Source: Thiohalorhabdus denitrificans (lineage in GTDB: Bacteria; Pseudomonadota; Gammaproteobacteria; Thiohalorhabdales; Thiohalorhabdaceae). Taken from it: DNA of 64,000 bases. Below, piece by piece: positions 1 to 64,000 of this stretch. The stretch is taken from positions 372,001-436,000 of the forward strand of contig NZ_LJCP01000011.1 in assembly GCF_001399755.1 (NCBI RefSeq), written 5' to 3'. The notes beneath the pieces are model-generated. The model was not told the origin of the DNA, ran no database searches, and saw only the letters and a list, made by a program, of their open reading frames with translations. Within the stretch, counting starts at the first letter, position 1. Each line of letters starts with the position of its first letter. The position numbers and the translations under genes were made by a program.

Positions 1-75
1 CACCAGGTGGGCGGGAGGGGTGTACTCCGCCAGCCGGACGGGCCGGGGAGACTGCTGCTGTCGGCTATCGGCCAT
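1..75 (-). CDS. pepN: Aminopeptidase N, N-terminal fragment (runs off the window)
   Basis: Only the first 25 codons are present. The ATG at 75 follows an AGGAAGG ribosome-binding site. The peptide contains VRLAEYTPPAHLV, which resembles the start of the proteobacterial M1 aminopeptidase N, where a basic stretch leads into a (D/E)YxxPxYLV motif before the first beta-domain. The zinc site HExxH would lie outside the window. The gene starts 20 bp after yjbQ ends, so the two are probably co-transcribed. The assignment rests on a short motif and is moderate only. Confidence 0.5.
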   Translation of the reverse strand, partial: MADSRQQQSPRPVRLAEYTPPAHLV

Positions 76-95
76 GGGGGATTCCTTCCTGTTGC

Positions 96-512
96 TTATT
101 CGCCCTGCACCGTCACGGTCACCCGGCGCCGGAAACCGGCGTAGCGGTGCTCCCAGAGGTAGACCCCCTGCCAGGTGCCGAGCACGCAGCGGCCCTCGGA
201 CACCGGCAGGGTGACCTCCGTGCTGGTGAGGACGCTGCGGATGTGGGCCGCCATGTCGTCGGGGCCCTCCAGGTCGTGGCGGTAGGCCGGGTCCCCGTCC
301 GGCGCCAGTCGCTCGGCGATGGTTTCCAGGTCCCGGCGCACGGTGGGATCGGCGTTCTCCGTGACGATGAGGGAGGCGCTGGTGTGGTGCTGGAAGACGT
401 GGCAGGTGCCCACCCGGCACCCGGCATTCCGCACCACCTCCTGGATGCGGTCGGTGATCTCGTAGGTACCCCGCCCTTCCGTGGCGACGGTAAGGAGCTC
501 CTGGACCACCAT
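96..512 (-). CDS. yjbQ: YjbQ/UPF0047 family protein (secondary thiamine-phosphate synthase-like)
   Basis: The 138-residue protein starts at the ATG at 512, preceded by GGGAGGA; a longer reading frame to 554 would add 14 residues typical of no family member. It carries the UPF0047 signature HHTSASLIVTEN and the C-terminal GTWQGVYLWEHR segment. Members are small beta-rich trimers; E. coli YjbQ has weak thiamine-phosphate synthase activity, but the physiological role is unsettled. A genuine ThiE is encoded at 53396-54064, so this protein is not needed to explain thiamine synthesis here. Length matches the family. Confidence 0.93.
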   Translation of the reverse strand: MVVQELLTVATEGRGTYEITDRIQEVVRNAGCRVGTCHVFQHHTSASLIVTENADPTVRRDLETIAERLAPDGDPAYRHDLEGPDDMAAHIRSVLTSTEVTLPVSEGRCVLGTWQGVYLWEHRYAGFRRRVTVTVQGE

Positions 513-945
513 GCTGCCGTCCTCCCGTTTCCGGTTGCGTGGAAAGCGGGACAAGGTACCCCGAACGGATGGGAAACCAAAGGGGTGGGGCTAGCCGGAC
601 GCGACCTTCAGAACCATTGGATCACGCCCAGGCGGAAACCGAAATCGGGGGCACCGTCCGAGAGGCCGACGAAGGCCTAGCTGGTGAGCGTCCGGCTGGA
701 AGAGAGTGGCCCGAAGCCCCAAGAACGTCTCCACCGACGCATCCCGGCCACGCCCAGAGCCACCTTTCGGGGCCAGGCCGGCCGCCGCCCTTTTCATTCC
801 GGCCGCAATCGCCCCGCCACCCGGGGACACGGGCCGCACGGGCCGGAAACGGTAAGGCTCCTCTCCCGACCCATTACGCCGCCCACCGGGCGCGGTCAAC
901 GGCGGGAGGAGGCTCGGCGGCTGGAACTTGAGGGAACGGGCGGGA
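513..945. other. Gene-poor spacer with a decayed reading frame
   Basis: This 433-bp stretch between the yjbQ start and the small gene ending at 946 has no convincing intact gene. Its only recognisable content is the outer-membrane barrel C-terminus at 608-676 on the minus strand. Upstream of that I followed all three minus-strand frames through about 780 and saw no family resemblance. It looks like the site of an eroded gene. Confidence 0.5.
608..676 (-). pseudogene. C-terminal remnant of an outer-membrane beta-barrel protein
   Basis: Minus-strand translation gives AFVGLSDGAPDFGFRLGVIQ followed by W, F and a TGA stop. A last strand ending in Trp-Phe, after a GLSDGAPDF turn, is the typical end of proteobacterial outer-membrane barrels (MetA-pathway/transporter-like families). 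The codon immediately upstream (677-679) is TAG in the same frame, and no further barrel strands can be read in any frame, so only the last 22 codons survive. The rest was probably lost by deletion. Confidence 0.55.
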
Positions 946-1197
946 TCAGGCGTCCGGGGCGGGCAGACCCCGCTTCTCCCGCTGTTTCTCCACCAGCATG
1001 AGCAGCGGCTTGAGGTTGATCTTCTCCTGGGCGGTCACCTGGGGGTCCTCGTAGATGGCGTGCCGCCCCAGACGTTCCACCTCCAGAAGCTCCTCGTCGC
1101 TGAGGGCGTCGAAGGAGAAGTCCCCGTTGCCGTCGGCGTACTTCTCCTCCAGCTGGTCGAAATAGTCGGCGAGGGCCGGGCGGTAATCGTCAGCCAT
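946..1197 (-). CDS. Small acidic hypothetical protein, 83 aa
   Basis: The reading frame is open far beyond this start, but that upstream part is antisense to the hemerythrin gene. The ATG at 1197 begins a compact protein, MADDYRPALADYF onward, rich in Asp/Glu and Leu, predicted mostly helical, ending GLPAPDA. There is no signal peptide or membrane segment. I do not recognise the family. It is transcribed divergently from the hemerythrin gene at 1321 across a 123-bp spacer that holds a GGAGGCC/GGCCTCC hairpin (1246-1262). Confidence 0.7.
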   Translation of the reverse strand: MADDYRPALADYFDQLEEKYADGNGDFSFDALSDEELLEVERLGRHAIYEDPQVTAQEKINLKPLLMLVEKQREKRGLPAPDA

Positions 1198-1320
1198 GGC
1201 TTTGCTCTCTGGATGGGTAGGGGTAGGCTGAACCGCACTTCCCGGGGAGGCCATCGGCCTCCGGAAAGACGGGATCCTGTTCACGGGAAGCAAGGGTAGA
1301 CCGAAACGGAGCGAGAGACC

Positions 1321-2046
1321 ATGACCGCAGCCGATCAGCCCCATACCCTGGACCTCCGCGACGAATCCCGGCCCCGCATGGCGGCCCTGGCTGGCGTCCA
1401 GCAGAGGGAGGAGGGCCAGACCCTGGAGCTCCTCTTCGCCGAGGAGCCCAGCCTGCTCATGCAGGCGGTGGCCCTCATGATGCGCAACCGCTTCCACTGG
1501 GAGGTCGCCGAGGCCGACCACGGCACCTGGCGGGTCCGGGTGGTGGACCGCGATGCGGTGGAGCCCGACTCCCTCACCGAACTGCTCTCCCGGGACCACG
1601 AGCGCCTCGACCGGCTGTTCGCCATTGCCCTCCAGCACGCCAACAAGGGCGAGGTGGACGCCGCCCTGCCGCTGGTGGAGTCCTGCTACCAGGGCCTGCG
1701 CCGCCACATCTACTGCGAGAACGACGTCCTCGCCCCCCACTTCGGCATCCCGGAGGAGAGCCCCCACGGCGACCCCACCAACACCATGCTCCACGAGCAC
1801 GACAACATCCTGCAGGAGCTGGCGGAGATCCGGGAGATGGCCAGCCTGGGCGAGGCGGCCGACGCCTCCATGATCGCGGCCCTCATGGGCATCCTCTCCG
1901 GGGGGCTGGCCAAGCACGAGGGGCGCGAGGAGCAGAACCTGTTCCCGCAATGGGACGCCGCCCTGCGCCGCGAGCCCGCCCCCGGGCTGCTGGAGCGCGC
2001 CAAGGGGATCCTCAACGGCGCGGAGGACGACCGGCTCCCCGAGTGA
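1321..2046 (+). CDS. DUF2249-hemerythrin fusion protein
   Basis: The 241-residue protein has two parts. Residues about 8-77 resemble DUF2249 (it opens with LDLR and has a FHWEV strand). Residues about 84-212 form a hemerythrin HHE domain with the expected iron ligands: His93 in SRDHERL, His129 and Glu133 in RRHIYCEN, His158/His160 in LHEHDN, and His199 with Glu203/204 in KHEGREE. Cytoplasmic hemerythrins of this type bind a di-iron centre and are linked to O2 or NO sensing and iron-sulphur repair. No signal peptide is seen. It is convergent with the K+ channel gene, only 6 bp apart. Confidence 0.9.
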   Translation: MTAADQPHTLDLRDESRPRMAALAGVQQREEGQTLELLFAEEPSLLMQAVALMMRNRFHWEVAEADHGTWRVRVVDRDAVEPDSLTELLSRDHERLDRLFAIALQHANKGEVDAALPLVESCYQGLRRHIYCENDVLAPHFGIPEESPHGDPTNTMLHEHDNILQELAEIREMASLGEAADASMIAALMGILSGGLAKHEGREEQNLFPQWDAALRREPAPGLLERAKGILNGAEDDRLPE

Positions 2047-2052
2047 GGCGAT

Positions 2053-2523
2053 TCAGGAACCGTTCCAGTACCGCTGCATGACGAGGTAGGTGAAGGAGGC
2101 GGACCAGGTGATCAGCACCAGGCCCGTGATGGCCTCCAGGCCAACCAGCAGTCGGACGGGGCCCTGGGGGACCATGTCCCCGAAGCCCACGGTGGTGTAG
2201 ACGGTGGCGGAGAAATACAGATGGTCCATCAGGGTGGCGATGCCCACCTCCGGACTGCGGGCCACGATCGTTCCCAGCCCCGCGTCATCCGGGACGAGGA
2301 AGAAGGCCGTTCCGAACAGCCCCACCTCGACGGTGTGGAGCAGCAGCAGGGAGAGCACCAGAACCACGATCCGCGGCCGGGGCCGCCCCGGGAGTCGATC
2401 GAGGCCGTTCGAGAGGGCCCGGAGGCCCTCGTAATGGAGGAGCACGCACAGGCCGGGCACCAGGGCCGTCAGCCCCGCCACCACCCCCCACGGGAAGGCG
2501 TCGGCCACCAGCCCCTGGATCAT
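2053..2523 (-). CDS. Two-pore-helix potassium channel family protein
   Basis: The 156-residue membrane protein has an N-terminal hydrophobic segment (about 10-30), a second (about 51-70), a pore loop with selectivity filter TTVGFGD at 110-116, and a last helix (about 125-150). That is the Ion_trans_2/Kir-like minimal channel layout; no cytoplasmic RCK domain follows. Its ATG at 2523 overlaps the stop of tgpA (ATGA), making it the fourth gene of the moxR operon. Why a K+ channel is coupled to a transglutaminase cluster is unknown. Confidence 0.88.
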   Translation of the reverse strand: MIQGLVADAFPWGVVAGLTALVPGLCVLLHYEGLRALSNGLDRLPGRPRPRIVVLVLSLLLLHTVEVGLFGTAFFLVPDDAGLGTIVARSPEVGIATLMDHLYFSATVYTTVGFGDMVPQGPVRLLVGLEAITGLVLITWSASFTYLVMQRYWNGS

Positions 2524-4499
2524 CCCTGGCCCTCCCCGGCTGCCTTCGGCTTCCTGGGGACCCGCACCTCGGCCACCCTACGCCGCAGTTCGCGCAGTCC
2601 CTCCGGTGCGCCCTCCAGCGTATAACGCAGGCGGATGTAGGCGGAAATGGCCCGGCGGATCGCCTCGGCCTGGTCCGGCAGGGCCGCCGCGGCGCGCTCG
2701 CCGAAGGCCGCCGGCCCCTCCGCCGGGTGGCGCCGGAGCCCGGCCCGGGCCAACTTGCGCTCCAGGCGGGCGAAGGCGGCCACGGCGGGCTCCCGGCGGG
2801 TGCGCCCCCGCCAGAGCACCAGCCCGGCCACCAGTCCTCCGGCCAGGACCAGGCCCGCGGCGAGGCCGGCCACCATGCGCGGCCAGTCGCCGAGGCCGAA
2901 CCTCCCCAGGACGTCCCGCTGCACCTGCGCGTCGTAGCCCAGCACCCAGCGGTTCCAGGCGGTCTCCAGGGCGTCGAGGCGGAACCGGACATCCCGCAGC
3001 CAGCTCCCCTCCGAACGGGCCATATCGGGTACCGGGTCCTCCTCCGGAACCGATCCCGCCAGCCCCTCCTCCGCCCGGGCCGGCGAAACGGCCACGGTGG
3101 GGTCGACCCGCACCCAGCCCTCCTCCGGCAGCCATACCTCGGTCCACGCATGGGCGTCGGACTGGCGGACGATCAGGTAGTCCCCGGCCGGGTTGGGCTC
3201 GCCGCCCAGATAGCCCGTCACCACCCGGGCGGGCACCCCCGCCGCCCGCATCAGGAAGGCGAAGGCGCCGGCGTAGTGGCCGCAGAACCCCCGGCGGTCC
3301 TCGAACAGGAAACCGTCCACCCAGTTTTCCCCGTAGGCCGGCGGCTGCAGGGTGTAGGCGAAGTCCTGCCGGCGCAGGTGGGCGAGGGCCCGCCGCAGCA
3401 CCTCCCCGGCGTTCGCCGCCTCCCGCCGCCACTCCTCGGCCAGGGCCCGGGCGCGGGGGTGGGCCTCTTTGGGGAGGCGGAGGTGGCGGTCCCGCGCCTC
3501 CCCGGAGAGATCCTCCCGCAGCCCCGCATGGAGGCGGGAGCGCATGCGGTAGCGGGTCACCTCCCGCACCGGCTCCTCGGTGCGTAGCACGGCATTGCCG
3601 TTGCGGCGGGCCCCGCCCGGATCCCGCGCCGGCAGATCCAAAGCGAACAGCCACCTGCGGGAATGGGGCTCCAGCAGCACCCGGTAGTCCAGCTCCGAGC
3701 CCGCCTCCCCGCCGAGCTCCGGCGGATCCTCCGAGGCCGCCGCGGGGCGCCATTCCCGGCCGTCGTAGGCGGCCAGCACCGGGCCCCGCCAGTAGCGCTG
3801 GCCGGGGGGCGGCGGGGCATCGGCAAAGGTGGCCCGGAACGCCACCGCGTCGGAGCGGCTGAGCTGACTAACAGCCCCCGGCGCCAGGCGGTCGTCCAGG
3901 CCCGTCACCGCGCTCCCCTCCTCGGGCAGCCCCAGCAGGGGGCCGTCCAGACGCGGGAAGAGCAGGAACAGCACCGCGGCCACCGGCACAGCCTGCCCCA
4001 CCAGCCGCGCCGCCAGGCCGGCATGGGCCCAGGGCGACTCCTCCTCCGCGTCCCGCCCGGCCGCCACCAGCAGGGCGGTGAGCACCCACATCCCTCCCAG
4101 GAGGTAGGCCACCGTCCAGGGGGCCTGGGAGAACAGGAACTGGGCGGCCAGCAGGAAGAAGCCCAGGTAGAGGAGCACCAGGGCGTCCCGGCGGCGGCGC
4201 AGCTCCAGGAGCTTCAGGCCGCCCATGGCCGCCAGCAGGGCCACGCCCGCGGCCAGATCGGCCAGGGTGCCGAAGGCCGCCCAGACGCCGGCCGTCCCCC
4301 CCAGGGTCAGGCCCGCCAGCAGCCACCGGGGCGGCAGGCCGCGGCCGGTGCGGGCGATCCACAGGCGCAGCAGGCCGGCCGCCGCCACCCCGCCGGTCAC
4401 CCAAAGCGGCAGGTGGGCCAAGTGGGGGACCAGGACCCCGCCCAGCACCGCCAGCAGGGCGGTTACCATGGCCGTGGATATGGCCGGTACGCGGCTCAT
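2520..4499 (-). CDS. tgpA: TgpA-like membrane transglutaminase (DUF3488-TransGlut-DUF4129)
   Basis: The 659-residue protein matches Pseudomonas TgpA in length and order. It has several N-terminal membrane helices (DUF3488, to about 185), a periplasmic transglutaminase core with catalytic Cys406 in RRGFCGHY, His450 in SDAHAW and Asp466 in RVDPT, a further TM near 560, and a cytoplasmic DUF4129 tail. I chose the ATG at 4499 because it overlaps the DUF58 stop (ATGA). A longer frame to 4937 is antisense overlap. The family is proposed to act on peptides or peptidoglycan-associated proteins in the periplasm. Confidence 0.95.
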   Translation of the reverse strand: MSRVPAISTAMVTALLAVLGGVLVPHLAHLPLWVTGGVAAAGLLRLWIARTGRGLPPRWLLAGLTLGGTAGVWAAFGTLADLAAGVALLAAMGGLKLLELRRRRDALVLLYLGFFLLAAQFLFSQAPWTVAYLLGGMWVLTALLVAAGRDAEEESPWAHAGLAARLVGQAVPVAAVLFLLFPRLDGPLLGLPEEGSAVTGLDDRLAPGAVSQLSRSDAVAFRATFADAPPPPGQRYWRGPVLAAYDGREWRPAAASEDPPELGGEAGSELDYRVLLEPHSRRWLFALDLPARDPGGARRNGNAVLRTEEPVREVTRYRMRSRLHAGLREDLSGEARDRHLRLPKEAHPRARALAEEWRREAANAGEVLRRALAHLRRQDFAYTLQPPAYGENWVDGFLFEDRRGFCGHYAGAFAFLMRAAGVPARVVTGYLGGEPNPAGDYLIVRQSDAHAWTEVWLPEEGWVRVDPTVAVSPARAEEGLAGSVPEEDPVPDMARSEGSWLRDVRFRLDALETAWNRWVLGYDAQVQRDVLGRFGLGDWPRMVAGLAAGLVLAGGLVAGLVLWRGRTRREPAVAAFARLERKLARAGLRRHPAEGPAAFGERAAAALPDQAEAIRRAISAYIRLRYTLEGAPEGLRELRRRVAEVRVPRKPKAAGEGQG

Positions 4500-5461
4500 G
4501 CCGGGTGGTACGCCAGGGCGGCAAGGCAGCGATGACGGTGGTCCGGGCCCCGCCCCGGGGGGATCTCCTCCCCCGGCAGGCGCAGCCCGTAGGGGCGGCC
4601 CTGGTGCTCGGCGTCCAGGATCCAGCGGGTCAGGCGCGCCAGCCGGGCCTCCGCATCCAGCCCCTCCAAGGCCGCCCAGTCCAGCCACACGGGACTCACC
4701 GCCGCCCCGGCGAACACCTTGGTGTGCGGATCCTGCCCGCGGGCCACCAGCCGCCAAGCCACATGCCGCGTCGGATCCCCCGGCTGGTAGCGCCGCAGGC
4801 CGCGAAAATCCTCGTCGCCATCGCCCGCCGCCCCCTCCTCCGCCTCGCCGGCCGCGGCGGTTCCGCCCGCGGGCTCCGGAACCGCGCCATCTTCCGGGCG
4901 GGGATAGACCACACAGCCCCAGTCGGGCCGCACCCACGACCAGGCCTGGAACAGCCGGGTGGGGAAGCGGCTCCCCACCACAAAGCGCCCCACCCGCAGG
5001 TAGCCCCGGTTCGGGGCCGGTACCTCGAGGACCAGCTTGCCGCCCCCGGAGGGCGCCAGGTCCACCGCGGGGCTCTCCCGCGCCTCGCGCAGGAGGAACA
5101 GCCCCGGGCGTCGCCGCCCGTCCCGGTCTCCCAATTGCACCCGGAAGCGGGCCACGCCGCCGGCGAAGACGGGCTCCGCCTCCGCGCCCAGAACGCGCAG
5201 GCCCAAGAGGTTGCGGAAGGTATGGAGCAGGGCGGCGTTGGCCGTCCCGGCCAGGAGGAAGGCCAGCAGGTAGGCCATGCTGTTGCCGTAGTTCACACCC
5301 GCGAGCCAGACGGCCGCCAGCAGGGCGGCGAACCCCATGCCCGCGCGGGTGGGAAGGATGAAGATGCGGCGGTAGGTGAGCCGGACGGTGGCCCCCTGCA
5401 GCCCCATGCGCCGGTCCACCAGACGGTCCACCAGCCCCCGCAGCAGGCGCGGCGTCCGCAT
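4496..5461 (-). CDS. DUF58 domain protein
   Basis: The 321-residue protein has two hydrophobic segments near residues 35-75, then a beta-rich stretch, and the DUF58 signature FRGLRRYQPGDPTRHVAWR at about 226-244. DUF58 proteins carry a vWA-like fold and are nearly always encoded between a MoxR ATPase and a transglutaminase, exactly as here. Start and stop overlap both neighbours by ATGA, indicating translational coupling. The molecular role is not established; a MoxR-assisted assembly partner is the usual proposal. Confidence 0.93.
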   Translation of the reverse strand: MRTPRLLRGLVDRLVDRRMGLQGATVRLTYRRIFILPTRAGMGFAALLAAVWLAGVNYGNSMAYLLAFLLAGTANAALLHTFRNLLGLRVLGAEAEPVFAGGVARFRVQLGDRDGRRRPGLFLLREARESPAVDLAPSGGGKLVLEVPAPNRGYLRVGRFVVGSRFPTRLFQAWSWVRPDWGCVVYPRPEDGAVPEPAGGTAAAGEAEEGAAGDGDEDFRGLRRYQPGDPTRHVAWRLVARGQDPHTKVFAGAAVSPVWLDWAALEGLDAEARLARLTRWILDAEHQGRPYGLRLPGEEIPPGRGPDHRHRCLAALAYHPA

Positions 5462-6414
5462 CAGGGGATGGCCACCTCGTCCAGGACGGCGGCGGCGTGG
5501 GCGTCGCCGGACTGCCCCTCGGCGGCCCCGGCGGGGTGGAGCCGGTGCCCGGCCACGGCGGGGAACACGGCCTGGACGTCCTCGGGGAGCACCGCCTCCC
5601 GGCCGTCCACCAGGGCCCAGGCCTGCGCCGCCCGCAGCAGGGCCAGGCCGGCGCGCGGGGAGAGACCGCTGCGGAAGCGCCCCGCCTCGCGGGTGTGCCC
5701 CAGCAGGGCCTGGATGTAGTCCAGCAGCGGCGGGGCGGCGTGGACGCGGGGCACGGCCTCCTGCAGGCTGGCCAAGTCCTCCGGCGCCATGACGGGGGCC
5801 ATCCGCTGGACCAGCGCCCCGCGGTCCTCGCCCTCCAGCAGCTCCCGCTCCGCCCGGGCGTCCGGGTAGCCTAGGGTCAGGCGCAGGAGGAAGCGGTCCA
5901 GCTGGGACTCGGGCAGGGGGAAGGTCCCGATCTGGTGCAGGGGGTTCTGGGTGGCGATGACGAAGAAGGGCTCCGGCAGGGGCCGGGTCTCCCCCTCCAC
6001 GGTCACCTGGCCCTCGCCCATGGCCTCCAGGAGGGCGCTCTGGGTCTTGGGGGTGGCGCGGTTCACCTCGTCGGCCAGCACCATCTGGGCGAACAGCGGC
6101 CCCTGGTGGAACACGAAACCGCCGGTGGCCCGCTCGTACACCGAGGCGCCGATGATGTCCGCCGGCAGCATGTCGCTGGTGAACTGAATCCGCTGCAGGT
6201 CCAGGCCCACTAGGCGGGCCAGGGCGTGGGCCAGGGTGGTCTTGCCCACGCCGGGGAGGTCCTCGATGAGCAGGTGGCCCCGTGCCAGCAGACCGGCCAC
6301 GGCCAGCCGGACAGCCTCCTCCTTGCCCAGCAGGACCTGGTTGACGCCATCGAGGAGCGCGCGCAGGGGCGCCTCCTCGACGGGAGCCGTTCCTTTCGAT
6401 GCGATGCCGGACAT
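5461..6414 (-). CDS. MoxR family AAA+ ATPase
   Basis: The 317-residue ATPase has Walker A GVGKTT at 55-60, Walker B LADEVNRA near 113-120, the MoxR insertion TQNPLHQIGTFPLPESQLDRF, and a C-terminal lid with SPRAGLALLRAAQAWA. I place the start at the ATG at 6414, which gives the family length of about 310-320; an upstream extension to 6975 is antisense to the sigma factor. It heads the moxR-DUF58-tgpA-channel operon. MoxR proteins act as chaperone-like ATPases with vWA-domain partners. Confidence 0.95.
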   Translation of the reverse strand: MSGIASKGTAPVEEAPLRALLDGVNQVLLGKEEAVRLAVAGLLARGHLLIEDLPGVGKTTLAHALARLVGLDLQRIQFTSDMLPADIIGASVYERATGGFVFHQGPLFAQMVLADEVNRATPKTQSALLEAMGEGQVTVEGETRPLPEPFFVIATQNPLHQIGTFPLPESQLDRFLLRLTLGYPDARAERELLEGEDRGALVQRMAPVMAPEDLASLQEAVPRVHAAPPLLDYIQALLGHTREAGRFRSGLSPRAGLALLRAAQAWALVDGREAVLPEDVQAVFPAVAGHRLHPAGAAEGQSGDAHAAAVLDEVAIP

Positions 6415-6440
6415 GCCGCGGACCTTTCCACTATGCGGGA

Positions 6441-6480
6441 ATTCGGGGCGGGACACTGTCCCCGGACCGAAGCCCCGAAT
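6441..6480. repeat. Composite inverted repeat between moxR and the sigma factor
   Basis: ATTCGGGGC (6441-6449) pairs perfectly with GCCCCGAAT (6472-6480), and inside lies the palindrome GGGACA-C-TGTCCC (6450-6462). The element is in the divergent promoter region of moxR and the ECF sigma gene. It could be an operator or an RNA hairpin in the moxR leader; nothing here decides which. Confidence 0.45.
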
Positions 6481-6502
6481 GTACCTTTTCCTCCGGACAG
6501 GT

Positions 6503-6528
6503 GGAACCATCCGCCGACGGCGGACGTG
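6503..6528 (+). promoter_or_regulatory. Candidate ECF-type promoter of the sigma gene
   Basis: GGAAC at 6503-6507 is followed after 17 bp by CGTG at 6525-6528. The same GGAACC...GACGTG arrangement with identical spacing stands before the anti-sigma gene (7093-7118). GGAAC is the classic -35 of group IV sigma factors. The -10 lies very close to the annotated ATG at 6538, so either the transcript is nearly leaderless or translation starts at the GTG at 6565. Confidence 0.5.
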
Positions 6529-6537
6529 TAGGGGGAT

Positions 6538-7104
6538 ATGAACGCACCGAAGCCCAGGAACGACGTGCGGGGGGACACGGCGGACTTCGATGCCCTGGTC
6601 CGTCCCCACGTGGACCACCTCTACCGCCTGGCCTTCCGCTTCACCGGCAGCCGGGAGGAAGCGGAGGACCTGGTCCAGGACCTGCTGGTCAAGCTCTACC
6701 CCCGGACCGGGGAGCTGGCCGCGGTGGAGGATCTCCGTCCCTGGCTCACCCGGGTGCTTTACCGCATGTTCGTGGACAGCCACCGCAAGCGGACGCGCCG
6801 CCGAGTGGTACCCATCGGCGAGGCCCGGGAGGAATCGGAGGGCGACCCCTCCGACCAGGTGCCCAGCGACACCCCCGGTCCCGAAGAGGAGACCGAGACC
6901 CGGTACACCCGCGCCCGCCTGCAGAACGCCCTGCGCCGGCTCGGTGATCACCACCGGGCCGTGGTGGCCCTCCACGACATGGAGGGCTACACCCTCGCCG
7001 AGCTGGAGACCTTGCTGGAAGTCCCGGCGGGCACCCTGAAATCCCGGCTACACCGTGCCCGCGCCCGTCTGCGGGAGCTGCTCGACGCAGATGGAACCCT
7101 TTGA
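6538..7104 (+). CDS. ECF (group IV) RNA polymerase sigma factor
   Basis: The 188-residue protein contains region 2 (FDALVRPHVDHLYRLAFRF, then EEAEDLVQDLLVKLY) and region 4 with a helix-turn-helix (GYTLAELETLLEVPAGTLKS, RLHRARARLRELL). An acidic linker separates them. The annotated ATG is at 6538, but a GTG at 6565 preceded by AGGAAC lies just before region 2 and may be the true start given the nearby promoter motif. The next gene encodes a zinc anti-sigma factor, so activity is probably held by that partner. It is divergent from the moxR operon. Confidence 0.93.
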   Translation: MNAPKPRNDVRGDTADFDALVRPHVDHLYRLAFRFTGSREEAEDLVQDLLVKLYPRTGELAAVEDLRPWLTRVLYRMFVDSHRKRTRRRVVPIGEAREESEGDPSDQVPSDTPGPEEETETRYTRARLQNALRRLGDHHRAVVALHDMEGYTLAELETLLEVPAGTLKSRLHRARARLRELLDADGTL

Positions 7105-7118
7105 GGCCGCGGGACGTG
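7093..7118 (+). promoter_or_regulatory. Candidate ECF-type promoter of the anti-sigma gene
   Basis: GGAAC (7093-7097), a 17-bp spacer and CGTG (7115-7118) repeat the motif found before the sigma gene, and both copies are followed by TAGGGGG. This copy overlaps the last codons of the sigma gene and lies 24 bp before the anti-sigma ATG, leaving room for the ribosome-binding site GGAG. It suggests autoregulation by the neighbouring ECF factor. Confidence 0.5.
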
Positions 7119-7141
7119 CTAGGGGGTAGGAGATAAGCAAG

Positions 7142-7813
7142 ATGCAGTGCGACAACGCCCGAGAACATATCGACGACTACCTGGACGGCGCCCTCGACGG
7201 GCCCCTCCTCGGGGAGGTGGAAGGCCACCTGGACGGCTGCCCCGCATGCGCCGACCGACTCGCCGAGGCCCAGACCCTGCGCCAGGCCCTGCGGGACCTG
7301 CCCGTACCCGCGCCCTCCCGGGACCTGGTGGCCGGGGCGCAGGAACGCGCCGAGCGGGGCCACCGGGGGCGCGTCACCGCCCTGGCCGGCACGGCGGGCC
7401 TGGCGGCCAGCCTGCTGCTGGCGCTGGGGGCTTGGCTCTTCCAGCCCGCCATGCACCCCGGCCCCGCCCCGGCGGAACAGGGGACGGCCACCGTGGCCCT
7501 CACCCCCGGCCAGGCGGAAACGGTGAAGCTGCTCGTGCGCAGCTCCCGGCGGGTGGAAAGTGCCGACCTTTCCATCGAGCTTCCGGAGGGCCTGGAGCTG
7601 GCGGGTCGGCCGGGACGGGCCCGCCTGCGCTGGCGGGCGGACCTGGAGCCCGGCACCAACCTCCTGGAGCTGCCGGTGGTGCTGCGCGGGGCCCGGGAAG
7701 GGCGCCTGAAGGCCGCGGTCCGCTACGGGGACCGCCAGCAGCGGCTCGAACTGAGCATCGTTCCCCGCAGGTCCCCGGAGTCCAGCCGGGCCCCGGGCCT
7801 GCGGCAAACCTGA
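7142..7813 (+). CDS. Membrane anti-sigma factor with N-terminal zinc finger
   Basis: The 223-residue protein starts with a ZAS/zf-HC2 module: His9 in AREHIDDYLDG, then His30 and CPAC (HLDGCPAC). One membrane helix follows at about 82-100 (LAASLLLALGAWLF), then a beta-rich periplasmic tail of about 120 residues. Anti-sigmas of this layout sequester the cognate ECF sigma at the membrane and release it after a cell-envelope or redox signal. It starts 37 bp after the sigma gene. The periplasmic tail matches no domain that I recognise. Confidence 0.88.
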   Translation: MQCDNAREHIDDYLDGALDGPLLGEVEGHLDGCPACADRLAEAQTLRQALRDLPVPAPSRDLVAGAQERAERGHRGRVTALAGTAGLAASLLLALGAWLFQPAMHPGPAPAEQGTATVALTPGQAETVKLLVRSSRRVESADLSIELPEGLELAGRPGRARLRWRADLEPGTNLLELPVVLRGAREGRLKAAVRYGDRQQRLELSIVPRRSPESSRAPGLRQT

Positions 7814-7863
7814 GACGACAAGCGTCGGGACCTACCGACAAACCCAAGAGGGAGGAAACCACC

Positions 7864-8334
7864 ATGCGCAATCCCACCATGACCGCCGCCATCGCCCTGC
7901 TCGCCGCCGGTATGGCCGTCCCCGCGCAGGCCCAGGAAGAAGGGGCCGAGGTGACCATGGACGTGGTCGAAGAGGGCGCCACCGGCGAGGAGGTGACCGA
8001 GTCCGTGTCCAATTCCATCGAGCTGCCCGAGGAGGCCGCCGAGCAGGCCCGGGCGCGCGGGGAGAACGGCGACGGCGAGCGGGCCGAGGAAGGCGAGACC
8101 ATGGGCATGGATACCGAAGCCCGGGGGCTCGCCGAAAAGGCCCAGGATGGCGGCATCGAGAGCGAGGACGCCCGGGAGCTCGCCGACGAGGCTCGCGAGA
8201 ACGCCCGCGAGATGAAGCGGGAGCAGGAGGAGCTTCGCGAAGAGCACAAGGAGGCCCGCGAGGCCGGTGAGGTCGGCGACCTCCAGGAGGAGGCCGAGGG
8301 GTACAAGGAGCAGACCCGGGAGGGGATGCGGTAA
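7864..8334 (+). CDS. Exported glutamate-rich protein, 156 aa
   Basis: The ATG at 7864 follows GGGAGGAAACC. Residues 1-22 form a signal peptide ending PAQAQ. The rest is extremely rich in Glu, with Ala, Arg and Lys, and is probably helical or coiled-coil (EEHKEAREAGEVGDLQEEAE). There are no cysteines in the mature part and no known domain. It is the third gene of the sigma/anti-sigma set and may be its regulated target or a periplasmic signal protein; that is inference from position only. Confidence 0.75.
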   Translation: MRNPTMTAAIALLAAGMAVPAQAQEEGAEVTMDVVEEGATGEEVTESVSNSIELPEEAAEQARARGENGDGERAEEGETMGMDTEARGLAEKAQDGGIESEDARELADEARENAREMKREQEELREEHKEAREAGEVGDLQEEAEGYKEQTREGMR

Positions 8335-8396
8335 GGCCCATCCGGTTTCTTACGGGGTAACCCTTACGCATCGGCCAGCGAGCTGGCTAGAATGCG

Positions 8397-8435
8397 GGCA
8401 AGCGGCCCGCCGGCTCCACCGGCGGGCCGCTTGCC
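8397..8435. terminator. Perfect 17-bp stem-loop after the sigma-factor cluster
   Basis: The arms at 8397-8413 and 8419-8435 are exactly complementary over 17 bp with a CTCCA loop. There is no U-tract, so it is either a weak intrinsic terminator for the gene ending at 8334 or a leader hairpin for the gene starting at 8479. Confidence 0.5.
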
Positions 8436-8478
8436 GCCTTACCGACCGCATCCTTGCGCGAGAAAAAGGGGACCACGC

Positions 8479-9780
8479 ATGGCCACGAGGGCCCACCGGT
8501 ATCTGCCGGTCCTTCTCGTTCTCTCCCTGCTTTTCCCAGTCGCCACCCAGGCCGCATCCGGCTCCGAGTCCTTCCAGAAGGGGGTCGCCGCCTACCGGGC
8601 GGACCGCCTGGAGGAGGCCCTGGCCCATTTCGAGGCCGCCCGGGACGCGGGCCTGGACAAGCCCTCCCTGTACCACAACCTGGGGACCGCCTATTACCGG
8701 TTGGGCCGCTACCCGGAAGCCCGCCGGGCCTTTCAGCGGCTTCTGGACGATCCGGGCTCCGCGGCCCTTGCCCATTACAACCTGGGGCTGGTGGCCCGGA
8801 AGCTGAACGAGCCGGAGACGGCCCGAGAGCACTTCCGTGCCGCCCTTCGCTCGGCCGATAACCCCAAGATCCAAAGGCTGGCCGCCGACCAGCTCCCGGA
8901 GCGGGAGACTACCCGCGCCGACCGGTCCCCCTTCTCCGGTCTCGTCTCCCTGGGCGGCGGCTACAGCGACAACGTCACTCTCCAGCCCGACGACGGCCCC
9001 ATCACCAGCGGCCAGAGTGACACCTTCCTGGAGGCGCTCGCCGCCGGGACCTATCAGCTGCAGGGGGACCCCGACCACGGCCTGCAGCTCAAGGCCAGCG
9101 CCCTGATCCTGGACTACGCCGACCGCAATACCTTCGACCAGACCTACCTTCGCGCTGGCCTGGAATGGGACCGGAGCTCCGGACCCTGGGCCCTGGATCT
9201 GGCCGCCTACGGCGACTGGATCACCCTGGGAGGCGACCCCTTCGAGCGGGTGGTCACGGGAGAAGTGGACGCCCTACGGGCGGTAACCGCCACCCAGGAC
9301 CTGCGCTTGCGCTACCGTCTCAGCCTCGTGGACGGGGCGAACCGGTTCGAGCACCTGTCCGGAACCCGGCAACGGGCCGGCGCCGAATGGCGATACGACA
9401 GCGAGGCCTATGGCCTGGAGACGGGCTACGAGCTGGAGTACAACGACCGCGACGACCTCCCCGACGCCAGCGTCTCCCCTATCCGCCACCTGGGGTATCT
9501 GGAGACCCGCTGGAAGCTGGCCCGGTACTGGGAGGTGGACCTCGCCGGCTCCTACCGGTTCAGCCGCTACCAGGACCCCCATCGGACCCCGGCCGGGGAG
9601 GTCACCCGCGAGGACACCCGCATCCGTGGCGAGGTGGGCCTGTCCCGCCAGCTGCCCTGGAAGCTTTGGGCCAATCTGGAGTACCAGTACACCCGCAACG
9701 ACTCCAACATCGATTTCGCCGATCCCAACTACGAGTACGAGGCCAACGTCTACGCCATCCGGGTGGAGCGGTTCTTCTAG
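8479..9780 (+). CDS. TPR plus beta-barrel outer-membrane protein
   Basis: The 433-residue protein has a signal peptide (cleavage near VATQAAS, residue 26), then about three TPR units (SLYHNLGTAYYRLGRYPEARR, AALAHYNLGLVARKLN), and from about residue 150 a barrel of alternating strands that opens with LGGGYSDNVTL and ends with VYAIRVERFF, a C-terminal Phe typical for BAM substrates. The layout resembles surface-lipoprotein assembly modifiers (Slam-like) and related DUF560 exporters, but the barrel is too divergent to be sure. The ATG at 8479 was chosen because it starts the signal peptide. Confidence 0.85.
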   Translation: MATRAHRYLPVLLVLSLLFPVATQAASGSESFQKGVAAYRADRLEEALAHFEAARDAGLDKPSLYHNLGTAYYRLGRYPEARRAFQRLLDDPGSAALAHYNLGLVARKLNEPETAREHFRAALRSADNPKIQRLAADQLPERETTRADRSPFSGLVSLGGGYSDNVTLQPDDGPITSGQSDTFLEALAAGTYQLQGDPDHGLQLKASALILDYADRNTFDQTYLRAGLEWDRSSGPWALDLAAYGDWITLGGDPFERVVTGEVDALRAVTATQDLRLRYRLSLVDGANRFEHLSGTRQRAGAEWRYDSEAYGLETGYELEYNDRDDLPDASVSPIRHLGYLETRWKLARYWEVDLAGSYRFSRYQDPHRTPAGEVTREDTRIRGEVGLSRQLPWKLWANLEYQYTRNDSNIDFADPNYEYEANVYAIRVERFF

Positions 9781-9799
9781 CTCACGGCTGCCCCTTCGT

Positions 9800-9825
9800 C
9801 CCGGGCCGGGGCCCGGGCCTTCTTG
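9800..9825 (+). terminator. Possible intrinsic terminator after the barrel gene
   Basis: CCCGGGCC at 9800-9807 pairs with GGCCCGGG at 9810-9817, followed by CCTTCTTGT. The loop is very short, so the real stem would be smaller. It sits 20 bp after the stop at 9780 and before hemH. Confidence 0.35.
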
Positions 9826-9895
9826 TGCAACGCCGGAACGGTACAATGGGGGCCGTCTTGCCACCGTCGGGGCACCGCCCCAGCAAGGGAGAACC

Positions 9896-11011
9896 ATGCC
9901 GCGCTTCAAGGGGGAACCGGACTACCGCCACGGCAGCCCGGAATGCACCGGGGTGCTGCTCACCAACCTGGGCACCCCGGATGCCCCGGACTCCCCGTCC
10001 CTGCGCCGCTACCTGCGGGAATTCCTGTGGGACCCCCGGGTGGTGGAGGTGCCCCGCCCCCTGTGGTGGCTCATCCTGCACGGCGTCATCCTGCGCACCC
10101 GGCCGGCCCGCTCGGCGGAGGCCTACCGCCAGGTGTGGGACACCCTCGGCGAGGGCTCGCCCCTGCTGGCCGTATCGCACCGCCAGCAGGAGGGCCTGCA
10201 GGCGCGGCTGGAGGAGCGGTTCAAGGGGCCGGTGAAGGTGGCCCTGGGCATGCGCTACGGTCGGCCCTCCCTGGCGGAGGGGCTGGCGGAGCTGAACCGC
10301 GCCGGCGCCCGGCGCATCCTGGTGCTGCCCCTGTACCCCCAGTACTCGGGCTCCACCACCGCCTCCACCTTCGACGCCGTCACCACGGAGCTGCAGAGCT
10401 GGCGCTGGGTGCCCGAACTGCGCTTCGTGCAGCACTACCCCAAGGACCCCGGCTACATAAAGGCCCTGGCCGCGAGCGTCCGCGAACACTGGGCCGCCCA
10501 CGGCGAGCCCGACCGGCTGGTGATGTCCTTTCACGGCGTGCCCAAGCGCTACCTGCTGCAGGGCGATCCCTACCACTGCGAATGCCAGGCCACGGGCCGG
10601 CTGCTCGCCGAGGAGCTGGGCCTCGAGGAGGGGCGCTGGCAGGTGACCTTCCAGTCGCGCTTCGGCCGGGCGGAGTGGCTGCAGCCCTACACGGACGCCA
10701 CCATGCAGGCCCTGCCCGGAGAGGGAGTGAAACGGGTGGACGTGATCTGCCCCGGCTTCCCCGCCGACTGTCTGGAGACCCTCCAGGAGATCAACGACGA
10801 GAACCGGGAGTACTTCCTTGAGGCGGGCGGCGAGGAGTTCCACTACATCCCGGCCCTGAACGACCGCGCCGACCACCTGGACGCCCTGGCCGACCTGGCG
10901 GCACGCCACAGCCGGGGCTGGCCGGAGCTGGAGGACTGGGAGCCCCGGCGCGCCGAGGCGGAGGCCAAGGCCAGCCGGGAGCGGGCCCTCGCCCTGGGCG
11001 CGGATCGGTAA
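9896..11011 (+). CDS. hemH: Ferrochelatase
   Basis: The 371-residue enzyme inserts Fe2+ into protoporphyrin IX, the last step of haem synthesis. It begins, after a short leader, with GVLLTNLGTPDAPD, has the active-site segment SFHGVPKRYLLQGDPY with the metal-binding His, the conserved TFQSRFGRAEWLQPYT, and the family ending PGFPADCLETLQEI. The ATG at 9896 follows AAGGGAGA. The window also encodes hemL and hemJ, though not in the same operon. Confidence 0.97.
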   Translation: MPRFKGEPDYRHGSPECTGVLLTNLGTPDAPDSPSLRRYLREFLWDPRVVEVPRPLWWLILHGVILRTRPARSAEAYRQVWDTLGEGSPLLAVSHRQQEGLQARLEERFKGPVKVALGMRYGRPSLAEGLAELNRAGARRILVLPLYPQYSGSTTASTFDAVTTELQSWRWVPELRFVQHYPKDPGYIKALAASVREHWAAHGEPDRLVMSFHGVPKRYLLQGDPYHCECQATGRLLAEELGLEEGRWQVTFQSRFGRAEWLQPYTDATMQALPGEGVKRVDVICPGFPADCLETLQEINDENREYFLEAGGEEFHYIPALNDRADHLDALADLAARHSRGWPELEDWEPRRAEAEAKASRERALALGADR

Positions 11012-11052
11012 GGGAAAGCGCCCCTGCCCCCCCGAGCTGGTCTGTACCCCCG

Positions 11053-11131
11053 GTGGGAGCCCGCTTTAGTCGGCGATCCCCCGATCAGCTCCGAGGTTGG
11101 CACCCGGTGCGCCCGCTAAAGCGGGCTGTAC
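11053..11131. repeat. GTAG-type REP pair (imperfect)
   Basis: A plus-strand unit GTGGGAGCCCGCTTTAGTCG-GCGA (11053-11076) faces an inverted unit (11110-11131) whose minus strand reads GTACAGCCCGCTTTAGCGGG-CG. Both carry the AGCCCGCTT...GCGGGC core that also occurs at 49732-49797. It lies between the convergent hemH and globin genes. Confidence 0.65.
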
Positions 11132-11148
11132 CGGAGACCGCCTTGGCC

Positions 11149-11529
11149 CTACCCCCGCACCACGTTGGCGCGGAGCTTGTCGGCCACGGCCGTGGCCATC
11201 TGCCGCCACTGCGCCGCCAGCTCCGGCTCCAGGTGCTCGTCCACCGTCGCACCGAACAGCTCCAGCCAGCGGTCCAGCAGCCGATTCGTGATCCCCAGCC
11301 CCTGGTGGGCACCGATCATGTCCACGAAGGGCGGCTCCTGCATGCGGCCGCCCATGGCCAGCCACCAGTAGCCGATGACCTTCTCCTCGTGGGCGGCCTT
11401 GTCCGGGATGCCGGTGAAATAGGGGCCCAGCTCGGGGTCGGCGCGCAGCCGCTGGTAGAAGTCGTGGACCACGGCCTCCACCCGGGCGTAGCCGATCTTG
11501 TCGCACAGCGGCTCGAGCTTGCGGACCAT
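11149..11529 (-). CDS. Truncated haemoglobin, probably group III
   Basis: The 126-residue protein has the 2-over-2 globin pattern: VHDFYQRLRADPELGPYF in helices B-C, His47 in the E region (AHEEKVIGYWW), and a likely proximal His75 in the F region (GAHQGLGI), followed by RLLDRWLELFG and the helix-H segment. The HxEKVIxYW spacing fits group III (trHbP). Such globins bind O2 or NO; some help in peroxide or NO defence. It follows the BCCT gene by 9 bp on the same strand. Confidence 0.85.
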   Translation of the reverse strand: MVRKLEPLCDKIGYARVEAVVHDFYQRLRADPELGPYFTGIPDKAAHEEKVIGYWWLAMGGRMQEPPFVDMIGAHQGLGITNRLLDRWLELFGATVDEHLEPELAAQWRQMATAVADKLRANVVRG

Positions 11530-11538
11530 GGGCCCCTC

Positions 11539-13161
11539 CTATTCCCGGGGCTCGGAGGAGTTGGGGCCGTATTCCCGCTCGGTGCCGAGGGGCACGCCGC
11601 GCTCCTGCCAGGGGCGCAGGTCCACCCCCTGCTGATAGACGTAGTGCTGCATGCCCTTGATCAGGGTGTAGCCCATGATCAGCAGCAGGATGCCGAAGGG
11701 GAAGCCGGTGGTAATGGCCGCCGTCTGCAGGGCGGTGAGCCCGCCGCCGATCAGCAGAACCGCCGCCACGATGCCCTCCGAGACGGCCCAGAACACCCGC
11801 TGGGTGGTGGGCGGGTTGGCCTTGCCGCCGGCGGTGATGATGTCGATCACCAGCGAGCCCGAGTCGGAGGAGGTGACGAAGAAGGTGATGACCACCAGGG
11901 TGGCCAGCAGGCTGGTGATGACAGCCAGCGGCAGGTGGTCGAGGAAGGCGAACAGGGAGCGCGCCACGTCCTCCTGGGCCACGGCGGCGATGCCGCCCTC
12001 GCCCATCATCTCGATCTGCAGGGCGCTGTCGCCGAAGATGGTCAGCCACACGAAGGTGACCAGGGTGGGCACGAACAGCACCGAGGCGATGAACTCGCGG
12101 ATGGTGCGGCCGTAGGAGACCCGCGCGATGAACATGCCCACGAAGGGCGACCAAGCGATCCACCAGCCCCAGTAGAACACCGTCCAGTCGTTCTGCCACT
12201 GGGTCTGGGTGTAGGTCTCCGTCCAGGTGGCCAGGGTGGGGAAGTTCTGCAGATAGAAGCCCAGGTTCTCCACGAAGCCGTTGAGCAGCAGCAGGGTGGG
12301 GCCCACCAGCAGCACGAACAGTAGCAGAAGCCCGGCGATCACCATGTTGGTCTCGGAGATGCGCCGGATGCCCTTGTCCAGGCCGGAGACCACCGACACG
12401 GTGGCGATGGCGGTGATAATGGCGATCAGCACGATCTGCACGGGCAGACCCTGCTCCAGGCCGAACAGGTAGTTCAGGCCGCCGTTCACCTGCTGCACCC
12501 CCAGCCCCAGGGAGGTGGCCACGCCGAACAGGGTGGCGAGGGTGGCCAGGATGTCGATCACATGGCCCGGCCAGTCGTAGATGCGCTCGCCCAGGACCGG
12601 GTAGAAGACGGAGCGAATGGACAGTGGGAGGCCGCGGTTGAAACCGAAGAAAGCCAGGCACAGGGCGACGAATGCATAGATGGCCCAGGCATGCAGGCCC
12701 CAATGGAGGTAGGCGATGCCCATGGCGTCCTGGGCGGCCAGCACCGTCTCGGCCTCCGCGTTGTGCGGGCTCAGGGGCGGGTCGACGTAATGCAGGATGG
12801 GCTCGGCCACCCCGTAGAACACCAGGCCGATGCCCATGCCCGCCGAGAACAGCATGGCGAACCAGCCGATGTAGCTGAACTCGGGCCGGGCCTCGCTGCC
12901 GCCGAGGCGGATGTGGCCGAAACGGGTGAACAGCAGGACGAACATGAAAATCAGCAGCGCGTTCACCGCCAGGACGAAGAACCAGCCGGTGTAGGTGGCG
13001 ATGGTGCCCTGGACCGCGCTGAACACCTCCTCCGCGATGTCCACATTGGCGATGGTGACGACCACGAACAGCACGATCAGGGCCACGGCAACGAAGAACA
13101 CCACCGGGTTCAGGTCGATGAACGGCTCGCCCCGCCGGTTTCGGAGCACCAGGTTCTGCAT
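11539..13161 (-). CDS. BCCT family betaine/choline/carnitine transporter
   Basis: The 540-residue protein has about 12 membrane helices, the BCCT signatures FSAGMGIGLVFYGVAEP and FYWGWWIAWSPFVGMFIARV, and IRSVFYPVLG. It imports osmolytes with Na+ or H+ and implies growth under variable salinity. The frame opens with GTG at 13167, but the ATG at 13161 has AGGAGG nine bases upstream and is the better start. The C-terminal tail is short, so the long osmosensing tail of some BetT/BetP proteins is missing. Substrate cannot be told from sequence alone. Confidence 0.95.
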   Translation of the reverse strand: MQNLVLRNRRGEPFIDLNPVVFFVAVALIVLFVVVTIANVDIAEEVFSAVQGTIATYTGWFFVLAVNALLIFMFVLLFTRFGHIRLGGSEARPEFSYIGWFAMLFSAGMGIGLVFYGVAEPILHYVDPPLSPHNAEAETVLAAQDAMGIAYLHWGLHAWAIYAFVALCLAFFGFNRGLPLSIRSVFYPVLGERIYDWPGHVIDILATLATLFGVATSLGLGVQQVNGGLNYLFGLEQGLPVQIVLIAIITAIATVSVVSGLDKGIRRISETNMVIAGLLLLFVLLVGPTLLLLNGFVENLGFYLQNFPTLATWTETYTQTQWQNDWTVFYWGWWIAWSPFVGMFIARVSYGRTIREFIASVLFVPTLVTFVWLTIFGDSALQIEMMGEGGIAAVAQEDVARSLFAFLDHLPLAVITSLLATLVVITFFVTSSDSGSLVIDIITAGGKANPPTTQRVFWAVSEGIVAAVLLIGGGLTALQTAAITTGFPFGILLLIMGYTLIKGMQHYVYQQGVDLRPWQERGVPLGTEREYGPNSSEPRE

Positions 13162-13305
13162 GGACACACGCCTCCTGCTTCCGGGCCGTCCCGGCCCGGC
13201 CGAACGGTTGCCGGCCCTTCCGGTCCGGACTTCCGCAATTGCCAGTAGGGGTTACGGGACTCTATCAGCCCCGCCCCTGCCCGACCAGCAAGGGGCAGGC
13301 AAGGG

Positions 13306-13686
13306 TCAGGGCGCGCGCCAAGCCCCCACGGCGAGGAGCAGCCAGGAGACGATGAAGGCCGTGCCGCCCACGGGGGTGATGGCCCCCAGCCAGCCGGGAC
13401 CGCCCAGGGCCAGACCGTAGAGGGTGCCGGCGAAGACCACGATCCCAGCGAGCATCACCCAGCCGGCGGCTCGCAGCCAGGGGGTGGGGCCGAGGCTCAG
13501 GACGACCAGCCCGATCAGCGCCAACCCCAGGGCGTGGTAGAAATGGTATTCCACCGCGGTGTGGAACACCTCCAGAAGGCGGGCACTGAGGCGATCGCGC
13601 AATCCGTGGGCGGCGAAGGCGCCGAGCATGACGGCCAGGGCGCCGTTGAGCGCCCCGAGGAGCAGGAATAGCCGGCCTGCGGGCAT
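13306..13686 (-). CDS. DUF423 small membrane protein
   Basis: The 126-residue protein has four hydrophobic helices and the DUF423 features: an N-terminal LLGALNGALAVMLGAFAAHGLR, then FHTAVEYHFYHALGL, and a final TPVGGTAFIVSWLLLAVGA. The ATG at 13686 is preceded by AGGAGG; a longer frame to 13749 has no better start. The family (YgdD-like) is widespread and its function is unknown. Confidence 0.93.
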   Translation of the reverse strand: MPAGRLFLLLGALNGALAVMLGAFAAHGLRDRLSARLLEVFHTAVEYHFYHALGLALIGLVVLSLGPTPWLRAAGWVMLAGIVVFAGTLYGLALGGPGWLGAITPVGGTAFIVSWLLLAVGAWRAP

Positions 13687-13756
13687 GGGTCCTCCTTTTG
13701 TGTGGTGGCGGAAACGGCCGGTCCGATTCTCCCCCATCCGAGGGGGCACCTTCCCC

Positions 13757-14209
13757 TCAGGCCATCCCCCGCTTCTCCAGGTAGCGCTGGTGGTACTCTT
13801 CGGCGGGGTAGAAGGCTTCGAAGGGCACGATCTCGGTGGCGATCTCCCCCCGAAAACGCTGCTGGGCGCGCTCCCGCGAGGCCCGGGCGGCGGCCTCCTG
13901 GTCGGCGTCGTGGTAGAAGATTACGCTCCGGTACTGGGTGCCCACGTCCGGGCCCTGCCGATTCACCTGGGTGGGGTCGTGGACGGACCAGAACACCTCC
14001 AGCAGGTCCTCGTAACTGACCCGTCCCGGGTCGTATTCCACCTGCACCACCTCGGCGTGCCCCGTGCGCCCCGTGCACACCTGCTCGTAGGTAGGCTCCG
14101 CGGTGGTGCCGCCGCTGTAGCCCACCGTTACGTCGGTAACCCCTTCCACGCGACGGAAGGCGGTCTCCACTCCCCAGAAACAGCCTGCGCCGAAGGTTGC
14201 CGTCGCCAT
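13757..14209 (-). CDS. msrA: Peptide methionine-S-sulfoxide reductase MsrA
   Basis: The 150-residue enzyme reduces the S-epimer of methionine sulfoxide. It has the catalytic FGAGCFWG motif with Cys10, then GYSGG and EYHQRYL. Only one other cysteine is present (Cys44); the C-terminal resolving cysteines of the long E. coli type are absent, so this is a short-form MsrA. It is separated from the DUF423 gene by 70 bp. Confidence 0.96.
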
Positions 14210-14246
14210 GTTGGCCTCCTTGGTCCAGTTCGACGGAAACGATCCG

Positions 14247-15296
14247 TCACTCCACGGGCGGCAGGCGCTCCATGAGGTAGCACAGGCAGTCCTGCCGGAT
14301 GATGTCGGGATCGTGGCTCAGCATGGAGGGCATCACCGGCAGCCGGGTGCGCAGCTCGCCCCGGTCCAGGGTGAAATAGCGCTCCTCCACCCGCGCTCCC
14401 CGTTCGTCGTGGGCGACCACGTAGTCCCCCGCCCGTTCGCCGCTCCCGCGCACCTCGGCCAGGCCCGTGCTGGCCGGCAGGTCCCGGAAGTTGAGCCGGT
14501 CCAGGTCGTCGCGGAGCACCAGCTCGCCGCCCTCGAAGCCGAAGCCCACCCCTTCGCGCACGTTGACCGTGGCCACCGTATGGTAGAGGTCGTAGTCGTG
14601 CGGGGCCACGCGGTCCGCCGGGATATCCCGCAGGTGCAGGGCGGCCTCCACCAGCTCGGCGGCGTGGGCCGCACCCTCGGGCTGCCCGGGGCGGCCGCAC
14701 TCCACCGTGGTGGCCGGCGCCAGGTCGGCGAAGGCGTTGGACTGCACGCTGTCGGGCTGGGTGAAGTAGACCACGGTGCGGCTGAACAGGGTGGCAAGGT
14801 GGAGGAAGCGGTGGTCCAGGCGATTGATGCAGGCGTAGTGGGGATTGCGGCCCGTGTTGTTGTGGATGTCGATGCTGGCGAACACCCCCCGCGCCGCCAT
14901 GCGCTCCCGCACCCGGGCCGCCAGGGCGTGCTCGGGGGTACCCCCGCCCCGCCAGACGCGGTTGTAGTCCGGCTGGCCCGGCAGGTGCCGCCGGCCGCGG
15001 CGGGCCGCCGCCACGTTGCCCACGAACAGGCTCAGCGCCCGGGGCAGCGGTTCGCCGCCGAGGTCCCGCAGCACCCGCTGCAGCGCCTCCCAGCCGGTGG
15101 TCTCGTTGCCGTGCAGAAGCACCGATACGAACAGCGCCGGCTCCCGCCGGCCCGGCAGGTGGATGAGGGCGGGCCCGCCCAGGGCCTCCGCCAGCTCGTG
15201 GGGCCCGCGGTCCAGCAGCCCCGCGGGCAACCCCTCGTACTCCCGGAGCTCGGGGGATGCCGGATTCGTGGCCCGGCTTGCCTCCGTGTCCACCAC
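14247..15296 (-). CDS. M14/succinylglutamate desuccinylase-like zinc hydrolase
   Basis: The 349-residue protein belongs to the AstE/aspartoacylase branch of M14 peptidases. The zinc motif HGNE is in [14 protein letters not shown] near residue 62, a second ligand His is in [14 protein letters not shown] near 140, and the catalytic Glu probably lies in TVECGRPGQ near 198. These enzymes cleave N-acyl or peptide bonds on small molecules. The gene follows the GCS2-like ligase at 15344 by 47 bp on the same strand, so a make-and-break pair acting on a gamma-glutamyl or similar amide is plausible but unproven. Confidence 0.85.
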
Positions 15297-15343
15297 TGCT
15301 TCCCTCGTTTGGGTTGGTCCCCGCGGCGGCCGTTAGCAGGCCG

Positions 15344-16777
15344 CTAGACGGGCCACTCGTGGACGGGCGCGCCGCTGTCCTGGTGGGTGCGGTAGGCGGC
15401 TACCAGGGCCGGGAAGTCCCGACCGTGGGCCTCGGTATAGGCGATCTGCCAGGCGGCGCCGGTGCGCCGCCGGCGCACCCGCTCGCTCAAGATCCCCAGG
15501 TAGCGGTCGATGTCCGCCCCGGTGCAGCCCAGCTCCTCCAGGCCCTCCCGGGCCCGGGGCAGGAGGTGCTCCCGTAGCAGCTCGCCCAGGGGGCGCCGCT
15601 TGCCGTCCAGCCAGGTCAGGTTGGCCCGCAGGCCGTGCTTGGCGGCGGAATAGAAGTTCTCCCGCGCCGTGGCGAACTCCAGGATGTCCTCCGGCGGCGC
15701 GGGCCGCTCCGCCAGATGGCGGATGAGCCCGTAGAACAGGGCGGCGTTGGCCACGGTGTCGGGCACGCTGGGCCCGGCGGCCACCACCCGGTGCTCCAGG
15801 CGCAGATGCGGGGCGCCGTCCGGATCGAAGCCGAGCAGCGGCCGCACCCAACGCCAGATGGTGCCGTTGTGCAGGCGCAGGTGCGCCAGGTGCGCCGCGG
15901 GCTCCTCCAGGTCCACCGGCAGCATGACCGGGAAGTGGGCCCGGTTCTCCTCGAACAGCTCCAGCAGCGAGCGCCGCACGTAGCCGCTGCCGAAGGAGAC
16001 CCGCTTCACCGGCCCGAAGGCGGCGCCGCCGAAGCCCCCCGCGGCCACCGCCTGCTCGAACAGTGGAATGCGCGTCTCCCGCCACAGCCGCTTGCCGAAC
16101 AGGAAGGGCGCGTTGGCGGTGGCCCCCACCAGCGGGCCCGCGAGCACCAGGGCCGCGTTGTAGTAGCGGGCGGCCCGCTCGGGATCCAGCTGCAGGTGGA
16201 GCTGGAAGGAGGTGGTGGCCGCCTCGAGCATCACGTCGCGGTGCTCGGTGTGCAGGAACTCGGCCCCCTGGATGTCCAGCACCAGGGGGCGGCCCCGGCG
16301 CAGGCGCATGACCTGCTCGTTCAGGGCCCGGTAGCGCTCCTGCCCCGACATGTTGGCCACGCCGAGCATGGCGTCGGTCACCGTGGGCAGGATGCCGATC
16401 ATCACCGGGGCGGTGTCCAGCGCGGCGGCCACTTCCCGGCAGCGGGCCCAGTGGGCCGCCAGCTCCGCCTCCATGCGCCCCAGCGCGTCCCCGGTGAGGG
16501 GGCGGGGGTCGGCCCCAAGCTCGAAGTTGAAGCGGGCCAGCTCCGGGCTCGCCGCCTCCAGGCCCACGCGCGCCAGGAAGGCCTCGTTGATCGGAGCCGG
16601 GGCCTGCTCGCCGTCCACCAGCCAGGCCTCCAGCTCATAGCCCCCCATGGGCCCGCGCCGGGAAAGGCCGCCCGTCCGGAACAGCTCCCTGAGCCGCTCC
16701 GTCTCCTCGTCCAAGCGCCGGGCGAACCGGTCGAAATCCCGCTGGCCGAATCGGCCGCCCTTGATCTCGCGCCCCAT
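15344..16777 (-). CDS. GCS2-type glutamate-cysteine ligase-like enzyme
   Basis: The 477-residue protein starts at the ATG at 16777 (a longer frame adds 25 residues). It shows the carboxylate-amine ligase fold: GYELEAWLVDG near 43 for ATP/glutamate binding, FNFELGADP, SFQLHLQLDPE, and FGSGYVRRSLLELF. These match the proteobacterial family often labelled glutamate-cysteine ligase, which is distinct from E. coli GshA. Real substrate is uncertain; YbdK-type members have only weak GCL activity. It is the first gene of a pair with the M14 hydrolase. Confidence 0.8.
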   Translation of the reverse strand: MGREIKGGRFGQRDFDRFARRLDEETERLRELFRTGGLSRRGPMGGYELEAWLVDGEQAPAPINEAFLARVGLEAASPELARFNFELGADPRPLTGDALGRMEAELAAHWARCREVAAALDTAPVMIGILPTVTDAMLGVANMSGQERYRALNEQVMRLRRGRPLVLDIQGAEFLHTEHRDVMLEAATTSFQLHLQLDPERAARYYNAALVLAGPLVGATANAPFLFGKRLWRETRIPLFEQAVAAGGFGGAAFGPVKRVSFGSGYVRRSLLELFEENRAHFPVMLPVDLEEPAAHLAHLRLHNGTIWRWVRPLLGFDPDGAPHLRLEHRVVAAGPSVPDTVANAALFYGLIRHLAERPAPPEDILEFATARENFYSAAKHGLRANLTWLDGKRRPLGELLREHLLPRAREGLEELGCTGADIDRYLGILSERVRRRRTGAAWQIAYTEAHGRDFPALVAAYRTHQDSGAPVHEWPV

Positions 16778-16859
16778 GGCCGGCCTTTTCCCGGATGGGA
16801 AGTGGGCGACCAGTATACATTCTTCAGGCTCCCGCGTGTCTTCGGGCCGCAACTACGGA

Positions 16860-16975
16860 TTTTTCCCCATGGAGATTTCCAAACCCCTAAGGGGATGAGA
16901 AAAACCGGCTTCCATGGTCTAAATGGGAAAGAGGCGATGCGTCCCGGGTGCTCCTCCCGGGCGCGTAATCCTATG
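16860..16975 (+). other. Structured leader upstream of the 132-aa protein gene
   Basis: CCATGGA (16867-16873) pairs with TCCATGG (16911-16917) around a small CCCC-TAA-GGGG hairpin (16884-16894), and a second stem GCG-T-CCCGGG / CCCGGGCGC follows at about 16939-16963. This could fold as RNA ahead of the gene at 17011. I do not recognise a known riboswitch. Confidence 0.3.
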
Positions 16976-17010
16976 GAAAAGAACGAGATCGCTGCCTGAG
17001 GAGGCACAGC

Positions 17011-17409
17011 ATGTACGACGTCCGCGCCATCCGGTCCATGTATCCGCACCCCATGCCGGCACGCTGTCTCCATCTCACGGAGCGCGGCTACTGCGTCGGC
17101 GGGGCCCTCCAGTGCTATGTAGATCGCAAGGAGGTGCCCTTCGGCGGCGCCTTCCCCAGCCCGCACACCCTGAGCGCGGTGCTGCGGCGCGCCAACCCGC
17201 GCCTGAACCGCTTCGAGGCCCGCACGCTGGCCGGCCAGATCACCTCGGCCAACGACACCGGGGAGTTCGAGCGGGCCTGGGAGCGGGCGCGGGAAGCGCT
17301 GGCGCTGCACTACGAGGAGGGGCTGCCCGAGGCGGCCCAGAAGCTCCGTCCGCGCGACGGGAAGCCCGCCGGCCCGCCGGTGGTCGACGCGCCCCACGCT
17401 TCCAGCTAG
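17011..17409 (+). CDS. Hypothetical protein, 132 aa
   Basis: The ATG at 17011 follows GAGGAGGC at good spacing. The protein has an N-terminal half with three cysteines (ARCLHL, GYCVGGALQCYVD) and a charged helical C-terminal half (FERAWERAREALALHYEEG) ending in a Pro-rich tail. No signal peptide or known domain is visible. It is followed 36 bp later by a small membrane protein gene on the same strand, probably in one transcript. Confidence 0.75.
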   Translation: MYDVRAIRSMYPHPMPARCLHLTERGYCVGGALQCYVDRKEVPFGGAFPSPHTLSAVLRRANPRLNRFEARTLAGQITSANDTGEFERAWERAREALALHYEEGLPEAAQKLRPRDGKPAGPPVVDAPHASS

Positions 17410-17445
17410 GGTGCCTTCCGGGATCCGATCCCGGTGGAAGGTGTG

Positions 17446-17820
17446 ATGCTGTGGCGAACCATCCGCGCCTACTTCCTGCCTTCGGCCCACCCCGGTCTGG
17501 AGCCGGTGAAGGACCGCCGCGGCGAGGAGTTCCGCCCCAAGCGGGATGAGTACGGCGAGCGGGTCGAGGACCAGGAGCTGGAGGTCTGGGACAGCCACCA
17601 GGCGGACCGCCGGCGGGAGCGCAACCGCGCGCTGGTGCGGCCCTACATGGGGCTGTACATCCGCCGGTGGGCGGTGCTGGGCGGCCTCCTGTGGGCCGCC
17701 AGCGAGCTGGTGGGATGGGCCGGGCTGCCGCTGGGGTCCTGGATGGTCTTCTCCGGGGCGGTGGTGGCCTTCCTGATGGTGATCATGCTGCTCCTGCTGC
17801 GCCAGGAGATGGGCTCCTAG
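17446..17820 (+). CDS. Small membrane protein, 124 aa
   Basis: The charged N-terminal 70 residues (VEDQELEVWDSHQADRRRER) are followed by two hydrophobic helices at about 76-93 and 98-119 and a short end RQEMGS. I chose the ATG at 17446, with GGAAGG just upstream; GTG codons at 17434 and 17443 are alternatives. The family is not recognised. It probably shares a transcript with the gene at 17011. Confidence 0.72.
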   Translation: MLWRTIRAYFLPSAHPGLEPVKDRRGEEFRPKRDEYGERVEDQELEVWDSHQADRRRERNRALVRPYMGLYIRRWAVLGGLLWAASELVGWAGLPLGSWMVFSGAVVAFLMVIMLLLLRQEMGS

Positions 17821-17822
17821 CC

Positions 17823-17860
17823 GGGCCCCCTCCGGGACTCCGCCCCGGCGGGGAGGGCCC
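17823..17860 (+). terminator. Possible terminator after the small membrane protein gene
   Basis: GGGCCCCCTCC (17823-17833) pairs with GGAGGGCCC (17852-17860), with a two-base bulge and a GC-rich loop. It begins two bases after the stop codon. No T-run follows. The rest of the spacer to 18094 shows no gene. Confidence 0.35.
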
Positions 17861-18094
17861 AAGTGCGGGACGCGCCCATGCCCAACCTTCTCTTGCCTCG
17901 TGGCTCAATTGCGCCGCTGCCCCTCCGCGCTGTCTGAAAGCTGCACGTCCGGCCGTTTGCCGGCTAAAGGAGCACGCTTTCAAGGCCCTATAGCCGCCCC
18001 CTGGCTGGGATCCGGCCCGGGGGCCTCCCCGCCGGGAACCCCGGGCTTCCGCACTGATCTATAAGGAAAACCCTCCTTTCCCGCAGCTTCCAGG

Positions 18095-19696
18095 ATGGCC
18101 GTGAACGATCAATCCCCCGTTCATACCGACGACCTGCAGCTCCTCCTCGCCACCCTGCCCCACCCCCTTCGGGAACGCATGGAAGACCTGCCCCATGCCG
18201 ACCTGGTGGAGGTGGTACTGGACGTGGGCCGGCCCGCCCAGGCCCGCTACCCCGATCGCGCCGTGGATCTGACCTCCGGGGCGGTGACCCGGGAGCACAT
18301 CGACCGGGTGGTGGCCTCCGTGGGCGAGTTCAGCGCCGACAACCGTGCCGGCATCGAGGGCACCCTGCACCGCATCTCCGCCATCCGGAACCGGCAGGGG
18401 CGCATCATCGGCCTGACCCTGCGGGCCGGGCGCGCCGTGTACGGCACCGTGGAGCCCATCCGCGACCTAGTGGAGTCGGGCAAGGGGGTGCTGCTGCTGG
18501 GCCGGCCCGGCGTGGGCAAGACCACCATGCTGCGCGAGGTGGCGCGCATCCTCGCCGACGACCTGAACAAGCGGGTGGTGGTCATTGACACCTCCAACGA
18601 GATCGCCGGGGACGGCGACGTCCCCCACCCCGGCATCGGCCGGGCCCGGCGGATGCAGGTTCCCCACCCCGACCAGCAGCACGCGGTGATGATCGAGGCG
18701 GTGGAGAACCACATGCCGGAGGTAATCGTCATCGACGAGATCGGCACCCGCGAGGAGGCCACCGCCGCCCGTACCATCGCCGAGCGCGGCGTGCAGCTCA
18801 TCGGCACCGCCCACGGCAACACCCTGGAGAACCTGGTGGCCAACCCCACCCTCGCCGACCTGGTGGGCGGGGTGAAGACGGTCACCCTGGGCGACGAGGA
18901 GGCCCGCTTCCGCGGCACCCAGAAGACGGTCACCGAGCGCCGCGGTCCGCCCACCTTCGAGTCCGTGGTGGAGCTGCCCAGCCGCCACGAGATGCTCGTC
19001 CACCCCGACACCGCCCGCTCCGTGGACGAGTTGCTGCGCGGCGTGCACCCCCGGCCCCAGCGCCGTACCGCGGCGCCCCACGGCCAGCCGGCCGAGGAGG
19101 AGCAAGCCCCGCCGTTCGCCCCCGGCCCATCCGCCGAGGTCCCGGAAAGCAAGGAGGCCTCCGCGGCTCCGGAGCCCCCCGGGCCCCGCGCGGCGGCCCC
19201 GGCGCGGGAGCCCGCCCCGGGACCGCTCGGCGCGGACGGCCCCGTGCGCATCTACCCTTACGCCCTGTCCCGGGACCACGTGGAGCGGGTGATCCGCGAC
19301 CTGCGTCTGGACGCGCGCACCGTGGACCGCCCGGAGCGGGCCAACCTGGTGATCGCCCGCCGCGCGCGGGCCGAGGACCCCAGGCTGCAGCGGGTGCTCG
19401 ACGCCACCGGGGCACCGCTGCACGTGGTCAAGAAGAACACCACCGCGCAGATCCGGCGCCTGCTGGAGAAGGTCTTCACCGTCCTGCACGGCCTGGAGGA
19501 CGAGGAGGTCAGCGACGCGGTGCGCGAGGCCGAGGACGCCGCCTGGCGGGTCCTAACCGAGGGCGAGCCCATCGAGCTGGCCCCCCATTCCGGCAAGGTG
19601 CGCCAGGTACAGCACGAGGTGGCGGTCCGGTACCATCTGGTGGCCGAGAGCGTGGGCAGCGAGCCGCTGCGCCACCTGGTCATCCACCCCGCCTAG
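18095..19696 (+). CDS. Ycf45/SpoIIIAA-like AAA ATPase with R3H domain
   Basis: The 533-residue protein has an N-terminal module (about 1-120), a secretion-type/SpoIIIAA-like ATPase with Walker A GRPGVGKTT at 136-144 and Walker B EVIVIDEIGTREEA near 210, the conserved HGNTLENLVANPTL, a Pro/Ala-rich linker (about 320-385), then a C-terminal R3H-like nucleic-acid-binding domain (LPSRHE...; SGKVRQVQHEVA, VGSEPLRHLVI). This arrangement is best known from cyanobacteria and plastids (Ycf45) and Firmicutes SpoIIIAA. Its role is unclear. It stands alone on the plus strand. Confidence 0.85.
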   Translation: MAVNDQSPVHTDDLQLLLATLPHPLRERMEDLPHADLVEVVLDVGRPAQARYPDRAVDLTSGAVTREHIDRVVASVGEFSADNRAGIEGTLHRISAIRNRQGRIIGLTLRAGRAVYGTVEPIRDLVESGKGVLLLGRPGVGKTTMLREVARILADDLNKRVVVIDTSNEIAGDGDVPHPGIGRARRMQVPHPDQQHAVMIEAVENHMPEVIVIDEIGTREEATAARTIAERGVQLIGTAHGNTLENLVANPTLADLVGGVKTVTLGDEEARFRGTQKTVTERRGPPTFESVVELPSRHEMLVHPDTARSVDELLRGVHPRPQRRTAAPHGQPAEEEQAPPFAPGPSAEVPESKEASAAPEPPGPRAAAPAREPAPGPLGADGPVRIYPYALSRDHVERVIRDLRLDARTVDRPERANLVIARRARAEDPRLQRVLDATGAPLHVVKKNTTAQIRRLLEKVFTVLHGLEDEEVSDAVREAEDAAWRVLTEGEPIELAPHSGKVRQVQHEVAVRYHLVAESVGSEPLRHLVIHPA

Positions 19697-19723
19697 GGCC
19701 GCGAATCCGACAGCAAGGGGGCT

Positions 19724-19747
19724 GTGGGAGCGGTCCATGACCGCGAC
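19724..19747 (+). repeat. Single GTAG-type REP unit
   Basis: GTGGGAGCGGTCCATGACCG-CGAC matches the units at 52041-52063 and 22575-22597 except for the central bases. It lies between the AAA-R3H gene and the RNA methyltransferase gene. No inverted partner is visible nearby. Confidence 0.55.
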
Positions 19748-19809
19748 CGACCACCCATTCGCGGAGCGTTCCCCGTCAACCCGCTCCAGCCCGGAGGCCC
19801 ATTCCACCC

Positions 19810-20892
19810 GTGTCCCCTACCAAGCCGCCCCTGACCGAGCTGGCCTTCACCACCAACCCCGGCCTGGAGGAGCTGGCCTGCGCCGAATTCGGCGAGCGCC
19901 TGGCGGAGCACGGCCTGGATCCCGCCGCCCTGGAGCACCTGCCCTCCGGGTTCACCGGCTGGGCGCGGGTGCGCCACCCGGCCCCGCTGGAACGGCTCCT
20001 GGAGCCGGCCCGCGCCATGCGCTCCATCCACCACATCCTGCGCCCGGTGGCCACCTTCGAGCTCCCCGAGGAGGCGCCCCTGGAGGCCCTGGAGGCCCAA
20101 CTGCGCGCGCTGCCCCTGCCCGAGCTGGAAGAGGCGCCCCCCTTCCGGGTCACCAGCCAGCGGACGGGCACGCACCCCTTCACCAGCCACGACCTGCAGC
20201 GGGAGGCAGGGGCGGTGCTGGTGGAGCGCTTCGGCGCGCCGGTGGACCTGGAGGGCTTCGCCGTCAACGTGCGGGTGGATGTGAACGGGTCGCAATGCGC
20301 GGTGGCCATGCAGCTGACCCGCCGGGCCCTGTCCAACCGCTACGAGCGGGCGGGCAATCCCCGGGTGGCGTTGCGGGCCAACGTGGCCTACGCCTGCCTG
20401 CGCCTGGCCCGCCTGGAAGAGGCGAACGGGCGCCTGCTGGATCCCTTCTGCGGCTCGGGCACCGTGCTCATCGAGGCGGGGCACCTGCTGCCCGGCTGGG
20501 AGCTGCACGGCAGCGACTGGAGCGCCCGCGCGGTGGACGGGGCCCGGGAGAACCTGACCCGCCTGGGGCTGGAGGAGCGGGCCCACCTGGAGCAGGCCGA
20601 CGCCCGCCACCTGGCCGAGCGCTACCCCGCGGGGTTCTTCGACGCCATCGTCACCAACCCGCCCTACGGCATGCGCATCGGCCGGGGCATCCAGTTCCTC
20701 CCCTTCTACCTGGATCTGCTCCGCCAGGCCGGCGCCGTGCTGCGGCCGGGCGGGCGGCTGGTGGTGCTGGTGCACCAGCGCCCGGCCTTCAATGACGCGC
20801 TGCGCCAGCTTGGCGGCTTCCGCATCCGCCACGTGCAGGTGGTGGAGACCTCCAACCTGTATCCGGGGGTGTTCGTGCTGGAGCGGTTATAG
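19810..20892 (+). CDS. THUMP-UPF0020 RNA methyltransferase (TrmN/RlmL-like)
   Basis: The 360-residue protein starts at GTG 19810. The N-terminal 160 residues resemble a THUMP RNA-binding region (TELAFTTNPGLEELACAE). The C-terminal Rossmann domain has LLDPFCGSGTVLIEAG as the SAM-binding loop and the catalytic VTNPPYGMR, characteristic of N2-guanine methyltransferases. Its single-domain size is closer to Trm14/TrmN tRNA m2G6 enzymes than to the large bifunctional RlmL. No neighbouring gene adds to the functional call. Confidence 0.88.
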   Translation: MSPTKPPLTELAFTTNPGLEELACAEFGERLAEHGLDPAALEHLPSGFTGWARVRHPAPLERLLEPARAMRSIHHILRPVATFELPEEAPLEALEAQLRALPLPELEEAPPFRVTSQRTGTHPFTSHDLQREAGAVLVERFGAPVDLEGFAVNVRVDVNGSQCAVAMQLTRRALSNRYERAGNPRVALRANVAYACLRLARLEEANGRLLDPFCGSGTVLIEAGHLLPGWELHGSDWSARAVDGARENLTRLGLEERAHLEQADARHLAERYPAGFFDAIVTNPPYGMRIGRGIQFLPFYLDLLRQAGAVLRPGGRLVVLVHQRPAFNDALRQLGGFRIRHVQVVETSNLYPGVFVLERL

Positions 20893-20927
20893 GGGGAAAA
20901 GGCCGGGAGGACGCTCCTACGGGGCAG

Positions 20928-21440
20928 CTACGGGGCCTCACCCACCTCCGCCAGCTCCGTGCGGGGCATGAGCTGGTTGGGCCAGCCCTTCGGGGTATCC
21001 AGGATCAGGCGGCCCTTGCGCACCCAGCCGCGCCCGAGCACGGTCCGCGGCGAGCGGACGATGTAGGGGCCGCCCTTGTCGTCCAGGGGGGCGTGCTCGA
21101 TCTGGTGGTTGTACATGAGCCGCAGGCCGGTATCCCAGTCCACGTCCACCACGTTGCGGGTGGCCGGGGCGCCGAAGCGGCGCAGGAAGGCGCTGGTGGG
21201 GAAGCCGCGCGGTGGGGGCTGGCGCATGAGGCACAGGCCCACCCAGTCCACCTTCACCTCCACCGGCGGGGCGCAGTCCTCGTGGACGATCCACACAGGC
21301 TTCTCCCGCTTGTCGCCGGCCCGCCACCACAGGCGATGACGGGCGAACAGGTCCCGCTCCAGGCCGAAGCGGTCCTCCAGGTAGCGCCAGATCTCCCCGG
21401 GGTCCGGATAGGGCTCAAAGGCGGCGGAGTCGCGCGACAA
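20928..21440 (-). CDS. Unknown protein coupled to the Nop2/Sun methyltransferase, 170 aa
   Basis: The start at 21440 overlaps the end of the Sun methyltransferase by 26 bp, so translation is coupled. The protein is Trp/Arg/Pro-rich with IWRYLEDRFGLERDLFARHR at the N-terminus and TPKGWPNQLMPRTEL near the end. There is no signal or membrane segment. It resembles, in placement and composition, the RNA-binding extension that follows the catalytic domain in some Nop2/Sun enzymes, here as a separate chain; this is inference. Confidence 0.75.
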   Translation of the reverse strand: MSRDSAAFEPYPDPGEIWRYLEDRFGLERDLFARHRLWWRAGDKREKPVWIVHEDCAPPVEVKVDWVGLCLMRQPPPRGFPTSAFLRRFGAPATRNVVDVDWDTGLRLMYNHQIEHAPLDDKGGPYIVRSPRTVLGRGWVRKGRLILDTPKGWPNQLMPRTELAEVGEAP

Positions 21441-22320
21441 AGAAGCCTCCCGTGTCGTTCAGATGGGGCCAGAAGCGGATGGCGTTGGCCACGTCGGGGC
21501 GGAAGCGCTGCCCCTCCCACTCGGTGACGCCCGGGGCCACGTGCACTCCCTCCGGGACCTGGATGGGCTCGATGGCCGCCTTCTCGGGGTAGATGCCGTC
21601 CAGCACCGCCTCGTTCTCCTCCGGGGCGTAGGTGCAGGTGGCGTAGACCACGGTGCCCCCCGGGCGCACCAGCTCCACGGCGCGCCGCAGCAGGCTCTTC
21701 TGGATGGCCGCCAGCTTGTGGAAGTCGTCCTGGACGATGCGGGCGCGGTTGCCGCCGCCCGCCTTGCGGCTGGTGCCCTCCCCGGAGCACGGGGCGTCCA
21801 CCAGCACGCGGTCGAAGCAGGCCTCGCCCGGGATGTGGGCGCCGTTGGCGTTGGCGGAGGCCGCGCAGGTGAGGCCCAGGCGGGTCACCACATCGTGGAC
21901 CCCCTGCAGGCGGCCCCACTTGCGGTCGTTGGCCACCAACCGGCCCCGGTCGCCCATGCCCACCGCGGTGCGGGCGGCCTTGCTGCCCGGGGCGGCGCAC
22001 ATGTCCAGCACCTCCTCCCCCGGGCGGGCGTCCAGCGCCCACACCGGCCACAGGCTCACCTCCTCCTGGCTGTGGATGAGCCCCAGGGCGAACTCGGGCC
22101 ACTTCCCGGGCCGCGAGGCGCCGGCGGGGATGCGCCAGGCGGCGTCGAACCAGGGGATGCGCTCCGCCTCCGGGCAGCGGTCGGGAAGCCAGTCCTCCAC
22201 CTCCGCCGCGGAGGTGCGCACGGTGTTGGCCCACACCACCCGGTGCAGCGGCTCCTCGGCCGCCGCCAGGAAGGCGTCCAGGTCGTCGACGATGGGGGCG
22301 TAGCGGCGCAGGTGCTCCAT
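21415..22320 (-). CDS. NOL1/NOP2/Sun family RNA m5C methyltransferase
   Basis: The 301-residue enzyme contains DMCAAPGSKA (106-115) for SAM binding, VDAPCSGEG (174-182) with Cys178, and the catalytic ATCTYAPEENE (227-237) with Cys229. These define cytosine-5 RNA methyltransferases of rRNA or tRNA. It lacks the long N-terminal NusB-like domain of RsmB and the C-terminal part of RsmF, so its exact target is open. I chose the ATG at 22320; the frame continues upstream through repeat DNA. The next gene overlaps it. Confidence 0.92.
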   Translation of the reverse strand: MEHLRRYAPIVDDLDAFLAAAEEPLHRVVWANTVRTSAAEVEDWLPDRCPEAERIPWFDAAWRIPAGASRPGKWPEFALGLIHSQEEVSLWPVWALDARPGEEVLDMCAAPGSKAARTAVGMGDRGRLVANDRKWGRLQGVHDVVTRLGLTCAASANANGAHIPGEACFDRVLVDAPCSGEGTSRKAGGGNRARIVQDDFHKLAAIQKSLLRRAVELVRPGGTVVYATCTYAPEENEAVLDGIYPEKAAIEPIQVPEGVHVAPGVTEWEGQRFRPDVANAIRFWPHLNDTGGFFVARLRRL

Positions 22321-22388
22321 GGGGCTCCGGCCTCCGGAAAAGCGCCATAACCTAGCCGAGACCGGCAGCGCAGGCAACCGGCAGCGGA

Positions 22389-22735
22389 AGAAAACGCCAA
22401 GGCACCAGGAAGCCAAGAAAAACGGCAGTAATAACCGGCAAGGACGCCAAGATCGCCAAGGAACGGCGAAAAGCGCATAGAAGAACCCGGTAGAAACAGG
22501 GTCTCCCCTTCCGGTGATACCCGCGAGGCGGTGGGAGTGGCTATCAGCCGCGACCGCCGAACCAAGAAACGGCGTCGCGGTCCCGGACCGCTCCCACGAC
22601 GGCCCTTCCCCACCAGGGGATGCTTCAGGTTTCTTGTTTTGTACCGTTTCTTTCTTGGGGTGCTTGGCGTCCTTGGCGGTTCGCCGTCTTGGCTTCTTGG
22701 CGCTTTGATGTTGCCTGGTTACTTCGGCTCCTGAG
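22389..22735. repeat. Nested inverted repeat: GCCAAG-type arms around a REP pair
   Basis: The left arm (about 22389-22470) contains tandem GCCAAG words on the plus strand (ACGCCAAGG, GGACGCCAAGATCGCCAAGG). The right arm (about 22645-22715) contains the complementary CTTGGCGTCCTTGGCGGTTC, so the arms are inverted to each other. Between them is a REP pair (22531-22597). The stretch fills the 398-bp gap between the Sun methyltransferase and the monooxygenase gene and holds no gene. Confidence 0.65.
22531..22597. repeat. GTAG-type REP inverted pair
   Basis: The plus-strand unit GTGGGAGTGGCTATCAGCCG-CGA (22531-22553) faces an inverted unit (22575-22597) whose minus strand reads GTGGGAGCGGTCCGGGACCG-CGA. 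The second is nearly identical to units at 52041 and 52081. Confidence 0.7.
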
Positions 22736-23024
22736 AAAGGGCCACCTCGTGGATCTCCATCCGGTTGTCCCCGGCGAACATCTCCCGCGGCGGCGGGTCG
22801 GCGTGGGCGGCGCGGAAGTCCTCCGATTCCGTCCAGGCCCGGAAGGCCGCCATGGATTCCCAATAGGTCTTAACCACGTAGGGTCCGGACTCCACGGGGC
22901 GCAGGATCTCCATGCGCACGAAGCCCGGTTGCTGCTCCACCTGCCCGGCCCGGTTACGGAAACGCTCCTCGAAGGCCTCCTCCCAGCCCTCGGCCACGGG
23001 GATGCGGTTGGCCACCACGATCAC
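22719..23024 (-). CDS. ABM-family monooxygenase (HmoA/IsdG-like)
   Basis: The 101-residue protein starts at GTG 23024, with AGGAG six bases upstream; no ATG gives the complete fold. It is a single ferredoxin-like antibiotic biosynthesis monooxygenase domain: IVVANRIPVAEGWEEAFEER, PGFVRMEILRP, and YWESMAAFRAWTESEDFRAAH. The W-S-F-W-S-F-H pattern is that of haem-degrading IsdG/HmoB-type and related enzymes. It is divergent from the Hsp20 gene. Confidence 0.85.
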   Translation of the reverse strand: MIVVANRIPVAEGWEEAFEERFRNRAGQVEQQPGFVRMEILRPVESGPYVVKTYWESMAAFRAWTESEDFRAAHADPPPREMFAGDNRMEIHEVALSQEPK

Positions 23025-23126
23025 GGTTCGCTCCTGTCGGTCGGTATCCAACACTGTGTTGATTTTCCCCTCCTCCGCCCCCATTTGAAACAGGGAAAAG
23101 GAGCGAGGCACGAGGGAGGATGCAAC

Positions 23127-23630
23127 GTGAACGGACTGGACCAAGTACGCCGCGGCCTCGGCCGCGCCTGGGACTCCGTCCTGGAAGGCTGGAACCACCT
23201 GCGGGAGAACGCCGCGGGGGCCCTGACCCGGTTCGTGCCCTCCAAGGATACCGGAGAGGTGGAAACGGCGGAGGACCGCATCGCCCTGCGCAGCCCGCGG
23301 TGGGGCCTGCTGGCCGCCGACGTCCGCGAGGCCGAGGACGAGGTGGAGGTGCGGCTGGAGGCACCCGGCATGGAGGCCGGGGACTTCGACCTGCAGGTGG
23401 AGGACCGCTACCTGGTGGTCACCGGCGAGAAGCGAGTGGAGCGCGAGGACAAGCAGAGCCGGCACTACGTGCTGGAAACCGCCTACGGCCGCTTCGAGCG
23501 GGTCATTCCCCTGCCCGCTGAGGTGGAGGAGGACAAGGCCAAGGCCAAATACCGGCGCGGCGTCCTACGGGTGACCCTGCCCAAGTCCGAGCGGGCCAAG
23601 CGCCGGCGCATCGCCGTGGAGTCCGGCTGA
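23127..23630 (+). CDS. Hsp20 small heat-shock protein
   Basis: The 167-residue protein starts at GTG 23127, after GGGAGGA. The N-terminal arm (to about 60) precedes an alpha-crystallin domain: VREAEDEVEVRLEAPGMEAG, LVVTGEKRVERED, YGRFERVIPLPAEVEEDKAKA and GVLRVTLPKSE. It is an ATP-independent holdase that binds unfolding proteins. The usual C-terminal I-x-I is weak (RIAVESG). The HNH gene starts at its stop codon. Confidence 0.93.
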   Translation: MNGLDQVRRGLGRAWDSVLEGWNHLRENAAGALTRFVPSKDTGEVETAEDRIALRSPRWGLLAADVREAEDEVEVRLEAPGMEAGDFDLQVEDRYLVVTGEKRVEREDKQSRHYVLETAYGRFERVIPLPAEVEEDKAKAKYRRGVLRVTLPKSERAKRRRIAVESG

Positions 23631-23974
23631 TCGGGGAGCCAAGCGCGCCCGGGAGCCCCGGCGAGGCGGAGCCCTGCGCCCTGTGCGGGCGCGCGGGGCC
23701 CCGCCTCACCGTGCATCATCTCATTCCCCGCGCCCTGCACCGGCGCAAGTGGGTGCGCCGGCGCTACGGCACCGAGGAGCCCAGGCACCGGGTCCTCCCC
23801 GTCTGCCGGCCCTGCCACAGCCACATCCACGCCGTGCTCTCCGAGCAGGAGCTGGCCCGGGACTACAACACCGCCGAGGCCCTGCTCCGCCACCCCGAGA
23901 TCCAGCGCTTCACGGCCTGGATCGCCGACAAGCCCGCCGACTTCCGGCCGCGCTCCCGGCCCAAGAAGCGGTAG
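23627..23974 (+). CDS. Small HNH nuclease-like zinc protein with a non-canonical start
   Basis: Reading the frame upstream of the first GTG (23711) adds PCALCGRAGPRLTVHHLIPR, supplying the first CxxC that pairs with the later CRPCHSHIH, plus RHRVLPV. This is the CxxC-HH-CxxCH layout of small bacterial HNH proteins. No ATG, GTG or TTG exists upstream of the CxxC; the likely start is CTG 23627 or ATC 23630, which overlap the Hsp20 TGA and follow GTGGAG. The result is about 115 residues. The tail DYNTAEALLRHPEIQRFTAW fits family relatives. Confidence 0.7.
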   Translation: MIGEPSAPGSPGEAEPCALCGRAGPRLTVHHLIPRALHRRKWVRRRYGTEEPRHRVLPVCRPCHSHIHAVLSEQELARDYNTAEALLRHPEIQRFTAWIADKPADFRPRSRPKKR

Positions 23975-23986
23975 GACGGCGGCCGC

Positions 23987-25420
23987 TCAGGGGACCTCCT
24001 CCCGCTCCGCCCGCGCCACCTGATTGCGGCCCTGCTCCTTGGCCTGGTAGAGCGCCTGGTCCGTCCGCCGCAGCAGGCCGTCCTCCCCCTCGCCGGGACG
24101 GTACGCCGCCACCCCGAAGCTGCCGGTGACCGTCCCCTCGGGGATGGGGTAGGCGTGCTCCTCGATGGCCTGGCGGATGCGCTCGGCGAGCTCGAAGGCC
24201 CCGTGGCCGTCGGTCTCCGGGGCCAGGACCATGAACTCCTCGCCGCCCCAGCGGGCCAGGACGTCCACCTCCCGCAGGCGGGTGCCGGCCACCGCAACCA
24301 CCTCCTGCAGCACCAGGTCGCCGCTCTCGTGGCCGTGGCTGTCGTTGATGCGCTTGAAGTGGTCCACGTCGAGCATGATCAGGGCCAGGGGCCGGCCGTA
24401 GCGCTCCGCCTTGCCCACCTCGCGGGCCAGATCCTGCTCGAACTGCATGCGGTTGGCCACGCCGGTTAGCAGGTCGGTGGTGGCCAGGCGGGTGAGCTCC
24501 TCCTCCAGGTGACGGCGGTGGCTGATGTCCAAGCCCATGCCGGCCAGGTAGCGCTCGCCGTCCAGCTCCACCCGGAAGCTGGTGAAGAAGTAGGGCCGGC
24601 GCGCCCCCGACTTGAGGACCAGATCCGCCTCCATGCTGGAGGAGCCCGTCTCGAAGGTCTCCCGGATTGCTCGGGCCACGTGGTCGCGATCCTCGCCCCG
24701 GAACAGCTCCAGGGGGTGCAGCTCCTCCAGCTCCTCCTCGCTGTAGCCGCTCACCTGCTCCAGGTTGCGGTTCCAGCGCCGGAAGCACCCCACCTGGTCC
24801 ACTAGGTAGAAGATCCCCGGCAGGCTGTTGATCACCACGTTGGCGAAGCGGCTCTCGCGGTGGAGGGCGTCCTCCATGGCCCGCTGCAGGGAGCGGTCGT
24901 GAAGGAGGAGGATCGCTTGGCCGTCTGCCCCGGGGGCGCGGCCCACCGTCAGGCCCAGGGGGAGCGGATGGCCGTCGGCGTGGCGGCCGGTGACCTCTCG
25001 GGCCGGCTCCGCGTGGGCCTCGTCCGGGCCCGGCGCGGACAGGACATCGCGAAGGGGGTTGTCCCCCGCCTCCGCGAAGTCGGGGAGCAGCCGGGCCAGC
25101 GGCTCGCCCACCACCTGCTGGGCCCGGTAGCCGAAGAGCCGCTCGGCGGCGGGGTTGAAGGAGCGTATACGGCCTCCGGCGTCGACGCCCACCAGGGCCC
25201 CCGGGATGCGGTCGGCCAGGGACAGCACGCCCCCGGCGTCGTCGCGGGACCCGGCCGCCCGTCCCCGCTCGCGAAGGGCCCAGAGGACCGCGCCCAGGGC
25301 CACCCCCGCCAGCAGCGCCGCCCAGCCCCAGCCATCGGCGAGCCAGCCGGCGGGAAGCAGGCCGGTGCCCCAGGGCTCCGTCCCGCCCGGCGAGGGGGCC
25401 ATGCGATCCAAGGCGTTCAA
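23987..25420 (-). CDS. PAS-PAS-GGDEF diguanylate cyclase
   Basis: The 477-residue protein has one membrane helix (about 31-50), a first PAS domain (from ADRIPGALVGVDAGGRI), a second PAS-PAC (ANVVINSLPGIFYLVDQ ... MGLDISHR), and a C-terminal GGDEF domain with ATTDLLTGVANR, LDVDHFKRINDSHGH and the active site ARWGGEEF. An RxxD inhibitory site (REVD) lies five residues before the active-site motif. It should make c-di-GMP in response to an unknown signal. No EAL domain follows. Confidence 0.95.
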   Translation of the reverse strand: MNALDRMAPSPGGTEPWGTGLLPAGWLADGWGWAALLAGVALGAVLWALRERGRAAGSRDDAGGVLSLADRIPGALVGVDAGGRIRSFNPAAERLFGYRAQQVVGEPLARLLPDFAEAGDNPLRDVLSAPGPDEAHAEPAREVTGRHADGHPLPLGLTVGRAPGADGQAILLLHDRSLQRAMEDALHRESRFANVVINSLPGIFYLVDQVGCFRRWNRNLEQVSGYSEEELEELHPLELFRGEDRDHVARAIRETFETGSSSMEADLVLKSGARRPYFFTSFRVELDGERYLAGMGLDISHRRHLEEELTRLATTDLLTGVANRMQFEQDLAREVGKAERYGRPLALIMLDVDHFKRINDSHGHESGDLVLQEVVAVAGTRLREVDVLARWGGEEFMVLAPETDGHGAFELAERIRQAIEEHAYPIPEGTVTGSFGVAAYRPGEGEDGLLRRTDQALYQAKEQGRNQVARAEREEVP

Positions 25421-25551
25421 CGGCGTGCTCTCCCCCTGACGGATGATGGCCGGGACGGGATGTCCGTTCCCCTTCCTGGCAATCTCCTACAGGGCGCGGC
25501 GGACAAACAACGTCCGCCGGCTCGCGGGGTCAAGTCACACGCCCAACCCCG

Positions 25552-26172
25552 TCAAAACCGCCGTCGCAGCCCCAGGGAGGGCACGTTGGAGCCGCCCTCG
25601 TCCGCCACCCAGCCGTAGGCCCCGGAGCGGTGGTGGAGGCGGGCGACGAGCGTCCAGGGCCCAAAGCCGGCCGGCCGCAGCGTCCCCTCGATGAACCAGT
25701 GCACCAGCACCCGCTCGGAGCCGTCGCCGTTGATCTCCTCCTCGAGGCGCGGGGTCCGGCTGGCCCAGGAGGGGCCGATGCCGAAGGCGGCGCCGGCCCG
25801 CCATCCCGGGCCCCCGTGGGCGCCCCGCCAGCGGAAGGTCAGGGCGGCGTTGATCTCCTCGTGGTCCTGCTCGCCGAAGTGCTTCACCAGCTGGACCTCC
25901 GTCTCCAGGGCCCAGCGCGGGTCGCGGTCCACCAGGCTCCAGCTCGGCGCCACCGCCAGCAGCCAGCCGTCCAGGTACTCGATGTTTCCGGGGCTGAGGA
26001 AGAAGTCCTCCCAGGGATTGACGCTGAAACGGCCTCCGTACACGGTCACCGCGTCCGGGGTCACGGCCGCAGCCGGGACGGGGCCGCCACCGGCGAGTAC
26101 CGCCGCCAGCGCCCCGGCCGCCAGCGCCCTGCGTAGGCGCCCCGACCGCTTCCCCCCTTTCCCCCTTTTCAT
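25552..26172 (-). CDS. PagL-like outer-membrane barrel protein, 206 aa
   Basis: A signal peptide (about 1-36, ending PAAAV) is followed by alternating beta strands and a final LGLRRRF. The segment LHHRSGAYG with GGSNVPSLGLR matches the catalytic His-Ser region of acyloxyacyl hydrolase/PagL-type lipid A 3-O-deacylase relatives, so lipid A trimming is possible; the match is short. I chose the ATG at 26172, which starts 5 bp before the RND gene ends, so it is the third gene of that operon. Confidence 0.7.
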   Translation of the reverse strand: MKRGKGGKRSGRLRRALAAGALAAVLAGGGPVPAAAVTPDAVTVYGGRFSVNPWEDFFLSPGNIEYLDGWLLAVAPSWSLVDRDPRWALETEVQLVKHFGEQDHEEINAALTFRWRGAHGGPGWRAGAAFGIGPSWASRTPRLEEEINGDGSERVLVHWFIEGTLRPAGFGPWTLVARLHHRSGAYGWVADEGGSNVPSLGLRRRF

Positions 26173-26176
26173 CGCC

Positions 26177-29100
26177 TCATACCTCACCTTCTTCGCGGCG
26201 CGCCCCCGCCAGGTCCTGCTGCATGGAGAGCATGGCCGGCACCAGCACCAGCACCAGCACGGTTGCGAAGGCCAGGCCGAAGGTGATGGAGGCGGCCATG
26301 GGGATCAGGAACTGCGCCTGGAGGCTGGTTTCGAACAGCAGCGGGGTCAAGCCCGCGATGGTGGTGAGGCTGGTGAGCACCATGGGCCGAAGGCGCCGGC
26401 AGGATGCATCCACCAGGGCCTCGCGCACGGGCATTCCCTGCTCCACCAGGTCGCGGAAGAAGCTCACCAGGATGATGGAGTTGTTCACCACAATCCCGGA
26501 GAGGCCGAACAGGCCGAACAGGGACAGCACGGTGAGGTCCAGACCCATGAGCCAGTGCCCCACCAAGGCCCCCACCAGGCCGAAGGGGATGGCGGCCATG
26601 ACCACCAGGGGCCAGGCGTAGGAGGAGAACACCGCCGCCAGCACCAGGTAGATGAGCACCAGGGCGATGAGCAGGCCCCGCTGCATGTCCGCCAGGGTAT
26701 CCGCCTGGTCCTCCGCCTGGCCCACGAACTCGTATTCGAGCCCGTACTCCCGTTCCAGGCCGGGCAGCACCCCCTCCTCCAGGGACGCCAGCACCCGGTT
26801 GGCGTTGGTCACGTCCCGGTCCACATCCCCCTGCACATGCACCGCCAGGCGGGCCTCGGCGTGGCGGATGGCCTCGAAGCCCCGCTCCGTCTCCAGCTCC
26901 ACCACCGAATCCAGGGGCGCCATGCCGCCCTCGGGCAACCGGACGGGCAGCCAGCGCAGCGCCCCGGTGTCGTCCTGCACGGCGTCCGGCAGGCCCACCC
27001 GGACCTCCACCTCGTCCTGGCCGCGGTTGAAGATCTGGGTCAGGTGGCCGGCGTAGGCGGAGCGCAGCTGGCCGCCCACCGTTTCCTCGGTGAGCCCCAG
27101 GGCCCGGCCCTCGCTGGTCACCCGGTAGAGGAGCTGCTCGCGGCCGTGGGGCATGTCGTCCTCCACCGCCGAGACACCGGGATAGCCCTGCAGAGCGCCC
27201 GCCAGATCCTGGGCCGCCGCCTTGAGGCGCTCGGGGCCGGCGCCCGTGAGGCGGATATCGATGTCCCGGCCCGGCGGCCCGCCGGTGCGGGCCGTCAGGG
27301 TGAAGGATTCCATACCGGGGGGCCGCTCGATGCGCTCCCGCCAGCGGGCGATGAACCCGCTGGCCGTCACCGCGCGCGCCTCGGGGCTGACCAGCTCCAC
27401 CACCATGGAGGCGAACTGGTCCCCGCTCTGGCCGCCCCCCGTCTCCTCCTCCCCGCTGGTGGTGCCGTGCCGGGCCACGGCCACGCGAAGGGGATCCCCC
27501 CGCACGGCCGCGTTGGTGGCCGCCAGGGTCTCCTCCAGGTGCTCCAGGAAGGCGTCCACCTCGGCCCGCGGCGTTCCCGCCACGAACTTGGCGTTGGCCT
27601 GGATCACATTGCCCTCGGGGGTGGGGAAGAAGGAGAAGGGCAGCCGCCCCCCGGCCAGCAGCCCCACGGCCACCACCAGCACGGCCACCCCACCCGCTAT
27701 GGTGGTTCCCCGCGACACCACCGCCCACTCCAGGGTGCGGCGGAAGGGGCCGTCGCGGAAGCGGTTGAAGGCCCCCTCGAAGCGGCTGCGGAAGCCGTGG
27801 CCGTCGCGCTCGCGGTCCATGCCCTCCAGCCCGCCGCCCAGGTGGCGGGGCAGCACCAGGAAGGCCTCCAGCAGCGAGGCGGCGATAACGCACACCACCA
27901 CCACGGGGATATCGAACAGGATCATGCCGATGGTCCCGCCCACCAGCATCAGGGGCAGGAAGGCGGCCACGGTGGTCAGGCTCGACGACAGCACCGGCGG
28001 CCACATGCGCCGTGCGGCGTTGACGGGGGCCTCCATGGGCCCCTCCCCGGTGCCCTGGTACCGGTGGAGAGCCTCCTCCCCCACCACGATGGCGTCGTCG
28101 ACGATGATGCCCAGGGTCATGATGAGGGCAAACAGGGAGATCATGTTCACCGAGCCGCCCAGGCCGTGGAGGATGGCCAGGGCCGCCAGGAAGGACACGG
28201 GGATGCCCAGTGCCACCCAAACCGCCACCCGGCCGCGCAGGAACAGGAACAGGGTGGCGAGCACCAGGAGCAGGCCGCCGACGCCGTTCTTCACCAGGAG
28301 CATGATGCGCTCCTGGAGCAGGCTCCAGGCCTCGTCGTAGGTCTCCATCCCCACGCCCGGCGGGAGGTTGGGCTCCACCTCCTCCACCCAGCGGTTGAGA
28401 ATGCGCGCCGACTCCAGGGTGTCCCCGGTCTGGCTGCGCTTGAGCTCCAGCTCCACCGCCGGGTGGCCCTGGTGGGTCAGGCGCACCTCGCCCTCCTGGT
28501 CCTGCAGCTCCACCTCGGCCATGTCGCCCAGGGGCACCCGCCCGCTCTCCGTCCCCGAGCGCACCTCGATGTCCTCGAAGGCCACGGCCCGCCGCCGCTG
28601 GGTCTCGCTGCGCAGCTGCCGGCCCGCCACCGCGTCGCCGATCTCCCCGGCGGGCAGGTCCACGCTCTGGGCCGCCACCCGCTCCGCCACCTCCTCCAGG
28701 GAGAGGTCCATGGCGTGCAGGTTCGCCGGCGGCACCTGGATGGCCACCTTCTGCTCCGGCAGGCCGTTGATGTCCACCTTGGCGATGCCGCGGTCGAGGA
28801 GCTGGTCGCGCAGGTCCTGGGCCAGCTCGCGCAGCTCGGCGCGGCCCTGGGGGGTATCGGGGCCGTCCTCGGCGTAGAGGAGCACGGTGGCCACGGGGTC
28901 GAACGGGGTGACGCGGAGGACCTCGGGCTCCTCGGCCTCCTCGGGGAGGTTGCGCACCTGCCCCACGCGGGACTTGGCCTCCTCCAGGGCCTCCCCCATG
29001 TCCGCGTCCTCGCGGTACTCCAGGGTGATGGTGGAGCTACCCTCCGTGGAGGTGGAGGTGATCTTGTCCAGGTGGTCGAGGTTGCGGAGCTCCTGCTCCA

Positions 29101-29317
29101 GGGGGCGGGTGACGGCCTCCTCCATGTCGGAGGCCGCCGCGCCCTCCCAGACCACGGTCACCGTGATGCGGCCCAGGTCGAAGTTGGGGAAGAACTGGGT
29201 GTTAATCTGGCTCAGGGCGTAGACGCCGGTGAGCACCATGAGCGCCATGAGCAGGTGGCCCGCCACGCGGTTGCGGGCGAAGCGGGCGATGAAGCCCTGG
29301 CCGTCCTCCCTTGTCAC
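26177..29317 (-). CDS. RND efflux permease (AcrB family)
   Basis: The 1046-residue inner-membrane pump has 12 membrane helices and two large periplasmic loops. Visible signatures are INTQFFPNFDLGRITVTVVW near the N-terminus, MTLGIIVDDAIVVGEEA with paired Asp in TM4 for proton relay, and the second-half LFGLSGIVVNNSIILV. Length is normal for the HAE family. Its start overlaps the end of the adaptor gene. No outer-membrane TolC-type gene is in the set. Substrate cannot be told from sequence. Confidence 0.95.
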   Translation of the reverse strand: MTREDGQGFIARFARNRVAGHLLMALMVLTGVYALSQINTQFFPNFDLGRITVTVVWEGAAASDMEEAVTRPLEQELRNLDHLDKITSTSTEGSSTITLEYREDADMGEALEEAKSRVGQVRNLPEEAEEPEVLRVTPFDPVATVLLYAEDGPDTPQGRAELRELAQDLRDQLLDRGIAKVDINGLPEQKVAIQVPPANLHAMDLSLEEVAERVAAQSVDLPAGEIGDAVAGRQLRSETQRRRAVAFEDIEVRSGTESGRVPLGDMAEVELQDQEGEVRLTHQGHPAVELELKRSQTGDTLESARILNRWVEEVEPNLPPGVGMETYDEAWSLLQERIMLLVKNGVGGLLLVLATLFLFLRGRVAVWVALGIPVSFLAALAILHGLGGSVNMISLFALIMTLGIIVDDAIVVGEEALHRYQGTGEGPMEAPVNAARRMWPPVLSSSLTTVAAFLPLMLVGGTIGMILFDIPVVVVCVIAASLLEAFLVLPRHLGGGLEGMDRERDGHGFRSRFEGAFNRFRDGPFRRTLEWAVVSRGTTIAGGVAVLVVAVGLLAGGRLPFSFFPTPEGNVIQANAKFVAGTPRAEVDAFLEHLEETLAATNAAVRGDPLRVAVARHGTTSGEEETGGGQSGDQFASMVVELVSPEARAVTASGFIARWRERIERPPGMESFTLTARTGGPPGRDIDIRLTGAGPERLKAAAQDLAGALQGYPGVSAVEDDMPHGREQLLYRVTSEGRALGLTEETVGGQLRSAYAGHLTQIFNRGQDEVEVRVGLPDAVQDDTGALRWLPVRLPEGGMAPLDSVVELETERGFEAIRHAEARLAVHVQGDVDRDVTNANRVLASLEEGVLPGLEREYGLEYEFVGQAEDQADTLADMQRGLLIALVLIYLVLAAVFSSYAWPLVVMAAIPFGLVGALVGHWLMGLDLTVLSLFGLFGLSGIVVNNSIILVSFFRDLVEQGMPVREALVDASCRRLRPMVLTSLTTIAGLTPLLFETSLQAQFLIPMAASITFGLAFATVLVLVLVPAMLSMQQDLAGARREEGEV

Positions 29318-30591
29318 GGCGTCCCCGCCCCCGCCTCGCCGTCCTCGCGGACCCGCACCTTCAGGCCGTCCCGGGCCCGGGGCAGCTGGGTGGTCACCAC
29401 CCGGTCACCGTCGCGCAGTTCCGGGGAGCGGACCAGGGCCAGGCTGGGGCCGTCGGCCACCGCGTGCTGGCCCGCCCGCTCCACCTCCAGGCGCACCATG
29501 CGTCCCTCCCGCACCACGAACATGCGGTCGTGGTCGTACAGCGCCGAGTAGGGCACGGCCACCAGGCCCGGCCGCTCCGGCATCTCCACCGTCACCTCGG
29601 CGAAACGGTCCAGGGCGAGGTCCGCCGGGGCCTCCTCCCGGATCCGGAACAGGGCCTCCACCCCGCCGGAATCCTGCGGGCTGCGCCCGCCCAGGCGGTC
29701 CAGCTCCGCCTCCAGCTCGCGGCCGTCCACCCGCACCGTGGCGGTGATCGTGCGCTCCGCCTCCAGGGCCCGCACCACGGCCTCCACCCGGGTGGCGGGG
29801 ATGGTGGCCCGCACTTCCAGGGCGTCGGTGTCGTACAGGCCCACCAGCTCGTCCCCCGCCCGCACCCGGTCGCCGGGGGCCACCTCCACGGAGGTGATGC
29901 GCCCCCGGAAGGGCGCCTCCACCCGGGTGCGCTCCAGATCCCGCTCGGCCTGGGCCACCTGGGCCGCGGCGCGCTGGCGCTGGGCCTCCAGGCCCTCCAG
30001 GCGGGCGTCGAAGCTCTCCACCTGCAGCCGCTGACGGATCAGCTCCAGCCGGGCCCGGCGCCGCGCCTCCCGCGCGGTGTCCAGCTCCGCCCGGGAGCCC
30101 ATGTCGCGCCCCGCCAGCTCCTCGGCGCGGTCCACCGCGCGGCCGGCCAGTTCCACCAGGGCTTGCTGCTGCTCCAGGGACTCCTGGTCGGCCCGGTGCT
30201 GGGCCCTGGCCTCCTCGATGGTGGCCTCGATCTCCGTGAGGTCGGCGCGCCGCTGCGCCAGGTCGTCCTCGATGTCCCCGCTGTCCAGCCGCACCAGGAG
30301 GTCCCCCTCCGCCACCACCCGCCCCTCGCGAACGGGCACCGCCTCCACGTCGCCCTCCACCGCGGCGGTGCGGGTGGAATGGCGTGGGGACTCCAGGCGT
30401 CCGTACAGGGAGAGGGTGGGGGCGCGCGGCCCGGGGGAGACCGTCCGGACGTCCACCACCCAGGCGGGCTCCCCCTCCTCCTTGGCCGGGGGCTCAGGGC
30501 GGGTCACCACCAGCACCCAGAACAGGCCCGCGCCGATCAGCAGGATCAGCAGGGGCGGCAGATAGGGACGCATCCGGTGCAGTGCTTCCAT
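29314..30591 (-). CDS. HlyD/MFP family efflux adaptor
   Basis: The periplasmic adaptor is about 425 residues and is anchored by one N-terminal helix (LPPLLILLIGAGLFWVL). It has the lipoyl half-motifs (GDVEAVPVREGRVVAEGDLL, and RVEAPFRGRITSVEVAPGDRV) on either side of a long coiled coil (about 110-200), then a beta-barrel domain. The start is uncertain: ATG 30591 is used; ATG 30573 and TTG 30621 are alternatives. It works with the RND permease encoded directly downstream. Confidence 0.9.
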   Translation of the reverse strand: MEALHRMRPYLPPLLILLIGAGLFWVLVVTRPEPPAKEEGEPAWVVDVRTVSPGPRAPTLSLYGRLESPRHSTRTAAVEGDVEAVPVREGRVVAEGDLLVRLDSGDIEDDLAQRRADLTEIEATIEEARAQHRADQESLEQQQALVELAGRAVDRAEELAGRDMGSRAELDTAREARRRARLELIRQRLQVESFDARLEGLEAQRQRAAAQVAQAERDLERTRVEAPFRGRITSVEVAPGDRVRAGDELVGLYDTDALEVRATIPATRVEAVVRALEAERTITATVRVDGRELEAELDRLGGRSPQDSGGVEALFRIREEAPADLALDRFAEVTVEMPERPGLVAVPYSALYDHDRMFVVREGRMVRLEVERAGQHAVADGPSLALVRSPELRDGDRVVTTQLPRARDGLKVRVREDGEAGAGTP

Positions 30592-30657
30592 GCAGGGACC
30601 AATCTCGCGATGCGGGGACAAGCGGGGCCCGCTGTCCCGGAGCCCGGACGCCGGCGC

Positions 30658-31782
30658 TCAGTCCAGGCGGGCGCCGTCCGGGGCGAAGAAATGCAGAGCG
30701 CCGGGGTCCAGGGCCAGGTCCGCCACCTCCCCGGGCTGCGGCGCCCCCTTCTCCAGCCGGGCCACCAGCGGGGGCGCGGTGTCGGGGGACTCCGGATCCA
30801 CCGTGGACACGGGCGGCTCCAGGTACAACAGGATCTCATGCCCGAGAAATTCGCGCATGCGCACGGGCAGGCGCAGCCGTTCCCCGCCTTCCACGCCCCC
30901 CGGCACCACGAAACCCTCTGGACGCACGCCGAGGAGCACCTCCTGGGGCCCGCCCCCGGCCAGCGCCGCCGGCACCACCTCCACCGGAAGGGTCACCTCC
31001 TGCGCCCCCAGCTCCGCGCGCCAGCCCCCCGCTTCCGGGTGGATCCGGGTCCGCAGCAGGTTCATGCCCGGGCTGCCCAGGAAGGCGGCCACGAAGGCGT
31101 TGGACGGGGCCGCGTACAACCGGTCCGGGGCGTCCATCTGCTGCACGACGCCGTCGCGCAGCACCGCCACCCGGTGGCCCAGGGTCATGGCCTCCGCCTG
31201 GTCGTGGGTGACGTAGATGGTGGTGGCGCCCAGACGCCGCTGCAGGGCAGCGATCTCGGCGCGGATACGCACGCGCAGCTTGGCGTCCAGGTTGGACAGC
31301 GGCTCGTCCATGAGGAACACGGCGGGCTCCCGCACCAGGGCGCGGCCCATGGCCGCCCGCTGGCGCTGGCCGCCGGACAGGGCCTTCGGCCGGCGCTCCA
31401 GCAGCTCCGTAATGCCCAGCAGCCGGGCGGCCTCCTCGGCGCGGCGGCGGCGCTCCGCCCGCCCCAGGCCCCGCATGCGCAGCGGAAATTCCAGGTTGCC
31501 ACGCACGGTCATGTGCGGATACAGGGCGTAGTTCTGGAACACCATGGCCACGTCCCGTTCCCCGGGGCCCGTGTCGTTCACCGGCCGGTCGCCGATGCGC
31601 ACGGTGCCGCCGGTGGCCGCCTCCAGGCCCGCGATCAGGCGCAGGACCGTGGACTTTCCGCAGCCGGAGGGCCCCACCAGCACCACCAGCTCGCCGTCCG
31701 CGACCTCCAGGGACAGGTCGCGGACCGCGGCGGTGCCGTCGGGGAAGGTTTTCGCCACCCTCTCCAGGGCCACGGCGGCCAC
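30658..31782 (-). CDS. Sugar-type ABC importer ATP-binding subunit (MalK/UgpC-like)
   Basis: The 374-residue protein has Walker A GPSGCGKST (38-46), Q-loop FQNYALYPHMT, signature LSGGQRQR, Walker B VFLMDEPLSNLDAK and H-loop THDQAEA, followed by an OB-fold/TOBE regulatory domain of about 130 residues as in MalK. No permease is adjacent; the matching permeases and binding protein lie at 37211-40414 on the same strand beyond an AT-rich insertion. It follows the FAH-family gene by 5 bp. Confidence 0.93.
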   Translation of the reverse strand: MAAVALERVAKTFPDGTAAVRDLSLEVADGELVVLVGPSGCGKSTVLRLIAGLEAATGGTVRIGDRPVNDTGPGERDVAMVFQNYALYPHMTVRGNLEFPLRMRGLGRAERRRRAEEAARLLGITELLERRPKALSGGQRQRAAMGRALVREPAVFLMDEPLSNLDAKLRVRIRAEIAALQRRLGATTIYVTHDQAEAMTLGHRVAVLRDGVVQQMDAPDRLYAAPSNAFVAAFLGSPGMNLLRTRIHPEAGGWRAELGAQEVTLPVEVVPAALAGGGPQEVLLGVRPEGFVVPGGVEGGERLRLPVRMREFLGHEILLYLEPPVSTVDPESPDTAPPLVARLEKGAPQPGEVADLALDPGALHFFAPDGARLD

Positions 31783-31787
31783 GGGCC

Positions 31788-32684
31788 CTACTCCACGGGG
31801 TTGCGCAGGGTGCCGATGCCGCTCACGTGCACCTCCACCCGGTCGCCGGAGCGCAGGTAGCGCGGCGGGTCGAAGCCCGCCCCCACGCCCTCCGGGGTGC
31901 CGGTGGCGATGATGTCCCCGGGCTGCAGGGTCATGCCCGCGGACAACGTCTCGATCAGCGTGGGGATATCGAAGATCAGGTCGTCCAGACGGCCCGCCTG
32001 GCGGCGCTCGCCGTTGACGTGAGTGGTCACCTCCACCGTGTCCAGCTCGGAGAGCTCATCGGCGGTCACCAGCAGGGGGCCCATGGGGCAGAAGCCGTCC
32101 AGGCTCTTGCCCAGGAACCACTGGGTGTGGCGCTTCTGCAGGGTGCGCGAGGTGACGTCGTTGACGATGGTGTAGCCGAAGACGTGGTCGAAGGCCTCCG
32201 CGGCAGGGATGCCGCGGCCGCCGCGACCGATGACCACCGCTAGCTCGCCCTCGTAGTCGACGGACTCGGTGGGATCCAGGTGGGCGGGGATGGGCTGGCC
32301 GGGGCCGGAGACGGCGGTGGGGGCCTTGGTGAAGAAGATGGGGTATTCGGGCAAGTCGCCGCTCACCCCGCTTGCCGAGCCCGCGGTGCCGGAGAACTCC
32401 CCGGCGTGGGCGGCGTAGTTCTTGCCCACGCAGACGACGTTGCGCGTTGGCTGCGGCAGGGGCGCCAGGACGCTGACCTCCTCCAGGGCCGGCCGAGCCT
32501 CCGCCGGCGCCTGCTCGGCGGCCTCCAGCGCCGCGTTCAGTGAGGCCTCGCCGCCGGCGACGAAATCGGCCATGTCCCGCGGCAGCCGCGGCTCCACCGC
32601 CTGGAGGTCCACCACCCGCCCCGCCTCCAGCTCCACGAGGCCGATGCGGGTGCTGCCCTCCCGCTGGAATGAGATCAGGCGCAT
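31788..32684 (-). CDS. Fumarylacetoacetate hydrolase family protein
   Basis: The 298-residue protein has an N-terminal cap (about 1-70) and a C-terminal FAH fold with CVGKNYAAHAGE, the metal ligands in SVDYEGELAVVIGRGGR, VNDVTSRTLQ, GKSLDGFCPMGP and TGTPEGVGAGF. Family members hydrolyse or decarboxylate 2-oxo/diketo acids in catabolic pathways. It is co-transcribed with the ABC ATPase. The specific substrate is unknown. Confidence 0.93.
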   Translation of the reverse strand: MRLISFQREGSTRIGLVELEAGRVVDLQAVEPRLPRDMADFVAGGEASLNAALEAAEQAPAEARPALEEVSVLAPLPQPTRNVVCVGKNYAAHAGEFSGTAGSASGVSGDLPEYPIFFTKAPTAVSGPGQPIPAHLDPTESVDYEGELAVVIGRGGRGIPAAEAFDHVFGYTIVNDVTSRTLQKRHTQWFLGKSLDGFCPMGPLLVTADELSELDTVEVTTHVNGERRQAGRLDDLIFDIPTLIETLSAGMTLQPGDIIATGTPEGVGAGFDPPRYLRSGDRVEVHVSGIGTLRNPVE

Positions 32685-32813
32685 GCGCCACCTTTCCTGG
32701 GTTGGCTGGTCCTCCCCCGATTGTACACACGCAGGCGGGCCTGGCCCTCAAGGCCGTCGGGACACACCGGACACGGCGACAACGCGGGGGCGGACGCGGG
32801 AGGGCGGCCCGGG

Positions 32814-33542
32814 CTATGCGGGGCTGCGCAGCAGGTCCACGCGGATGGGCATCTCAAATTTGGCGCCGTCCGGGCCCATGTAGCCCTCGAAGGTCTCGCG
32901 TACCTGCTCGTAGAGCTCCGGGCTCAGGTTGTGCTCGGTGTGGGTGACGCCGAGCACCTTGTCCTCGAAGTCGGCGAAATCGTCGAAGTCGTTGCGGGTG
33001 TTGAAGAAGCGCTGCTCGACCAGCTCCAGCACGCCACCGTCCACGGCCCGCTGCACGGCCTCGAAGGCCTTGCGCCGCACCTCGCCCTCGTCGTGGAACA
33101 GGCGCAGCACCTCGTTGAAGTCGCCGGCGTAGACCGGCTCGGAGATGTAGGCCACCCCGCCCGGGCGCAGCACCCGGCGGATCTCCTGCATGGCCTGATC
33201 CATGGACTCCACGGGCACGTGGTGCAGGGACTTGAACATCAGCACCACGTCGGCGCTGTCGTCCTCAGCCGGGATGGCCTCGGCCCCGGCGCGGGCGAAG
33301 GTCACCGTGTCCGGGACGTCCGTGGCCTCCAGATTCTTGCCGTGCTGGATCTCGTCCACCTCGCAGGCCAGGACCGAGGCCGGGCGGCCGGTGCCGGCGA
33401 TGGCGCGGGTGTGGGCGGCCGCGCCGCAGCCCAGCTCGATGACCCGGGCGCCGTCCAGGGGCAGCAGCTCGGAGTAAACGTCGGCCTCTTCCACCACCTC
33501 GGTCACCGAGGGGTCCTGGATCTTCATATTCGCTGCGCTCAT
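32814..33542 (-). CDS. Class I SAM-dependent methyltransferase
   Basis: The 242-residue protein contains RVIELGCGAAAHTRAIAGTG as the SAM-binding loop, then an acidic strand end (CEVDEI), DDSADVVLMFKSLHHVP and LRPGGVAYISEPVY. This is the UbiE/Methyltransf_11 fold; the substrate is unknown. The start at 33542 has AGGGAG upstream. It is divergent from the dienelactone hydrolase gene across 233 bp. Confidence 0.88.
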   Translation of the reverse strand: MSAANMKIQDPSVTEVVEEADVYSELLPLDGARVIELGCGAAAHTRAIAGTGRPASVLACEVDEIQHGKNLEATDVPDTVTFARAGAEAIPAEDDSADVVLMFKSLHHVPVESMDQAMQEIRRVLRPGGVAYISEPVYAGDFNEVLRLFHDEGEVRRKAFEAVQRAVDGGVLELVEQRFFNTRNDFDDFADFEDKVLGVTHTEHNLSPELYEQVRETFEGYMGPDGAKFEMPIRVDLLRSPA

Positions 33543-33600
33543 GGGTGGTTATCTCTCCCTGCCGGAATTAATTAGCCAAAACTAATACAGTAACGCATGC

Positions 33601-33623
33601 CCGCAGTTGGGCCCAACTTGCGG
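33601..33623. promoter_or_regulatory. Near-perfect palindrome in a divergent promoter region
   Basis: CCGCAGTTGGGCCCAACTTG-CGG is a dyad with one extra base in one arm, centred in the 233-bp spacer between the methyltransferase and dienelactone hydrolase genes. A regulator site is possible. An AT-rich stretch (ATTAATTAGCCAAAACTAATAC) precedes it on the methyltransferase side. Confidence 0.35.
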
Positions 33624-33775
33624 CGGCCTCCCCTATCTTCTTGGGCAGCCAACCTGACCTGACTCTCCCCGCCTGCGTGAATCATGCTCGGGAGAAGGCG
33701 TAGCGTGGGGAGCAGGGCTTGCGCCCTTGCGCTTGGCCAGCCCAGTCCCCTTCCAACCATTCCCTGGAGGCACCC

Positions 33776-34468
33776 ATGGGCAAGATGATCGATTTCGAGC
33801 GGCCCGACGGCCAGACCGCGCAGGGCTACCTGGTGGAGCCGGAGCATCCCGCAGGGCCTCCCGGCATCGTGGTGATCCAGGAATGGTGGGGCGTGAACGA
33901 CCAGATCAAGGGAGTGGCGGAGGAGCTGGCCGCCGCGGGCTACCGGGCGCTGGTTCCCGACCTCTACCGGGGCGATAAGACCGTGGAGGCGGAGGAGGCC
34001 GAGCACCTCATGAAGGGGCTCGATTTCAGTGATGCCGCCGGGCAGGACGTGCGCGGCGCCGTCCAGCACCTCAAAGCCACTGGCAGCACCAAGGTGGGCG
34101 TCACCGGCTTCTGCATGGGCGGCGCGCTGGCGCTACTGGCGGCGGTCCACGTCCCCGAGAGCGACGCCACCGTGGTCTGGTACGGCTACCCCCCGCTCGA
34201 ATACGTCGACGCCAACTACATCCAGGCCCCACTGCTCGGCCACTGGGGCACCCGGGACGAGATGTTCCCCATCTCCGGCGTGGACGACCTGGAAAAGAAG
34301 CTGGAGGCGGCGGGCGTGATTTACGAGTTCCACCGCTACGACGCCAAGCACGCCTTCGCCAACGAGACCGCGGACTCGTACAACCTCGAACCGTTAGAGC
34401 ACAATCCGGAGGCCGCGGAGCTGGCCTGGGAGCGGACTATGGGGTTTTTTGATAGGCATTTGAAGTAA
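33776..34468 (+). CDS. Dienelactone hydrolase family protein
   Basis: The 230-residue alpha/beta hydrolase has the catalytic Cys in GFCMGGALAL (about residue 112), an Asp in GTRDEMFP and the His in AKHAFANE, the DLH triad. The conserved IQEWWGVNDQIKGVA is near the N-terminus. It starts at ATG 33776 after CTGGAGG. DLH enzymes open cyclic dienelactones in chlorocatechol routes, but most relatives act on other esters. It is the last high-G+C gene before the AT-rich island. Confidence 0.93.
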   Translation: MGKMIDFERPDGQTAQGYLVEPEHPAGPPGIVVIQEWWGVNDQIKGVAEELAAAGYRALVPDLYRGDKTVEAEEAEHLMKGLDFSDAAGQDVRGAVQHLKATGSTKVGVTGFCMGGALALLAAVHVPESDATVVWYGYPPLEYVDANYIQAPLLGHWGTRDEMFPISGVDDLEKKLEAAGVIYEFHRYDAKHAFANETADSYNLEPLEHNPEAAELAWERTMGFFDRHLK

Positions 34469-34629
34469 AACGGGATGAGTAGCCGGGGGGAGTAGGGGCT
34501 CGGGTGATATCGAGAACCCCGGCCAAGGCAAATGGCAAAACCAAACTCCAACTTAACCCGAGCTCCCAAACGGCGGAAAGATCCGTATTTTTAATTTAAT
34601 TCTAGTCGAAAATCAGGAAAATGTGCTCC

Positions 34630-35076
34630 TTAGCCATTCCTCTTTTCCTCCTTTGCCTGAGTCATGTACTGGGTCCAATTGGTGTTCTCTTTTGATATCA
34701 ATGCTTCAACCCGATGAACCAACATTTGAAGGCGCTCCTCATCTTCACAATCGTAGGGGTCGGAACACGTTAGAAACATGTACTTTTCTTTTTTTAATGA
34801 TTCGCAGGTGGTCCTATATTCAATCCAGTGCTCTTGGAATTGATATAACCCGAGCAGGCCCGCGATGCATGCAACAATGAGCCCAAGCCCGCCAACAATA
34901 ACGCTAATATTGTCCTGATATACGTGTATATTGCCTGACAAGAAAGGAATGCTTACCGCGCAAACAATCTCGCCTACCCTGAGCCGCTTGAACCATCTTT
35001 GATTACTCTGACTTTTCCTGTCATACCAATTAATTTGGTCTTCAACACGATCTTTCAAATATTCCTCAGCGTTCAT
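34630..35076 (-). CDS. SLATT-like two-TM protein (DUF4231)
   Basis: The 148-residue protein has a charged N-terminal helix (YLKDRVEDQINWYDRKSQ), two membrane helices at about 34-50 and 57-79, then WIEYRTTCESLKKEKYMFL and an acidic helix. This pattern (WYD...K, two TMs, YR.T.E.LK.E) is that of DUF4231 in the SLATT superfamily, predicted by comparative genomics to be membrane-perturbing effectors of bacterial conflict systems. It is the last gene of the island operon, 85 bp after the previous gene, with its own AGGAAAG ribosome site. Confidence 0.82.
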   Translation of the reverse strand: MNAEEYLKDRVEDQINWYDRKSQSNQRWFKRLRVGEIVCAVSIPFLSGNIHVYQDNISVIVGGLGLIVACIAGLLGLYQFQEHWIEYRTTCESLKKEKYMFLTCSDPYDCEDEERLQMLVHRVEALISKENTNWTQYMTQAKEEKRNG

Positions 35077-35161
35077 CTGCTTTCCTGTATAACCTATCTA
35101 TCAGAAAGGGTACATAGTAGCCACTGTTTAAAGGACTTGTTCTGCATATTCAACGGTCAAA

Positions 35162-36481
35162 TTATGTTCGGTATTTCTCTAGAACAATTTCAATATCCTT
35201 AATCCATTCACAGTCAACCCCCCGGCCTTCACGCGCCTCTCTTATCATCCTTAAGTTGTTCGCCGTAGTTTCTGGCTCCCATTTTTCTCGGATCGAGGCT
35301 ATAGCTCTCCCCAAAGCATTTTGAGCCTCTTCGCGTTTTTGCGACAAAACATGTATTTCCAACTCTGTTGCATAATCCCAGTAATCAGGGTCCTTGCTAG
35401 CCAAGCGCCTTTTTACTGAATAAGCAACCACCGGAATAAGCTCCTCCCGCATTGGATCGGGAGGGTCGGAGCATTCCATCAGCGTTACAGCGTTAATTCC
35501 TGGATAGGCATCTCTCCAATCCGATTCAAAGCCCTGCCTGTATGCGTCAATAGCCTTTTTTAAGAAGGCACCTGCTGCTGGACTTTGGCTCGCTTTCGCC
35601 TTCACCCACTGATCCTTATACACTCGTCCTAGAATCCCATTGGTTTCACTACTAGGCCCATAGTTATTAATCAATTCTCTAAGCAAACCCTCTGCATCTT
35701 TGTGGCGTCCTATCCTATTTAAGGCAAAACCCAACTGTTCTTGGACAAGAATTGTTTGTTTCAGAGGAGGAGCCATCTTATCGGTCAAGCTAATCATTCT
35801 ATCCCAATCTTTGACCGCCCTATAGGAAAGAAATAAGTCAATAACAATAGCCGGATCAGCGTCGACCACGTTAATTTCTTTTTCAATTCTTCCAATTGCA
35901 TCACCATCCTGTTCCCGGGCCTGCCTTAAGCGTTCTTTCATGGCCTTTGAATACTCAACCATATCTCGGAATGCATCCGTCTTCAGCCTTTGAAGGTCAG
36001 GCCGAGGCACATCTGTTAAGAGCTGATACAAAGGGCTGTCATCTTCTGGATCACGACAAGCTTCAAGCCTTTCGGTTAATGATTGCCTAACTTTTATAGT
36101 ATTTTCTGGAAATCCATAGTCGTCTACATTGTAAAGAATTGCTCTTAGGGGAGATACATCAAATGGCATTCGCATGCCACTTCCGGCAATGGCAACTGTA
36201 CTATATGGCCTGACACCATGCCTTACACCCAACTCGTAAAACACATTAGCGTTTGCGGTTGTCAAGTCCGCTACAGCGTAGTCACACATCATGAGGCGCT
36301 CAAACATGGGTTTATGGATGATACCGCCTATTATTTCTTCATCTGCCCTTATAGGCTCTAAGCTAGCTTCCTGTATTGCAGGAGCAATTATCTGATCATA
36401 TACAACATCAAATTCTACAACCCGCCCGCTTTCATCCGATTTTCTTCCGAATGGCATAAGAACAAAGCAATAAGGGTTCAT
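35162..36481 (-). CDS. Deoxyribosyltransferase-like head fused to DUF4071 (TRAFs-binding/TPR-S) tail
   Basis: The 439-residue protein has an N-terminal Rossmann-like domain: YCFVLMPFG, then DVVYDQIIAPAI, and VADLTTANANVFYELGVRHG with Glu83 in the ELG motif seen in nucleoside 2-deoxyribosyltransferase-like folds. From about 140 onward it is helical with TPR-like repeats (ILVQEQLGFALNRIGRHKDA, SETNGILGRVYKD), matching DUF4071, the family also present in animal ASK kinases. Such proteins are predicted nucleotide-signal sensors or enzymes. The start is 12 bp after the TIR gene stop. Confidence 0.85.
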   Translation of the reverse strand: MNPYCFVLMPFGRKSDESGRVVEFDVVYDQIIAPAIQEASLEPIRADEEIIGGIIHKPMFERLMMCDYAVADLTTANANVFYELGVRHGVRPYSTVAIAGSGMRMPFDVSPLRAILYNVDDYGFPENTIKVRQSLTERLEACRDPEDDSPLYQLLTDVPRPDLQRLKTDAFRDMVEYSKAMKERLRQAREQDGDAIGRIEKEINVVDADPAIVIDLFLSYRAVKDWDRMISLTDKMAPPLKQTILVQEQLGFALNRIGRHKDAEGLLRELINNYGPSSETNGILGRVYKDQWVKAKASQSPAAGAFLKKAIDAYRQGFESDWRDAYPGINAVTLMECSDPPDPMREELIPVVAYSVKRRLASKDPDYWDYATELEIHVLSQKREEAQNALGRAIASIREKWEPETTANNLRMIREAREGRGVDCEWIKDIEIVLEKYRT

Positions 36482-36493
36482 TAATTATTCCCT

Positions 36494-36886
36494 TTACCGT
36501 GTTGCTAGATCCTGAAGCCTTTTCTCGCTCCAAGCGTAAAGGGTGATACCATTTTCCTCTAAAACCTTTGGCTTTGAACCATTTGTACCTTTCAACCTAA
36601 TCGCATATACCGGTTTACGGTTTCCTAGGGTCGTTTCTACTTCTTCACGCACCCACCGACTCCGATGAGTCCTTTCACCCACAAAAACAATTGTCCTCGA
36701 GGTACCCTTCATCGCCTTTGAGATGGCTTGGCGAATAACAGAAATATCCTCGGTATCCCATCTTTTAAGAAGATCCTTCACGCGAAAGTTAAGAGCATTG
36801 TAATTCGAGTTAACAGCTCTCCCTTTAATAGTAAGAACTACTCCACGGTCAGCTTCCGTAAAACTAAAAAAACACACATTAGGCAT
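36494..36886 (-). CDS. TIR-like protein of the MTH538/ThsB type
   Basis: The 130-residue protein opens with VCFFSFTEADRG, has NYNALNFRVKDLL, ISVIRQAISKAMKGTSRTIV, VGERTHRSRWVREEVETT and YAIRLKG. This order (FFSF...; I...I..S..TIV.VG..T..S.WV..E; GIRL) is that of TIR-like proteins such as Thoeris ThsB, with Glu81/82 where the NAD-consuming Glu is expected. The start has AAGGAG six bases upstream. It is the first gene of the island operon; no ThsA partner is present. Confidence 0.8.
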   Translation of the reverse strand: MPNVCFFSFTEADRGVVLTIKGRAVNSNYNALNFRVKDLLKRWDTEDISVIRQAISKAMKGTSRTIVFVGERTHRSRWVREEVETTLGNRKPVYAIRLKGTNGSKPKVLEENGITLYAWSEKRLQDLATR

Positions 36887-36933
36887 ATTGTTCTCCTTGC
36901 TTTAACGGTTTTCGTACCCTAATTGACCTACCA

Positions 36934-36962
36934 GCTATACGCCTTCCCATGGATAGCGTTAA
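36934..36962 (-). promoter_or_regulatory. Candidate sigma-70 promoter of the island operon
   Basis: On the minus strand TTAACG (36962-36957) and TATAGC (36939-36934) are separated by 17 bp. The -10 lies 47 bp before the TIR gene start. Both hexamers match consensus at four of six positions, so the call is tentative. Confidence 0.35.
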
Positions 36963-37210
36963 CTCGCCTGAGCAAGGTGGAAGTGGTACTTTTACGGTAT
37001 TTTTTATGTAATAACGGGAAGGACCATATAAGCATAAAATCCAGGATTAGTTTTTCTTGGGGAGCCTTATTTTACAACCACCTACCGAGTTATATGCATT
37101 CTGAAGGAATTCTTTCATCAGACAAGGTTCCACCTTTTCCCGTAATTGAGGCGCATAAATTCCTTGGGACCCATGCTCCATTTCTGCATTCCGGTTCCCC
37201 CAATACCCCC
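36963..37210. other. AT-rich non-coding edge of the island
   Basis: There is no supported gene here. A 125-residue minus frame over 37047-37424 is antisense or out-of-frame to the permease and has no family features. The change back to high G+C occurs at about 37195, next to the permease stop. Confidence 0.5.
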
Positions 37211-38050
37211 TCACCCCTTCAACCCACTTTCCGCCACCCCCCGCACGAACCACCGCTGAAACGCCAAAAACACCACGATCACCGGCGCCACCATCATCAC
37301 GCCGAAGGCGAGGATATCCCCCCATTGCAGGGGCGGCAGGGTGCGGAAGGCGGCGATGGCCACGGGCAGGGGGCGGACGCGCTCGCCGCTGGTGACCATG
37401 AGCGGCCAGAGGTACTGGCCCCACTGGAAGAGGAAGGTGAGGATGGCCACGGTGGCGAAGGCCGGCTTGGCGTTGGGGAGGATGATGCGGAAGTAGGTGC
37501 CGAGGACGCTCGCGCCGTCCATGCGCGCCGCCTCTTCCAGCTCCTTCGGCAGCCCCAGGAAGAAGACGTAGAACAGGTAGACGAAGAAGGCGTGGGCGAC
37601 GAAGGGCAGGATCTGCACCACGTAGGTGTCCCGCCAGCCGAGCAGGGTCACCTGGTAGAACAGCGGCACGGCGATGGCCTCCAGAGGCAGGATGAGCAGG
37701 GCCAGCAACCCGGCGAGCACCCAGCCCCGCCCCCGCCAGCGCAGCCGCGCCAGGGCGTAGCCGAGGAAGCCGTTCACCAGCAGGCCGCCGAGCATGATGG
37801 CGCCGGTGATTAGCACCGAGTTGAACAGGAAGCGGCCGAAGCTCACCCGCCCGAAGACGTCGCGGTAGTTCTCCAGGGAGGCCTCGGCGGGCACGAAGGC
37901 CGCGGCGCTGCCCATGTCCGCCAGGACCCGGGCGTCCGGCTTCAAGCTGCCCACCACCATGAAGGCGATGGGGGCCACGTACACCGCCGCCAGGAACGCC
38001 AGCACGGCGTAGACCAGCAGCGCCTGCAGTCCCCCCCGAAGCCGCCTCAT
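37211..38050 (-). CDS. Sugar ABC importer permease, MalG/UgpE type
   Basis: The 279-residue permease has six membrane helices and the EAA loop (ELEEAARMDGASVLGTYFRI, then ILPNAKPA) that contacts the ATPase. Its ATG at 38050 overlaps the downstream end of the MalF-type frame. The gene ends exactly where the AT-rich island begins. The likely ATPase partner is encoded at 30658-31782. Confidence 0.93.
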   Translation of the reverse strand: MRRLRGGLQALLVYAVLAFLAAVYVAPIAFMVVGSLKPDARVLADMGSAAAFVPAEASLENYRDVFGRVSFGRFLFNSVLITGAIMLGGLLVNGFLGYALARLRWRGRGWVLAGLLALLILPLEAIAVPLFYQVTLLGWRDTYVVQILPFVAHAFFVYLFYVFFLGLPKELEEAARMDGASVLGTYFRIILPNAKPAFATVAILTFLFQWGQYLWPLMVTSGERVRPLPVAIAAFRTLPPLQWGDILAFGVMMVAPVIVVFLAFQRWFVRGVAESGLKG

Positions 38051-38991
38051 TCGATCTCCCGCTTTTCGCGCACCAGCCTCCGCTGCACCAGGGTCACCAC
38101 CAGAACCAGCAGGAAGAACACCACGGTCATGGCGGCGCCCTGCGCCACCCGCTGGCGCTCGAACACGGCCGTGACCGCCTCTTACATGACCGTGGTGGTG
38201 GCGTCCAGCGGCCCGCCCTGGGTCATGATCTGCACCTGGTCGAACAGCCGGAAGGCGAGGATGGCGGTGACCAGGGCGACGAAGATCAGGGGGTTGCGCA
38301 GCTGCGGCAGGGTCACGTGCCAGAAGCGGCGCACCGGCCCGGCGCCGTCCAGTCGGGCGGCCTCGTGCAGGGTCTGCGGCACCCCCTGCAGGGCCGCAAG
38401 CAGGATGACCATCTGGAAGCCCACCCCCTGCCAGATGGACAGCAGCATGATGGCCGGCAGCGCCCAGCGGGGATCGTGCAGGAAGTCCACGGGCTCCCAG
38501 GCACCGAGGGTCAGCGTGGCCAGCGCGGCGTTCATGAGCCCGTCCGTGCCGGGGGCGTAGATCAGGATCCACACCACCGCCACCAGGGACATGGGGAACA
38601 CCACCGGCAGGAAAAACAGGGTGCGGAACACCACCATGCCGCGCAGGGGCCGGTCGAGCAGCAGGGCCAGCCCCAGAGCCAGGGCCGTCTGCAGCGGCAC
38701 CACCACCGCGGCGAACACCGCGTTATTGCGCAGGGCGTGGAGGAAGCCCGGGTCGGAGAGGATGCGGGCGTACTGTTCCAGGCCCGCCCATTCCACGGGC
38801 AGGGGCGAGCCCATGCGCAGGTCGGTGAAGGACAGCGCCAGGGCCAGGAGGAAGGGCAGCGCCACGAAGGCGAGCAGGCCGAGCAGGGCCGGGGCCGCCA
38901 GCAGCCAGGCGGCGGGGGTTTCGCGGTCGATGAAGGATTTCCAGCGATTCCGCAGTGGCATGGCCATTTTCGGCGATGTCGGGAGCTGCAT
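38047..38991 (-). pseudogene. Sugar ABC importer permease, MalF/UgpA type, with premature TAA
   Basis: The reading frame runs from 38991 and encodes six-helix permease sequence with the EAA loop (TLHEAARLDGAGPVRRFWHV). After LDATTTVM a TAA occurs at 38184-38182 where relatives have Tyr. In the same frame it continues EAVTAVFERQRVAQGAAMTV with a last hydrophobic helix and stops at TGA 38047, overlapping the MalG-type start. One base (TAC to TAA) explains the break. It could be a real nonsense mutation or a sequencing error. The truncated product is 269 residues and lacks the last helix. Confidence 0.85.
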
Positions 38992-39023
38992 CCACGCCGC
39001 AGCCGCCCGGGCTATTCAAAGTG

Positions 39024-39049
39024 GTCGCGGCGGGGGCCGCCGCTCCTAC
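39024..39049 (-). repeat. Single GTAG-type REP unit
   Basis: The minus strand reads GTAGGAGCGGCGGCCCCCGC-CGCGAC, with the full GTAG head and a GCGGCGG/CCGCCGC stem. It lies in the 67-bp spacer between the lipoprotein and MalF-type permease genes. Confidence 0.6.
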
Positions 39050-39058
39050 ATCGACTTT

Positions 39059-40414
39059 TTACCGCCTTCGTGGTTCTTCGGGGAACCGGTAGCCCTCGTT
39101 GGCCTCCAGGTCGGCGTCGATCTCCGCCGCTGCCCGCTCTAGCACCTCCCGCACGTCCATGCCGTGGCGGATGTCGGCGAAGGCGTCCTGGAAGATGGTG
39201 GAGATCACAGGGTAGGCGGGGGTTCGGGGGCGCGGAACGGCCTGGCCGCCTTGCAGCTGCTCCGCCAGCAGGCGCAGGGGGCCGTCGGGGCCGTAGAGGG
39301 GGGAGCGCTCCAGCGCCGGCCGCGTGCCGGGGACGGCGCCGTTGGCCCGGGTCATGGCGAGGACCTCCTCGTCCTCCAGCAGGAAGGCCAGGAATTCCCC
39401 GGCGGCCTCCGGGTCCGGACAGGCCCGGGCAATGCCCCAGTTCCAGGAGCCCTGGGCGGTGCGGGTGCCCCGGCCGAAGTCGGGCAGCGGCAGCACCACC
39501 AGGTCCTCCCCCACCGCCGCGCGGTAGCGGGGGTAGTTCCAGTGGCCGCCCCAGGACAGGGCCACCCGCCCCTCCGTGAAGGCGGCGTCGTCCAGGTTGG
39601 GATCCACGTAGCCCGCCTCGATCCAGCCCTGGAGCCGCTCCATGGCGGCCACCGATTCCGGACTGTCCAGCACCCCCCGCGCCCGATCGTGGTCCGGCCG
39701 GGCGATGAGGCCGCCGCCCGCCGACCACAGCACCGGCGCGAAGGCGTAGGGGAACCACTCCCCCTCGTAGTTCAGGTGCAGGTCGAGGACGGCCCCGTCC
39801 GGGTCCGCCTCCGCCAGGAGGCCCAGCACCTGTTCGAATTCCTTTACACTCCAGGCCTCCCCCGGCCCCTCCGGGATCCGTGCGCCGATCTCCTTCAGCC
39901 GGTCGCGCCGGGCGTACAGCCCCAGGGCTGAATCGAAGGCCCCCACCGAGTACAGCCGCCCCCTGAAGGTGCCCTGCTCGCGGATGGAAGGCAGGATGTC
40001 CGCCCTGGTGTCCTCCGGCAGGAAGGGGCCCACGGGACGCAGGCTGCCCTGCCAGACGTACTGGTAGAGGTAGGGGCCGTCGAGCTCCAACAGGTCCGGC
40101 AGCTCCCCGGCCAGGGCGGCCGCCTGGACCTGGGCGTTGTAGGAGCCCTCGGGGATGAGGGTGAGCTCGATGCGGATCTCCCCCTCGTGCTGGGCGTTGA
40201 AGCGGGCCACCTGCTCCCGGATGGTGCGCCGCTCCGCCTCCCGCCCGGCGTGGTGCCAGGCCTCCAGGCGGACCGCCCCCCCTTCCCCGTCCTCCCCGCC
40301 GCAGCCCGCGAGCAGGAGGAGGGCAATCGGCAGCAGGTGTCGAATCGCTTTACAGCTTGGACGGCCGTCCACTCCGTGTCCGCGGTGTCCCGTTTTTTTC
40401 GCTTTGTTTAACAA
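39059..40414 (-). CDS. Sugar ABC importer substrate-binding lipoprotein
   Basis: The protein of up to 451 residues has a signal sequence LLPIALLLLAGCGG with a lipobox Cys near residue 38, then a family 1 binding-protein fold: VRLEAWHHAGREAERRTI, LPDLLELDGPYLYQYV and VALSWGGHWNYPRY. The N-terminal 20 residues (KKTGHRGHG) look non-native, and a later start is possible, but no well-placed ribosome site decides it. It is first in the operon lipoprotein - MalF type - MalG type. The ligand is probably a sugar or glycerol-phosphodiester-like compound. Confidence 0.9.
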   Translation of the reverse strand: MLNKAKKTGHRGHGVDGRPSCKAIRHLLPIALLLLAGCGGEDGEGGAVRLEAWHHAGREAERRTIREQVARFNAQHEGEIRIELTLIPEGSYNAQVQAAALAGELPDLLELDGPYLYQYVWQGSLRPVGPFLPEDTRADILPSIREQGTFRGRLYSVGAFDSALGLYARRDRLKEIGARIPEGPGEAWSVKEFEQVLGLLAEADPDGAVLDLHLNYEGEWFPYAFAPVLWSAGGGLIARPDHDRARGVLDSPESVAAMERLQGWIEAGYVDPNLDDAAFTEGRVALSWGGHWNYPRYRAAVGEDLVVLPLPDFGRGTRTAQGSWNWGIARACPDPEAAGEFLAFLLEDEEVLAMTRANGAVPGTRPALERSPLYGPDGPLRLLAEQLQGGQAVPRPRTPAYPVISTIFQDAFADIRHGMDVREVLERAAAEIDADLEANEGYRFPEEPRRR

Positions 40415-40486
40415 GGGGAAATCCGGTCAGGCATGGGTGTTGCTCCGGAAGGGGTGTCTCCCAACCAAACACCAGAGGACTTTGCC

Positions 40487-41386
40487 ATGACAAGGACCTA
40501 CGGCACGGGCACCGCCCTGGCGCTGCTGCTGGCCGGCACGGGGCCGGTCCACGCCATCGCCGTGGACCCCTCGGAGGACGCCGACACCCTGGTGGATGCC
40601 GTCCTCGGACCGGGGATCACCCTGGATGGCGCCCCCAGCTACAGCGATGGACCGGACGCCGCACAGTCGGGAATCTTTACAGGAGGTAACGACGCGGGGA
40701 TCGGCATCGAGGAGGGCGTCCTCATGACCAGCGGCTCCGCGGCCAACGTGGACGGATCCAACCACGGCGACTACACCTCCACGGAGACGGGGGCCCCGGG
40801 CGACCCCGACCTGGATGCCCTGGTTGCGCCGGGCGAGACCCGGGACGCCGCCGTCCTCGAGCTCGATTTCTCCACCGACAGCGGCAACCTGGCCTTCGAC
40901 TACGTCTTCGCCTCCGAGGAGTACAACGAGTTCGTCGGCTCCTCGTTCAACGACGTTTTCGCCTTCTTTGTGGACGGGGAGAACATCGCCAACATCCCCG
41001 GCACCGACACGCCGGTGAGCATCAACAACGTCAACGGCGGCAACCCCCTGGGCAAGGACGCCTCCAACGCCGACCTGTTCAACAACAACGACCTCGACGA
41101 CGGCGGGCCCTTCTTCGACCTGGAATACGACGGCTTCACGGACGTGTTCACCGCAACCGCCACGGGGCTGGAGCCCGGCAGCCACACCATCAAGCTGGCC
41201 ATCGCCGATACCGGGGACAACGACCTGGACTCCGGGGTCTTCATCGAGGGGGGGTCCTTCACCAGCCGGCCCGGCGACGGCACCACCCCGGTGCCCGCCC
41301 CCGGTACCCTGCTGCTGCTCGGGGCCGGATTCGCGGGCCTGGGCTGGGCGGGGCGCAAGGCCGTCGGCGCGCCTTCCCCGGGTTGA
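40487..41386 (+). CDS. Choice-of-anchor L domain PEP-CTERM protein
   Basis: The 299-residue exported protein starts at ATG 40487 with AGAGGA upstream. A signal peptide (about 1-22, ending VHA) is followed by the choice-of-anchor L domain with FDYVFASEEYNEFVGSSFND, VSINNVNGG and TIKLAIADTGDND, and a C-terminal sorting signal VPAPGTLLLLGAGFAGLGWAG with an Arg-Lys end. PEP-CTERM tails are processed by an exosortase, so the genome should encode EpsH/XrtA-type machinery, usually tied to exopolysaccharide. It is divergent from the ABC lipoprotein gene. Confidence 0.93.
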   Translation: MTRTYGTGTALALLLAGTGPVHAIAVDPSEDADTLVDAVLGPGITLDGAPSYSDGPDAAQSGIFTGGNDAGIGIEEGVLMTSGSAANVDGSNHGDYTSTETGAPGDPDLDALVAPGETRDAAVLELDFSTDSGNLAFDYVFASEEYNEFVGSSFNDVFAFFVDGENIANIPGTDTPVSINNVNGGNPLGKDASNADLFNNNDLDDGGPFFDLEYDGFTDVFTATATGLEPGSHTIKLAIADTGDNDLDSGVFIEGGSFTSRPGDGTTPVPAPGTLLLLGAGFAGLGWAGRKAVGAPSPG

Positions 41387-41403
41387 GCCCCGGCACGCGC
41401 AAA

Positions 41404-41425
41404 GGGCGGCCTCGGCCGGCCGCCC
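41404..41425. terminator. GC-rich hairpin between convergent genes
   Basis: GGGCGGCC (41404-41411) and GGCCGCCC (41418-41425) form an 8-bp stem. On the minus strand it is followed by TTTGCG, so it could end the cytochrome transcript; on the plus strand it could end the PEP-CTERM transcript. Confidence 0.45.
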
Positions 41426-41455
41426 CCTGCGTCCCGCGCCCGCGGGCCGGACCGT

Positions 41456-41842
41456 CTAGTCGTTGCCGGGAACGTCGAGGGAATCCTGCTGGGAGGAGAA
41501 ATAGCTGGCCAGGGCGTCGATCTCCCGATCGGTGAGGTTCTTGGCCTGCTGCTTCATGGTCGCCTCGTCACGCCTCCCGTCCCGGTACCCACGCAGGCTG
41601 TGGCTCAGGTAGGACTCGTACTGCCCGGCCAGGTGCGGGTACATGGGGACGGGGCTCTCGCCGGTCTCCCCGTGACAGGACTGGCAGGCCGCCACCCCCT
41701 TGTCGGGAATGCCCTCCTGGACGATCTCCTTGGCCGTCAGCCCGGAATCCTCCGGCCCGGACGAGTGGCCTTCCTCGGCCAGGGCGCTTCCGGCCCCGCC
41801 GCCGAGCATCAGGCTCATCAGTACAATGCCGGTACGCTTCAT
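41456..41842 (-). CDS. Small periplasmic cytochrome c
   Basis: The 128-residue protein starts at ATG 41842 with a signal peptide ending SALAEE. One haem site CQSCH is near residue 54; Met in YRDGRRDEATMKQQAKNLTD is the likely sixth ligand. The fold matches class I c553/c4-half cytochromes (HLAGQYESYLSHSLRGYRDG). It follows a similar cytochrome gene by 45 bp. These are electron carriers in the periplasm, and would be matured by the Ccm system encoded at 55.6-62.7 kb. Confidence 0.92.
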   Translation of the reverse strand: MKRTGIVLMSLMLGGGAGSALAEEGHSSGPEDSGLTAKEIVQEGIPDKGVAACQSCHGETGESPVPMYPHLAGQYESYLSHSLRGYRDGRRDEATMKQQAKNLTDREIDALASYFSSQQDSLDVPGND

Positions 41843-41887
41843 GCTCCCCTCCACGCGCGGAATTGGTCTCAAGCAGTCCGTCGCCCC

Positions 41888-42214
41888 CTAGGAACCCTCC
41901 TGGGCAAAGAAGGCGGCGATATCCTGGATGTCCTCGTCGGAGAGGGACCGGGCCTGGGACTGCATGGTCGCGTGCTCCCGGTCCCCGCTCCGGTAGGCCT
42001 CCAGGGCCGAGACGATGTACTGGGTCTGCTGTCCCCCTACCTTGGGCACGTTGTAGGTGGGGTAGGCGTTGGTGTACTCCGCCACCCCATGGCAGCCCAT
42101 GCACTGGTAGGCCTTCTCCTCGCCCGCCACGGGATCCCCTTGCGACTGGGCCATGGCCGGTCCTCCCGCCACGAGAGCCGCCCCCAGTCCCAGCCAGACG
42201 CTTGCATGCCTCAT
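41888..42214 (-). CDS. Small periplasmic cytochrome c
   Basis: The 108-residue protein has a signal peptide ending PAMAQ, haem site CMGCH near residue 38, KVGGQQTQYIVSALEAYRSG and the Met ligand in EHATMQSQARSLSD, followed by the C-terminal helix. It is the paralogue and operon partner of the cytochrome at 41456-41842; one may have arisen from the other, or they may function as a split c4-like pair. Confidence 0.92.
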   Translation of the reverse strand: MRHASVWLGLGAALVAGGPAMAQSQGDPVAGEEKAYQCMGCHGVAEYTNAYPTYNVPKVGGQQTQYIVSALEAYRSGDREHATMQSQARSLSDEDIQDIAAFFAQEGS

Positions 42215-42524
42215 GACCGCTCCTGTGTTATGCCCTGCCGGACCCTCCGCTTTCCGGCTCTCCGGGACAGTCCGGACAGAAAAGCGGATCCGTATGAACA
42301 GAATTTAAACCTGTACCTGTTGCAAAGTTACCTTGAACACCTTTTTTTAGCAAACAACAACATTACAGTTCCATGCAATAACCCAATATACGGATCTCTT
42401 TAATTTAGAGAGCATGACAATTTTTAAATTATTACATTACTATCTTTTTGATTAGTATGGCCGGGGACAGGGAACCCCACCCCGCCACGCTGATCCAAAT
42501 GGTCCCCTCTTTCGGAGCTTTGCC
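42215..42524. promoter_or_regulatory. AT-rich divergent promoter region
   Basis: The 310-bp spacer between the cytochrome and hemerythrin genes has an AT-rich core at about 42300-42460 with long A/T runs (CACCTTTTTTTAGC, TTTAATTTAGAG, TTTTTAAATTATTAC). It contains no gene. A TTGAT half-site at 42449 is all I can find of an FNR/Anr-type box. Promoter or nucleoid-protein binding for the divergent genes is likely. Confidence 0.4.
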
Positions 42525-43073
42525 ATGCCCCTGGACGACGGTTCCGCGCCGGATTTCGACACCCCACTGCAGCTGCTGCGCGCCTGCCACGGCCGCGTGG
42601 AGCGCTTCGCCGAGCTGGCTGCGCATATCGCCGACCACCTGGAGGAGGGAACGCCTCCCGGACGGCCGGTGCGGGAGAGCTCCGGGCAGGTGCTGCGCTA
42701 CTTCAACCAGGCGGCGCCCCTCCATCACGCCGACGAGGAGGAGGACCTGCTCCCCCGGCTCCGTCCGCGGCTCGGCCCCGAAGAGGCGTCGGAGCTCACC
42801 GCCCTGCTGGCGGAGCTGGCCGCCGAGCACGAGGCGCTGGACGAGCGCTGGCGGGAGCTGCGCCCCCTGCTGGAGGCCCTTCACGACGGTCGCGGCGTGG
42901 ACCGGGAACGCTACACGGAGGCGGCGCGGCACTTCCGGGACGGCCAGCTGGACCATGTCCGCCGGGAGAACGCCCACCTGCTGCCGGCGGCGGAGCGCCT
43001 GCTGGACGAGGAGGACCGCCGCGCCCTGGGCGCCGCCATGGCCCAACGCCGCGGGGTGCGGCACAATAGGTAG
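42525..43073 (+). CDS. Hemerythrin-domain protein, 182 aa
   Basis: The protein carries an HHE domain with likely iron ligands His at RACHGRVERF (first helix), His67/His68 with Glu in PLHHADEEEDLLP, His in AAEHEALDERW, and His with Glu in LDHVRRENAHLLP. It has no signal peptide. Cytoplasmic hemerythrins bind O2 or NO at a di-iron site. It is transcribed ahead of a TPR protein and the bio genes, perhaps from the AT-rich promoter region upstream. Confidence 0.88.
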   Translation: MPLDDGSAPDFDTPLQLLRACHGRVERFAELAAHIADHLEEGTPPGRPVRESSGQVLRYFNQAAPLHHADEEEDLLPRLRPRLGPEEASELTALLAELAAEHEALDERWRELRPLLEALHDGRGVDRERYTEAARHFRDGQLDHVRRENAHLLPAAERLLDEEDRRALGAAMAQRRGVRHNR

Positions 43074-43095
43074 CCCACGCGCACGGGGAATCGGC

Positions 43096-43437
43096 ATGGA
43101 CGCCACCGACAAGCTGAACGCCTTCCTGGGCATGCTGGAGCAGGGTCAGGACGGGCCCCTGCTGCGCTACTCCATCGGTCTGGAGTACCTCCACAAGGAC
43201 GACCCGGAGCGGGCCGCGGAGCACCTCCGGCAGTGCCTGGAGCAGGACCCGGCCTACTCCGCCGCCTACAAGGCCCTGGCCGAGGCCGAGGACACCCTCG
43301 GCGCGGCGGAGGAGTGCCGCGCCACCCTGGAGCGGGGCATCGCCCACGCGGAGGAGCGGGGCGACCTGCAGGCCAAAAAGGAGATGGAGGTGTTCCGGAA
43401 GCGCCTGGACAAGGGCAAGCCGCTGCGGAACCGCTGA
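43096..43437 (+). CDS. Small TPR protein, 113 aa
   Basis: The protein begins MDATDKLNAFLGMLEQ and has one or two TPR units: LLRYSIGLEYLHKDDPERAA, and YSAAYKALAEAEDTLGAAEE. It is cytoplasmic and highly charged, ending KGKPLRNR. Small proteins of this kind are common in gammaproteobacteria, with no fixed role. Only 4 bp separate its stop from bioF, so it belongs to the bio transcript. Confidence 0.8.
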   Translation: MDATDKLNAFLGMLEQGQDGPLLRYSIGLEYLHKDDPERAAEHLRQCLEQDPAYSAAYKALAEAEDTLGAAEECRATLERGIAHAEERGDLQAKKEMEVFRKRLDKGKPLRNR

Positions 43438-43441
43438 GACC

Positions 43442-44617
43442 ATGCCCGCCTCCCTACGCCAGCACGCCCGCCGGACCCTTGAGGAGCTGGAGGCCGCCGG
43501 CCGCCGTCGAAGGCCCGTGGCCACCGGCACCGGCGACGGCCGTTTGGTGGCGCGCCACGGCCAGGAGCTGCTGGACTTCTCCTCCAACGACTACCTGGGC
43601 CTGGCCCGCGACCCGGAGGTGGCCCGTGCCGCCGAGCGAGCCCTGGCGGAGCACGGCACCGGCGGCGCCGCCAGCCGCCTGATCACCGGCGACCACCCGC
43701 CCTACGCCGAGCTGGAGGCGGAGCTGGCGGCCCTGAAGGGCACCGAGGACGCCGTGGTCTTCGGCAGTGGCTACCTGGCCAATCTGGGCATCCTTCCGGC
43801 CCTGGTGGATCGCCACGACCTGATCCTCGCCGACAAGCTCAACCACGCCTGCCTGGTGGACGGCGCCCGCCTGTCCGGGGCGCGGATGATCCGCTACCCC
43901 CACGCCGACGTCGCCGCCCTGCGGGCCCGCCTGGAGCGCTACCGGGGCCGATACCGCCACTGCCTGCTGGTGACCGATGGGGTGTTCTCCATGGACGGCG
44001 ACCTGGCGCCCCTGGCCGAGCTGTCCGCCCTGGCGGCGGAGCACGACTGCTGGCTCATGACCGACGACGCCCACGGCGTCGGCGTGCTCGGCGGCGGCGC
44101 CGGCAGCACCGCCGCGGCCAGGCTGAGCGCGGAGGAGGTGCCGTTGCAGATGGGCACCCTGTCCAAGGCCGTGGGCGGGTACGGCGGCTACCTGTGCGCC
44201 GCCCGGGAGGTGGCCGACCTGATCCGTACCCGGGCGCGCAGCTTCATCTACACCACGGCCCTGCCACCGGCCACGGTGGCGGCCAACACCGCCGCCCTGC
44301 GCCGCATCCGCACCGACCCGGCCCTGAGCCGCCGGCCCCTGGAGCTGGCCCGGCGCCTCGCCGCCGGCCTGGGCCTGCCCGCGCCGGAGAGCCCCATCGT
44401 CCCGGTCATCCTCGGCGCCGACCGCGCCGCCCTGGCGGCGCAGGAGGAGCTCGCCGCCGCCGGCTACCTGGTGCAGGCCATCCGCCCGCCCACGGTGCCG
44501 GAGGGCACGGCCCGCCTGCGCGTCACCCTGCGCGCCCCCCACCGTGAGTCGGACGTGGACGCCCTGGCCGGGGCCCTGGCCCCCTGGGTGCGGCAGACCG
44601 CCGCGGAGGCCCCGTGA
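43442..44617 (+). CDS. bioF: 8-amino-7-oxononanoate synthase
   Basis: The 391-residue PLP enzyme condenses pimeloyl-ACP with alanine, the first committed ring-assembly step of biotin. It has the family motifs LLDFSSNDYLGLA, DDAHGVGVLG for PLP stacking and GTLSKAVGGYGGY with the Schiff-base Lys near residue 242. It overlaps bioH by GTGA, and bioH, bioC and bioD follow. Confidence 0.97.
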   Translation: MPASLRQHARRTLEELEAAGRRRRPVATGTGDGRLVARHGQELLDFSSNDYLGLARDPEVARAAERALAEHGTGGAASRLITGDHPPYAELEAELAALKGTEDAVVFGSGYLANLGILPALVDRHDLILADKLNHACLVDGARLSGARMIRYPHADVAALRARLERYRGRYRHCLLVTDGVFSMDGDLAPLAELSALAAEHDCWLMTDDAHGVGVLGGGAGSTAAARLSAEEVPLQMGTLSKAVGGYGGYLCAAREVADLIRTRARSFIYTTALPPATVAANTAALRRIRTDPALSRRPLELARRLAAGLGLPAPESPIVPVILGADRAALAAQEELAAAGYLVQAIRPPTVPEGTARLRVTLRAPHRESDVDALAGALAPWVRQTAAEAP

Positions 44618-45360
44618 GCACCGCCCTGCGCGCCCTGGCGGTAGCCGGCTGGGGGCACACCCCGGCCTGCTGGGAGCGTTTGCAGCCGGAGGGGGTGGAG
44701 CTCACCGGCAACGCCCTGCCCGGCCATGCCGCCGCGGAGGGGGAGCCGGTGCCCGGCGGCCCGGACCTGCGGGCGGCCGCCAACGCCCTGGCCGGGGACT
44801 GGGGCCTGCTCCTGGGCTGGTCCCTGGGGGGTCTGGCGGCGCTGGAGGCGGTGCGCTCCGGGGCCGTGCGGCCGCGCGGCCTGGTGCTGCTGGCAACGCC
44901 GCCCTCCTTCCTGGCCCGCGCCACCTACCCCGCCGGGCTGGACTCGACGGTCTTCCGGCGCTTCCGCGACGGGCTCGACCAGGACCCCGCCGGCACCCTG
45001 CGGCGCTTCTACGCCCTGCAGTTCCAGGGCGACCGGGCGGCCCGCTCGGCCTGGGCCCCGACCGCCATCCGCGATCGGCTCCTGGCCGCGGGGACGGCGC
45101 CCTCGGTGCTGACGGGCTGGCTGGAGGTGCTGGGGGAGGCGGACCTTACGGCCGAACCGCCGCGCCTGGATCTGCCCGTGCTGGTGCTGCACGGTTCGGG
45201 GGACGCCGTGGTGGACCCCGCCGCGGTGGAGTTCTTCCTGGGCTGCGGGCCCGGGGTCCGCGCGCACATCGTTCGGGGGGCGGGCCACGCCCCCCAGATC
45301 ACCCATCCCGAGGAAACGGGGCAGCAGATTGCCGGATTCGCCCGAGACCTCGCTCCCTGA
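44614..45360 (+). CDS. bioH: Pimeloyl-ACP methyl ester esterase
   Basis: The 248-residue alpha/beta hydrolase removes the methyl group added by BioC when pimeloyl-ACP is complete. The nucleophile elbow is GWSLGG (about residue 71), Asp is in HGSGDAVVD, and His in GAGHAPQITHP. The start is GTG 44614, overlapping the bioF stop. It is the usual partner of BioC. Confidence 0.95.
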   Translation: MSTALRALAVAGWGHTPACWERLQPEGVELTGNALPGHAAAEGEPVPGGPDLRAAANALAGDWGLLLGWSLGGLAALEAVRSGAVRPRGLVLLATPPSFLARATYPAGLDSTVFRRFRDGLDQDPAGTLRRFYALQFQGDRAARSAWAPTAIRDRLLAAGTAPSVLTGWLEVLGEADLTAEPPRLDLPVLVLHGSGDAVVDPAAVEFFLGCGPGVRAHIVRGAGHAPQITHPEETGQQIAGFARDLAP

Positions 45361-46147
45361 GGCCCCCTTCGACAAGCGCGCCGTGCGCCGGGACTTCGGC
45401 CGGGCGGCGGCCACCTACGACCGCCACGCGGACCTCCAGCGCCGGGTGGCCGCGGAGGTGGCCGCCCTGTACCGCCGGCTGGCCCCGTGGGGCGCGGAGC
45501 GGGTCCTGGACCTCGGCTGCGGAACGGGCTACGTGGGGGGCGACCTGATGCGGGGCGAAGGGGCCCCCGGCTCCCTGTTGGCCCTGGACCTGGCCCACCC
45601 CATGACCCGCCGGGGCCGGGTGCCGGGGCACCCGGCGGTCACCGGCGACGCCGACCAGCTGCCCTTCGCCGCCGGGTCCTTCGACGCGGTGGTATCCTCC
45701 CTGACCCTCCAGTGGTCCAATGACCTGGAGGCCACCCTGCGCGGCGTGACCCGGATCCTCCGTCCCGGCGGCCTTTTGGTGGCGAGCACCCTGCTGGCTG
45801 GGACCCTGGAGGAGCTGGACGCCGCCCTGCGCGGGACGAACGGCGGCCGGGTGGGGCCCTTCCTGGAGGCCCCCGAGGCCGCGGCGGCCGTCACCGCCGC
45901 GGGGCTACGCGCCGGGGAGTGCCGGCCCGCCCCCGAGGTGGACCGCGCCGCCGACCCGATGGAGGTGCTGCGCGGCCTCAAGGGCCTGGGCGCTGTGGCC
46001 AAGGACCCCGGCCGGGCGCGCGGCCTGCGCGGTCGACGCCACCTGGGCGCCCTGTGCCGCGCCTACCGGGAGGCCACCGGCCGCCCCGAAGGCACGGTGC
46101 CGGTCACCTGGAACGTGGGGTACCTGGTGGGATGGAAGACGTCCTAG
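45329..46147 (+). CDS. bioC: Malonyl-ACP O-methyltransferase
   Basis: The 272-residue SAM enzyme primes the pimelate chain by methylating malonyl-ACP. The N-terminus has KRAVRRDFGRAAATYDRHA, the SAM loop is VLDLGCGTGYVGG, and LTLQWSNDLEATL follows. The frame opens with TTG 45329, overlapping bioH by 32 bp; no downstream ATG preserves the conserved N-terminal part, so TTG is accepted. Confidence 0.95.
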   Translation: MPDSPETSLPEAPFDKRAVRRDFGRAAATYDRHADLQRRVAAEVAALYRRLAPWGAERVLDLGCGTGYVGGDLMRGEGAPGSLLALDLAHPMTRRGRVPGHPAVTGDADQLPFAAGSFDAVVSSLTLQWSNDLEATLRGVTRILRPGGLLVASTLLAGTLEELDAALRGTNGGRVGPFLEAPEAAAAVTAAGLRAGECRPAPEVDRAADPMEVLRGLKGLGAVAKDPGRARGLRGRRHLGALCRAYREATGRPEGTVPVTWNVGYLVGWKTS

Positions 46148-46815
46148 GATCGGCGGGGCCCTACCTGGGGCTGGTGGCCCTATGGGCGGCCTATTTCGCC
46201 GTGCACTCGCTGCTCGCCGCACGCCGCCCCAAGGCGTGGGCGGCGCGCCAGGGGCCGGCCGCGGTCCGCGTCTACCGGCTGGCCTACAATGGGCTGGCGG
46301 TGCTCCTGCTGGTGCCGCCGCTGTGGCTGACCTTCACCCTGGACGGTCCCATGGTGCTGCAGTGGTCGGGGCCGGCTTGGTGGCTCGCCCAGGGGGCGGC
46401 GCTGCTGGCGCTGGCTGGTTTCGTGGCCAGCCTGCGGGCCTACGACATGGAGCATTTCCTGGGCTTGCGCCAGTGGCGCGCCCCGGAGATCACCAACGGC
46501 GGGGTGGAGCCGTGGGAGCCCATGCGCCTGTCGGGCTTCCATCGCCACGTGCGCCATCCGTGGTACTTCTTCGGCCTGGTGATCCTCTGGACCCGCAACC
46601 TGGACCTAGCCCTGTTCCTGACGGCGCTGACCATAACCGTCTATCTGGTGATCGGCTCCCGGCTGGAGGAGCGGAAGCTGATGGAGACCTACGGGGACGC
46701 CTACCGGGCCTATCGACAGCGGGTGCCGGGGCTGTTCCCCCTGCCGGGCCGCCGTCTCACCCGGGCCCAGGCGGAGGAGCTGGTGCGTAGGGCCAATGGG
46801 GAGGAGGACGCATGA
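46132..46815 (+). CDS. Membrane methyltransferase-like protein (NnrU/ICMT family)
   Basis: The 227-residue protein has about six membrane helices, and a C-terminal pattern FHRHVRHPWYFFGLVILW with RLEERKLMETYGDAYRAYR, which is the SAM-site signature shared by isoprenylcysteine methyltransferase, PEMT and NnrU-like families. The ATG at 46132 lies inside the bioC end, and its stop overlaps the bioD ATG. Its placement between bioC and bioD is unusual and its substrate unknown. Confidence 0.85.
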   Translation: MEDVLGSAGPYLGLVALWAAYFAVHSLLAARRPKAWAARQGPAAVRVYRLAYNGLAVLLLVPPLWLTFTLDGPMVLQWSGPAWWLAQGAALLALAGFVASLRAYDMEHFLGLRQWRAPEITNGGVEPWEPMRLSGFHRHVRHPWYFFGLVILWTRNLDLALFLTALTITVYLVIGSRLEERKLMETYGDAYRAYRQRVPGLFPLPGRRLTRAQAEELVRRANGEEDA

Positions 46816-47519
46816 CGCGCACATTGGTGGTGACCGGGACCGGCACCGAGATCGGCAAGACCTACATAAGCGCCGCCATCGCCCGGCAGCTGCGCGCGCG
46901 CGGCGAGACGGTTGAGGCCACCAAGCCCGTGAGCAGCGGCTGCGAGGCCGACGACCAGGGCCGCCTGTGGAGCCCCGACGGCCGGGAGCTGCTGGCGGCC
47001 TGCGGCTACGACCCGGACGATTGGGCGGCCCACCAACGCCTGTGCCTGGAGCGCTTCGCCGAGCCCATGTCGCCCCACATGGCCGCCGACCGTGCCGGAC
47101 GCATCCTGTCCCTGAAGATGCTGACGGGCTACTGCGAGAGCCTGGAGGGGGAGACCGACGGCTGCGTGCTGGCGGAGGGGGTGGGCGGGGTCATGGTGCC
47201 GCTCACCGACAGCACCACCTTCCTGGACTGGATGCGCGACCTGCAATGGCCCGCCCTGCTGGTGGCGGGCACCTACCTGGGCACCCTCAGCCACACCCTC
47301 ACCGCCCTCCGGTGCCTGAAGGACGCCGGGGTGCCGCTGGCCGGCCTGGTGCTCAACCGCAGCGCCGAGGAGCCGGTCCCCGCCGAAGAGACCCGCCGCA
47401 CTCTCAGCTTCTTCCATCCCGACGTGCCCGTGGCGGTGGTGCCGCGCGCCGCGGAGGGCGAGACGGCGCCGGAGCTGCCCGACCTGGTGGAGGCCTTCGG
47501 CATCGGCCGGGGGGAATAA
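46812..47519 (+). CDS. bioD: Dethiobiotin synthetase
   Basis: The 235-residue enzyme uses ATP and CO2 to close the ureido ring of dethiobiotin. It has the P-loop VTGTGTEIGKTYISA at the N-terminus, ATKPVSSGCE, and AEGVGGVMVPLTD. It overlaps the preceding gene by ATGA and ends the operon; a hairpin terminator follows at 47546. bioB is not in the window. Confidence 0.96.
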   Translation: MTRTLVVTGTGTEIGKTYISAAIARQLRARGETVEATKPVSSGCEADDQGRLWSPDGRELLAACGYDPDDWAAHQRLCLERFAEPMSPHMAADRAGRILSLKMLTGYCESLEGETDGCVLAEGVGGVMVPLTDSTTFLDWMRDLQWPALLVAGTYLGTLSHTLTALRCLKDAGVPLAGLVLNRSAEEPVPAEETRRTLSFFHPDVPVAVVPRAAEGETAPELPDLVEAFGIGRGE

Positions 47520-47545
47520 GCCGGGAGGAGCGGCCCGGCAAAACA

Positions 47546-47571
47546 AAGACCGGGAATCGCTTCCCGGTCTT
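47546..47571. terminator. Terminator after bioD
   Basis: AAGACCGGGAA (47546-47556) and TTCCCGGTCTT (47561-47571) form a perfect 11-bp stem with a TCGC loop. A-rich DNA on the left and T-rich on the right allow it to act on both the bio operon and the opposite gene ending at 47601. Confidence 0.8.
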
Positions 47572-47600
47572 CGCGTTCATCCCTTCGCCGATGCCACCCC

Positions 47601-48263
47601 TCAGTCGGGCTGGCTCATGTAGCGGCGCAGCCAGGACTTGGCGCGGCGGCGGAGCTGGTCCCGGATGGCGGGGGAGAGGTGGCCGTCCTTGATGGCGTTC
47701 CAGTAGCGCACGGCGTCCTCCAGCCGGGCATCCTTCTCCACCTCGCGCACGGTGAGGGATTCGCCGAGGTGCCGGATCAGGCGCAGGTCCTCGAGCATGC
47801 GGTAGGCGTAGGACAGGGACCACTCCCCCTCGCCCTGGAGGCGGTGGGCGGCCTCCTGCAGCACCAGGGTGTGGCGCAGCATGGCGCCCACGCCGTAGGA
47901 GACGCTGCGGCGCTCGCCCTCGGCGAAGCGGTCGATCAGGTGGTCGGCGATGCCGTCCGGATCCACGTCGGTGAGGTCGTCGCTGCCGGGGACGGGCTTG
48001 CTGTAGACCAGCCCGTTGTAGTCCCCCACCAGCTGCCGGATGCGGTGCTCCCGCAGGCGCTTGTGCCGCAGCCACTCCTGGTACTGGAGGGTGTGCTCGG
48101 CCTTGATGCGCGCCTCGCGCACACTGGCCGCCTCCTCGAAGGGGATCTCCACCCGGACCCCGGAAACCCCGTCGTTGAAGGCCACCTGGTACAGGCCTCG
48201 GTGGGGGTCACGGATGGCCATACTCATGATATTCGGCGATTGCTGGGGCTGGGCCATGGCCAT
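47601..48263 (-). CDS. Hypothetical protein, 220 aa
   Basis: The start at 48263 has AGGAGG 11 bases upstream. The protein has an N-terminal beta-rich part (GLYQVAFNDGVSGVRVEIPF) and a long Arg/Glu-rich helical part (LRHKRLREHRIRQLVGDYN, then LIDRFAEGERRSVSYGVGAM). It has no signal peptide, membrane segment or known domain. It lies alone between convergent bioD and bioA on its own strand. Confidence 0.72.
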   Translation of the reverse strand: MAMAQPQQSPNIMSMAIRDPHRGLYQVAFNDGVSGVRVEIPFEEAASVREARIKAEHTLQYQEWLRHKRLREHRIRQLVGDYNGLVYSKPVPGSDDLTDVDPDGIADHLIDRFAEGERRSVSYGVGAMLRHTLVLQEAAHRLQGEGEWSLSYAYRMLEDLRLIRHLGESLTVREVEKDARLEDAVRYWNAIKDGHLSPAIRDQLRRRAKSWLRRYMSQPD

Positions 48264-48379
48264 GGCTGAGCTCGCCTCCTCCCTGGATCAAATAACCGCA
48301 CCCGGTTTTCCCACAAACATCGCGCACCGGGGGGCACCATTGCAAGCACGCATCCCGGAAAACGCGGCACCGCGCTGCC

Positions 48380-49669
48380 TCAGGCGAAGGCCTCCCGGAC
48401 CACCCGGCCCATGGCATCGGTCAGGCGGGAGAGGTCCTCGGCGGCGAGGGTCAGCGGGGGAGTGACATAGACGACGTCGCCCAGGGGGCGGATCCACACG
48501 CCGTGCTCCACGAAACGGTGGCGCATCCAGTCCTTGTGGCGGTCCGAGGCCACCTGGACGGCGCCCATGGCTCCCTTAATGCGGACATCCACCACGCCCG
48601 GGAGTTCACCGAGGGGGACCAGCTCCTCGGTGAGCTGGGCCTCCAGGGCGGCCGCCTGGGCCACGCGCGGCTCCGTCTCGAAGAGGTCGAGGGAGGCGTT
48701 GGCGGCGGCCGCGGCCAGCGGATTGCCGGTGAAGGTGGGCCCGTGCATGAGCGCCGTGGACTCGTCGTCGCCGTGGAAGCCGGCGAACACCTGCTCCGTG
48801 GCCATGGTGGCGGCCATGGCCATGGTGCCCCCGGTGAGGGCCTTGGACAGGCACATGATGTCGGGCTCCGCCCCCGCCTGCTCGCAGGCGAACAGGCTGC
48901 CGGTGCGGCCGAAGCCGGTGGCGATCTCGTCGGCGATGAACAGGGTCCCCGCCGCCTGGGCCAGGTCCGCGGCGCGGCGCAGCACCTTCGGGGAGTGCAC
49001 CAACATGCCGCCGGCCCCCTGGATGAGCGGCTCGATGATCACCCCGGCGATGCGGTCACCGTGCTCCGCCAGCACCCGCTCCAGGGCGCAGGGGCCCTCC
49101 TCGGCGGGCAGGGGCACGGTGAGGTGCTCGTGGGCCAGGCCGGTGAAGCGGGGGCGCAGGTCGCGGTAGGTGTCGGAGACCCCCATGCAGCCGGCGGTGT
49201 CGCCGTGGTAGCCGTTCTCGAAGGCGATGAAGGTGTCGCGCTGGGTCTCGCCCCGGTTGTCCCAGTACTGACGGGCCATCTTCAGGGCCACCTCCACCGC
49301 CACCGAGCCGGAGTCGGTGAACATGGTGTGGGCCAGATCCCCGGGCGCCTTGGCGGCGAGACGCTCGCCCAGGCGCACCACCGGCTCGTGGGTCATGCCG
49401 CCGAGCATGACGTGGGGCAGCACGTCGAGCTGGCGGTGTACCGCCTCCATGATGTGGGGATGGCGGTAGCCGTGGCAGGCGGACCACCAGGAGGAGGTGC
49501 CGTCCACCAGCTCCCGGCCGTCGGCGAGGCGAATGCGGGTTCCCTCCACCCCCGCCACCGGCACGGGCGGAGCCATATCCCGCATCTGGGCGTAGGGGTA
49601 CCAGACGTGGTCCAGGGACCGCTCGGGCCAGTCGGTCCGTTCGGTGCCATGGGTGGGGTTGGACGTCAT
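48380..49669 (-). CDS. bioA: Adenosylmethionine-8-amino-7-oxononanoate aminotransferase
   Basis: The 429-residue class III PLP aminotransferase makes 7,8-diaminopelargonate. Motifs include DHVWYPYAQM near the N-terminus, DGTSSWWSACHGYRHPHI, FTDSGSVAVEVALKMA, FIADEIATGFGRTG with the PLP Asp, and CLSKALTGGTMAMA with the PLP Lys. The ATG at 49669 gives family length; an upstream frame to 49822 crosses REP DNA. It is encoded apart from the other bio genes. Confidence 0.96.
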   Translation of the reverse strand: MTSNPTHGTERTDWPERSLDHVWYPYAQMRDMAPPVPVAGVEGTRIRLADGRELVDGTSSWWSACHGYRHPHIMEAVHRQLDVLPHVMLGGMTHEPVVRLGERLAAKAPGDLAHTMFTDSGSVAVEVALKMARQYWDNRGETQRDTFIAFENGYHGDTAGCMGVSDTYRDLRPRFTGLAHEHLTVPLPAEEGPCALERVLAEHGDRIAGVIIEPLIQGAGGMLVHSPKVLRRAADLAQAAGTLFIADEIATGFGRTGSLFACEQAGAEPDIMCLSKALTGGTMAMAATMATEQVFAGFHGDDESTALMHGPTFTGNPLAAAAANASLDLFETEPRVAQAAALEAQLTEELVPLGELPGVVDVRIKGAMGAVQVASDRHKDWMRHRFVEHGVWIRPLGDVVYVTPPLTLAAEDLSRLTDAMGRVVREAFA

Positions 49670-49731
49670 GGGTTCGGGGCCCCTTTTTCTGCGAGTGCTG
49701 TTTGGCTGTTCGGGAGCCTGGGCCTGTTGAA

Positions 49732-49797
49732 TCGCCCGCTGAAGCGGGCTCCTACGAGTGCCAATAGCCGGCGGTAGGAGCCCGCTTCCGCGGGCGA
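49732..49797. repeat. GTAG-type REP inverted pair
   Basis: An inverted unit (49732-49755; minus strand GTAGGAGCCCGCTTCAGCGG-GCGA) faces a direct unit (49774-49797; GTAGGAGCCCGCTTCCGCGG-GCGA). They differ at one base only, separated by an 18-bp spacer, the classical BIME layout. Confidence 0.85.
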
Positions 49798-49838
49798 CGG
49801 AACGGCCGCCGGGACCCTGCATTCTGGCCCCGCGGCCC

Positions 49839-50480
49839 TCAGTCGTCCGTGCCTGTCCCCGTGGGCAGGGGCTCCCCCTCCTCGGCGATCAGCGCCTCCA
49901 CCTGGGGGATCTTGGCCCGCTCCACAGGCTTGCCCGTGACCGAGGAGCGGGGGGCCTGGCGGATGCCCTCGGGCGGGAAGATGGTGGCCGTCACCCGCAC
50001 GCCGTCCACCACCAGGGCGATGGCCGGGTACTCCTCCGCCTCCTTGCCCACCTGGCGCCGGTGGACCATCCGCTCGAAGGGGATCCCGGAATCGTGGAGG
50101 AAGATCTCCACGTCCTCGGGGGTCTCGGCGAACAGGTGCAGGTTCACGTCGGAGTGCTCGGTGGCCGTGCCGTCGAGCACCGAGCCCACCAGGCGCGGGC
50201 GGAACTCCGCGAGGAAGCGCATGGCGTCCAGGGCGGCCTCGCGCAGGTTGCGGAGGTGGGCCCGGCTGTCGGGGGTGTCCCGGTACATGCGCAGGCGCAG
50301 CTCCACCTCGTCCTGGATCTCGCGATTGGTGGGCAGGTCCTTGGTGTTGCGCGGCCCGCCGCCGAGGTGCCGGGAGGCCTTGCGCTTGGCCACCCCGAAG
50401 TCCTTGATGCCCTCTTCCACCATGAGGCGCGCCGCCTCCTGGGTCAGGAGGATGCGCCGCCGGCTGTCCGGAGTGGTCAT
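49839..50480 (-). CDS. Nucleotidyltransferase-like protein, 213 aa
   Basis: The start at 50480 follows AGGAGG. The N-terminal helical part (LTQEAARLMVEEGIKDFGVAKRKA) precedes RPRLVGSVLDGTATEHSDVNLHLF, which resembles the GS...D-x-N/D strand of MNT-type nucleotidyltransferases, although the second acidic residue is Asn. Similar proteins are widespread in gammaproteobacteria with no proven role. It is divergent from hemJ. Confidence 0.75.
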   Translation of the reverse strand: MTTPDSRRRILLTQEAARLMVEEGIKDFGVAKRKASRHLGGGPRNTKDLPTNREIQDEVELRLRMYRDTPDSRAHLRNLREAALDAMRFLAEFRPRLVGSVLDGTATEHSDVNLHLFAETPEDVEIFLHDSGIPFERMVHRRQVGKEAEEYPAIALVVDGVRVTATIFPPEGIRQAPRSSVTGKPVERAKIPQVEALIAEEGEPLPTGTGTDD

Positions 50481-50585
50481 GGCTGTGCCTCCTCGGCTGG
50501 GCGCCCGTGCCGGGCCGCCGTCCGCTTCGTATGCTATCGTTCCGGGCGCACCTTGGAAACTGCGGCACATCCCCGGAAGGCGGCT

Positions 50586-51005
50586 ATGCTCTGGCTCAAG
50601 GCGTTTCACATCATGGCGGTGGTGGCGTGGTTCGCCGGGCTGTTCTACCTCCCCCGGCTCTACGTATACCACGCCGCCGACCCCCACCCCGAGACCGCCA
50701 CCCTGTTCAAGACCATGGAACGGCGCCTGTACCGCGGCATCATGACCCCGGCCATGGTGGTGACGGTGGTCTTGGGGCTGTGGCTGTGGTTCGGTTATTG
50801 GTGGGGGGCCGGCTGGTGGCTGCACGCCAAGGTGGCCCTGGTGGTGGTACTGCTGGCCTACCACTTCTACCTCGGCCACCTGCGCAAGGTGTTCGCCGCC
50901 GACGCCAACACCCGCGGCGACCGCTTCTACCGCGCCCTCAACGAATTCCCCACGCTGCTGCTGGTGGCCATCGTCCTGCTGGTGGAGCTCAAGCCCGGGG
51001 GATAA
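50586..51005 (+). CDS. hemJ: Protoporphyrinogen IX oxidase HemJ
   Basis: The 139-residue membrane protein has four helices and the HemJ pattern LKAFHIMAVVAWFAGLFYLPRL with the conserved His and YVYHA, RRLYRGIMTPAM, WLHAKVALV, YHFYLG, and FYRALNEFPTLLLV. It oxidises protoporphyrinogen IX to protoporphyrin IX in many bacteria that lack HemG and HemY, feeding HemH. Its ATG follows CCGGAAGG. It precedes thiD, 53 bp away. Confidence 0.93.
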   Translation: MLWLKAFHIMAVVAWFAGLFYLPRLYVYHAADPHPETATLFKTMERRLYRGIMTPAMVVTVVLGLWLWFGYWWGAGWWLHAKVALVVVLLAYHFYLGHLRKVFAADANTRGDRFYRALNEFPTLLLVAIVLLVELKPGG

Positions 51006-51058
51006 AGGCGCGGCAGAAGCCGGCGCTTGATCGTCCTAGTCAGCCGAAGGGATCTCCC

Positions 51059-51928
51059 ATGGCCGAAGAAGGCAAACCGGTCGTCTATCCCGCCACCCAG
51101 ATGGCGGAGGTGATGGATACGGTGGCTCCGCCCACCGTGCTGACCATCGCCGGCTCCGACCCCAGTGGCGGCGCCGGCATCCAGGCCGACCTGGCCACCA
51201 TCGCCGCCTTCGGCTGCCACGGCGCGGCGGCCATCACCGCCCTGACCGTACAGGACACCCGCAATGTGCACGGGTTCCGGGTCACCCCGGACGACGAGCT
51301 GCGGCAGCAGGTGGCGACGGTGCTAACCGACATCCCGGTGGCCGCCGTGAAGGTGGGCATGCTCGGCAGCGCCGACAACGCCCGCGCGGTGGCCGATCTG
51401 CTGGCGGAGTACCCGGAGATCCCCGCCGTGGTGGACCCGGTGCTGGTGGCCCAGGGCGGCGGCGATCTGGCCCAGGCGGACCTGGCCAAGGTTTTGCAGG
51501 GCACCCTGTTCCCGCGCGCCACGGTGCTGACCCCCAACGAGCACGAGGCCCACGCGCTCACCGGCGGCGAGACCGTGCCCGAGGCCGTCGCCGACGAACT
51601 GCTGCGGGAGGGCGCCCACTACGTCCTGCTGAAGGGCGGCCACCGCCACCCGGAAGAGGAAGTGGTTTCCGACCGGCTGTTCTCCTTCGGCCAGGAGGAG
51701 GCCAGCTTCTCCCACCCGCGCCTGCCCGATCGCGGCTACCACGGCTCCGGCTGCACCCTGTCCACCGCCATCGCCTGCGCCCTGGCCGATGGCCGCGAGG
51801 TGGTGGAATCGGTGCGCACCGGCATCGACTTCACCTTCCGCGCCCTGCGCGCCGCCTACACCCCCGGCCACGGCCAGGCGGTGCCCAACCGGCTGTTCCA
51901 CTGGCACAGCTGGGAGCAGGAGGACTGA
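51059..51928 (+). CDS. thiD: Hydroxymethylpyrimidine/phosphomethylpyrimidine kinase
   Basis: The 289-residue ribokinase-family enzyme phosphorylates HMP and HMP-P for thiamine. It has VLTIAGSDPSGGAGIQADL, VDPVLVAQGG, LTPNEHEA and GYHGSGCTLSTAIAC. The N-terminal 18 residues before MDTVAPP exceed the usual length, so ATG 51113 may be the true start. ThiE is encoded at 53396 on the same strand beyond hpnB. Confidence 0.95.
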   Translation: MAEEGKPVVYPATQMAEVMDTVAPPTVLTIAGSDPSGGAGIQADLATIAAFGCHGAAAITALTVQDTRNVHGFRVTPDDELRQQVATVLTDIPVAAVKVGMLGSADNARAVADLLAEYPEIPAVVDPVLVAQGGGDLAQADLAKVLQGTLFPRATVLTPNEHEAHALTGGETVPEAVADELLREGAHYVLLKGGHRHPEEEVVSDRLFSFGQEEASFSHPRLPDRGYHGSGCTLSTAIACALADGREVVESVRTGIDFTFRALRAAYTPGHGQAVPNRLFHWHSWEQED

Positions 51929-51959
51929 GCCGCCCACGCTCCAGCCCCAGCACGGGCCG

Positions 51960-52103
51960 GTAGGAGCGGCGTCCCGCCGCGAACGGATGCAGCGTTTGCC
52001 GACAATTGCGGCGTAGACGCCGTTCCTACGGGATGCAGCTGTGGGAGCGGTCCGCGACCGCGATGGACCGCCTTAACAAGTCGCGGTCGCGGACCGCTCC
52101 CAC
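51960..52103. repeat. Cluster of four GTAG-type REP units
   Basis: Unit 1 is direct (51960-51983, GTAGGAGCGGCGTCCCGCCG-CGAA), unit 2 is inverted (52006-52029), unit 3 is direct (52041-52063, GTGGGAGCGGTCCGCGACCG-CGA) and unit 4 is the exact inverted copy of unit 3 (52081-52103). Two BIMEs of different subfamilies are thus joined between convergent thiD and hpnB. Confidence 0.88.
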
Positions 52104-52153
52104 AGGACCCTTTTGCCAGGGGGGTGAGGTTTCCCTTCCGGTCACCTTGGCCA

Positions 52154-53296
52154 TCACCCCCGCCCATCCTGACCAAGCCGCGCATAGGTCCGCCCCTTCC
52201 AGCGCGTCCGCACGCCCCGCCAGTAGCGCCCCGCGGAGGACCAGGTCATGGCCAGGAACAGGGTGCCCGCCAGGGACAGCGCCAGCCCCCGCAGGGCGTT
52301 CAGGCCGTAGAAGCGCAGGGTGGGGGCGTAGGCGGCGGCCATGGCGGCCAGCCCCAGTCCACCGGCCAGGCGCCCGGACGGGCCGCCCGCCGCCAGGCCG
52401 AGAAGGGGGCCCCAGAAGGCCAGGGCCATGAGGGCGGTGGCACCGGTGAGTAGGCTCGCCGAATACCGCAGCTGGGTGAAGGCGGTGCGGGCCACCATGT
52501 CGTGGATCTCCCCCAGCGAACCGTAGGCCCGCAGGCTGCGCGCCGAGCGGGTAAGCCCCAGCCAGACCGAGCCGCCTCCCCGCTTGAGCCGTCGGGCCAG
52601 GGCGCAGTCGTCGATGACCGCGTCACGGATGGCCGCCGGGCCCCCGGCCCGTTCCAGTGCCTCCGCCTCCAGGAGCATGCAGCCCCCCGCCGCGCCGGCC
52701 ACGCGACGATCCGGCCGGTTGATCCGGGCGAAGGGGTAGAGCAGCTTGAAGAAGAAGACGAAGGCGGGCAGCAGCAGGCGCTCCCAGGCCGACTCCATGC
52801 GCAGGGCCGCCATCAGCGACACCAGGCTACGGCCCTCGCTCCGGAGCTTGTCCCGCAGCGCCAGCAGGGTCCCGGGCTCCAGCTCGATGTCGGCGTCGAG
52901 GAGCAGCACATAGGGCGTGTCCACCCGCCGGACCCCCTGCTCCAGGGCCCACACCTTGCCCTGCCAGCCGGCGGGCAAAGGCTCGCCGTGAAGCACCGTC
53001 ACCCCCTCGCCGCCCACGGCCCGGGCCGCCGCCGCGGTGCCGTCGGTGGAGCCATCGTCCACCACCAGGATCCGCAGGCCCCTTCCCTGCCGAGCCAGGG
53101 CACGGACGGTGCGGCCGATGCAGGCGGCCTCGTCGCGGGCGGGAATGACGGCGGTAACGTCCCGGAGGTCGGCGGCCCTGGCGCCCGGGGCCGCCTCCAG
53201 GCGCTCCCGGGTGCTCCAGGGTCGCCAGGGCAGCACCAGCACCGCGGTCCAAAGGGCCGCGCCGCCAGCAGCCAGCCCGAAAAGTGCGGTCTCCAC
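52154..53296 (-). CDS. hpnB: HpnB-type family 2 glycosyltransferase
   Basis: The 380-residue protein has an N-terminal helix, a GT-A domain with DVTAVIPARDEAACIGRTV, VVDDGSTDGT, LPAGWQGKVWALEQG, LLLDADIELEP (DxD-type), AGAAGGCMLLEAEALE, DDCALARRLKRGGG and RTAFTQLRYS, then three C-terminal helices. This sequence set is that of the hopanoid biosynthesis-associated HpnB family. No other hpn gene is in the window, so a hopanoid role is by family only. Confidence 0.88.
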   Translation of the reverse strand: METALFGLAAGGAALWTAVLVLPWRPWSTRERLEAAPGARAADLRDVTAVIPARDEAACIGRTVRALARQGRGLRILVVDDGSTDGTAAAARAVGGEGVTVLHGEPLPAGWQGKVWALEQGVRRVDTPYVLLLDADIELEPGTLLALRDKLRSEGRSLVSLMAALRMESAWERLLLPAFVFFFKLLYPFARINRPDRRVAGAAGGCMLLEAEALERAGGPAAIRDAVIDDCALARRLKRGGGSVWLGLTRSARSLRAYGSLGEIHDMVARTAFTQLRYSASLLTGATALMALAFWGPLLGLAAGGPSGRLAGGLGLAAMAAAYAPTLRFYGLNALRGLALSLAGTLFLAMTWSSAGRYWRGVRTRWKGRTYARLGQDGRG

Positions 53297-53395
53297 TTGC
53301 TTTCCCTCTCAAGAAGGTGGGGCGGGTTGAACTTCCCGGCCCGCGCCCCAAGATGGGACAAGCCCGTTCCTGCAACCCATGGGAGCACCCGAGCC

Positions 53396-54064
53396 ATGCC
53401 AGGGGAAGCCGTATCCGCCGCCATGGACCACCGCCTGTCGCCCATACGCGGCGCCTACTTGATCGCCGACCGCGAGCACCTGTCCGCCGAGCGCCTGCTC
53501 CCGGCCACCCGGGAGGCCCTGGAGGGCGGGGTGCGCCTGGTGCAGTACCGCGACAAGGGCACCGACCGGGAGCGGCGCCTGGAGGAGGCGCGGGGCCTGG
53601 CGGCGCTGTGCCACGACTATGGGGCCCTGTGCATCGTCAACGACGACCCGGAGCTGGCCCGGGACGCCGGCGCCGACGGGGTGCACCTGGGCGGCGACGA
53701 CGCCTCCATCGCCGCGGCCCGGGAGCTGCTGGGCCCGGGGGCGGTCATCGGGGCCTCCTGCTACAACGACATCGGCCGGGCCTTCGCCGCCCGCCGCGCC
53801 GGCGCCGACTACGTGGCCTTCGGCTCCTTCCACCCCTCCCCCACCAAGCCGGCCGCGGTGCGCGCCCCGCTTTCCCTCCTCAAGCGGGCCCGCGCCCAGC
53901 TGGACCTGCCCATCGTCGTAATCGGCGGCATCACCCCCGACAACGCCGGGCCCCTGGCCCTGGCCGGCGCCGACGCCGCCGCGGCCATCAGCGGCATCCT
54001 GGACGCCCCGGACATCCGCGCCGCCGCCCAGCGGCTCAACAACCTCCTGCGCCTGCACTGGTGA
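53396..54064 (+). CDS. thiE: Thiamine-phosphate synthase
   Basis: The 222-residue TIM barrel joins HMP-PP and thiazole phosphate. Motifs are VRLVQYRDKGTDRE, IVNDDPELARDAGADGVHLG, SCYNDIGRA, DYVAFGSFHPSPTKP, VVIGGITPDNAGPL and AAAAISGILDAPD. The start may be ATG 53396 or ATG 53423 (MDHRLSP). I looked for a TPP riboswitch upstream and found none. Confidence 0.96.
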   Translation: MPGEAVSAAMDHRLSPIRGAYLIADREHLSAERLLPATREALEGGVRLVQYRDKGTDRERRLEEARGLAALCHDYGALCIVNDDPELARDAGADGVHLGGDDASIAAARELLGPGAVIGASCYNDIGRAFAARRAGADYVAFGSFHPSPTKPAAVRAPLSLLKRARAQLDLPIVVIGGITPDNAGPLALAGADAAAAISGILDAPDIRAAAQRLNNLLRLHW

Positions 54065-54135
54065 GGGCGATTGACAGCCACGGGGGCACCTTTTAGCTTG
54101 ATCGGTTTCCCGGAACCCCCCTTTGGAGTGGTGTC

Positions 54136-55419
54136 ATGGCGACGCGGTCGGAACAGCTCTTTGCGGAAGCCCAGAAGTACATCCCCGGCGGTGTGAACTC
54201 GTCCGTGCGGGCGTTCAAGCCCGTGGGCGGCACGCCCCTGTTCATGGAGCGGGGCGAGGGCAGCCGCATGTGGGACGCCGACGGCCGGGAGTTCATCGAC
54301 TACGTGGGCTCCTGGGGGCCGCTCATCCTGGGCCACGCCGCCCCGGAGGTGGTCTCCGCCATCCAGGATACGGTGGCCCGGGGCACGAGCTTCGGCACCC
54401 CCACCGAGCTGGAGACCGACATGGCGCGGCTGATCACCGAGATGGTGCCCTCGGTGGACAAGGTGCGCATGTGCAACTCCGGCACCGAGGCCACCATGAG
54501 CGCCCTGCGCCTGGCCCGGGGCTACACCAACCGCGACAAGGTGGTGAAGTTCGAGGGCAACTACCACGGCCACGTGGACAGCCTGCTGGTGAAGGCGGGC
54601 TCCGGCGCCCTGTCCCTGGGGGTGCCCAGCAGCCCCGGGGTGCCCAAGGACCTGGTCCAGCACACCCATACCCTGCCCTACAACGACATCGACGCCGCCA
54701 CCGCCCTGTTCGAGGACATCGGCCGCGAGGTGGCGGCGATCATCGTCGAGCCGGTGGCCGGCAACATGGGCTGCGTGCCGCCGGAGCCGGGCTTCCTGCA
54801 GGGCCTGCGGGACCTGTGCGACAGCTACGGCACCGTGCTGATCTTCGACGAGGTGATGACCGGCTTCCGCGTGGCCGCCGGCGGCGCCCAGGAGTACTAC
54901 CGCGTCACCCCCGACCTCACCTGCCTTGGCAAGGTGATCGGCGGCGGTATGCCGGTGGGCGCCTTCGGCGGCAAGAAGGAGATCATGGCCCACCTCTCCC
55001 CGGAAGGCCCCGTCTACCAGGCCGGCACCCTGTCTGGGAATCCGGTGGCCATGATCGCCGGGATCACCACCCTGAAGGCCATCAACAACGCCCACTTCCA
55101 CGCCGACCTGGAGCAGCGCACCGCCCGCTTGGCCGAGGGCCTCGCCGAGGCCGGCGCCGAGGCGGGGGTGCCCATGGTGGAGAACCACGTGGGGGCCATG
55201 TTCGGGGTGTTCTTCTCGGACCGGCCGGTGCGCACCTTCCGGGACGTGGCGGACGCCGACGCCAACCGCTTCGCCCAGTTCTTCCACGGCATGCTCGCGG
55301 AGGGGGTCTACCTGGCCCCCTCGCCCTTCGAGGCCGGCTTCCTCTCCCGCGCCCACTCCGAGGCCGACGTGGACGCCACGCTGGAGGCGGCCCACAAGGT
55401 GCTGGCGGGGATCGCCTAG
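54136..55419 (+). CDS. hemL: Glutamate-1-semialdehyde 2,1-aminomutase
   Basis: The 427-residue PLP enzyme makes 5-aminolevulinate, the tetrapyrrole precursor in the C5 pathway. It has [13 protein letters not shown] at the N-terminus, [28 protein letters not shown] and [16 protein letters not shown] with PLP Lys near residue 266. It lies 71 bp after thiE and before a strong hairpin. Confidence 0.98.
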
Positions 55420-55448
55420 GACCTGGCCGGAATCAGTGCGGCTCGCCC

Positions 55449-55478
55449 CGAACGGCCCGGAACCTTCCGGGCCGTTCG
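55449..55478 (+). terminator. Terminator after hemL
   Basis: CGAACGGCCCGGAA (55449-55462) and TTCCGGGCCGTTCG (55465-55478) form a perfect 14-bp dyad. It is followed by GCGTCT with no T-run. It separates hemL from the ccm operon. Confidence 0.65.
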
Positions 55479-55596
55479 GCGTCTCAGGGGCCGGAATATC
55501 CCGGCCGAGCCCGAAAGGGCCCGCCATGACAGCCGAACCGGCCCCATGCTAAGCTTGCGCCCCGTCGCACTCCAGGCAACCTACCCCGGCATCTCC

Positions 55597-56325
55597 ATGG
55601 CAAGCGAAACGGATCGGCAGCCCGCGGCCGCACCCCCCGCAGACCAGCCCGGGCACGGGCCCGTGGCTGCCGCGCAAGGGAGCGCCCCCCGGCTCGAGGG
55701 GGTGGGGCTCTCCTGCGTGCGCCGTGACCGCGTGCTGTTCGAGGGCTTTAACCTCTCCCTGGGCCCCGGCGAGCTGATCCAGATCGAGGGCGCCAACGGC
55801 AGCGGCAAGACCAGCCTGCTGCGCATCCTGTGCCTGCTGGCCCTGCCCGCCGAGGGGGAGGTGCGCTGGAGCGGAAGCAACGTGGAGGAGGTGCGCCCGG
55901 AGTTCCTGGAGGCCCTCACCTACATCGGCCACGCGCACGGGGTGAAGGCGGACCTCACGCCCGTGGAGAACCTGCGGGTGGCCTCGGCCTTGGGCGCGGG
56001 CTGGGCTGCCATGGACCCCGACGAGGCCCTGGCCCGCATCGGCCTGGCGGGCTTCGAGGACAAGCCGGTGCGCGAGCTCTCCGCTGGGCAGACCCGCCGC
56101 GTGGCCCTGGCGCGCCTGCTCATCCACCCCACGCCGCTGTGGATCCTCGACGAGCCCTTCACCGCCCTGGACCGCAAGGGCAAGGCCTACGTGGAGGCGC
56201 TGCTGCGCGAGCACTGCGAGGCCGGCGGCATGGCGCTGATCACCACGCACCAGCCCGTGGACCTGGGCGCCGCCACCATGTCCCGCATCCACCTGGGCCC
56301 CGAGGCGGCCACGGAGGGGGACTGA
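55597..56325 (+). CDS. ccmA: CcmA, ATPase of the haem-handling ABC complex
   Basis: The 242-residue ATPase has Walker A GANGSGKTS, signature LSAGQTRRV, and Walker B WILDEPFTALD. With CcmB and CcmC it releases holo-CcmE in System I cytochrome c maturation. The first 35 residues before RLEGVGLSCVRR are an Ala/Pro-rich extension; an earlier frame to 55546 is less likely. It heads ccmABCDEFGHI. Confidence 0.95.
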   Translation: MASETDRQPAAAPPADQPGHGPVAAAQGSAPRLEGVGLSCVRRDRVLFEGFNLSLGPGELIQIEGANGSGKTSLLRILCLLALPAEGEVRWSGSNVEEVRPEFLEALTYIGHAHGVKADLTPVENLRVASALGAGWAAMDPDEALARIGLAGFEDKPVRELSAGQTRRVALARLLIHPTPLWILDEPFTALDRKGKAYVEALLREHCEAGGMALITTHQPVDLGAATMSRIHLGPEAATEGD

Positions 56326-56327
56326 AC

Positions 56328-56996
56328 ATGGGCCGCGCCTTCGCCACCATCCTCGCGCGCGACCTCACCCTGGCCCTGCGCCACCGCAGCGAGCTGGGCA
56401 ACCCCCTGATGTTCTTCATCGTGGTGGTGACCCTGTTCCCCCTGGCCCTGGGCCCGGAGCAGGACATCCTCACCCGCGTGGCGCCGGGGATCATCTGGGT
56501 GGCGGCCCTGCTGGCGGCCACCCTGTCCATGGACGGCATGTTCCGCTCCGACTTCGAGGACGGCTCCCTGGAGCAGATGCTGCTGTCGCCCCACCCCCCG
56601 GCGCTACTGGTGGTGGCCAAGGTGCTGGCCCATTGGCTGGTGACCGGGCTGCCCCTGATCCTCATCTCGCCGCTGCTGGCCCTGTTCCTGCACCTGCCCC
56701 TGGAGGCATTGCCGGTACTGCTGGCCACCCTGGCCCTGGGCACCCCGGTTTTGTCCATGGTGGGCGCCATCGGCGTCGCCCTGACCGTGGGCCTGCGCCG
56801 GGGGGGGCTGCTTTTGACCCTGCTGGTGCTTCCGCTGTATATACCGGTGCTGATCTTCGCCGCCGGGGCCGTGGACAACGCCGCCGCCGGGCTGCCGGTG
56901 GCCGGGCAGCTGTACTTCCTGGCCGCCTTGCTGGTCCTGGCCCTGACCCTGGCGCCCCTGGCCACCGCCGCGGCCCTGCGCATCAGCGTCGCCTGA
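56328..56996 (+). CDS. ccmB: CcmB, membrane subunit
   Basis: The 222-residue protein has six membrane helices, starting FATILARDLTLALRHRSEL, with LFPLALGP, DGSLEQMLLSP and LYIPVLIF. It starts 2 bp after ccmA. It forms the ABC permease with CcmA. Confidence 0.96.
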   Translation: MGRAFATILARDLTLALRHRSELGNPLMFFIVVVTLFPLALGPEQDILTRVAPGIIWVAALLAATLSMDGMFRSDFEDGSLEQMLLSPHPPALLVVAKVLAHWLVTGLPLILISPLLALFLHLPLEALPVLLATLALGTPVLSMVGAIGVALTVGLRRGGLLLTLLVLPLYIPVLIFAAGAVDNAAAGLPVAGQLYFLAALLVLALTLAPLATAAALRISVA

Positions 56997-57075
56997 CCGG
57001 GCCCTCGGGGTCCCGTATTCGAGGCTTTCCTATGATCGCCACACACCCACCCACTGCATGCGAGGCGGGCTAGTC

Positions 57076-57819
57076 ATGTTCCAGTGGATCCACAAGTACG
57101 GCTCCCCCCGCTACTTCTACGGCTTCTCCCGGCGCCTGACGCCCTGGCTGGGCGCGATCACGGCCCTGCTGCTGGCGGTGGGGACCTACTGGGGCCTGGT
57201 GGTGGCGCCGGCGGACTACCAGCAAGGCGACAGCTACCGGATCATCTTCATCCACGTCCCGGCGGCCTGGATGTCCATGTTCGTGTACATGGTCATGGCC
57301 GTGTCCGGCATCATCACGCTGGTGTGGCGCATGAAGGTGGCGGAAGCCATGATGCGCGCCTCCGCGCCCCTGGGGGCGTCGTTCACCTTCCTGGCCCTAG
57401 TGACCGGCTCCCTGTGGGGCAAGCCCATGTGGGGCACCTACTGGGTGTGGGACGCGCGGCTCACCTCCGAGCTGATCCTGCTGTTCCTCTACCTGGGCTT
57501 CATCGCCCTGCAGTCGGCCATCGAGGATCGCCGTACCGCCGCCCGGGCAGGGGCGGTGCTGGCCCTGGTGGGCGTGGTCAACATCCCCATCATCCATTAC
57601 TCCGTGGAGTGGTGGAGCACCCTGCACCAGGGCCCCACCGTCACCAAGTTCGACGCCCCCTCCATCTCGATGGGCATGCTGATCCCCCTGCTGATCATGG
57701 CCACGGGCTTCACGCTCTATTTCTTCACGGTGGCCTTCAAGCGCGTCCGGGTGGAGATCCTGGAATCGGAGGCCGGAAGCAGCTGGGTGAGGGAACTGGC
57801 GGACGAGAAGGGAAACTAA
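57076..57819 (+). CDS. ccmC: CcmC, haem delivery to CcmE
   Basis: The 247-residue protein has six membrane helices and the WWD-type haem-binding motif WGKPMWGTYWVWDARLTSEL, with conserved His in FIHVPAAWMSM and IPIIHYSVEWW. It attaches haem to CcmE in the periplasm. ATG 57076 (MFQWIHKYG) is the family start; six codons upstream are also open. Confidence 0.97.
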   Translation: MFQWIHKYGSPRYFYGFSRRLTPWLGAITALLLAVGTYWGLVVAPADYQQGDSYRIIFIHVPAAWMSMFVYMVMAVSGIITLVWRMKVAEAMMRASAPLGASFTFLALVTGSLWGKPMWGTYWVWDARLTSELILLFLYLGFIALQSAIEDRRTAARAGAVLALVGVVNIPIIHYSVEWWSTLHQGPTVTKFDAPSISMGMLIPLLIMATGFTLYFFTVAFKRVRVEILESEAGSSWVRELADEKGN

Positions 57820-57823
57820 GGGA

Positions 57824-57979
57824 ATGACACTACAGGAATTCTTTTACATGGGCGGCTACGGCGTCTTCGTGTGGCCGTCCTACGGCCTTGCCCTGGTGAT
57901 CCTTTTGGTGAATCTCGTCGTTCCCCATTGGCGCGAGCGCCGGACCCTCAGACAAATCGCTCGCCGCAACCGGCGTTGA
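57824..57979 (+). CDS. ccmD: CcmD, small membrane subunit
   Basis: The 51-residue protein MTLQEFFYMGGYGVFVWPSY then a single membrane helix (LALVILLVNLVV), followed by an Arg-rich tail (HWRERRTLRQIARR). The FFxMGGYGxFVWPSY pattern is characteristic of CcmD, which stabilises the CcmC-CcmE contact. It begins 4 bp after the ccmC stop and ends 10 bp before ccmE. Confidence 0.93.
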   Translation: MTLQEFFYMGGYGVFVWPSYGLALVILLVNLVVPHWRERRTLRQIARRNRR

Positions 57980-57989
57980 GGAGGAGTGG

Positions 57990-58445
57990 ATGACCCCCCG
58001 CCGCAAGAAACGCTTGTACCTGGTGCTCCTGATCCTGATCGGTGTTGGCGGCGCCACGGCCCTCGGGCTGACCGCCTTCCGCGAGAACCTAGTGTACTTC
58101 TACAGCCCGAGCGAGATCGCCAAGGGCAAGGCGCCGGAAAACCGCACCTTCCGGATCGGCGGCCTGGTGAAGGAAGACAGCGTGGAACGGGACGACGAGA
58201 GCCTCGACGTGCGCTTCGTCATCACCGACACCGCCCATGACGTGCCCATCGAGTACAGCGGCATCCTTCCCGACCTGTTCCGCGAGGGACAGGGCATCGT
58301 CGCCAACGGCAAGCTGAACGGCGAGGGGGTCTTCCTGGCGGAGGAGGTGCTGGCCAAGCACGACGAGGAGTACATGCCCCCCGAGGCCGCCGAGGCCCTG
58401 GAGAAGGCCGGCGGCAAGCCCCCCCATTCCATGGCCGACAAGTAG
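57990..58445 (+). CDS. ccmE: CcmE, periplasmic haem chaperone
   Basis: The 151-residue protein has an N-terminal anchor helix (LYLVLLILIGVGGATAL), an OB-fold and the covalent haem-binding His in LAKHDEEYMPPE. It begins after GAGGAG. It carries haem from CcmC to CcmF/H. Confidence 0.97.
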   Translation: MTPRRKKRLYLVLLILIGVGGATALGLTAFRENLVYFYSPSEIAKGKAPENRTFRIGGLVKEDSVERDDESLDVRFVITDTAHDVPIEYSGILPDLFREGQGIVANGKLNGEGVFLAEEVLAKHDEEYMPPEAAEALEKAGGKPPHSMADK

Positions 58446-58458
58446 GCAGCTCCCCCCA

Positions 58459-60456
58459 ATGGTCCCAGAACTAGGCACTATCGCGATCATCCTGGCCCTG
58501 TGCATGGCCCTCGCCCAGTCGATCCTGCCCCTGTGGGGGGCGGCGCGGGGGATCCCGGAGTGGATGGCGGTGGCCCGGCCCGCCGCCATCGGCCAGTTCG
58601 GCTTCCTGGCCGTCGCCTATGCCATCCTGACCTACTCCTTCGTGGTCAACGACTTCTCCGTGGCCTTCGTGGCCCAGAACTCCAACGAAATCCTGCCCTT
58701 CTACTACCGGATCACCGCGGTCTGGGGCGGCCACGAGGGCTCCATCCTGCTTTGGGCGTTGATCCTCGGCGGCTGGACGCTGGCGGTGGCGCTGTTCAGC
58801 CGGAGCCTTCCGGCCGACTTCGGGGCCCGGGTGCTGGGGGTCATGGGGCTGGTGAGCATCGGCTTCCACCTGTTCATGCTGTTCACCTCCAACCCCTTCG
58901 AGCGACTCACCCCGGTGCCCGCCGACGGCTCGGACCTGAACCCGCTGCTGCAGGACATCGGCATGATCATGCACCCGCCCATTCTCTACATGGGCTACGT
59001 GGGCATGACCGTGGCCTTCGGCTTCGCCATCGCCGCGCTGCTGGGCGGGCGCCTGGACGCGGCCTGGGCGCGCTGGACCCGGCCCTGGGTGGGGGTGGCC
59101 TGGATCTTCCTGACCCTGGGCGTGGCCATCGGCAGCTGGTGGGCCTACTACGAGCTGGGCTGGGGCGGCTGGTGGTTCTGGGATCCGGTGGAGAACGCCT
59201 CCTTCATGCCCTGGCTGGTGGGCACCGCCCTGATCCACTCCCTGGCGGTGACCGAGAAGCGCGGGGTGTTCAAGAGCTGGACGGTGCTGCTGGCCATCAC
59301 CGCCTTCTCCCTGTCCCTGCTGGGCACCTTCCTGGTGCGCTCCGGGGTGCTCACCTCGGTCCACGCCTTCGCCTCTGATCCCAGCCGGGGCGTCTACATC
59401 CTGGCGTTCCTGGCCCTGGTGGTGGGGGGCTCCCTGCTGCTCTACGCCCTGCGTGGCCCCGGTACCCTGGACAGCGGCACCCGCTTCTCCACGGTGTCCC
59501 GCGAGACCCTGCTGCTCGCCAACAACATCCTGCTGGTGGTGGCCATGGCCACCGTCCTGCTGGGCACCATCTACCCGCTGGTGATCGAGGCCCTGGGGCT
59601 GGGCAAGCTGTCCGTGGGCCCGCCCTACTTCAACACCGTCTTCGTGCCCATCATGGGCGTCCTAATGGTCCTCCTGGGCGTGGGCAACCTGGTGCGGTGG
59701 AAGCGCGACGACGCCTCGCGGCTGTGGCACCACCTGCGCTACGCCCTCCTCGGCACCGTCGTCCTGGGCCTGGGCGCCGCCGCCATGGTCACCACCGCCT
59801 CCGACTACCTCATGGTGGCCGTGGGCCTGTTGCTGGCCGTGTGGGTGGCCATCACCAGCGTGCAGGCCGTCTGGACCCAGCTCTCCAGCAAGCGCGGGGT
59901 CATGGAGGGCCTGCGCCGGCTGCCCGCCGGGACCTACGGCATGGCCCTGGCCCACCTGGGCCTGGCGGTGACGGTGGTGGGCATCACCATCTCCACCACC
60001 CAGGAGACGGAGACCCGGCTGCGCATGGAGCCGGGCCAGACCACCGAGCTGGGCGGGTACACCTTCCGCTTCGACGGGGTGGAACAGGTCCAGGGCCCCA
60101 ACTACCAGGCCGCCCGGGGCACCCTCGCGGTGAGCAAGGACGACCAGGCCGTGACGGTCCTGCACCCCGAGAAGCGGAATTACGCCTCCGGCGGCCAGCC
60201 CATGACCGAGGCCGGCATCGACCCGGGGCTCAGCCGGGACATCTATGCCTCCCTCGGCCAGCCCGTGGGCGACGGCGGCGAGGCCTGGAGCGTGCGCATC
60301 TACCACAAGCCCTTCGTCCGCTGGATCTGGCTGGGCGGCCTGTTCATGGCCGCCGGGGGTCTGGTGGCCATCAGCGATCGGCGCTACCGACTGGCGCGCC
60401 GGCGGGAGACCGCCCGGACGACCACCGGCGAGCCCCTGGCCGCCGGGGAGGGCTGA
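58459..60456 (+). CDS. ccmF: CcmF, haem lyase component
   Basis: The 665-residue protein has about 14 membrane helices. It has the WWD signature in GWGGWWFWDPVENASFMPWL and conserved His in GHEGSILLW and MHPPILYMGYVG. With CcmH and CcmI it ligates haem to CxxCH apocytochromes. Length is normal. Confidence 0.98.
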   Translation: MVPELGTIAIILALCMALAQSILPLWGAARGIPEWMAVARPAAIGQFGFLAVAYAILTYSFVVNDFSVAFVAQNSNEILPFYYRITAVWGGHEGSILLWALILGGWTLAVALFSRSLPADFGARVLGVMGLVSIGFHLFMLFTSNPFERLTPVPADGSDLNPLLQDIGMIMHPPILYMGYVGMTVAFGFAIAALLGGRLDAAWARWTRPWVGVAWIFLTLGVAIGSWWAYYELGWGGWWFWDPVENASFMPWLVGTALIHSLAVTEKRGVFKSWTVLLAITAFSLSLLGTFLVRSGVLTSVHAFASDPSRGVYILAFLALVVGGSLLLYALRGPGTLDSGTRFSTVSRETLLLANNILLVVAMATVLLGTIYPLVIEALGLGKLSVGPPYFNTVFVPIMGVLMVLLGVGNLVRWKRDDASRLWHHLRYALLGTVVLGLGAAAMVTTASDYLMVAVGLLLAVWVAITSVQAVWTQLSSKRGVMEGLRRLPAGTYGMALAHLGLAVTVVGITISTTQETETRLRMEPGQTTELGGYTFRFDGVEQVQGPNYQAARGTLAVSKDDQAVTVLHPEKRNYASGGQPMTEAGIDPGLSRDIYASLGQPVGDGGEAWSVRIYHKPFVRWIWLGGLFMAAGGLVAISDRRYRLARRRETARTTTGEPLAAGEG

Positions 60457-60459
60457 GCC

Positions 60460-60996
60460 GTGCGCTTGCGCTACCTGATCCCCCTGGTCTTCTTCGTGGT
60501 CCTGGTGATCTTTCTGGGCATCGGGCTGACCATGGACCCCGAGCGGGTCCCCTCACCCCTGGTGGGCAAGGAGGTGCCGGACCTCACCCTGGCCTCGGTG
60601 GACGAGGCGGATCGGACCATCTCCACCGAACAGCTGAAGGGGCAGGTCTACCTCCTGAATGTCTGGGCCTCCTGGTGCGTGGCCTGCCGCCAGGAGCACC
60701 CCGTGCTCATGGAGGCCAGCCGCGACCACCCCAACCTCACCATTATCGGTTTCGACTACAAGGACAAGCGTCCGGACGCCCAGCGCTGGCTGGAGCAGCG
60801 CGGGGACCCCTACGACGTTAGCCTGTTCGACCCCGAGGGCGAGGCCGGCATCGACCTGGGGGTCTACGGCGTCCCGGAGACCTTCGTCGTGGACCGTGAC
60901 GGCATCATCCGCCACAAGCACATCGGCCCCATGACCCGGCAGGACTTCCGCACCACCATCCTGCCCCTGGTTCAAGAGCTGCGAGCGGACTCATGA
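60460..60996 (+). CDS. ccmG: CcmG/DsbE, thioredoxin-like reductant
   Basis: The 178-residue protein has an N-terminal anchor and a thioredoxin fold with active site WCVAC in NVWASWCVACRQEHP, plus the family segment GVYGVPETFVVDRDG. It starts at GTG 60460, 3 bp after ccmF. It keeps apocytochrome cysteines reduced. Confidence 0.96.
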   Translation: MRLRYLIPLVFFVVLVIFLGIGLTMDPERVPSPLVGKEVPDLTLASVDEADRTISTEQLKGQVYLLNVWASWCVACRQEHPVLMEASRDHPNLTIIGFDYKDKRPDAQRWLEQRGDPYDVSLFDPEGEAGIDLGVYGVPETFVVDRDGIIRHKHIGPMTRQDFRTTILPLVQELRADS

Positions 60997-61481
60997 GACC
61001 CTGGATCGCCCTTCTCGCCCTGGCCCTGGCCTTGCCGCCCCTTGGGACCGCCCTGGCGGCGCCCGAGCCCATCCGCGAGTTCGACAGCCCCGCCCAGGAG
61101 GACCGCTACAACGCCCTCCTGGAGGACCTGCGGTGCCTCGTCTGCCAGAACGAGTCCCTGGCCGGCTCCCGGGCCGACCTCGCCCAGGACCTCCGCGACG
61201 AGGTGTACCAGAAGCTGGTGGAGGAGGGGAAAAGCGACGAGGCCGTGGTGGACTACCTGGTGGACCGATACGGCGAGTTCGTCCTCTACCGCCCCCCCGT
61301 GCAGCCCGCCACCTACCTGCTGTGGTTCGGGCCTTTCGCCCTGCTCCTGATCGGGGCGGGGATCTGGCTTGCCGTCTCCCGGGGTCGGCAGCGGGCCGAC
61401 CCGGGCGACCTGTCCCCCGATGAGCGGGAGCGCGCCGCGCGGCTCCTCGGCACCGATTCCGACAAGGACTCCTCCCAATGA
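60993..61481 (+). CDS. ccmH: CcmH, apocytochrome thiol-disulphide partner
   Basis: The 162-residue protein has a signal peptide (ending ALAAPE), the active site LRCLVCQNESLAGSRADLA, and one C-terminal helix (YLLWFGPFALLLIGAGIWL). The LRCxxCQ motif is invariant in CcmH. It overlaps ccmG and ccmI by ATGA. Confidence 0.97.
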   Translation: MRPWIALLALALALPPLGTALAAPEPIREFDSPAQEDRYNALLEDLRCLVCQNESLAGSRADLAQDLRDEVYQKLVEEGKSDEAVVDYLVDRYGEFVLYRPPVQPATYLLWFGPFALLLIGAGIWLAVSRGRQRADPGDLSPDERERAARLLGTDSDKDSSQ

Positions 61482-62722
61482 CCCTGTTCTGGATCATCGT
61501 CGCGCTCTTGATCGTCGCGGCCGCCCTGGCGGTCGTTCCGGCCCTGCTGGGGCGGTCCCGGGCGAGCGAGACCTCCTACAGCGAGGCGAACCTCGCCGTG
61601 TTCCGCGACCGCCTCGCTGAGCTTTCCGCCGAGCGGGACCGGGGGCAGATCACGCCCGAGGAGTACGAGCAGGGCCGCGCGGAGCTGGAGCGGGAGGTAC
61701 TGCGCGAGGTCCCCGGCCGCGAGGAGGGGGCTGGGGGCCCGGGCAACCGCACGGGCATGGGCGGCAAGACCCTCGTGGGCCTGCTGGTGGGGCTTCCGGT
61801 GGTGGCCGTTTCCCTCTACCTCGCCACCGGCCGCCCCGAGCTGGTGGCCGAGGCGCCCCCCACCAGCCTGAGCGAGCGTGAGATCCGCTCCTTCTCCCAG
61901 ATGCCGCCCGAACAGCGCGCCAGCCGCCTCAGCGCCTTCCTGGAGGAGAACCCTCGGGCCGGGGAGGCCTGGGTCCTGCTCGGCCAGACCTACCGCGCCC
62001 AGGGGCAGTTCGGCGAGGCGGTGGACGCCTATCGCCAGGCCCGGCAGCTCATCGGCGACGAGCCGCAGCTGCTGGCCCATTACGCGGAGGCCATCGCCCT
62101 GGCCAACGACCGCGAGCTGACCGGGGAGGTCACCGAGCTGCTGGACAAGGCCCTGGAGAAGGACCCCAACAACGCCCTGGCCCTGTGGATGGCCGGCTCG
62201 GCCGCCATGTCCCGGGGCGACGGCGAGGAGGCGGGCCAGCTCTGGCGTCGCCTTGCCGCGCAGATGCCCCCGGATAACCGGAACGTGGAGATGCTCAAGG
62301 GCTACATCGCACAGGCCGAGGGGATCAGCCCCGAGGAAGTCTCCATCGACCGGCCGGAGAACGAGGCTGCCGGTGGCGCTGCCATGGCCGTCCGGGTGGA
62401 GCTGGCCGGGGAGCTGCAGGAGCAGGCCGAACCGGGGGATACCGTCTTCATCTTCGCCCGGGCCGCCCAGGGTCCGCCCATGCCCGTGGCGGCGGTGCGC
62501 AAGCGGGTGGAGGATCTGCCGGTGGAGGTGACCCTCGACGACTCCCAGGCCATGGCGGGGAACCGCACGCTTTCCTCCCAGGAACGCGTGGTGGTGGGCG
62601 CGCGCATCTCCAAGGGCGGCCAGCCCCAGGCCCAGCCCGGGGACCTGGAGGGGCTCACCAACCCGCTCAAGGTCCGCGATGGCCGCGAGGTCTCCGTCAC
62701 CATCGACCAGGTGGTCCAATAG
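61478..62722 (+). CDS. ccmI: CcmI, TPR apocytochrome-binding component
   Basis: The 414-residue protein has two membrane helices (about 2-22 and 95-115), a cytoplasmic loop between them with SEANLAVFRDRLAELSAERD typical for CcmI, TPR units (AWVLLGQTYRAQGQFGEAVD, ...ALALWMAGSAAMSRGDGEEA), and a beta-rich C-terminal domain, so it is the long CcmI form. It overlaps ccmH and ends the operon before a hairpin. Confidence 0.94.
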   Translation: MTLFWIIVALLIVAAALAVVPALLGRSRASETSYSEANLAVFRDRLAELSAERDRGQITPEEYEQGRAELEREVLREVPGREEGAGGPGNRTGMGGKTLVGLLVGLPVVAVSLYLATGRPELVAEAPPTSLSEREIRSFSQMPPEQRASRLSAFLEENPRAGEAWVLLGQTYRAQGQFGEAVDAYRQARQLIGDEPQLLAHYAEAIALANDRELTGEVTELLDKALEKDPNNALALWMAGSAAMSRGDGEEAGQLWRRLAAQMPPDNRNVEMLKGYIAQAEGISPEEVSIDRPENEAAGGAAMAVRVELAGELQEQAEPGDTVFIFARAAQGPPMPVAAVRKRVEDLPVEVTLDDSQAMAGNRTLSSQERVVVGARISKGGQPQAQPGDLEGLTNPLKVRDGREVSVTIDQVVQ

Positions 62723-62729
62723 GGCAAAC

Positions 62730-62756
62730 GGGCACCGCCGGGCCGGGGCGGTGCCC
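62730..62756 (+). terminator. Terminator after the ccm operon
   Basis: GGGCACCGCC (62730-62739) and GGCGGTGCCC (62747-62756) form a perfect 10-bp stem with a GGGCCGG loop, followed by TTCCT. It lies eight bases after the ccmI stop. Confidence 0.75.
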
Positions 62757-62804
62757 TTCCTAAGAAGCCCCTGAAGCGATTGGCGGGGGCCCAACCCCTT
62801 TCCA

Positions 62805-62846
62805 GGGCCCAGGGGCTGCGGGGCGGACTCCGCAGCCCCTGGGCCC
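62805..62846. repeat. Long perfect stem-loop between convergent operons
   Basis: The arms at 62805-62821 and 62830-62846 are complementary over 17 bp with an 8-base loop (GGCGGACT). It is the middle one of three dyads in the 316-bp gap between ccmI and the cytochrome c4 gene. There is no gene in the gap. Confidence 0.6.
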
Positions 62847-62964
62847 GTTGCTGTTCCGGATCCCTTGCCTTGCGATCTATCCGGGCCACGTCGTCCGTTG
62901 AACGGCACCCGGCAAGACCCCCCAAAAGGGCCTAAGCCGAGCCAACTTCCCGTATCATGGCACG

Positions 62965-62990
62965 AAAAAAGGGACCCGGATCCGGGTCCC
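62965..62990 (-). terminator. Intrinsic terminator of the cytochrome c4 gene
   Basis: GGGACCCGGA and TCCGGGTCCC (62971-62990) form a perfect dyad, and on the minus strand it is followed by a run of six T (62970-62965). This is a textbook Rho-independent terminator 48 bp after the cytochrome stop. Confidence 0.85.
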
Positions 62991-63038
62991 TCGCTCGGCT
63001 AACGGTCCCGGCGCGTAGCCGGGTGGAGCCTTCAGGCC

Positions 63039-63722
63039 TTAGTTCTGGGCATCCACGTTGCTGAAGTAGGCGCCCACGGCCTCCATCTGCTCCTCGGACA
63101 GCTTGGGAGCGATCTCGGTCATCATCTTGGCCGGATCGTTGGCGCGGTTGCCGCCCTCCCAGTCCTGGAGCTGCTTCTTGATGTAGCTGGCATGCTGGCC
63201 GGCGATCTGCGGGAAGACCGGAGGCACGCCCTTGCCCTTGGGGCCGTGGCAGGAGGTGCACGCCGGGACGTCCTCCTCCGGTACGCCGCGCTCGGCGATC
63301 TGCTCGCCCATATCGATCACCGACTGCTCCGCATCCGCCCCTTCCACGCTCACCTGCTTCTCGTGGTAGTAGCGGGCCGCATCCCACATCTCTTCCTCGG
63401 ACATGCCCTTGGCGATGTTGGTCATGGTGGGATAGTTGGTCCGGTCACCGCTGGCGAAGTCCTTCAACTGCTTCACCATGTACTGCATGTCCTGACCGGC
63501 GAGGCGAGGGAATTTGGATGGGGCCTGACCCTTGCCATCCTGCCCGTGGCAGGACTGGCAGGGCATCACGGTGGGCTCGTCGGGCTTGCCCTGCATGACC
63601 AGCTTCTTGCCGGCCTCGGCGTCGCCCTTGGCCTCGCCGGCTGCCTGGTCCTCAGCGGCGGCGAGGGCGGGAGTGACCACGAGGGCGCTTGCCATGGCGG
63701 CCGCCCAAAACATAGTCCGCAT
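63039..63722 (-). CDS. Di-haem cytochrome c4
   Basis: The 227-residue protein has a signal peptide (ending PALAAA), and two homologous class I domains with haem sites CQSCH (near residue 55) and CTSCH (near 153). Probable Met ligands are in NYPTMTNIAKGMS and DPAKMMTEIAPKLS. Cytochrome c4 carries electrons in the periplasm to terminal oxidases. Start ATG 63722. The gene is convergent with ccm and follows another cytochrome gene. Confidence 0.96.
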   Translation of the reverse strand: MRTMFWAAAMASALVVTPALAAAEDQAAGEAKGDAEAGKKLVMQGKPDEPTVMPCQSCHGQDGKGQAPSKFPRLAGQDMQYMVKQLKDFASGDRTNYPTMTNIAKGMSEEEMWDAARYYHEKQVSVEGADAEQSVIDMGEQIAERGVPEEDVPACTSCHGPKGKGVPPVFPQIAGQHASYIKKQLQDWEGGNRANDPAKMMTEIAPKLSEEQMEAVGAYFSNVDAQN

Positions 63723-63845
63723 TGACCGTCTCCTTACTTGTGGAACGAGAACCCGGTTCCCGTTATACAAGCGAAGCCAGGACGATAGGGTACCATCCCG
63801 GCCTCGCTCGCGCCTGGAGGATTGCCTCCATGCGACTGGGGGTTC

Positions 63846-64000
63846 CTACTCGGCCATCCCGGAGATCCAGGAAGCGATCACCTTCAGCTGCTCGGTCTTG
63901 CCGGTGGCGTTGGGCTGAGGCGGCATGGGGGTTCCCCCGGTCACGTCGGTCCAGTTCCCGGAGCCGCCGTTCTTCACGTTGCTCTTCACGGTCTCCAGGA
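63846..64000 (-). CDS. Cytochrome c (c551/c552-like), C-terminal fragment
   Basis: The last 50 codons are visible, running off the window. ETVKSNVKNGGSGNWTDV followed by a Thr/Gly turn and PMPPQP matches the methionine-ligand region of class I cytochromes c551/c552/c5, then KTEQLKVIASWISGMAE is the C-terminal helix. The haem CxxCH lies outside the window. It is 123 bp upstream of cytochrome c4 on the same strand. Confidence 0.82.
   Translation of the reverse strand, partial: LETVKSNVKNGGSGNWTDVTGGTPMPPQPNATGKTEQLKVIASWISGMAE

Follow-up and report, generated by a model that had tools for sequence, protein, structure and literature searches.

Can an ABC transporter permease gene that reads as a member of its family from end to end, save for one in-frame stop codon, still yield a functional subunit, and if not, how did the stop arise? 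The question is raised by a gene of Thiohalorhabdus denitrificans located in a stretch of 64,000 nucleotides (contig NZ_LJCP01000011.1, positions 372,001 to 436,000), which is referred to below as the window. Starting at 38991, the translation runs through 269 amino acids, a TAA, another 44 amino acids and finally a TGA, which overlaps the ATG of a second permease gene in the form ATGA (Table 1). An earlier note on this DNA, made from the letters alone, had described the frame as open and family-like beyond the TAA up to this overlap. The translation bears this out, and 38 of the 44 residues behind the TAA match the ortholog from the same genus (six amino acid differences); hence, the open frame in this part is coding sequence rather than a product of chance. 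The start at 38991 is uncertain and may have been placed a few codons too far upstream, because the conservation with the same-genus relative begins only around the Met codons 38967/38961.

Table 1. Features of the window at and around the interrupted permease gene.
Feature	Position	Strand	Basis or remark
MalF/UgpA-type ABC permease gene (first permease) with one in-frame TAA	38047..38991	minus	translation, Pfam, intact ortholog and relatives
In-frame TAA at codon 270 (numbered from 38991)	38182..38184	minus	Tyr in the same-genus ortholog
44 family-like codons behind the TAA, with the sixth hydrophobic segment	38050..38181	minus	ortholog alignment, hydropathy
Second permease gene (MalG/UgpE type), intact	37211..38050	minus	overlaps the end of the first permease gene (ATGA)
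Substrate-binding protein gene (SBP_bac_8 / SBP_bac_1), intact	39059..40414	minus	same operon
MalK/UgpC-type ATPase gene	30658..31782	minus	UgpC subfamily, E 3.8e-125
Low-GC inserted islet with SLATT, TIR-like/TPR-S and ThsB-type TIR genes	34630..36886	minus	between permeases and ATPase

The part of the product encoded before the TAA is recognized by the Pfam profile BPD_transp_1 (PF00528) with 52.6 bits (E 5.9e-14; curated cut-off 26.4), and a profile search across the TAA raises the score to 68.2 bits, covering profile positions 12-182 of 184 with the one TAA inside. The best NCBIfam match is UgpA with 135.1 bits. This is far below the cut-off of 335 for the UgpA equivalog (NF007852), and the substrate is therefore not named by these models. 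Glucosylglycerol was considered as a candidate, as many of the near relatives belong to cyanobacteria and salt-loving gammaproteobacteria, but a literature search settled nothing and this substrate is not claimed here. Among solved structures, a mycobacterial-type sugar permease (7cad and others), SugA (8ja7) and MalF are the best relatives; they align over almost the whole permease including the lost part, in the case of 7cad up to query residue 303. Permeases of this kind carry the EAA motif (EAA...G.........LP) in a loop that contacts the ATPase. Here, the EAA loop EAARLDGAGPVRRFWHVTLP precedes the TAA and is retained in the shortened product. The read-through frame contains six hydrophobic segments according to hydropathy, the sixth of which (residues 285-303) lies behind the TAA, so that the encoded permease has five instead of six. 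The last membrane helix would thus be missing, as the earlier note had anticipated, and inactivity is to be expected of a permease that lacks the final core helix.

With BPD_transp_1, an EAA-type loop and an operon shared with a binding protein and a second permease, the gene resembles those for the first subunits of CUT1-type importers such as UgpA, MalF and the mycobacterial trehalose permease SugA, from which it differs in that its product is cut after residue 269. The operon runs from the binding protein gene via the first to the second permease gene, and a MalK-type ATPase is also present in the genome, where some 5.4 kb now separate it from the permeases.

A comparison with relatives, which the earlier note had proposed, bears directly on the origin of the stop. 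The same-genus ortholog (G001, 86% amino acid identity) is open from end to end. Furthermore, a stop occurs within the match in none of the 89 relative loci examined, which comprise 80 from one search and nine of the 30 loci of another search (weaker ones were left out) and are not all independent, given that L005 and L049 apparently represent one contig and the matches of L069 and L070 are identical. In the column of codon 270, these loci have Tyr (58), Phe (19), His (6), Ile (3) or, in one case each, Asn, Leu and Gln. Judged from these sequences, the TAA is private to this genome. A one-base change from a Tyr codon, as suggested before, is its simplest history, because the ortholog is intact, no stop is found in the 89 loci and Tyr is the commonest residue at this position.

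The comparison with the same-genus relative uncovered no frameshift and no further stop in the gene; the two permeases align without gaps over 1754 bases with 88.9% identity. The dN/dS ratio against this relative amounts to 0.26 before the TAA and to 0.44 in the 44 codons after it, a value that derives from 6.5 nonsynonymous and 5.5 synonymous differences and means nothing alone. The second permease and the binding protein give 0.32 and 0.29, respectively. When amino acid changes were polarised with 81 outgroup sequences for the first and 74 for the second permease, 10 changes fell on the window lineage versus 21 on that of the relative before the TAA (one tie), 3 versus 3 after it and 11 versus 20 in the second permease. 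Hence, the window lineage did not accumulate changes in excess, with the part behind the TAA comprising 44 codons. Since neither decay nor an excess of changes is visible, the gene appears to have been maintained by selection until very recently, or may still be. As it shows no other damage, the change to TAA would be either very recent or wrong.

The most likely reading is that of a real, very recent nonsense mutation that inactivates the importer of the sequenced strain, and this can be considered probable. A Tyr codon in the gene of the first permease would very recently have become TAA through a single-base substitution. Translation would then break off past residue 269, leaving a chain with five of the six hydrophobic segments, the core permease pair could not form properly and the importer would be inactive, with its other genes intact and the broken gene having had no time to decay. 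Within this sequence of events, we infer two points: the base in the record is the true one, and the permease no longer transports once its last helix is gone. The case matches single-nonsense pseudogenes or loss-of-function alleles in that a lone in-frame stop is confined to a single genome, the orthologs are intact and further decay is missing, and no difference from them was found, base error aside. The own genome holds no close back-up copy that might replace the permease, its next match being weak (E 1.9e-5). If the mutation is real, one strain has recently lost a sugar-type or solute importer, whose operon an inserted islet had already separated from the ATPase.

A less likely but still plausible alternative is that the assembly carries a wrong base introduced by a sequencing, library or consensus error, and that the gene is intact in the organism, in which case one annotation would have to be corrected. 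The stop is a single private substitution without further damage and missing from all relatives examined, the absence of decay fits a wrong base equally well, and the intact partner genes of the system fit an error, too. Then again, the assembly is apparently of good quality, with 15 contigs and a completeness of 99.89%, and stop-making errors are rare in it: this permease is the only one of ten PF00528 matches in the genome with a stop inside, none of the 40 PF00005 (ABC ATPase-family) matches has one, and a comparison with 110 kb of the relative revealed no other convincing internal stop in the shared window genes. Moreover, bacterial genomes commonly harbor genuine nonsense alleles, which also weighs against an error. 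These observations speak against a poor assembly, yet one wrong base would be compatible with them.

The comparison of the window genes kept 52 non-overlapping best-matching frames, some of which are shadow frames; a longer shadow frame, to which a stop at 38725 belongs, masked the permease gene there. Five open reading frames end more than ten codons away from the corresponding end in the relative. One of these (2520-5870) ends about where the relative does upon checking, three (53309-54133, 56240-57073 and 46180-46605) were taken as shadow frames because matched frames overlap them on the other strand, and the fifth (38561-39142) was taken as a shadow frame overlapping the permease gene. An internal stop at 46788 lies in a shadow frame of two adjacent genes, and those at 13254, 33551, 41890, 48290, 53311, 63041 and 16855 are situated near alignment ends or in a short shadow frame. 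Among the 40 matches of the search that supplied the nine loci, stops also appeared in three distant ones (30-34% identity), which were not used, namely one TGA and one TAG in G053:C51, one TGA in G053:C5 and one TGA in the own-genome match C11:350555, the last of which was gone in the profile search.

It is improbable that the TAA is read through often enough to supply some full-length permease. The earlier note had offered a dead transporter, a wrong base and repair by readthrough as outcomes; the first two stand, and the third is disfavoured by the nature of the stop as a TAA, its lack of conservation and the absence of a suppressor tRNA among those found. Frame, sequence and selection pattern are indeed preserved behind the stop, and the base following it is a G, which in E. 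coli lowers termination accuracy when placed right after a stop, according to PMC11126739. In the same work, however, TAA is the least leaky stop in E. coli, and TAA reporters in rich medium averaged 0.01 to 0.05% of the control. Likewise, PMC7918605 presents in-frame stops with dN/dS below 1 in many prokaryotic genes as proposed readthrough sites. The permease shares the low dN/dS around the stop with these candidates, but their support in that study rests on stops conserved among relatives, whereas the TAA considered here occurs in no relative examined. In addition, TAA terminates five window genes exactly at the gene end of the relative (9287-11011, 22719-23564, 33704-34468, 46791-47519 and 56947-57819), and three RF-1 family matches in the genome point to the presence of release-factor-family genes. 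A stop anticodon occurs in none of the 47 tRNA genes (all 47 matches in loci read by ARAGORN), a list that is incomplete, as tRNA-Ile(GAT) and tRNA-Ala(TGC) were not seen and some tRNA may be missing. These normal terminators, the RF-1 family proteins, the lack of a stop anticodon and the unconserved TAA led us to reject a reassignment of TAA, and the permease stop does not argue for recoding in this organism.

Least probable of all is a stop followed by a restart, in which a five-helix permease and a separate 39-residue peptide starting at the GTG 38166-38164 and containing the last helix would form a split permease: GAGG directly follows the TAA, the GTG lies 15 bases past the stop and the last helix forms a compact segment of its own, but the GAGG...GTG is no adaptation because the intact relative has almost the same letters, which encode conserved residues there, and no relative examined is interrupted. 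If it were true, this would be a natural case in which the change of one base divided a membrane protein into two parts that together still transport. Taken as a loss-of-function allele, which is most likely, or possibly as a base error, the permease stop would be an ordinary feature, with recoding or rescue being unlikely.

With regard to the surroundings of the gene, an ATP-binding-cassette-like frame directly follows the second permease gene in the five relative loci that were inspected by eye. In the window, the islet (GC 43-45% versus about 70% around it) and other genes separate the permeases from the ATPase. The islet comprises three minus-strand genes for a SLATT/DUF4231 membrane protein, a MAP3K_TRAF_bd/TPR-S protein (weak TIR-effector match) and a ThsB-type TIR protein, and resembles a Thoeris-related defence cassette of the TIR-SLATT kind. 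At the same spot, the same-genus genome (L113:12012-13842, corresponding to window 34475-37211) harbors an AbiEi/AbiEii pair instead of the TIR, TPR-S and SLATT genes. Conceivably, the region downstream of the second permease gene is a small turnover spot for defence-type cassettes. A search for plasmids returned relatives of less than 60% identity only, and a promoter and terminator scan yielded nothing above shuffled sequences.

The permease pair (37211-38964) is much nearer to its same-genus copy (dS 0.21-0.29) than the adjoining binding protein gene (dS 0.69). Local exchange between lineages at the pair is possible, judging from these distances, though other blocks of the window are also near 87%. 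Next to the AbiE pair of the same-genus genome lies a 159-base relic of a second-permease gene (L113:13906-14064), which is equally distant (about 89%) from the intact copy of its own genome and from that of the window and is perhaps a remnant of a third, diverged copy. Beside the operon, a secreted-looking protein encoded at 40433-41386 bears a PEP-CTERM sorting signal.
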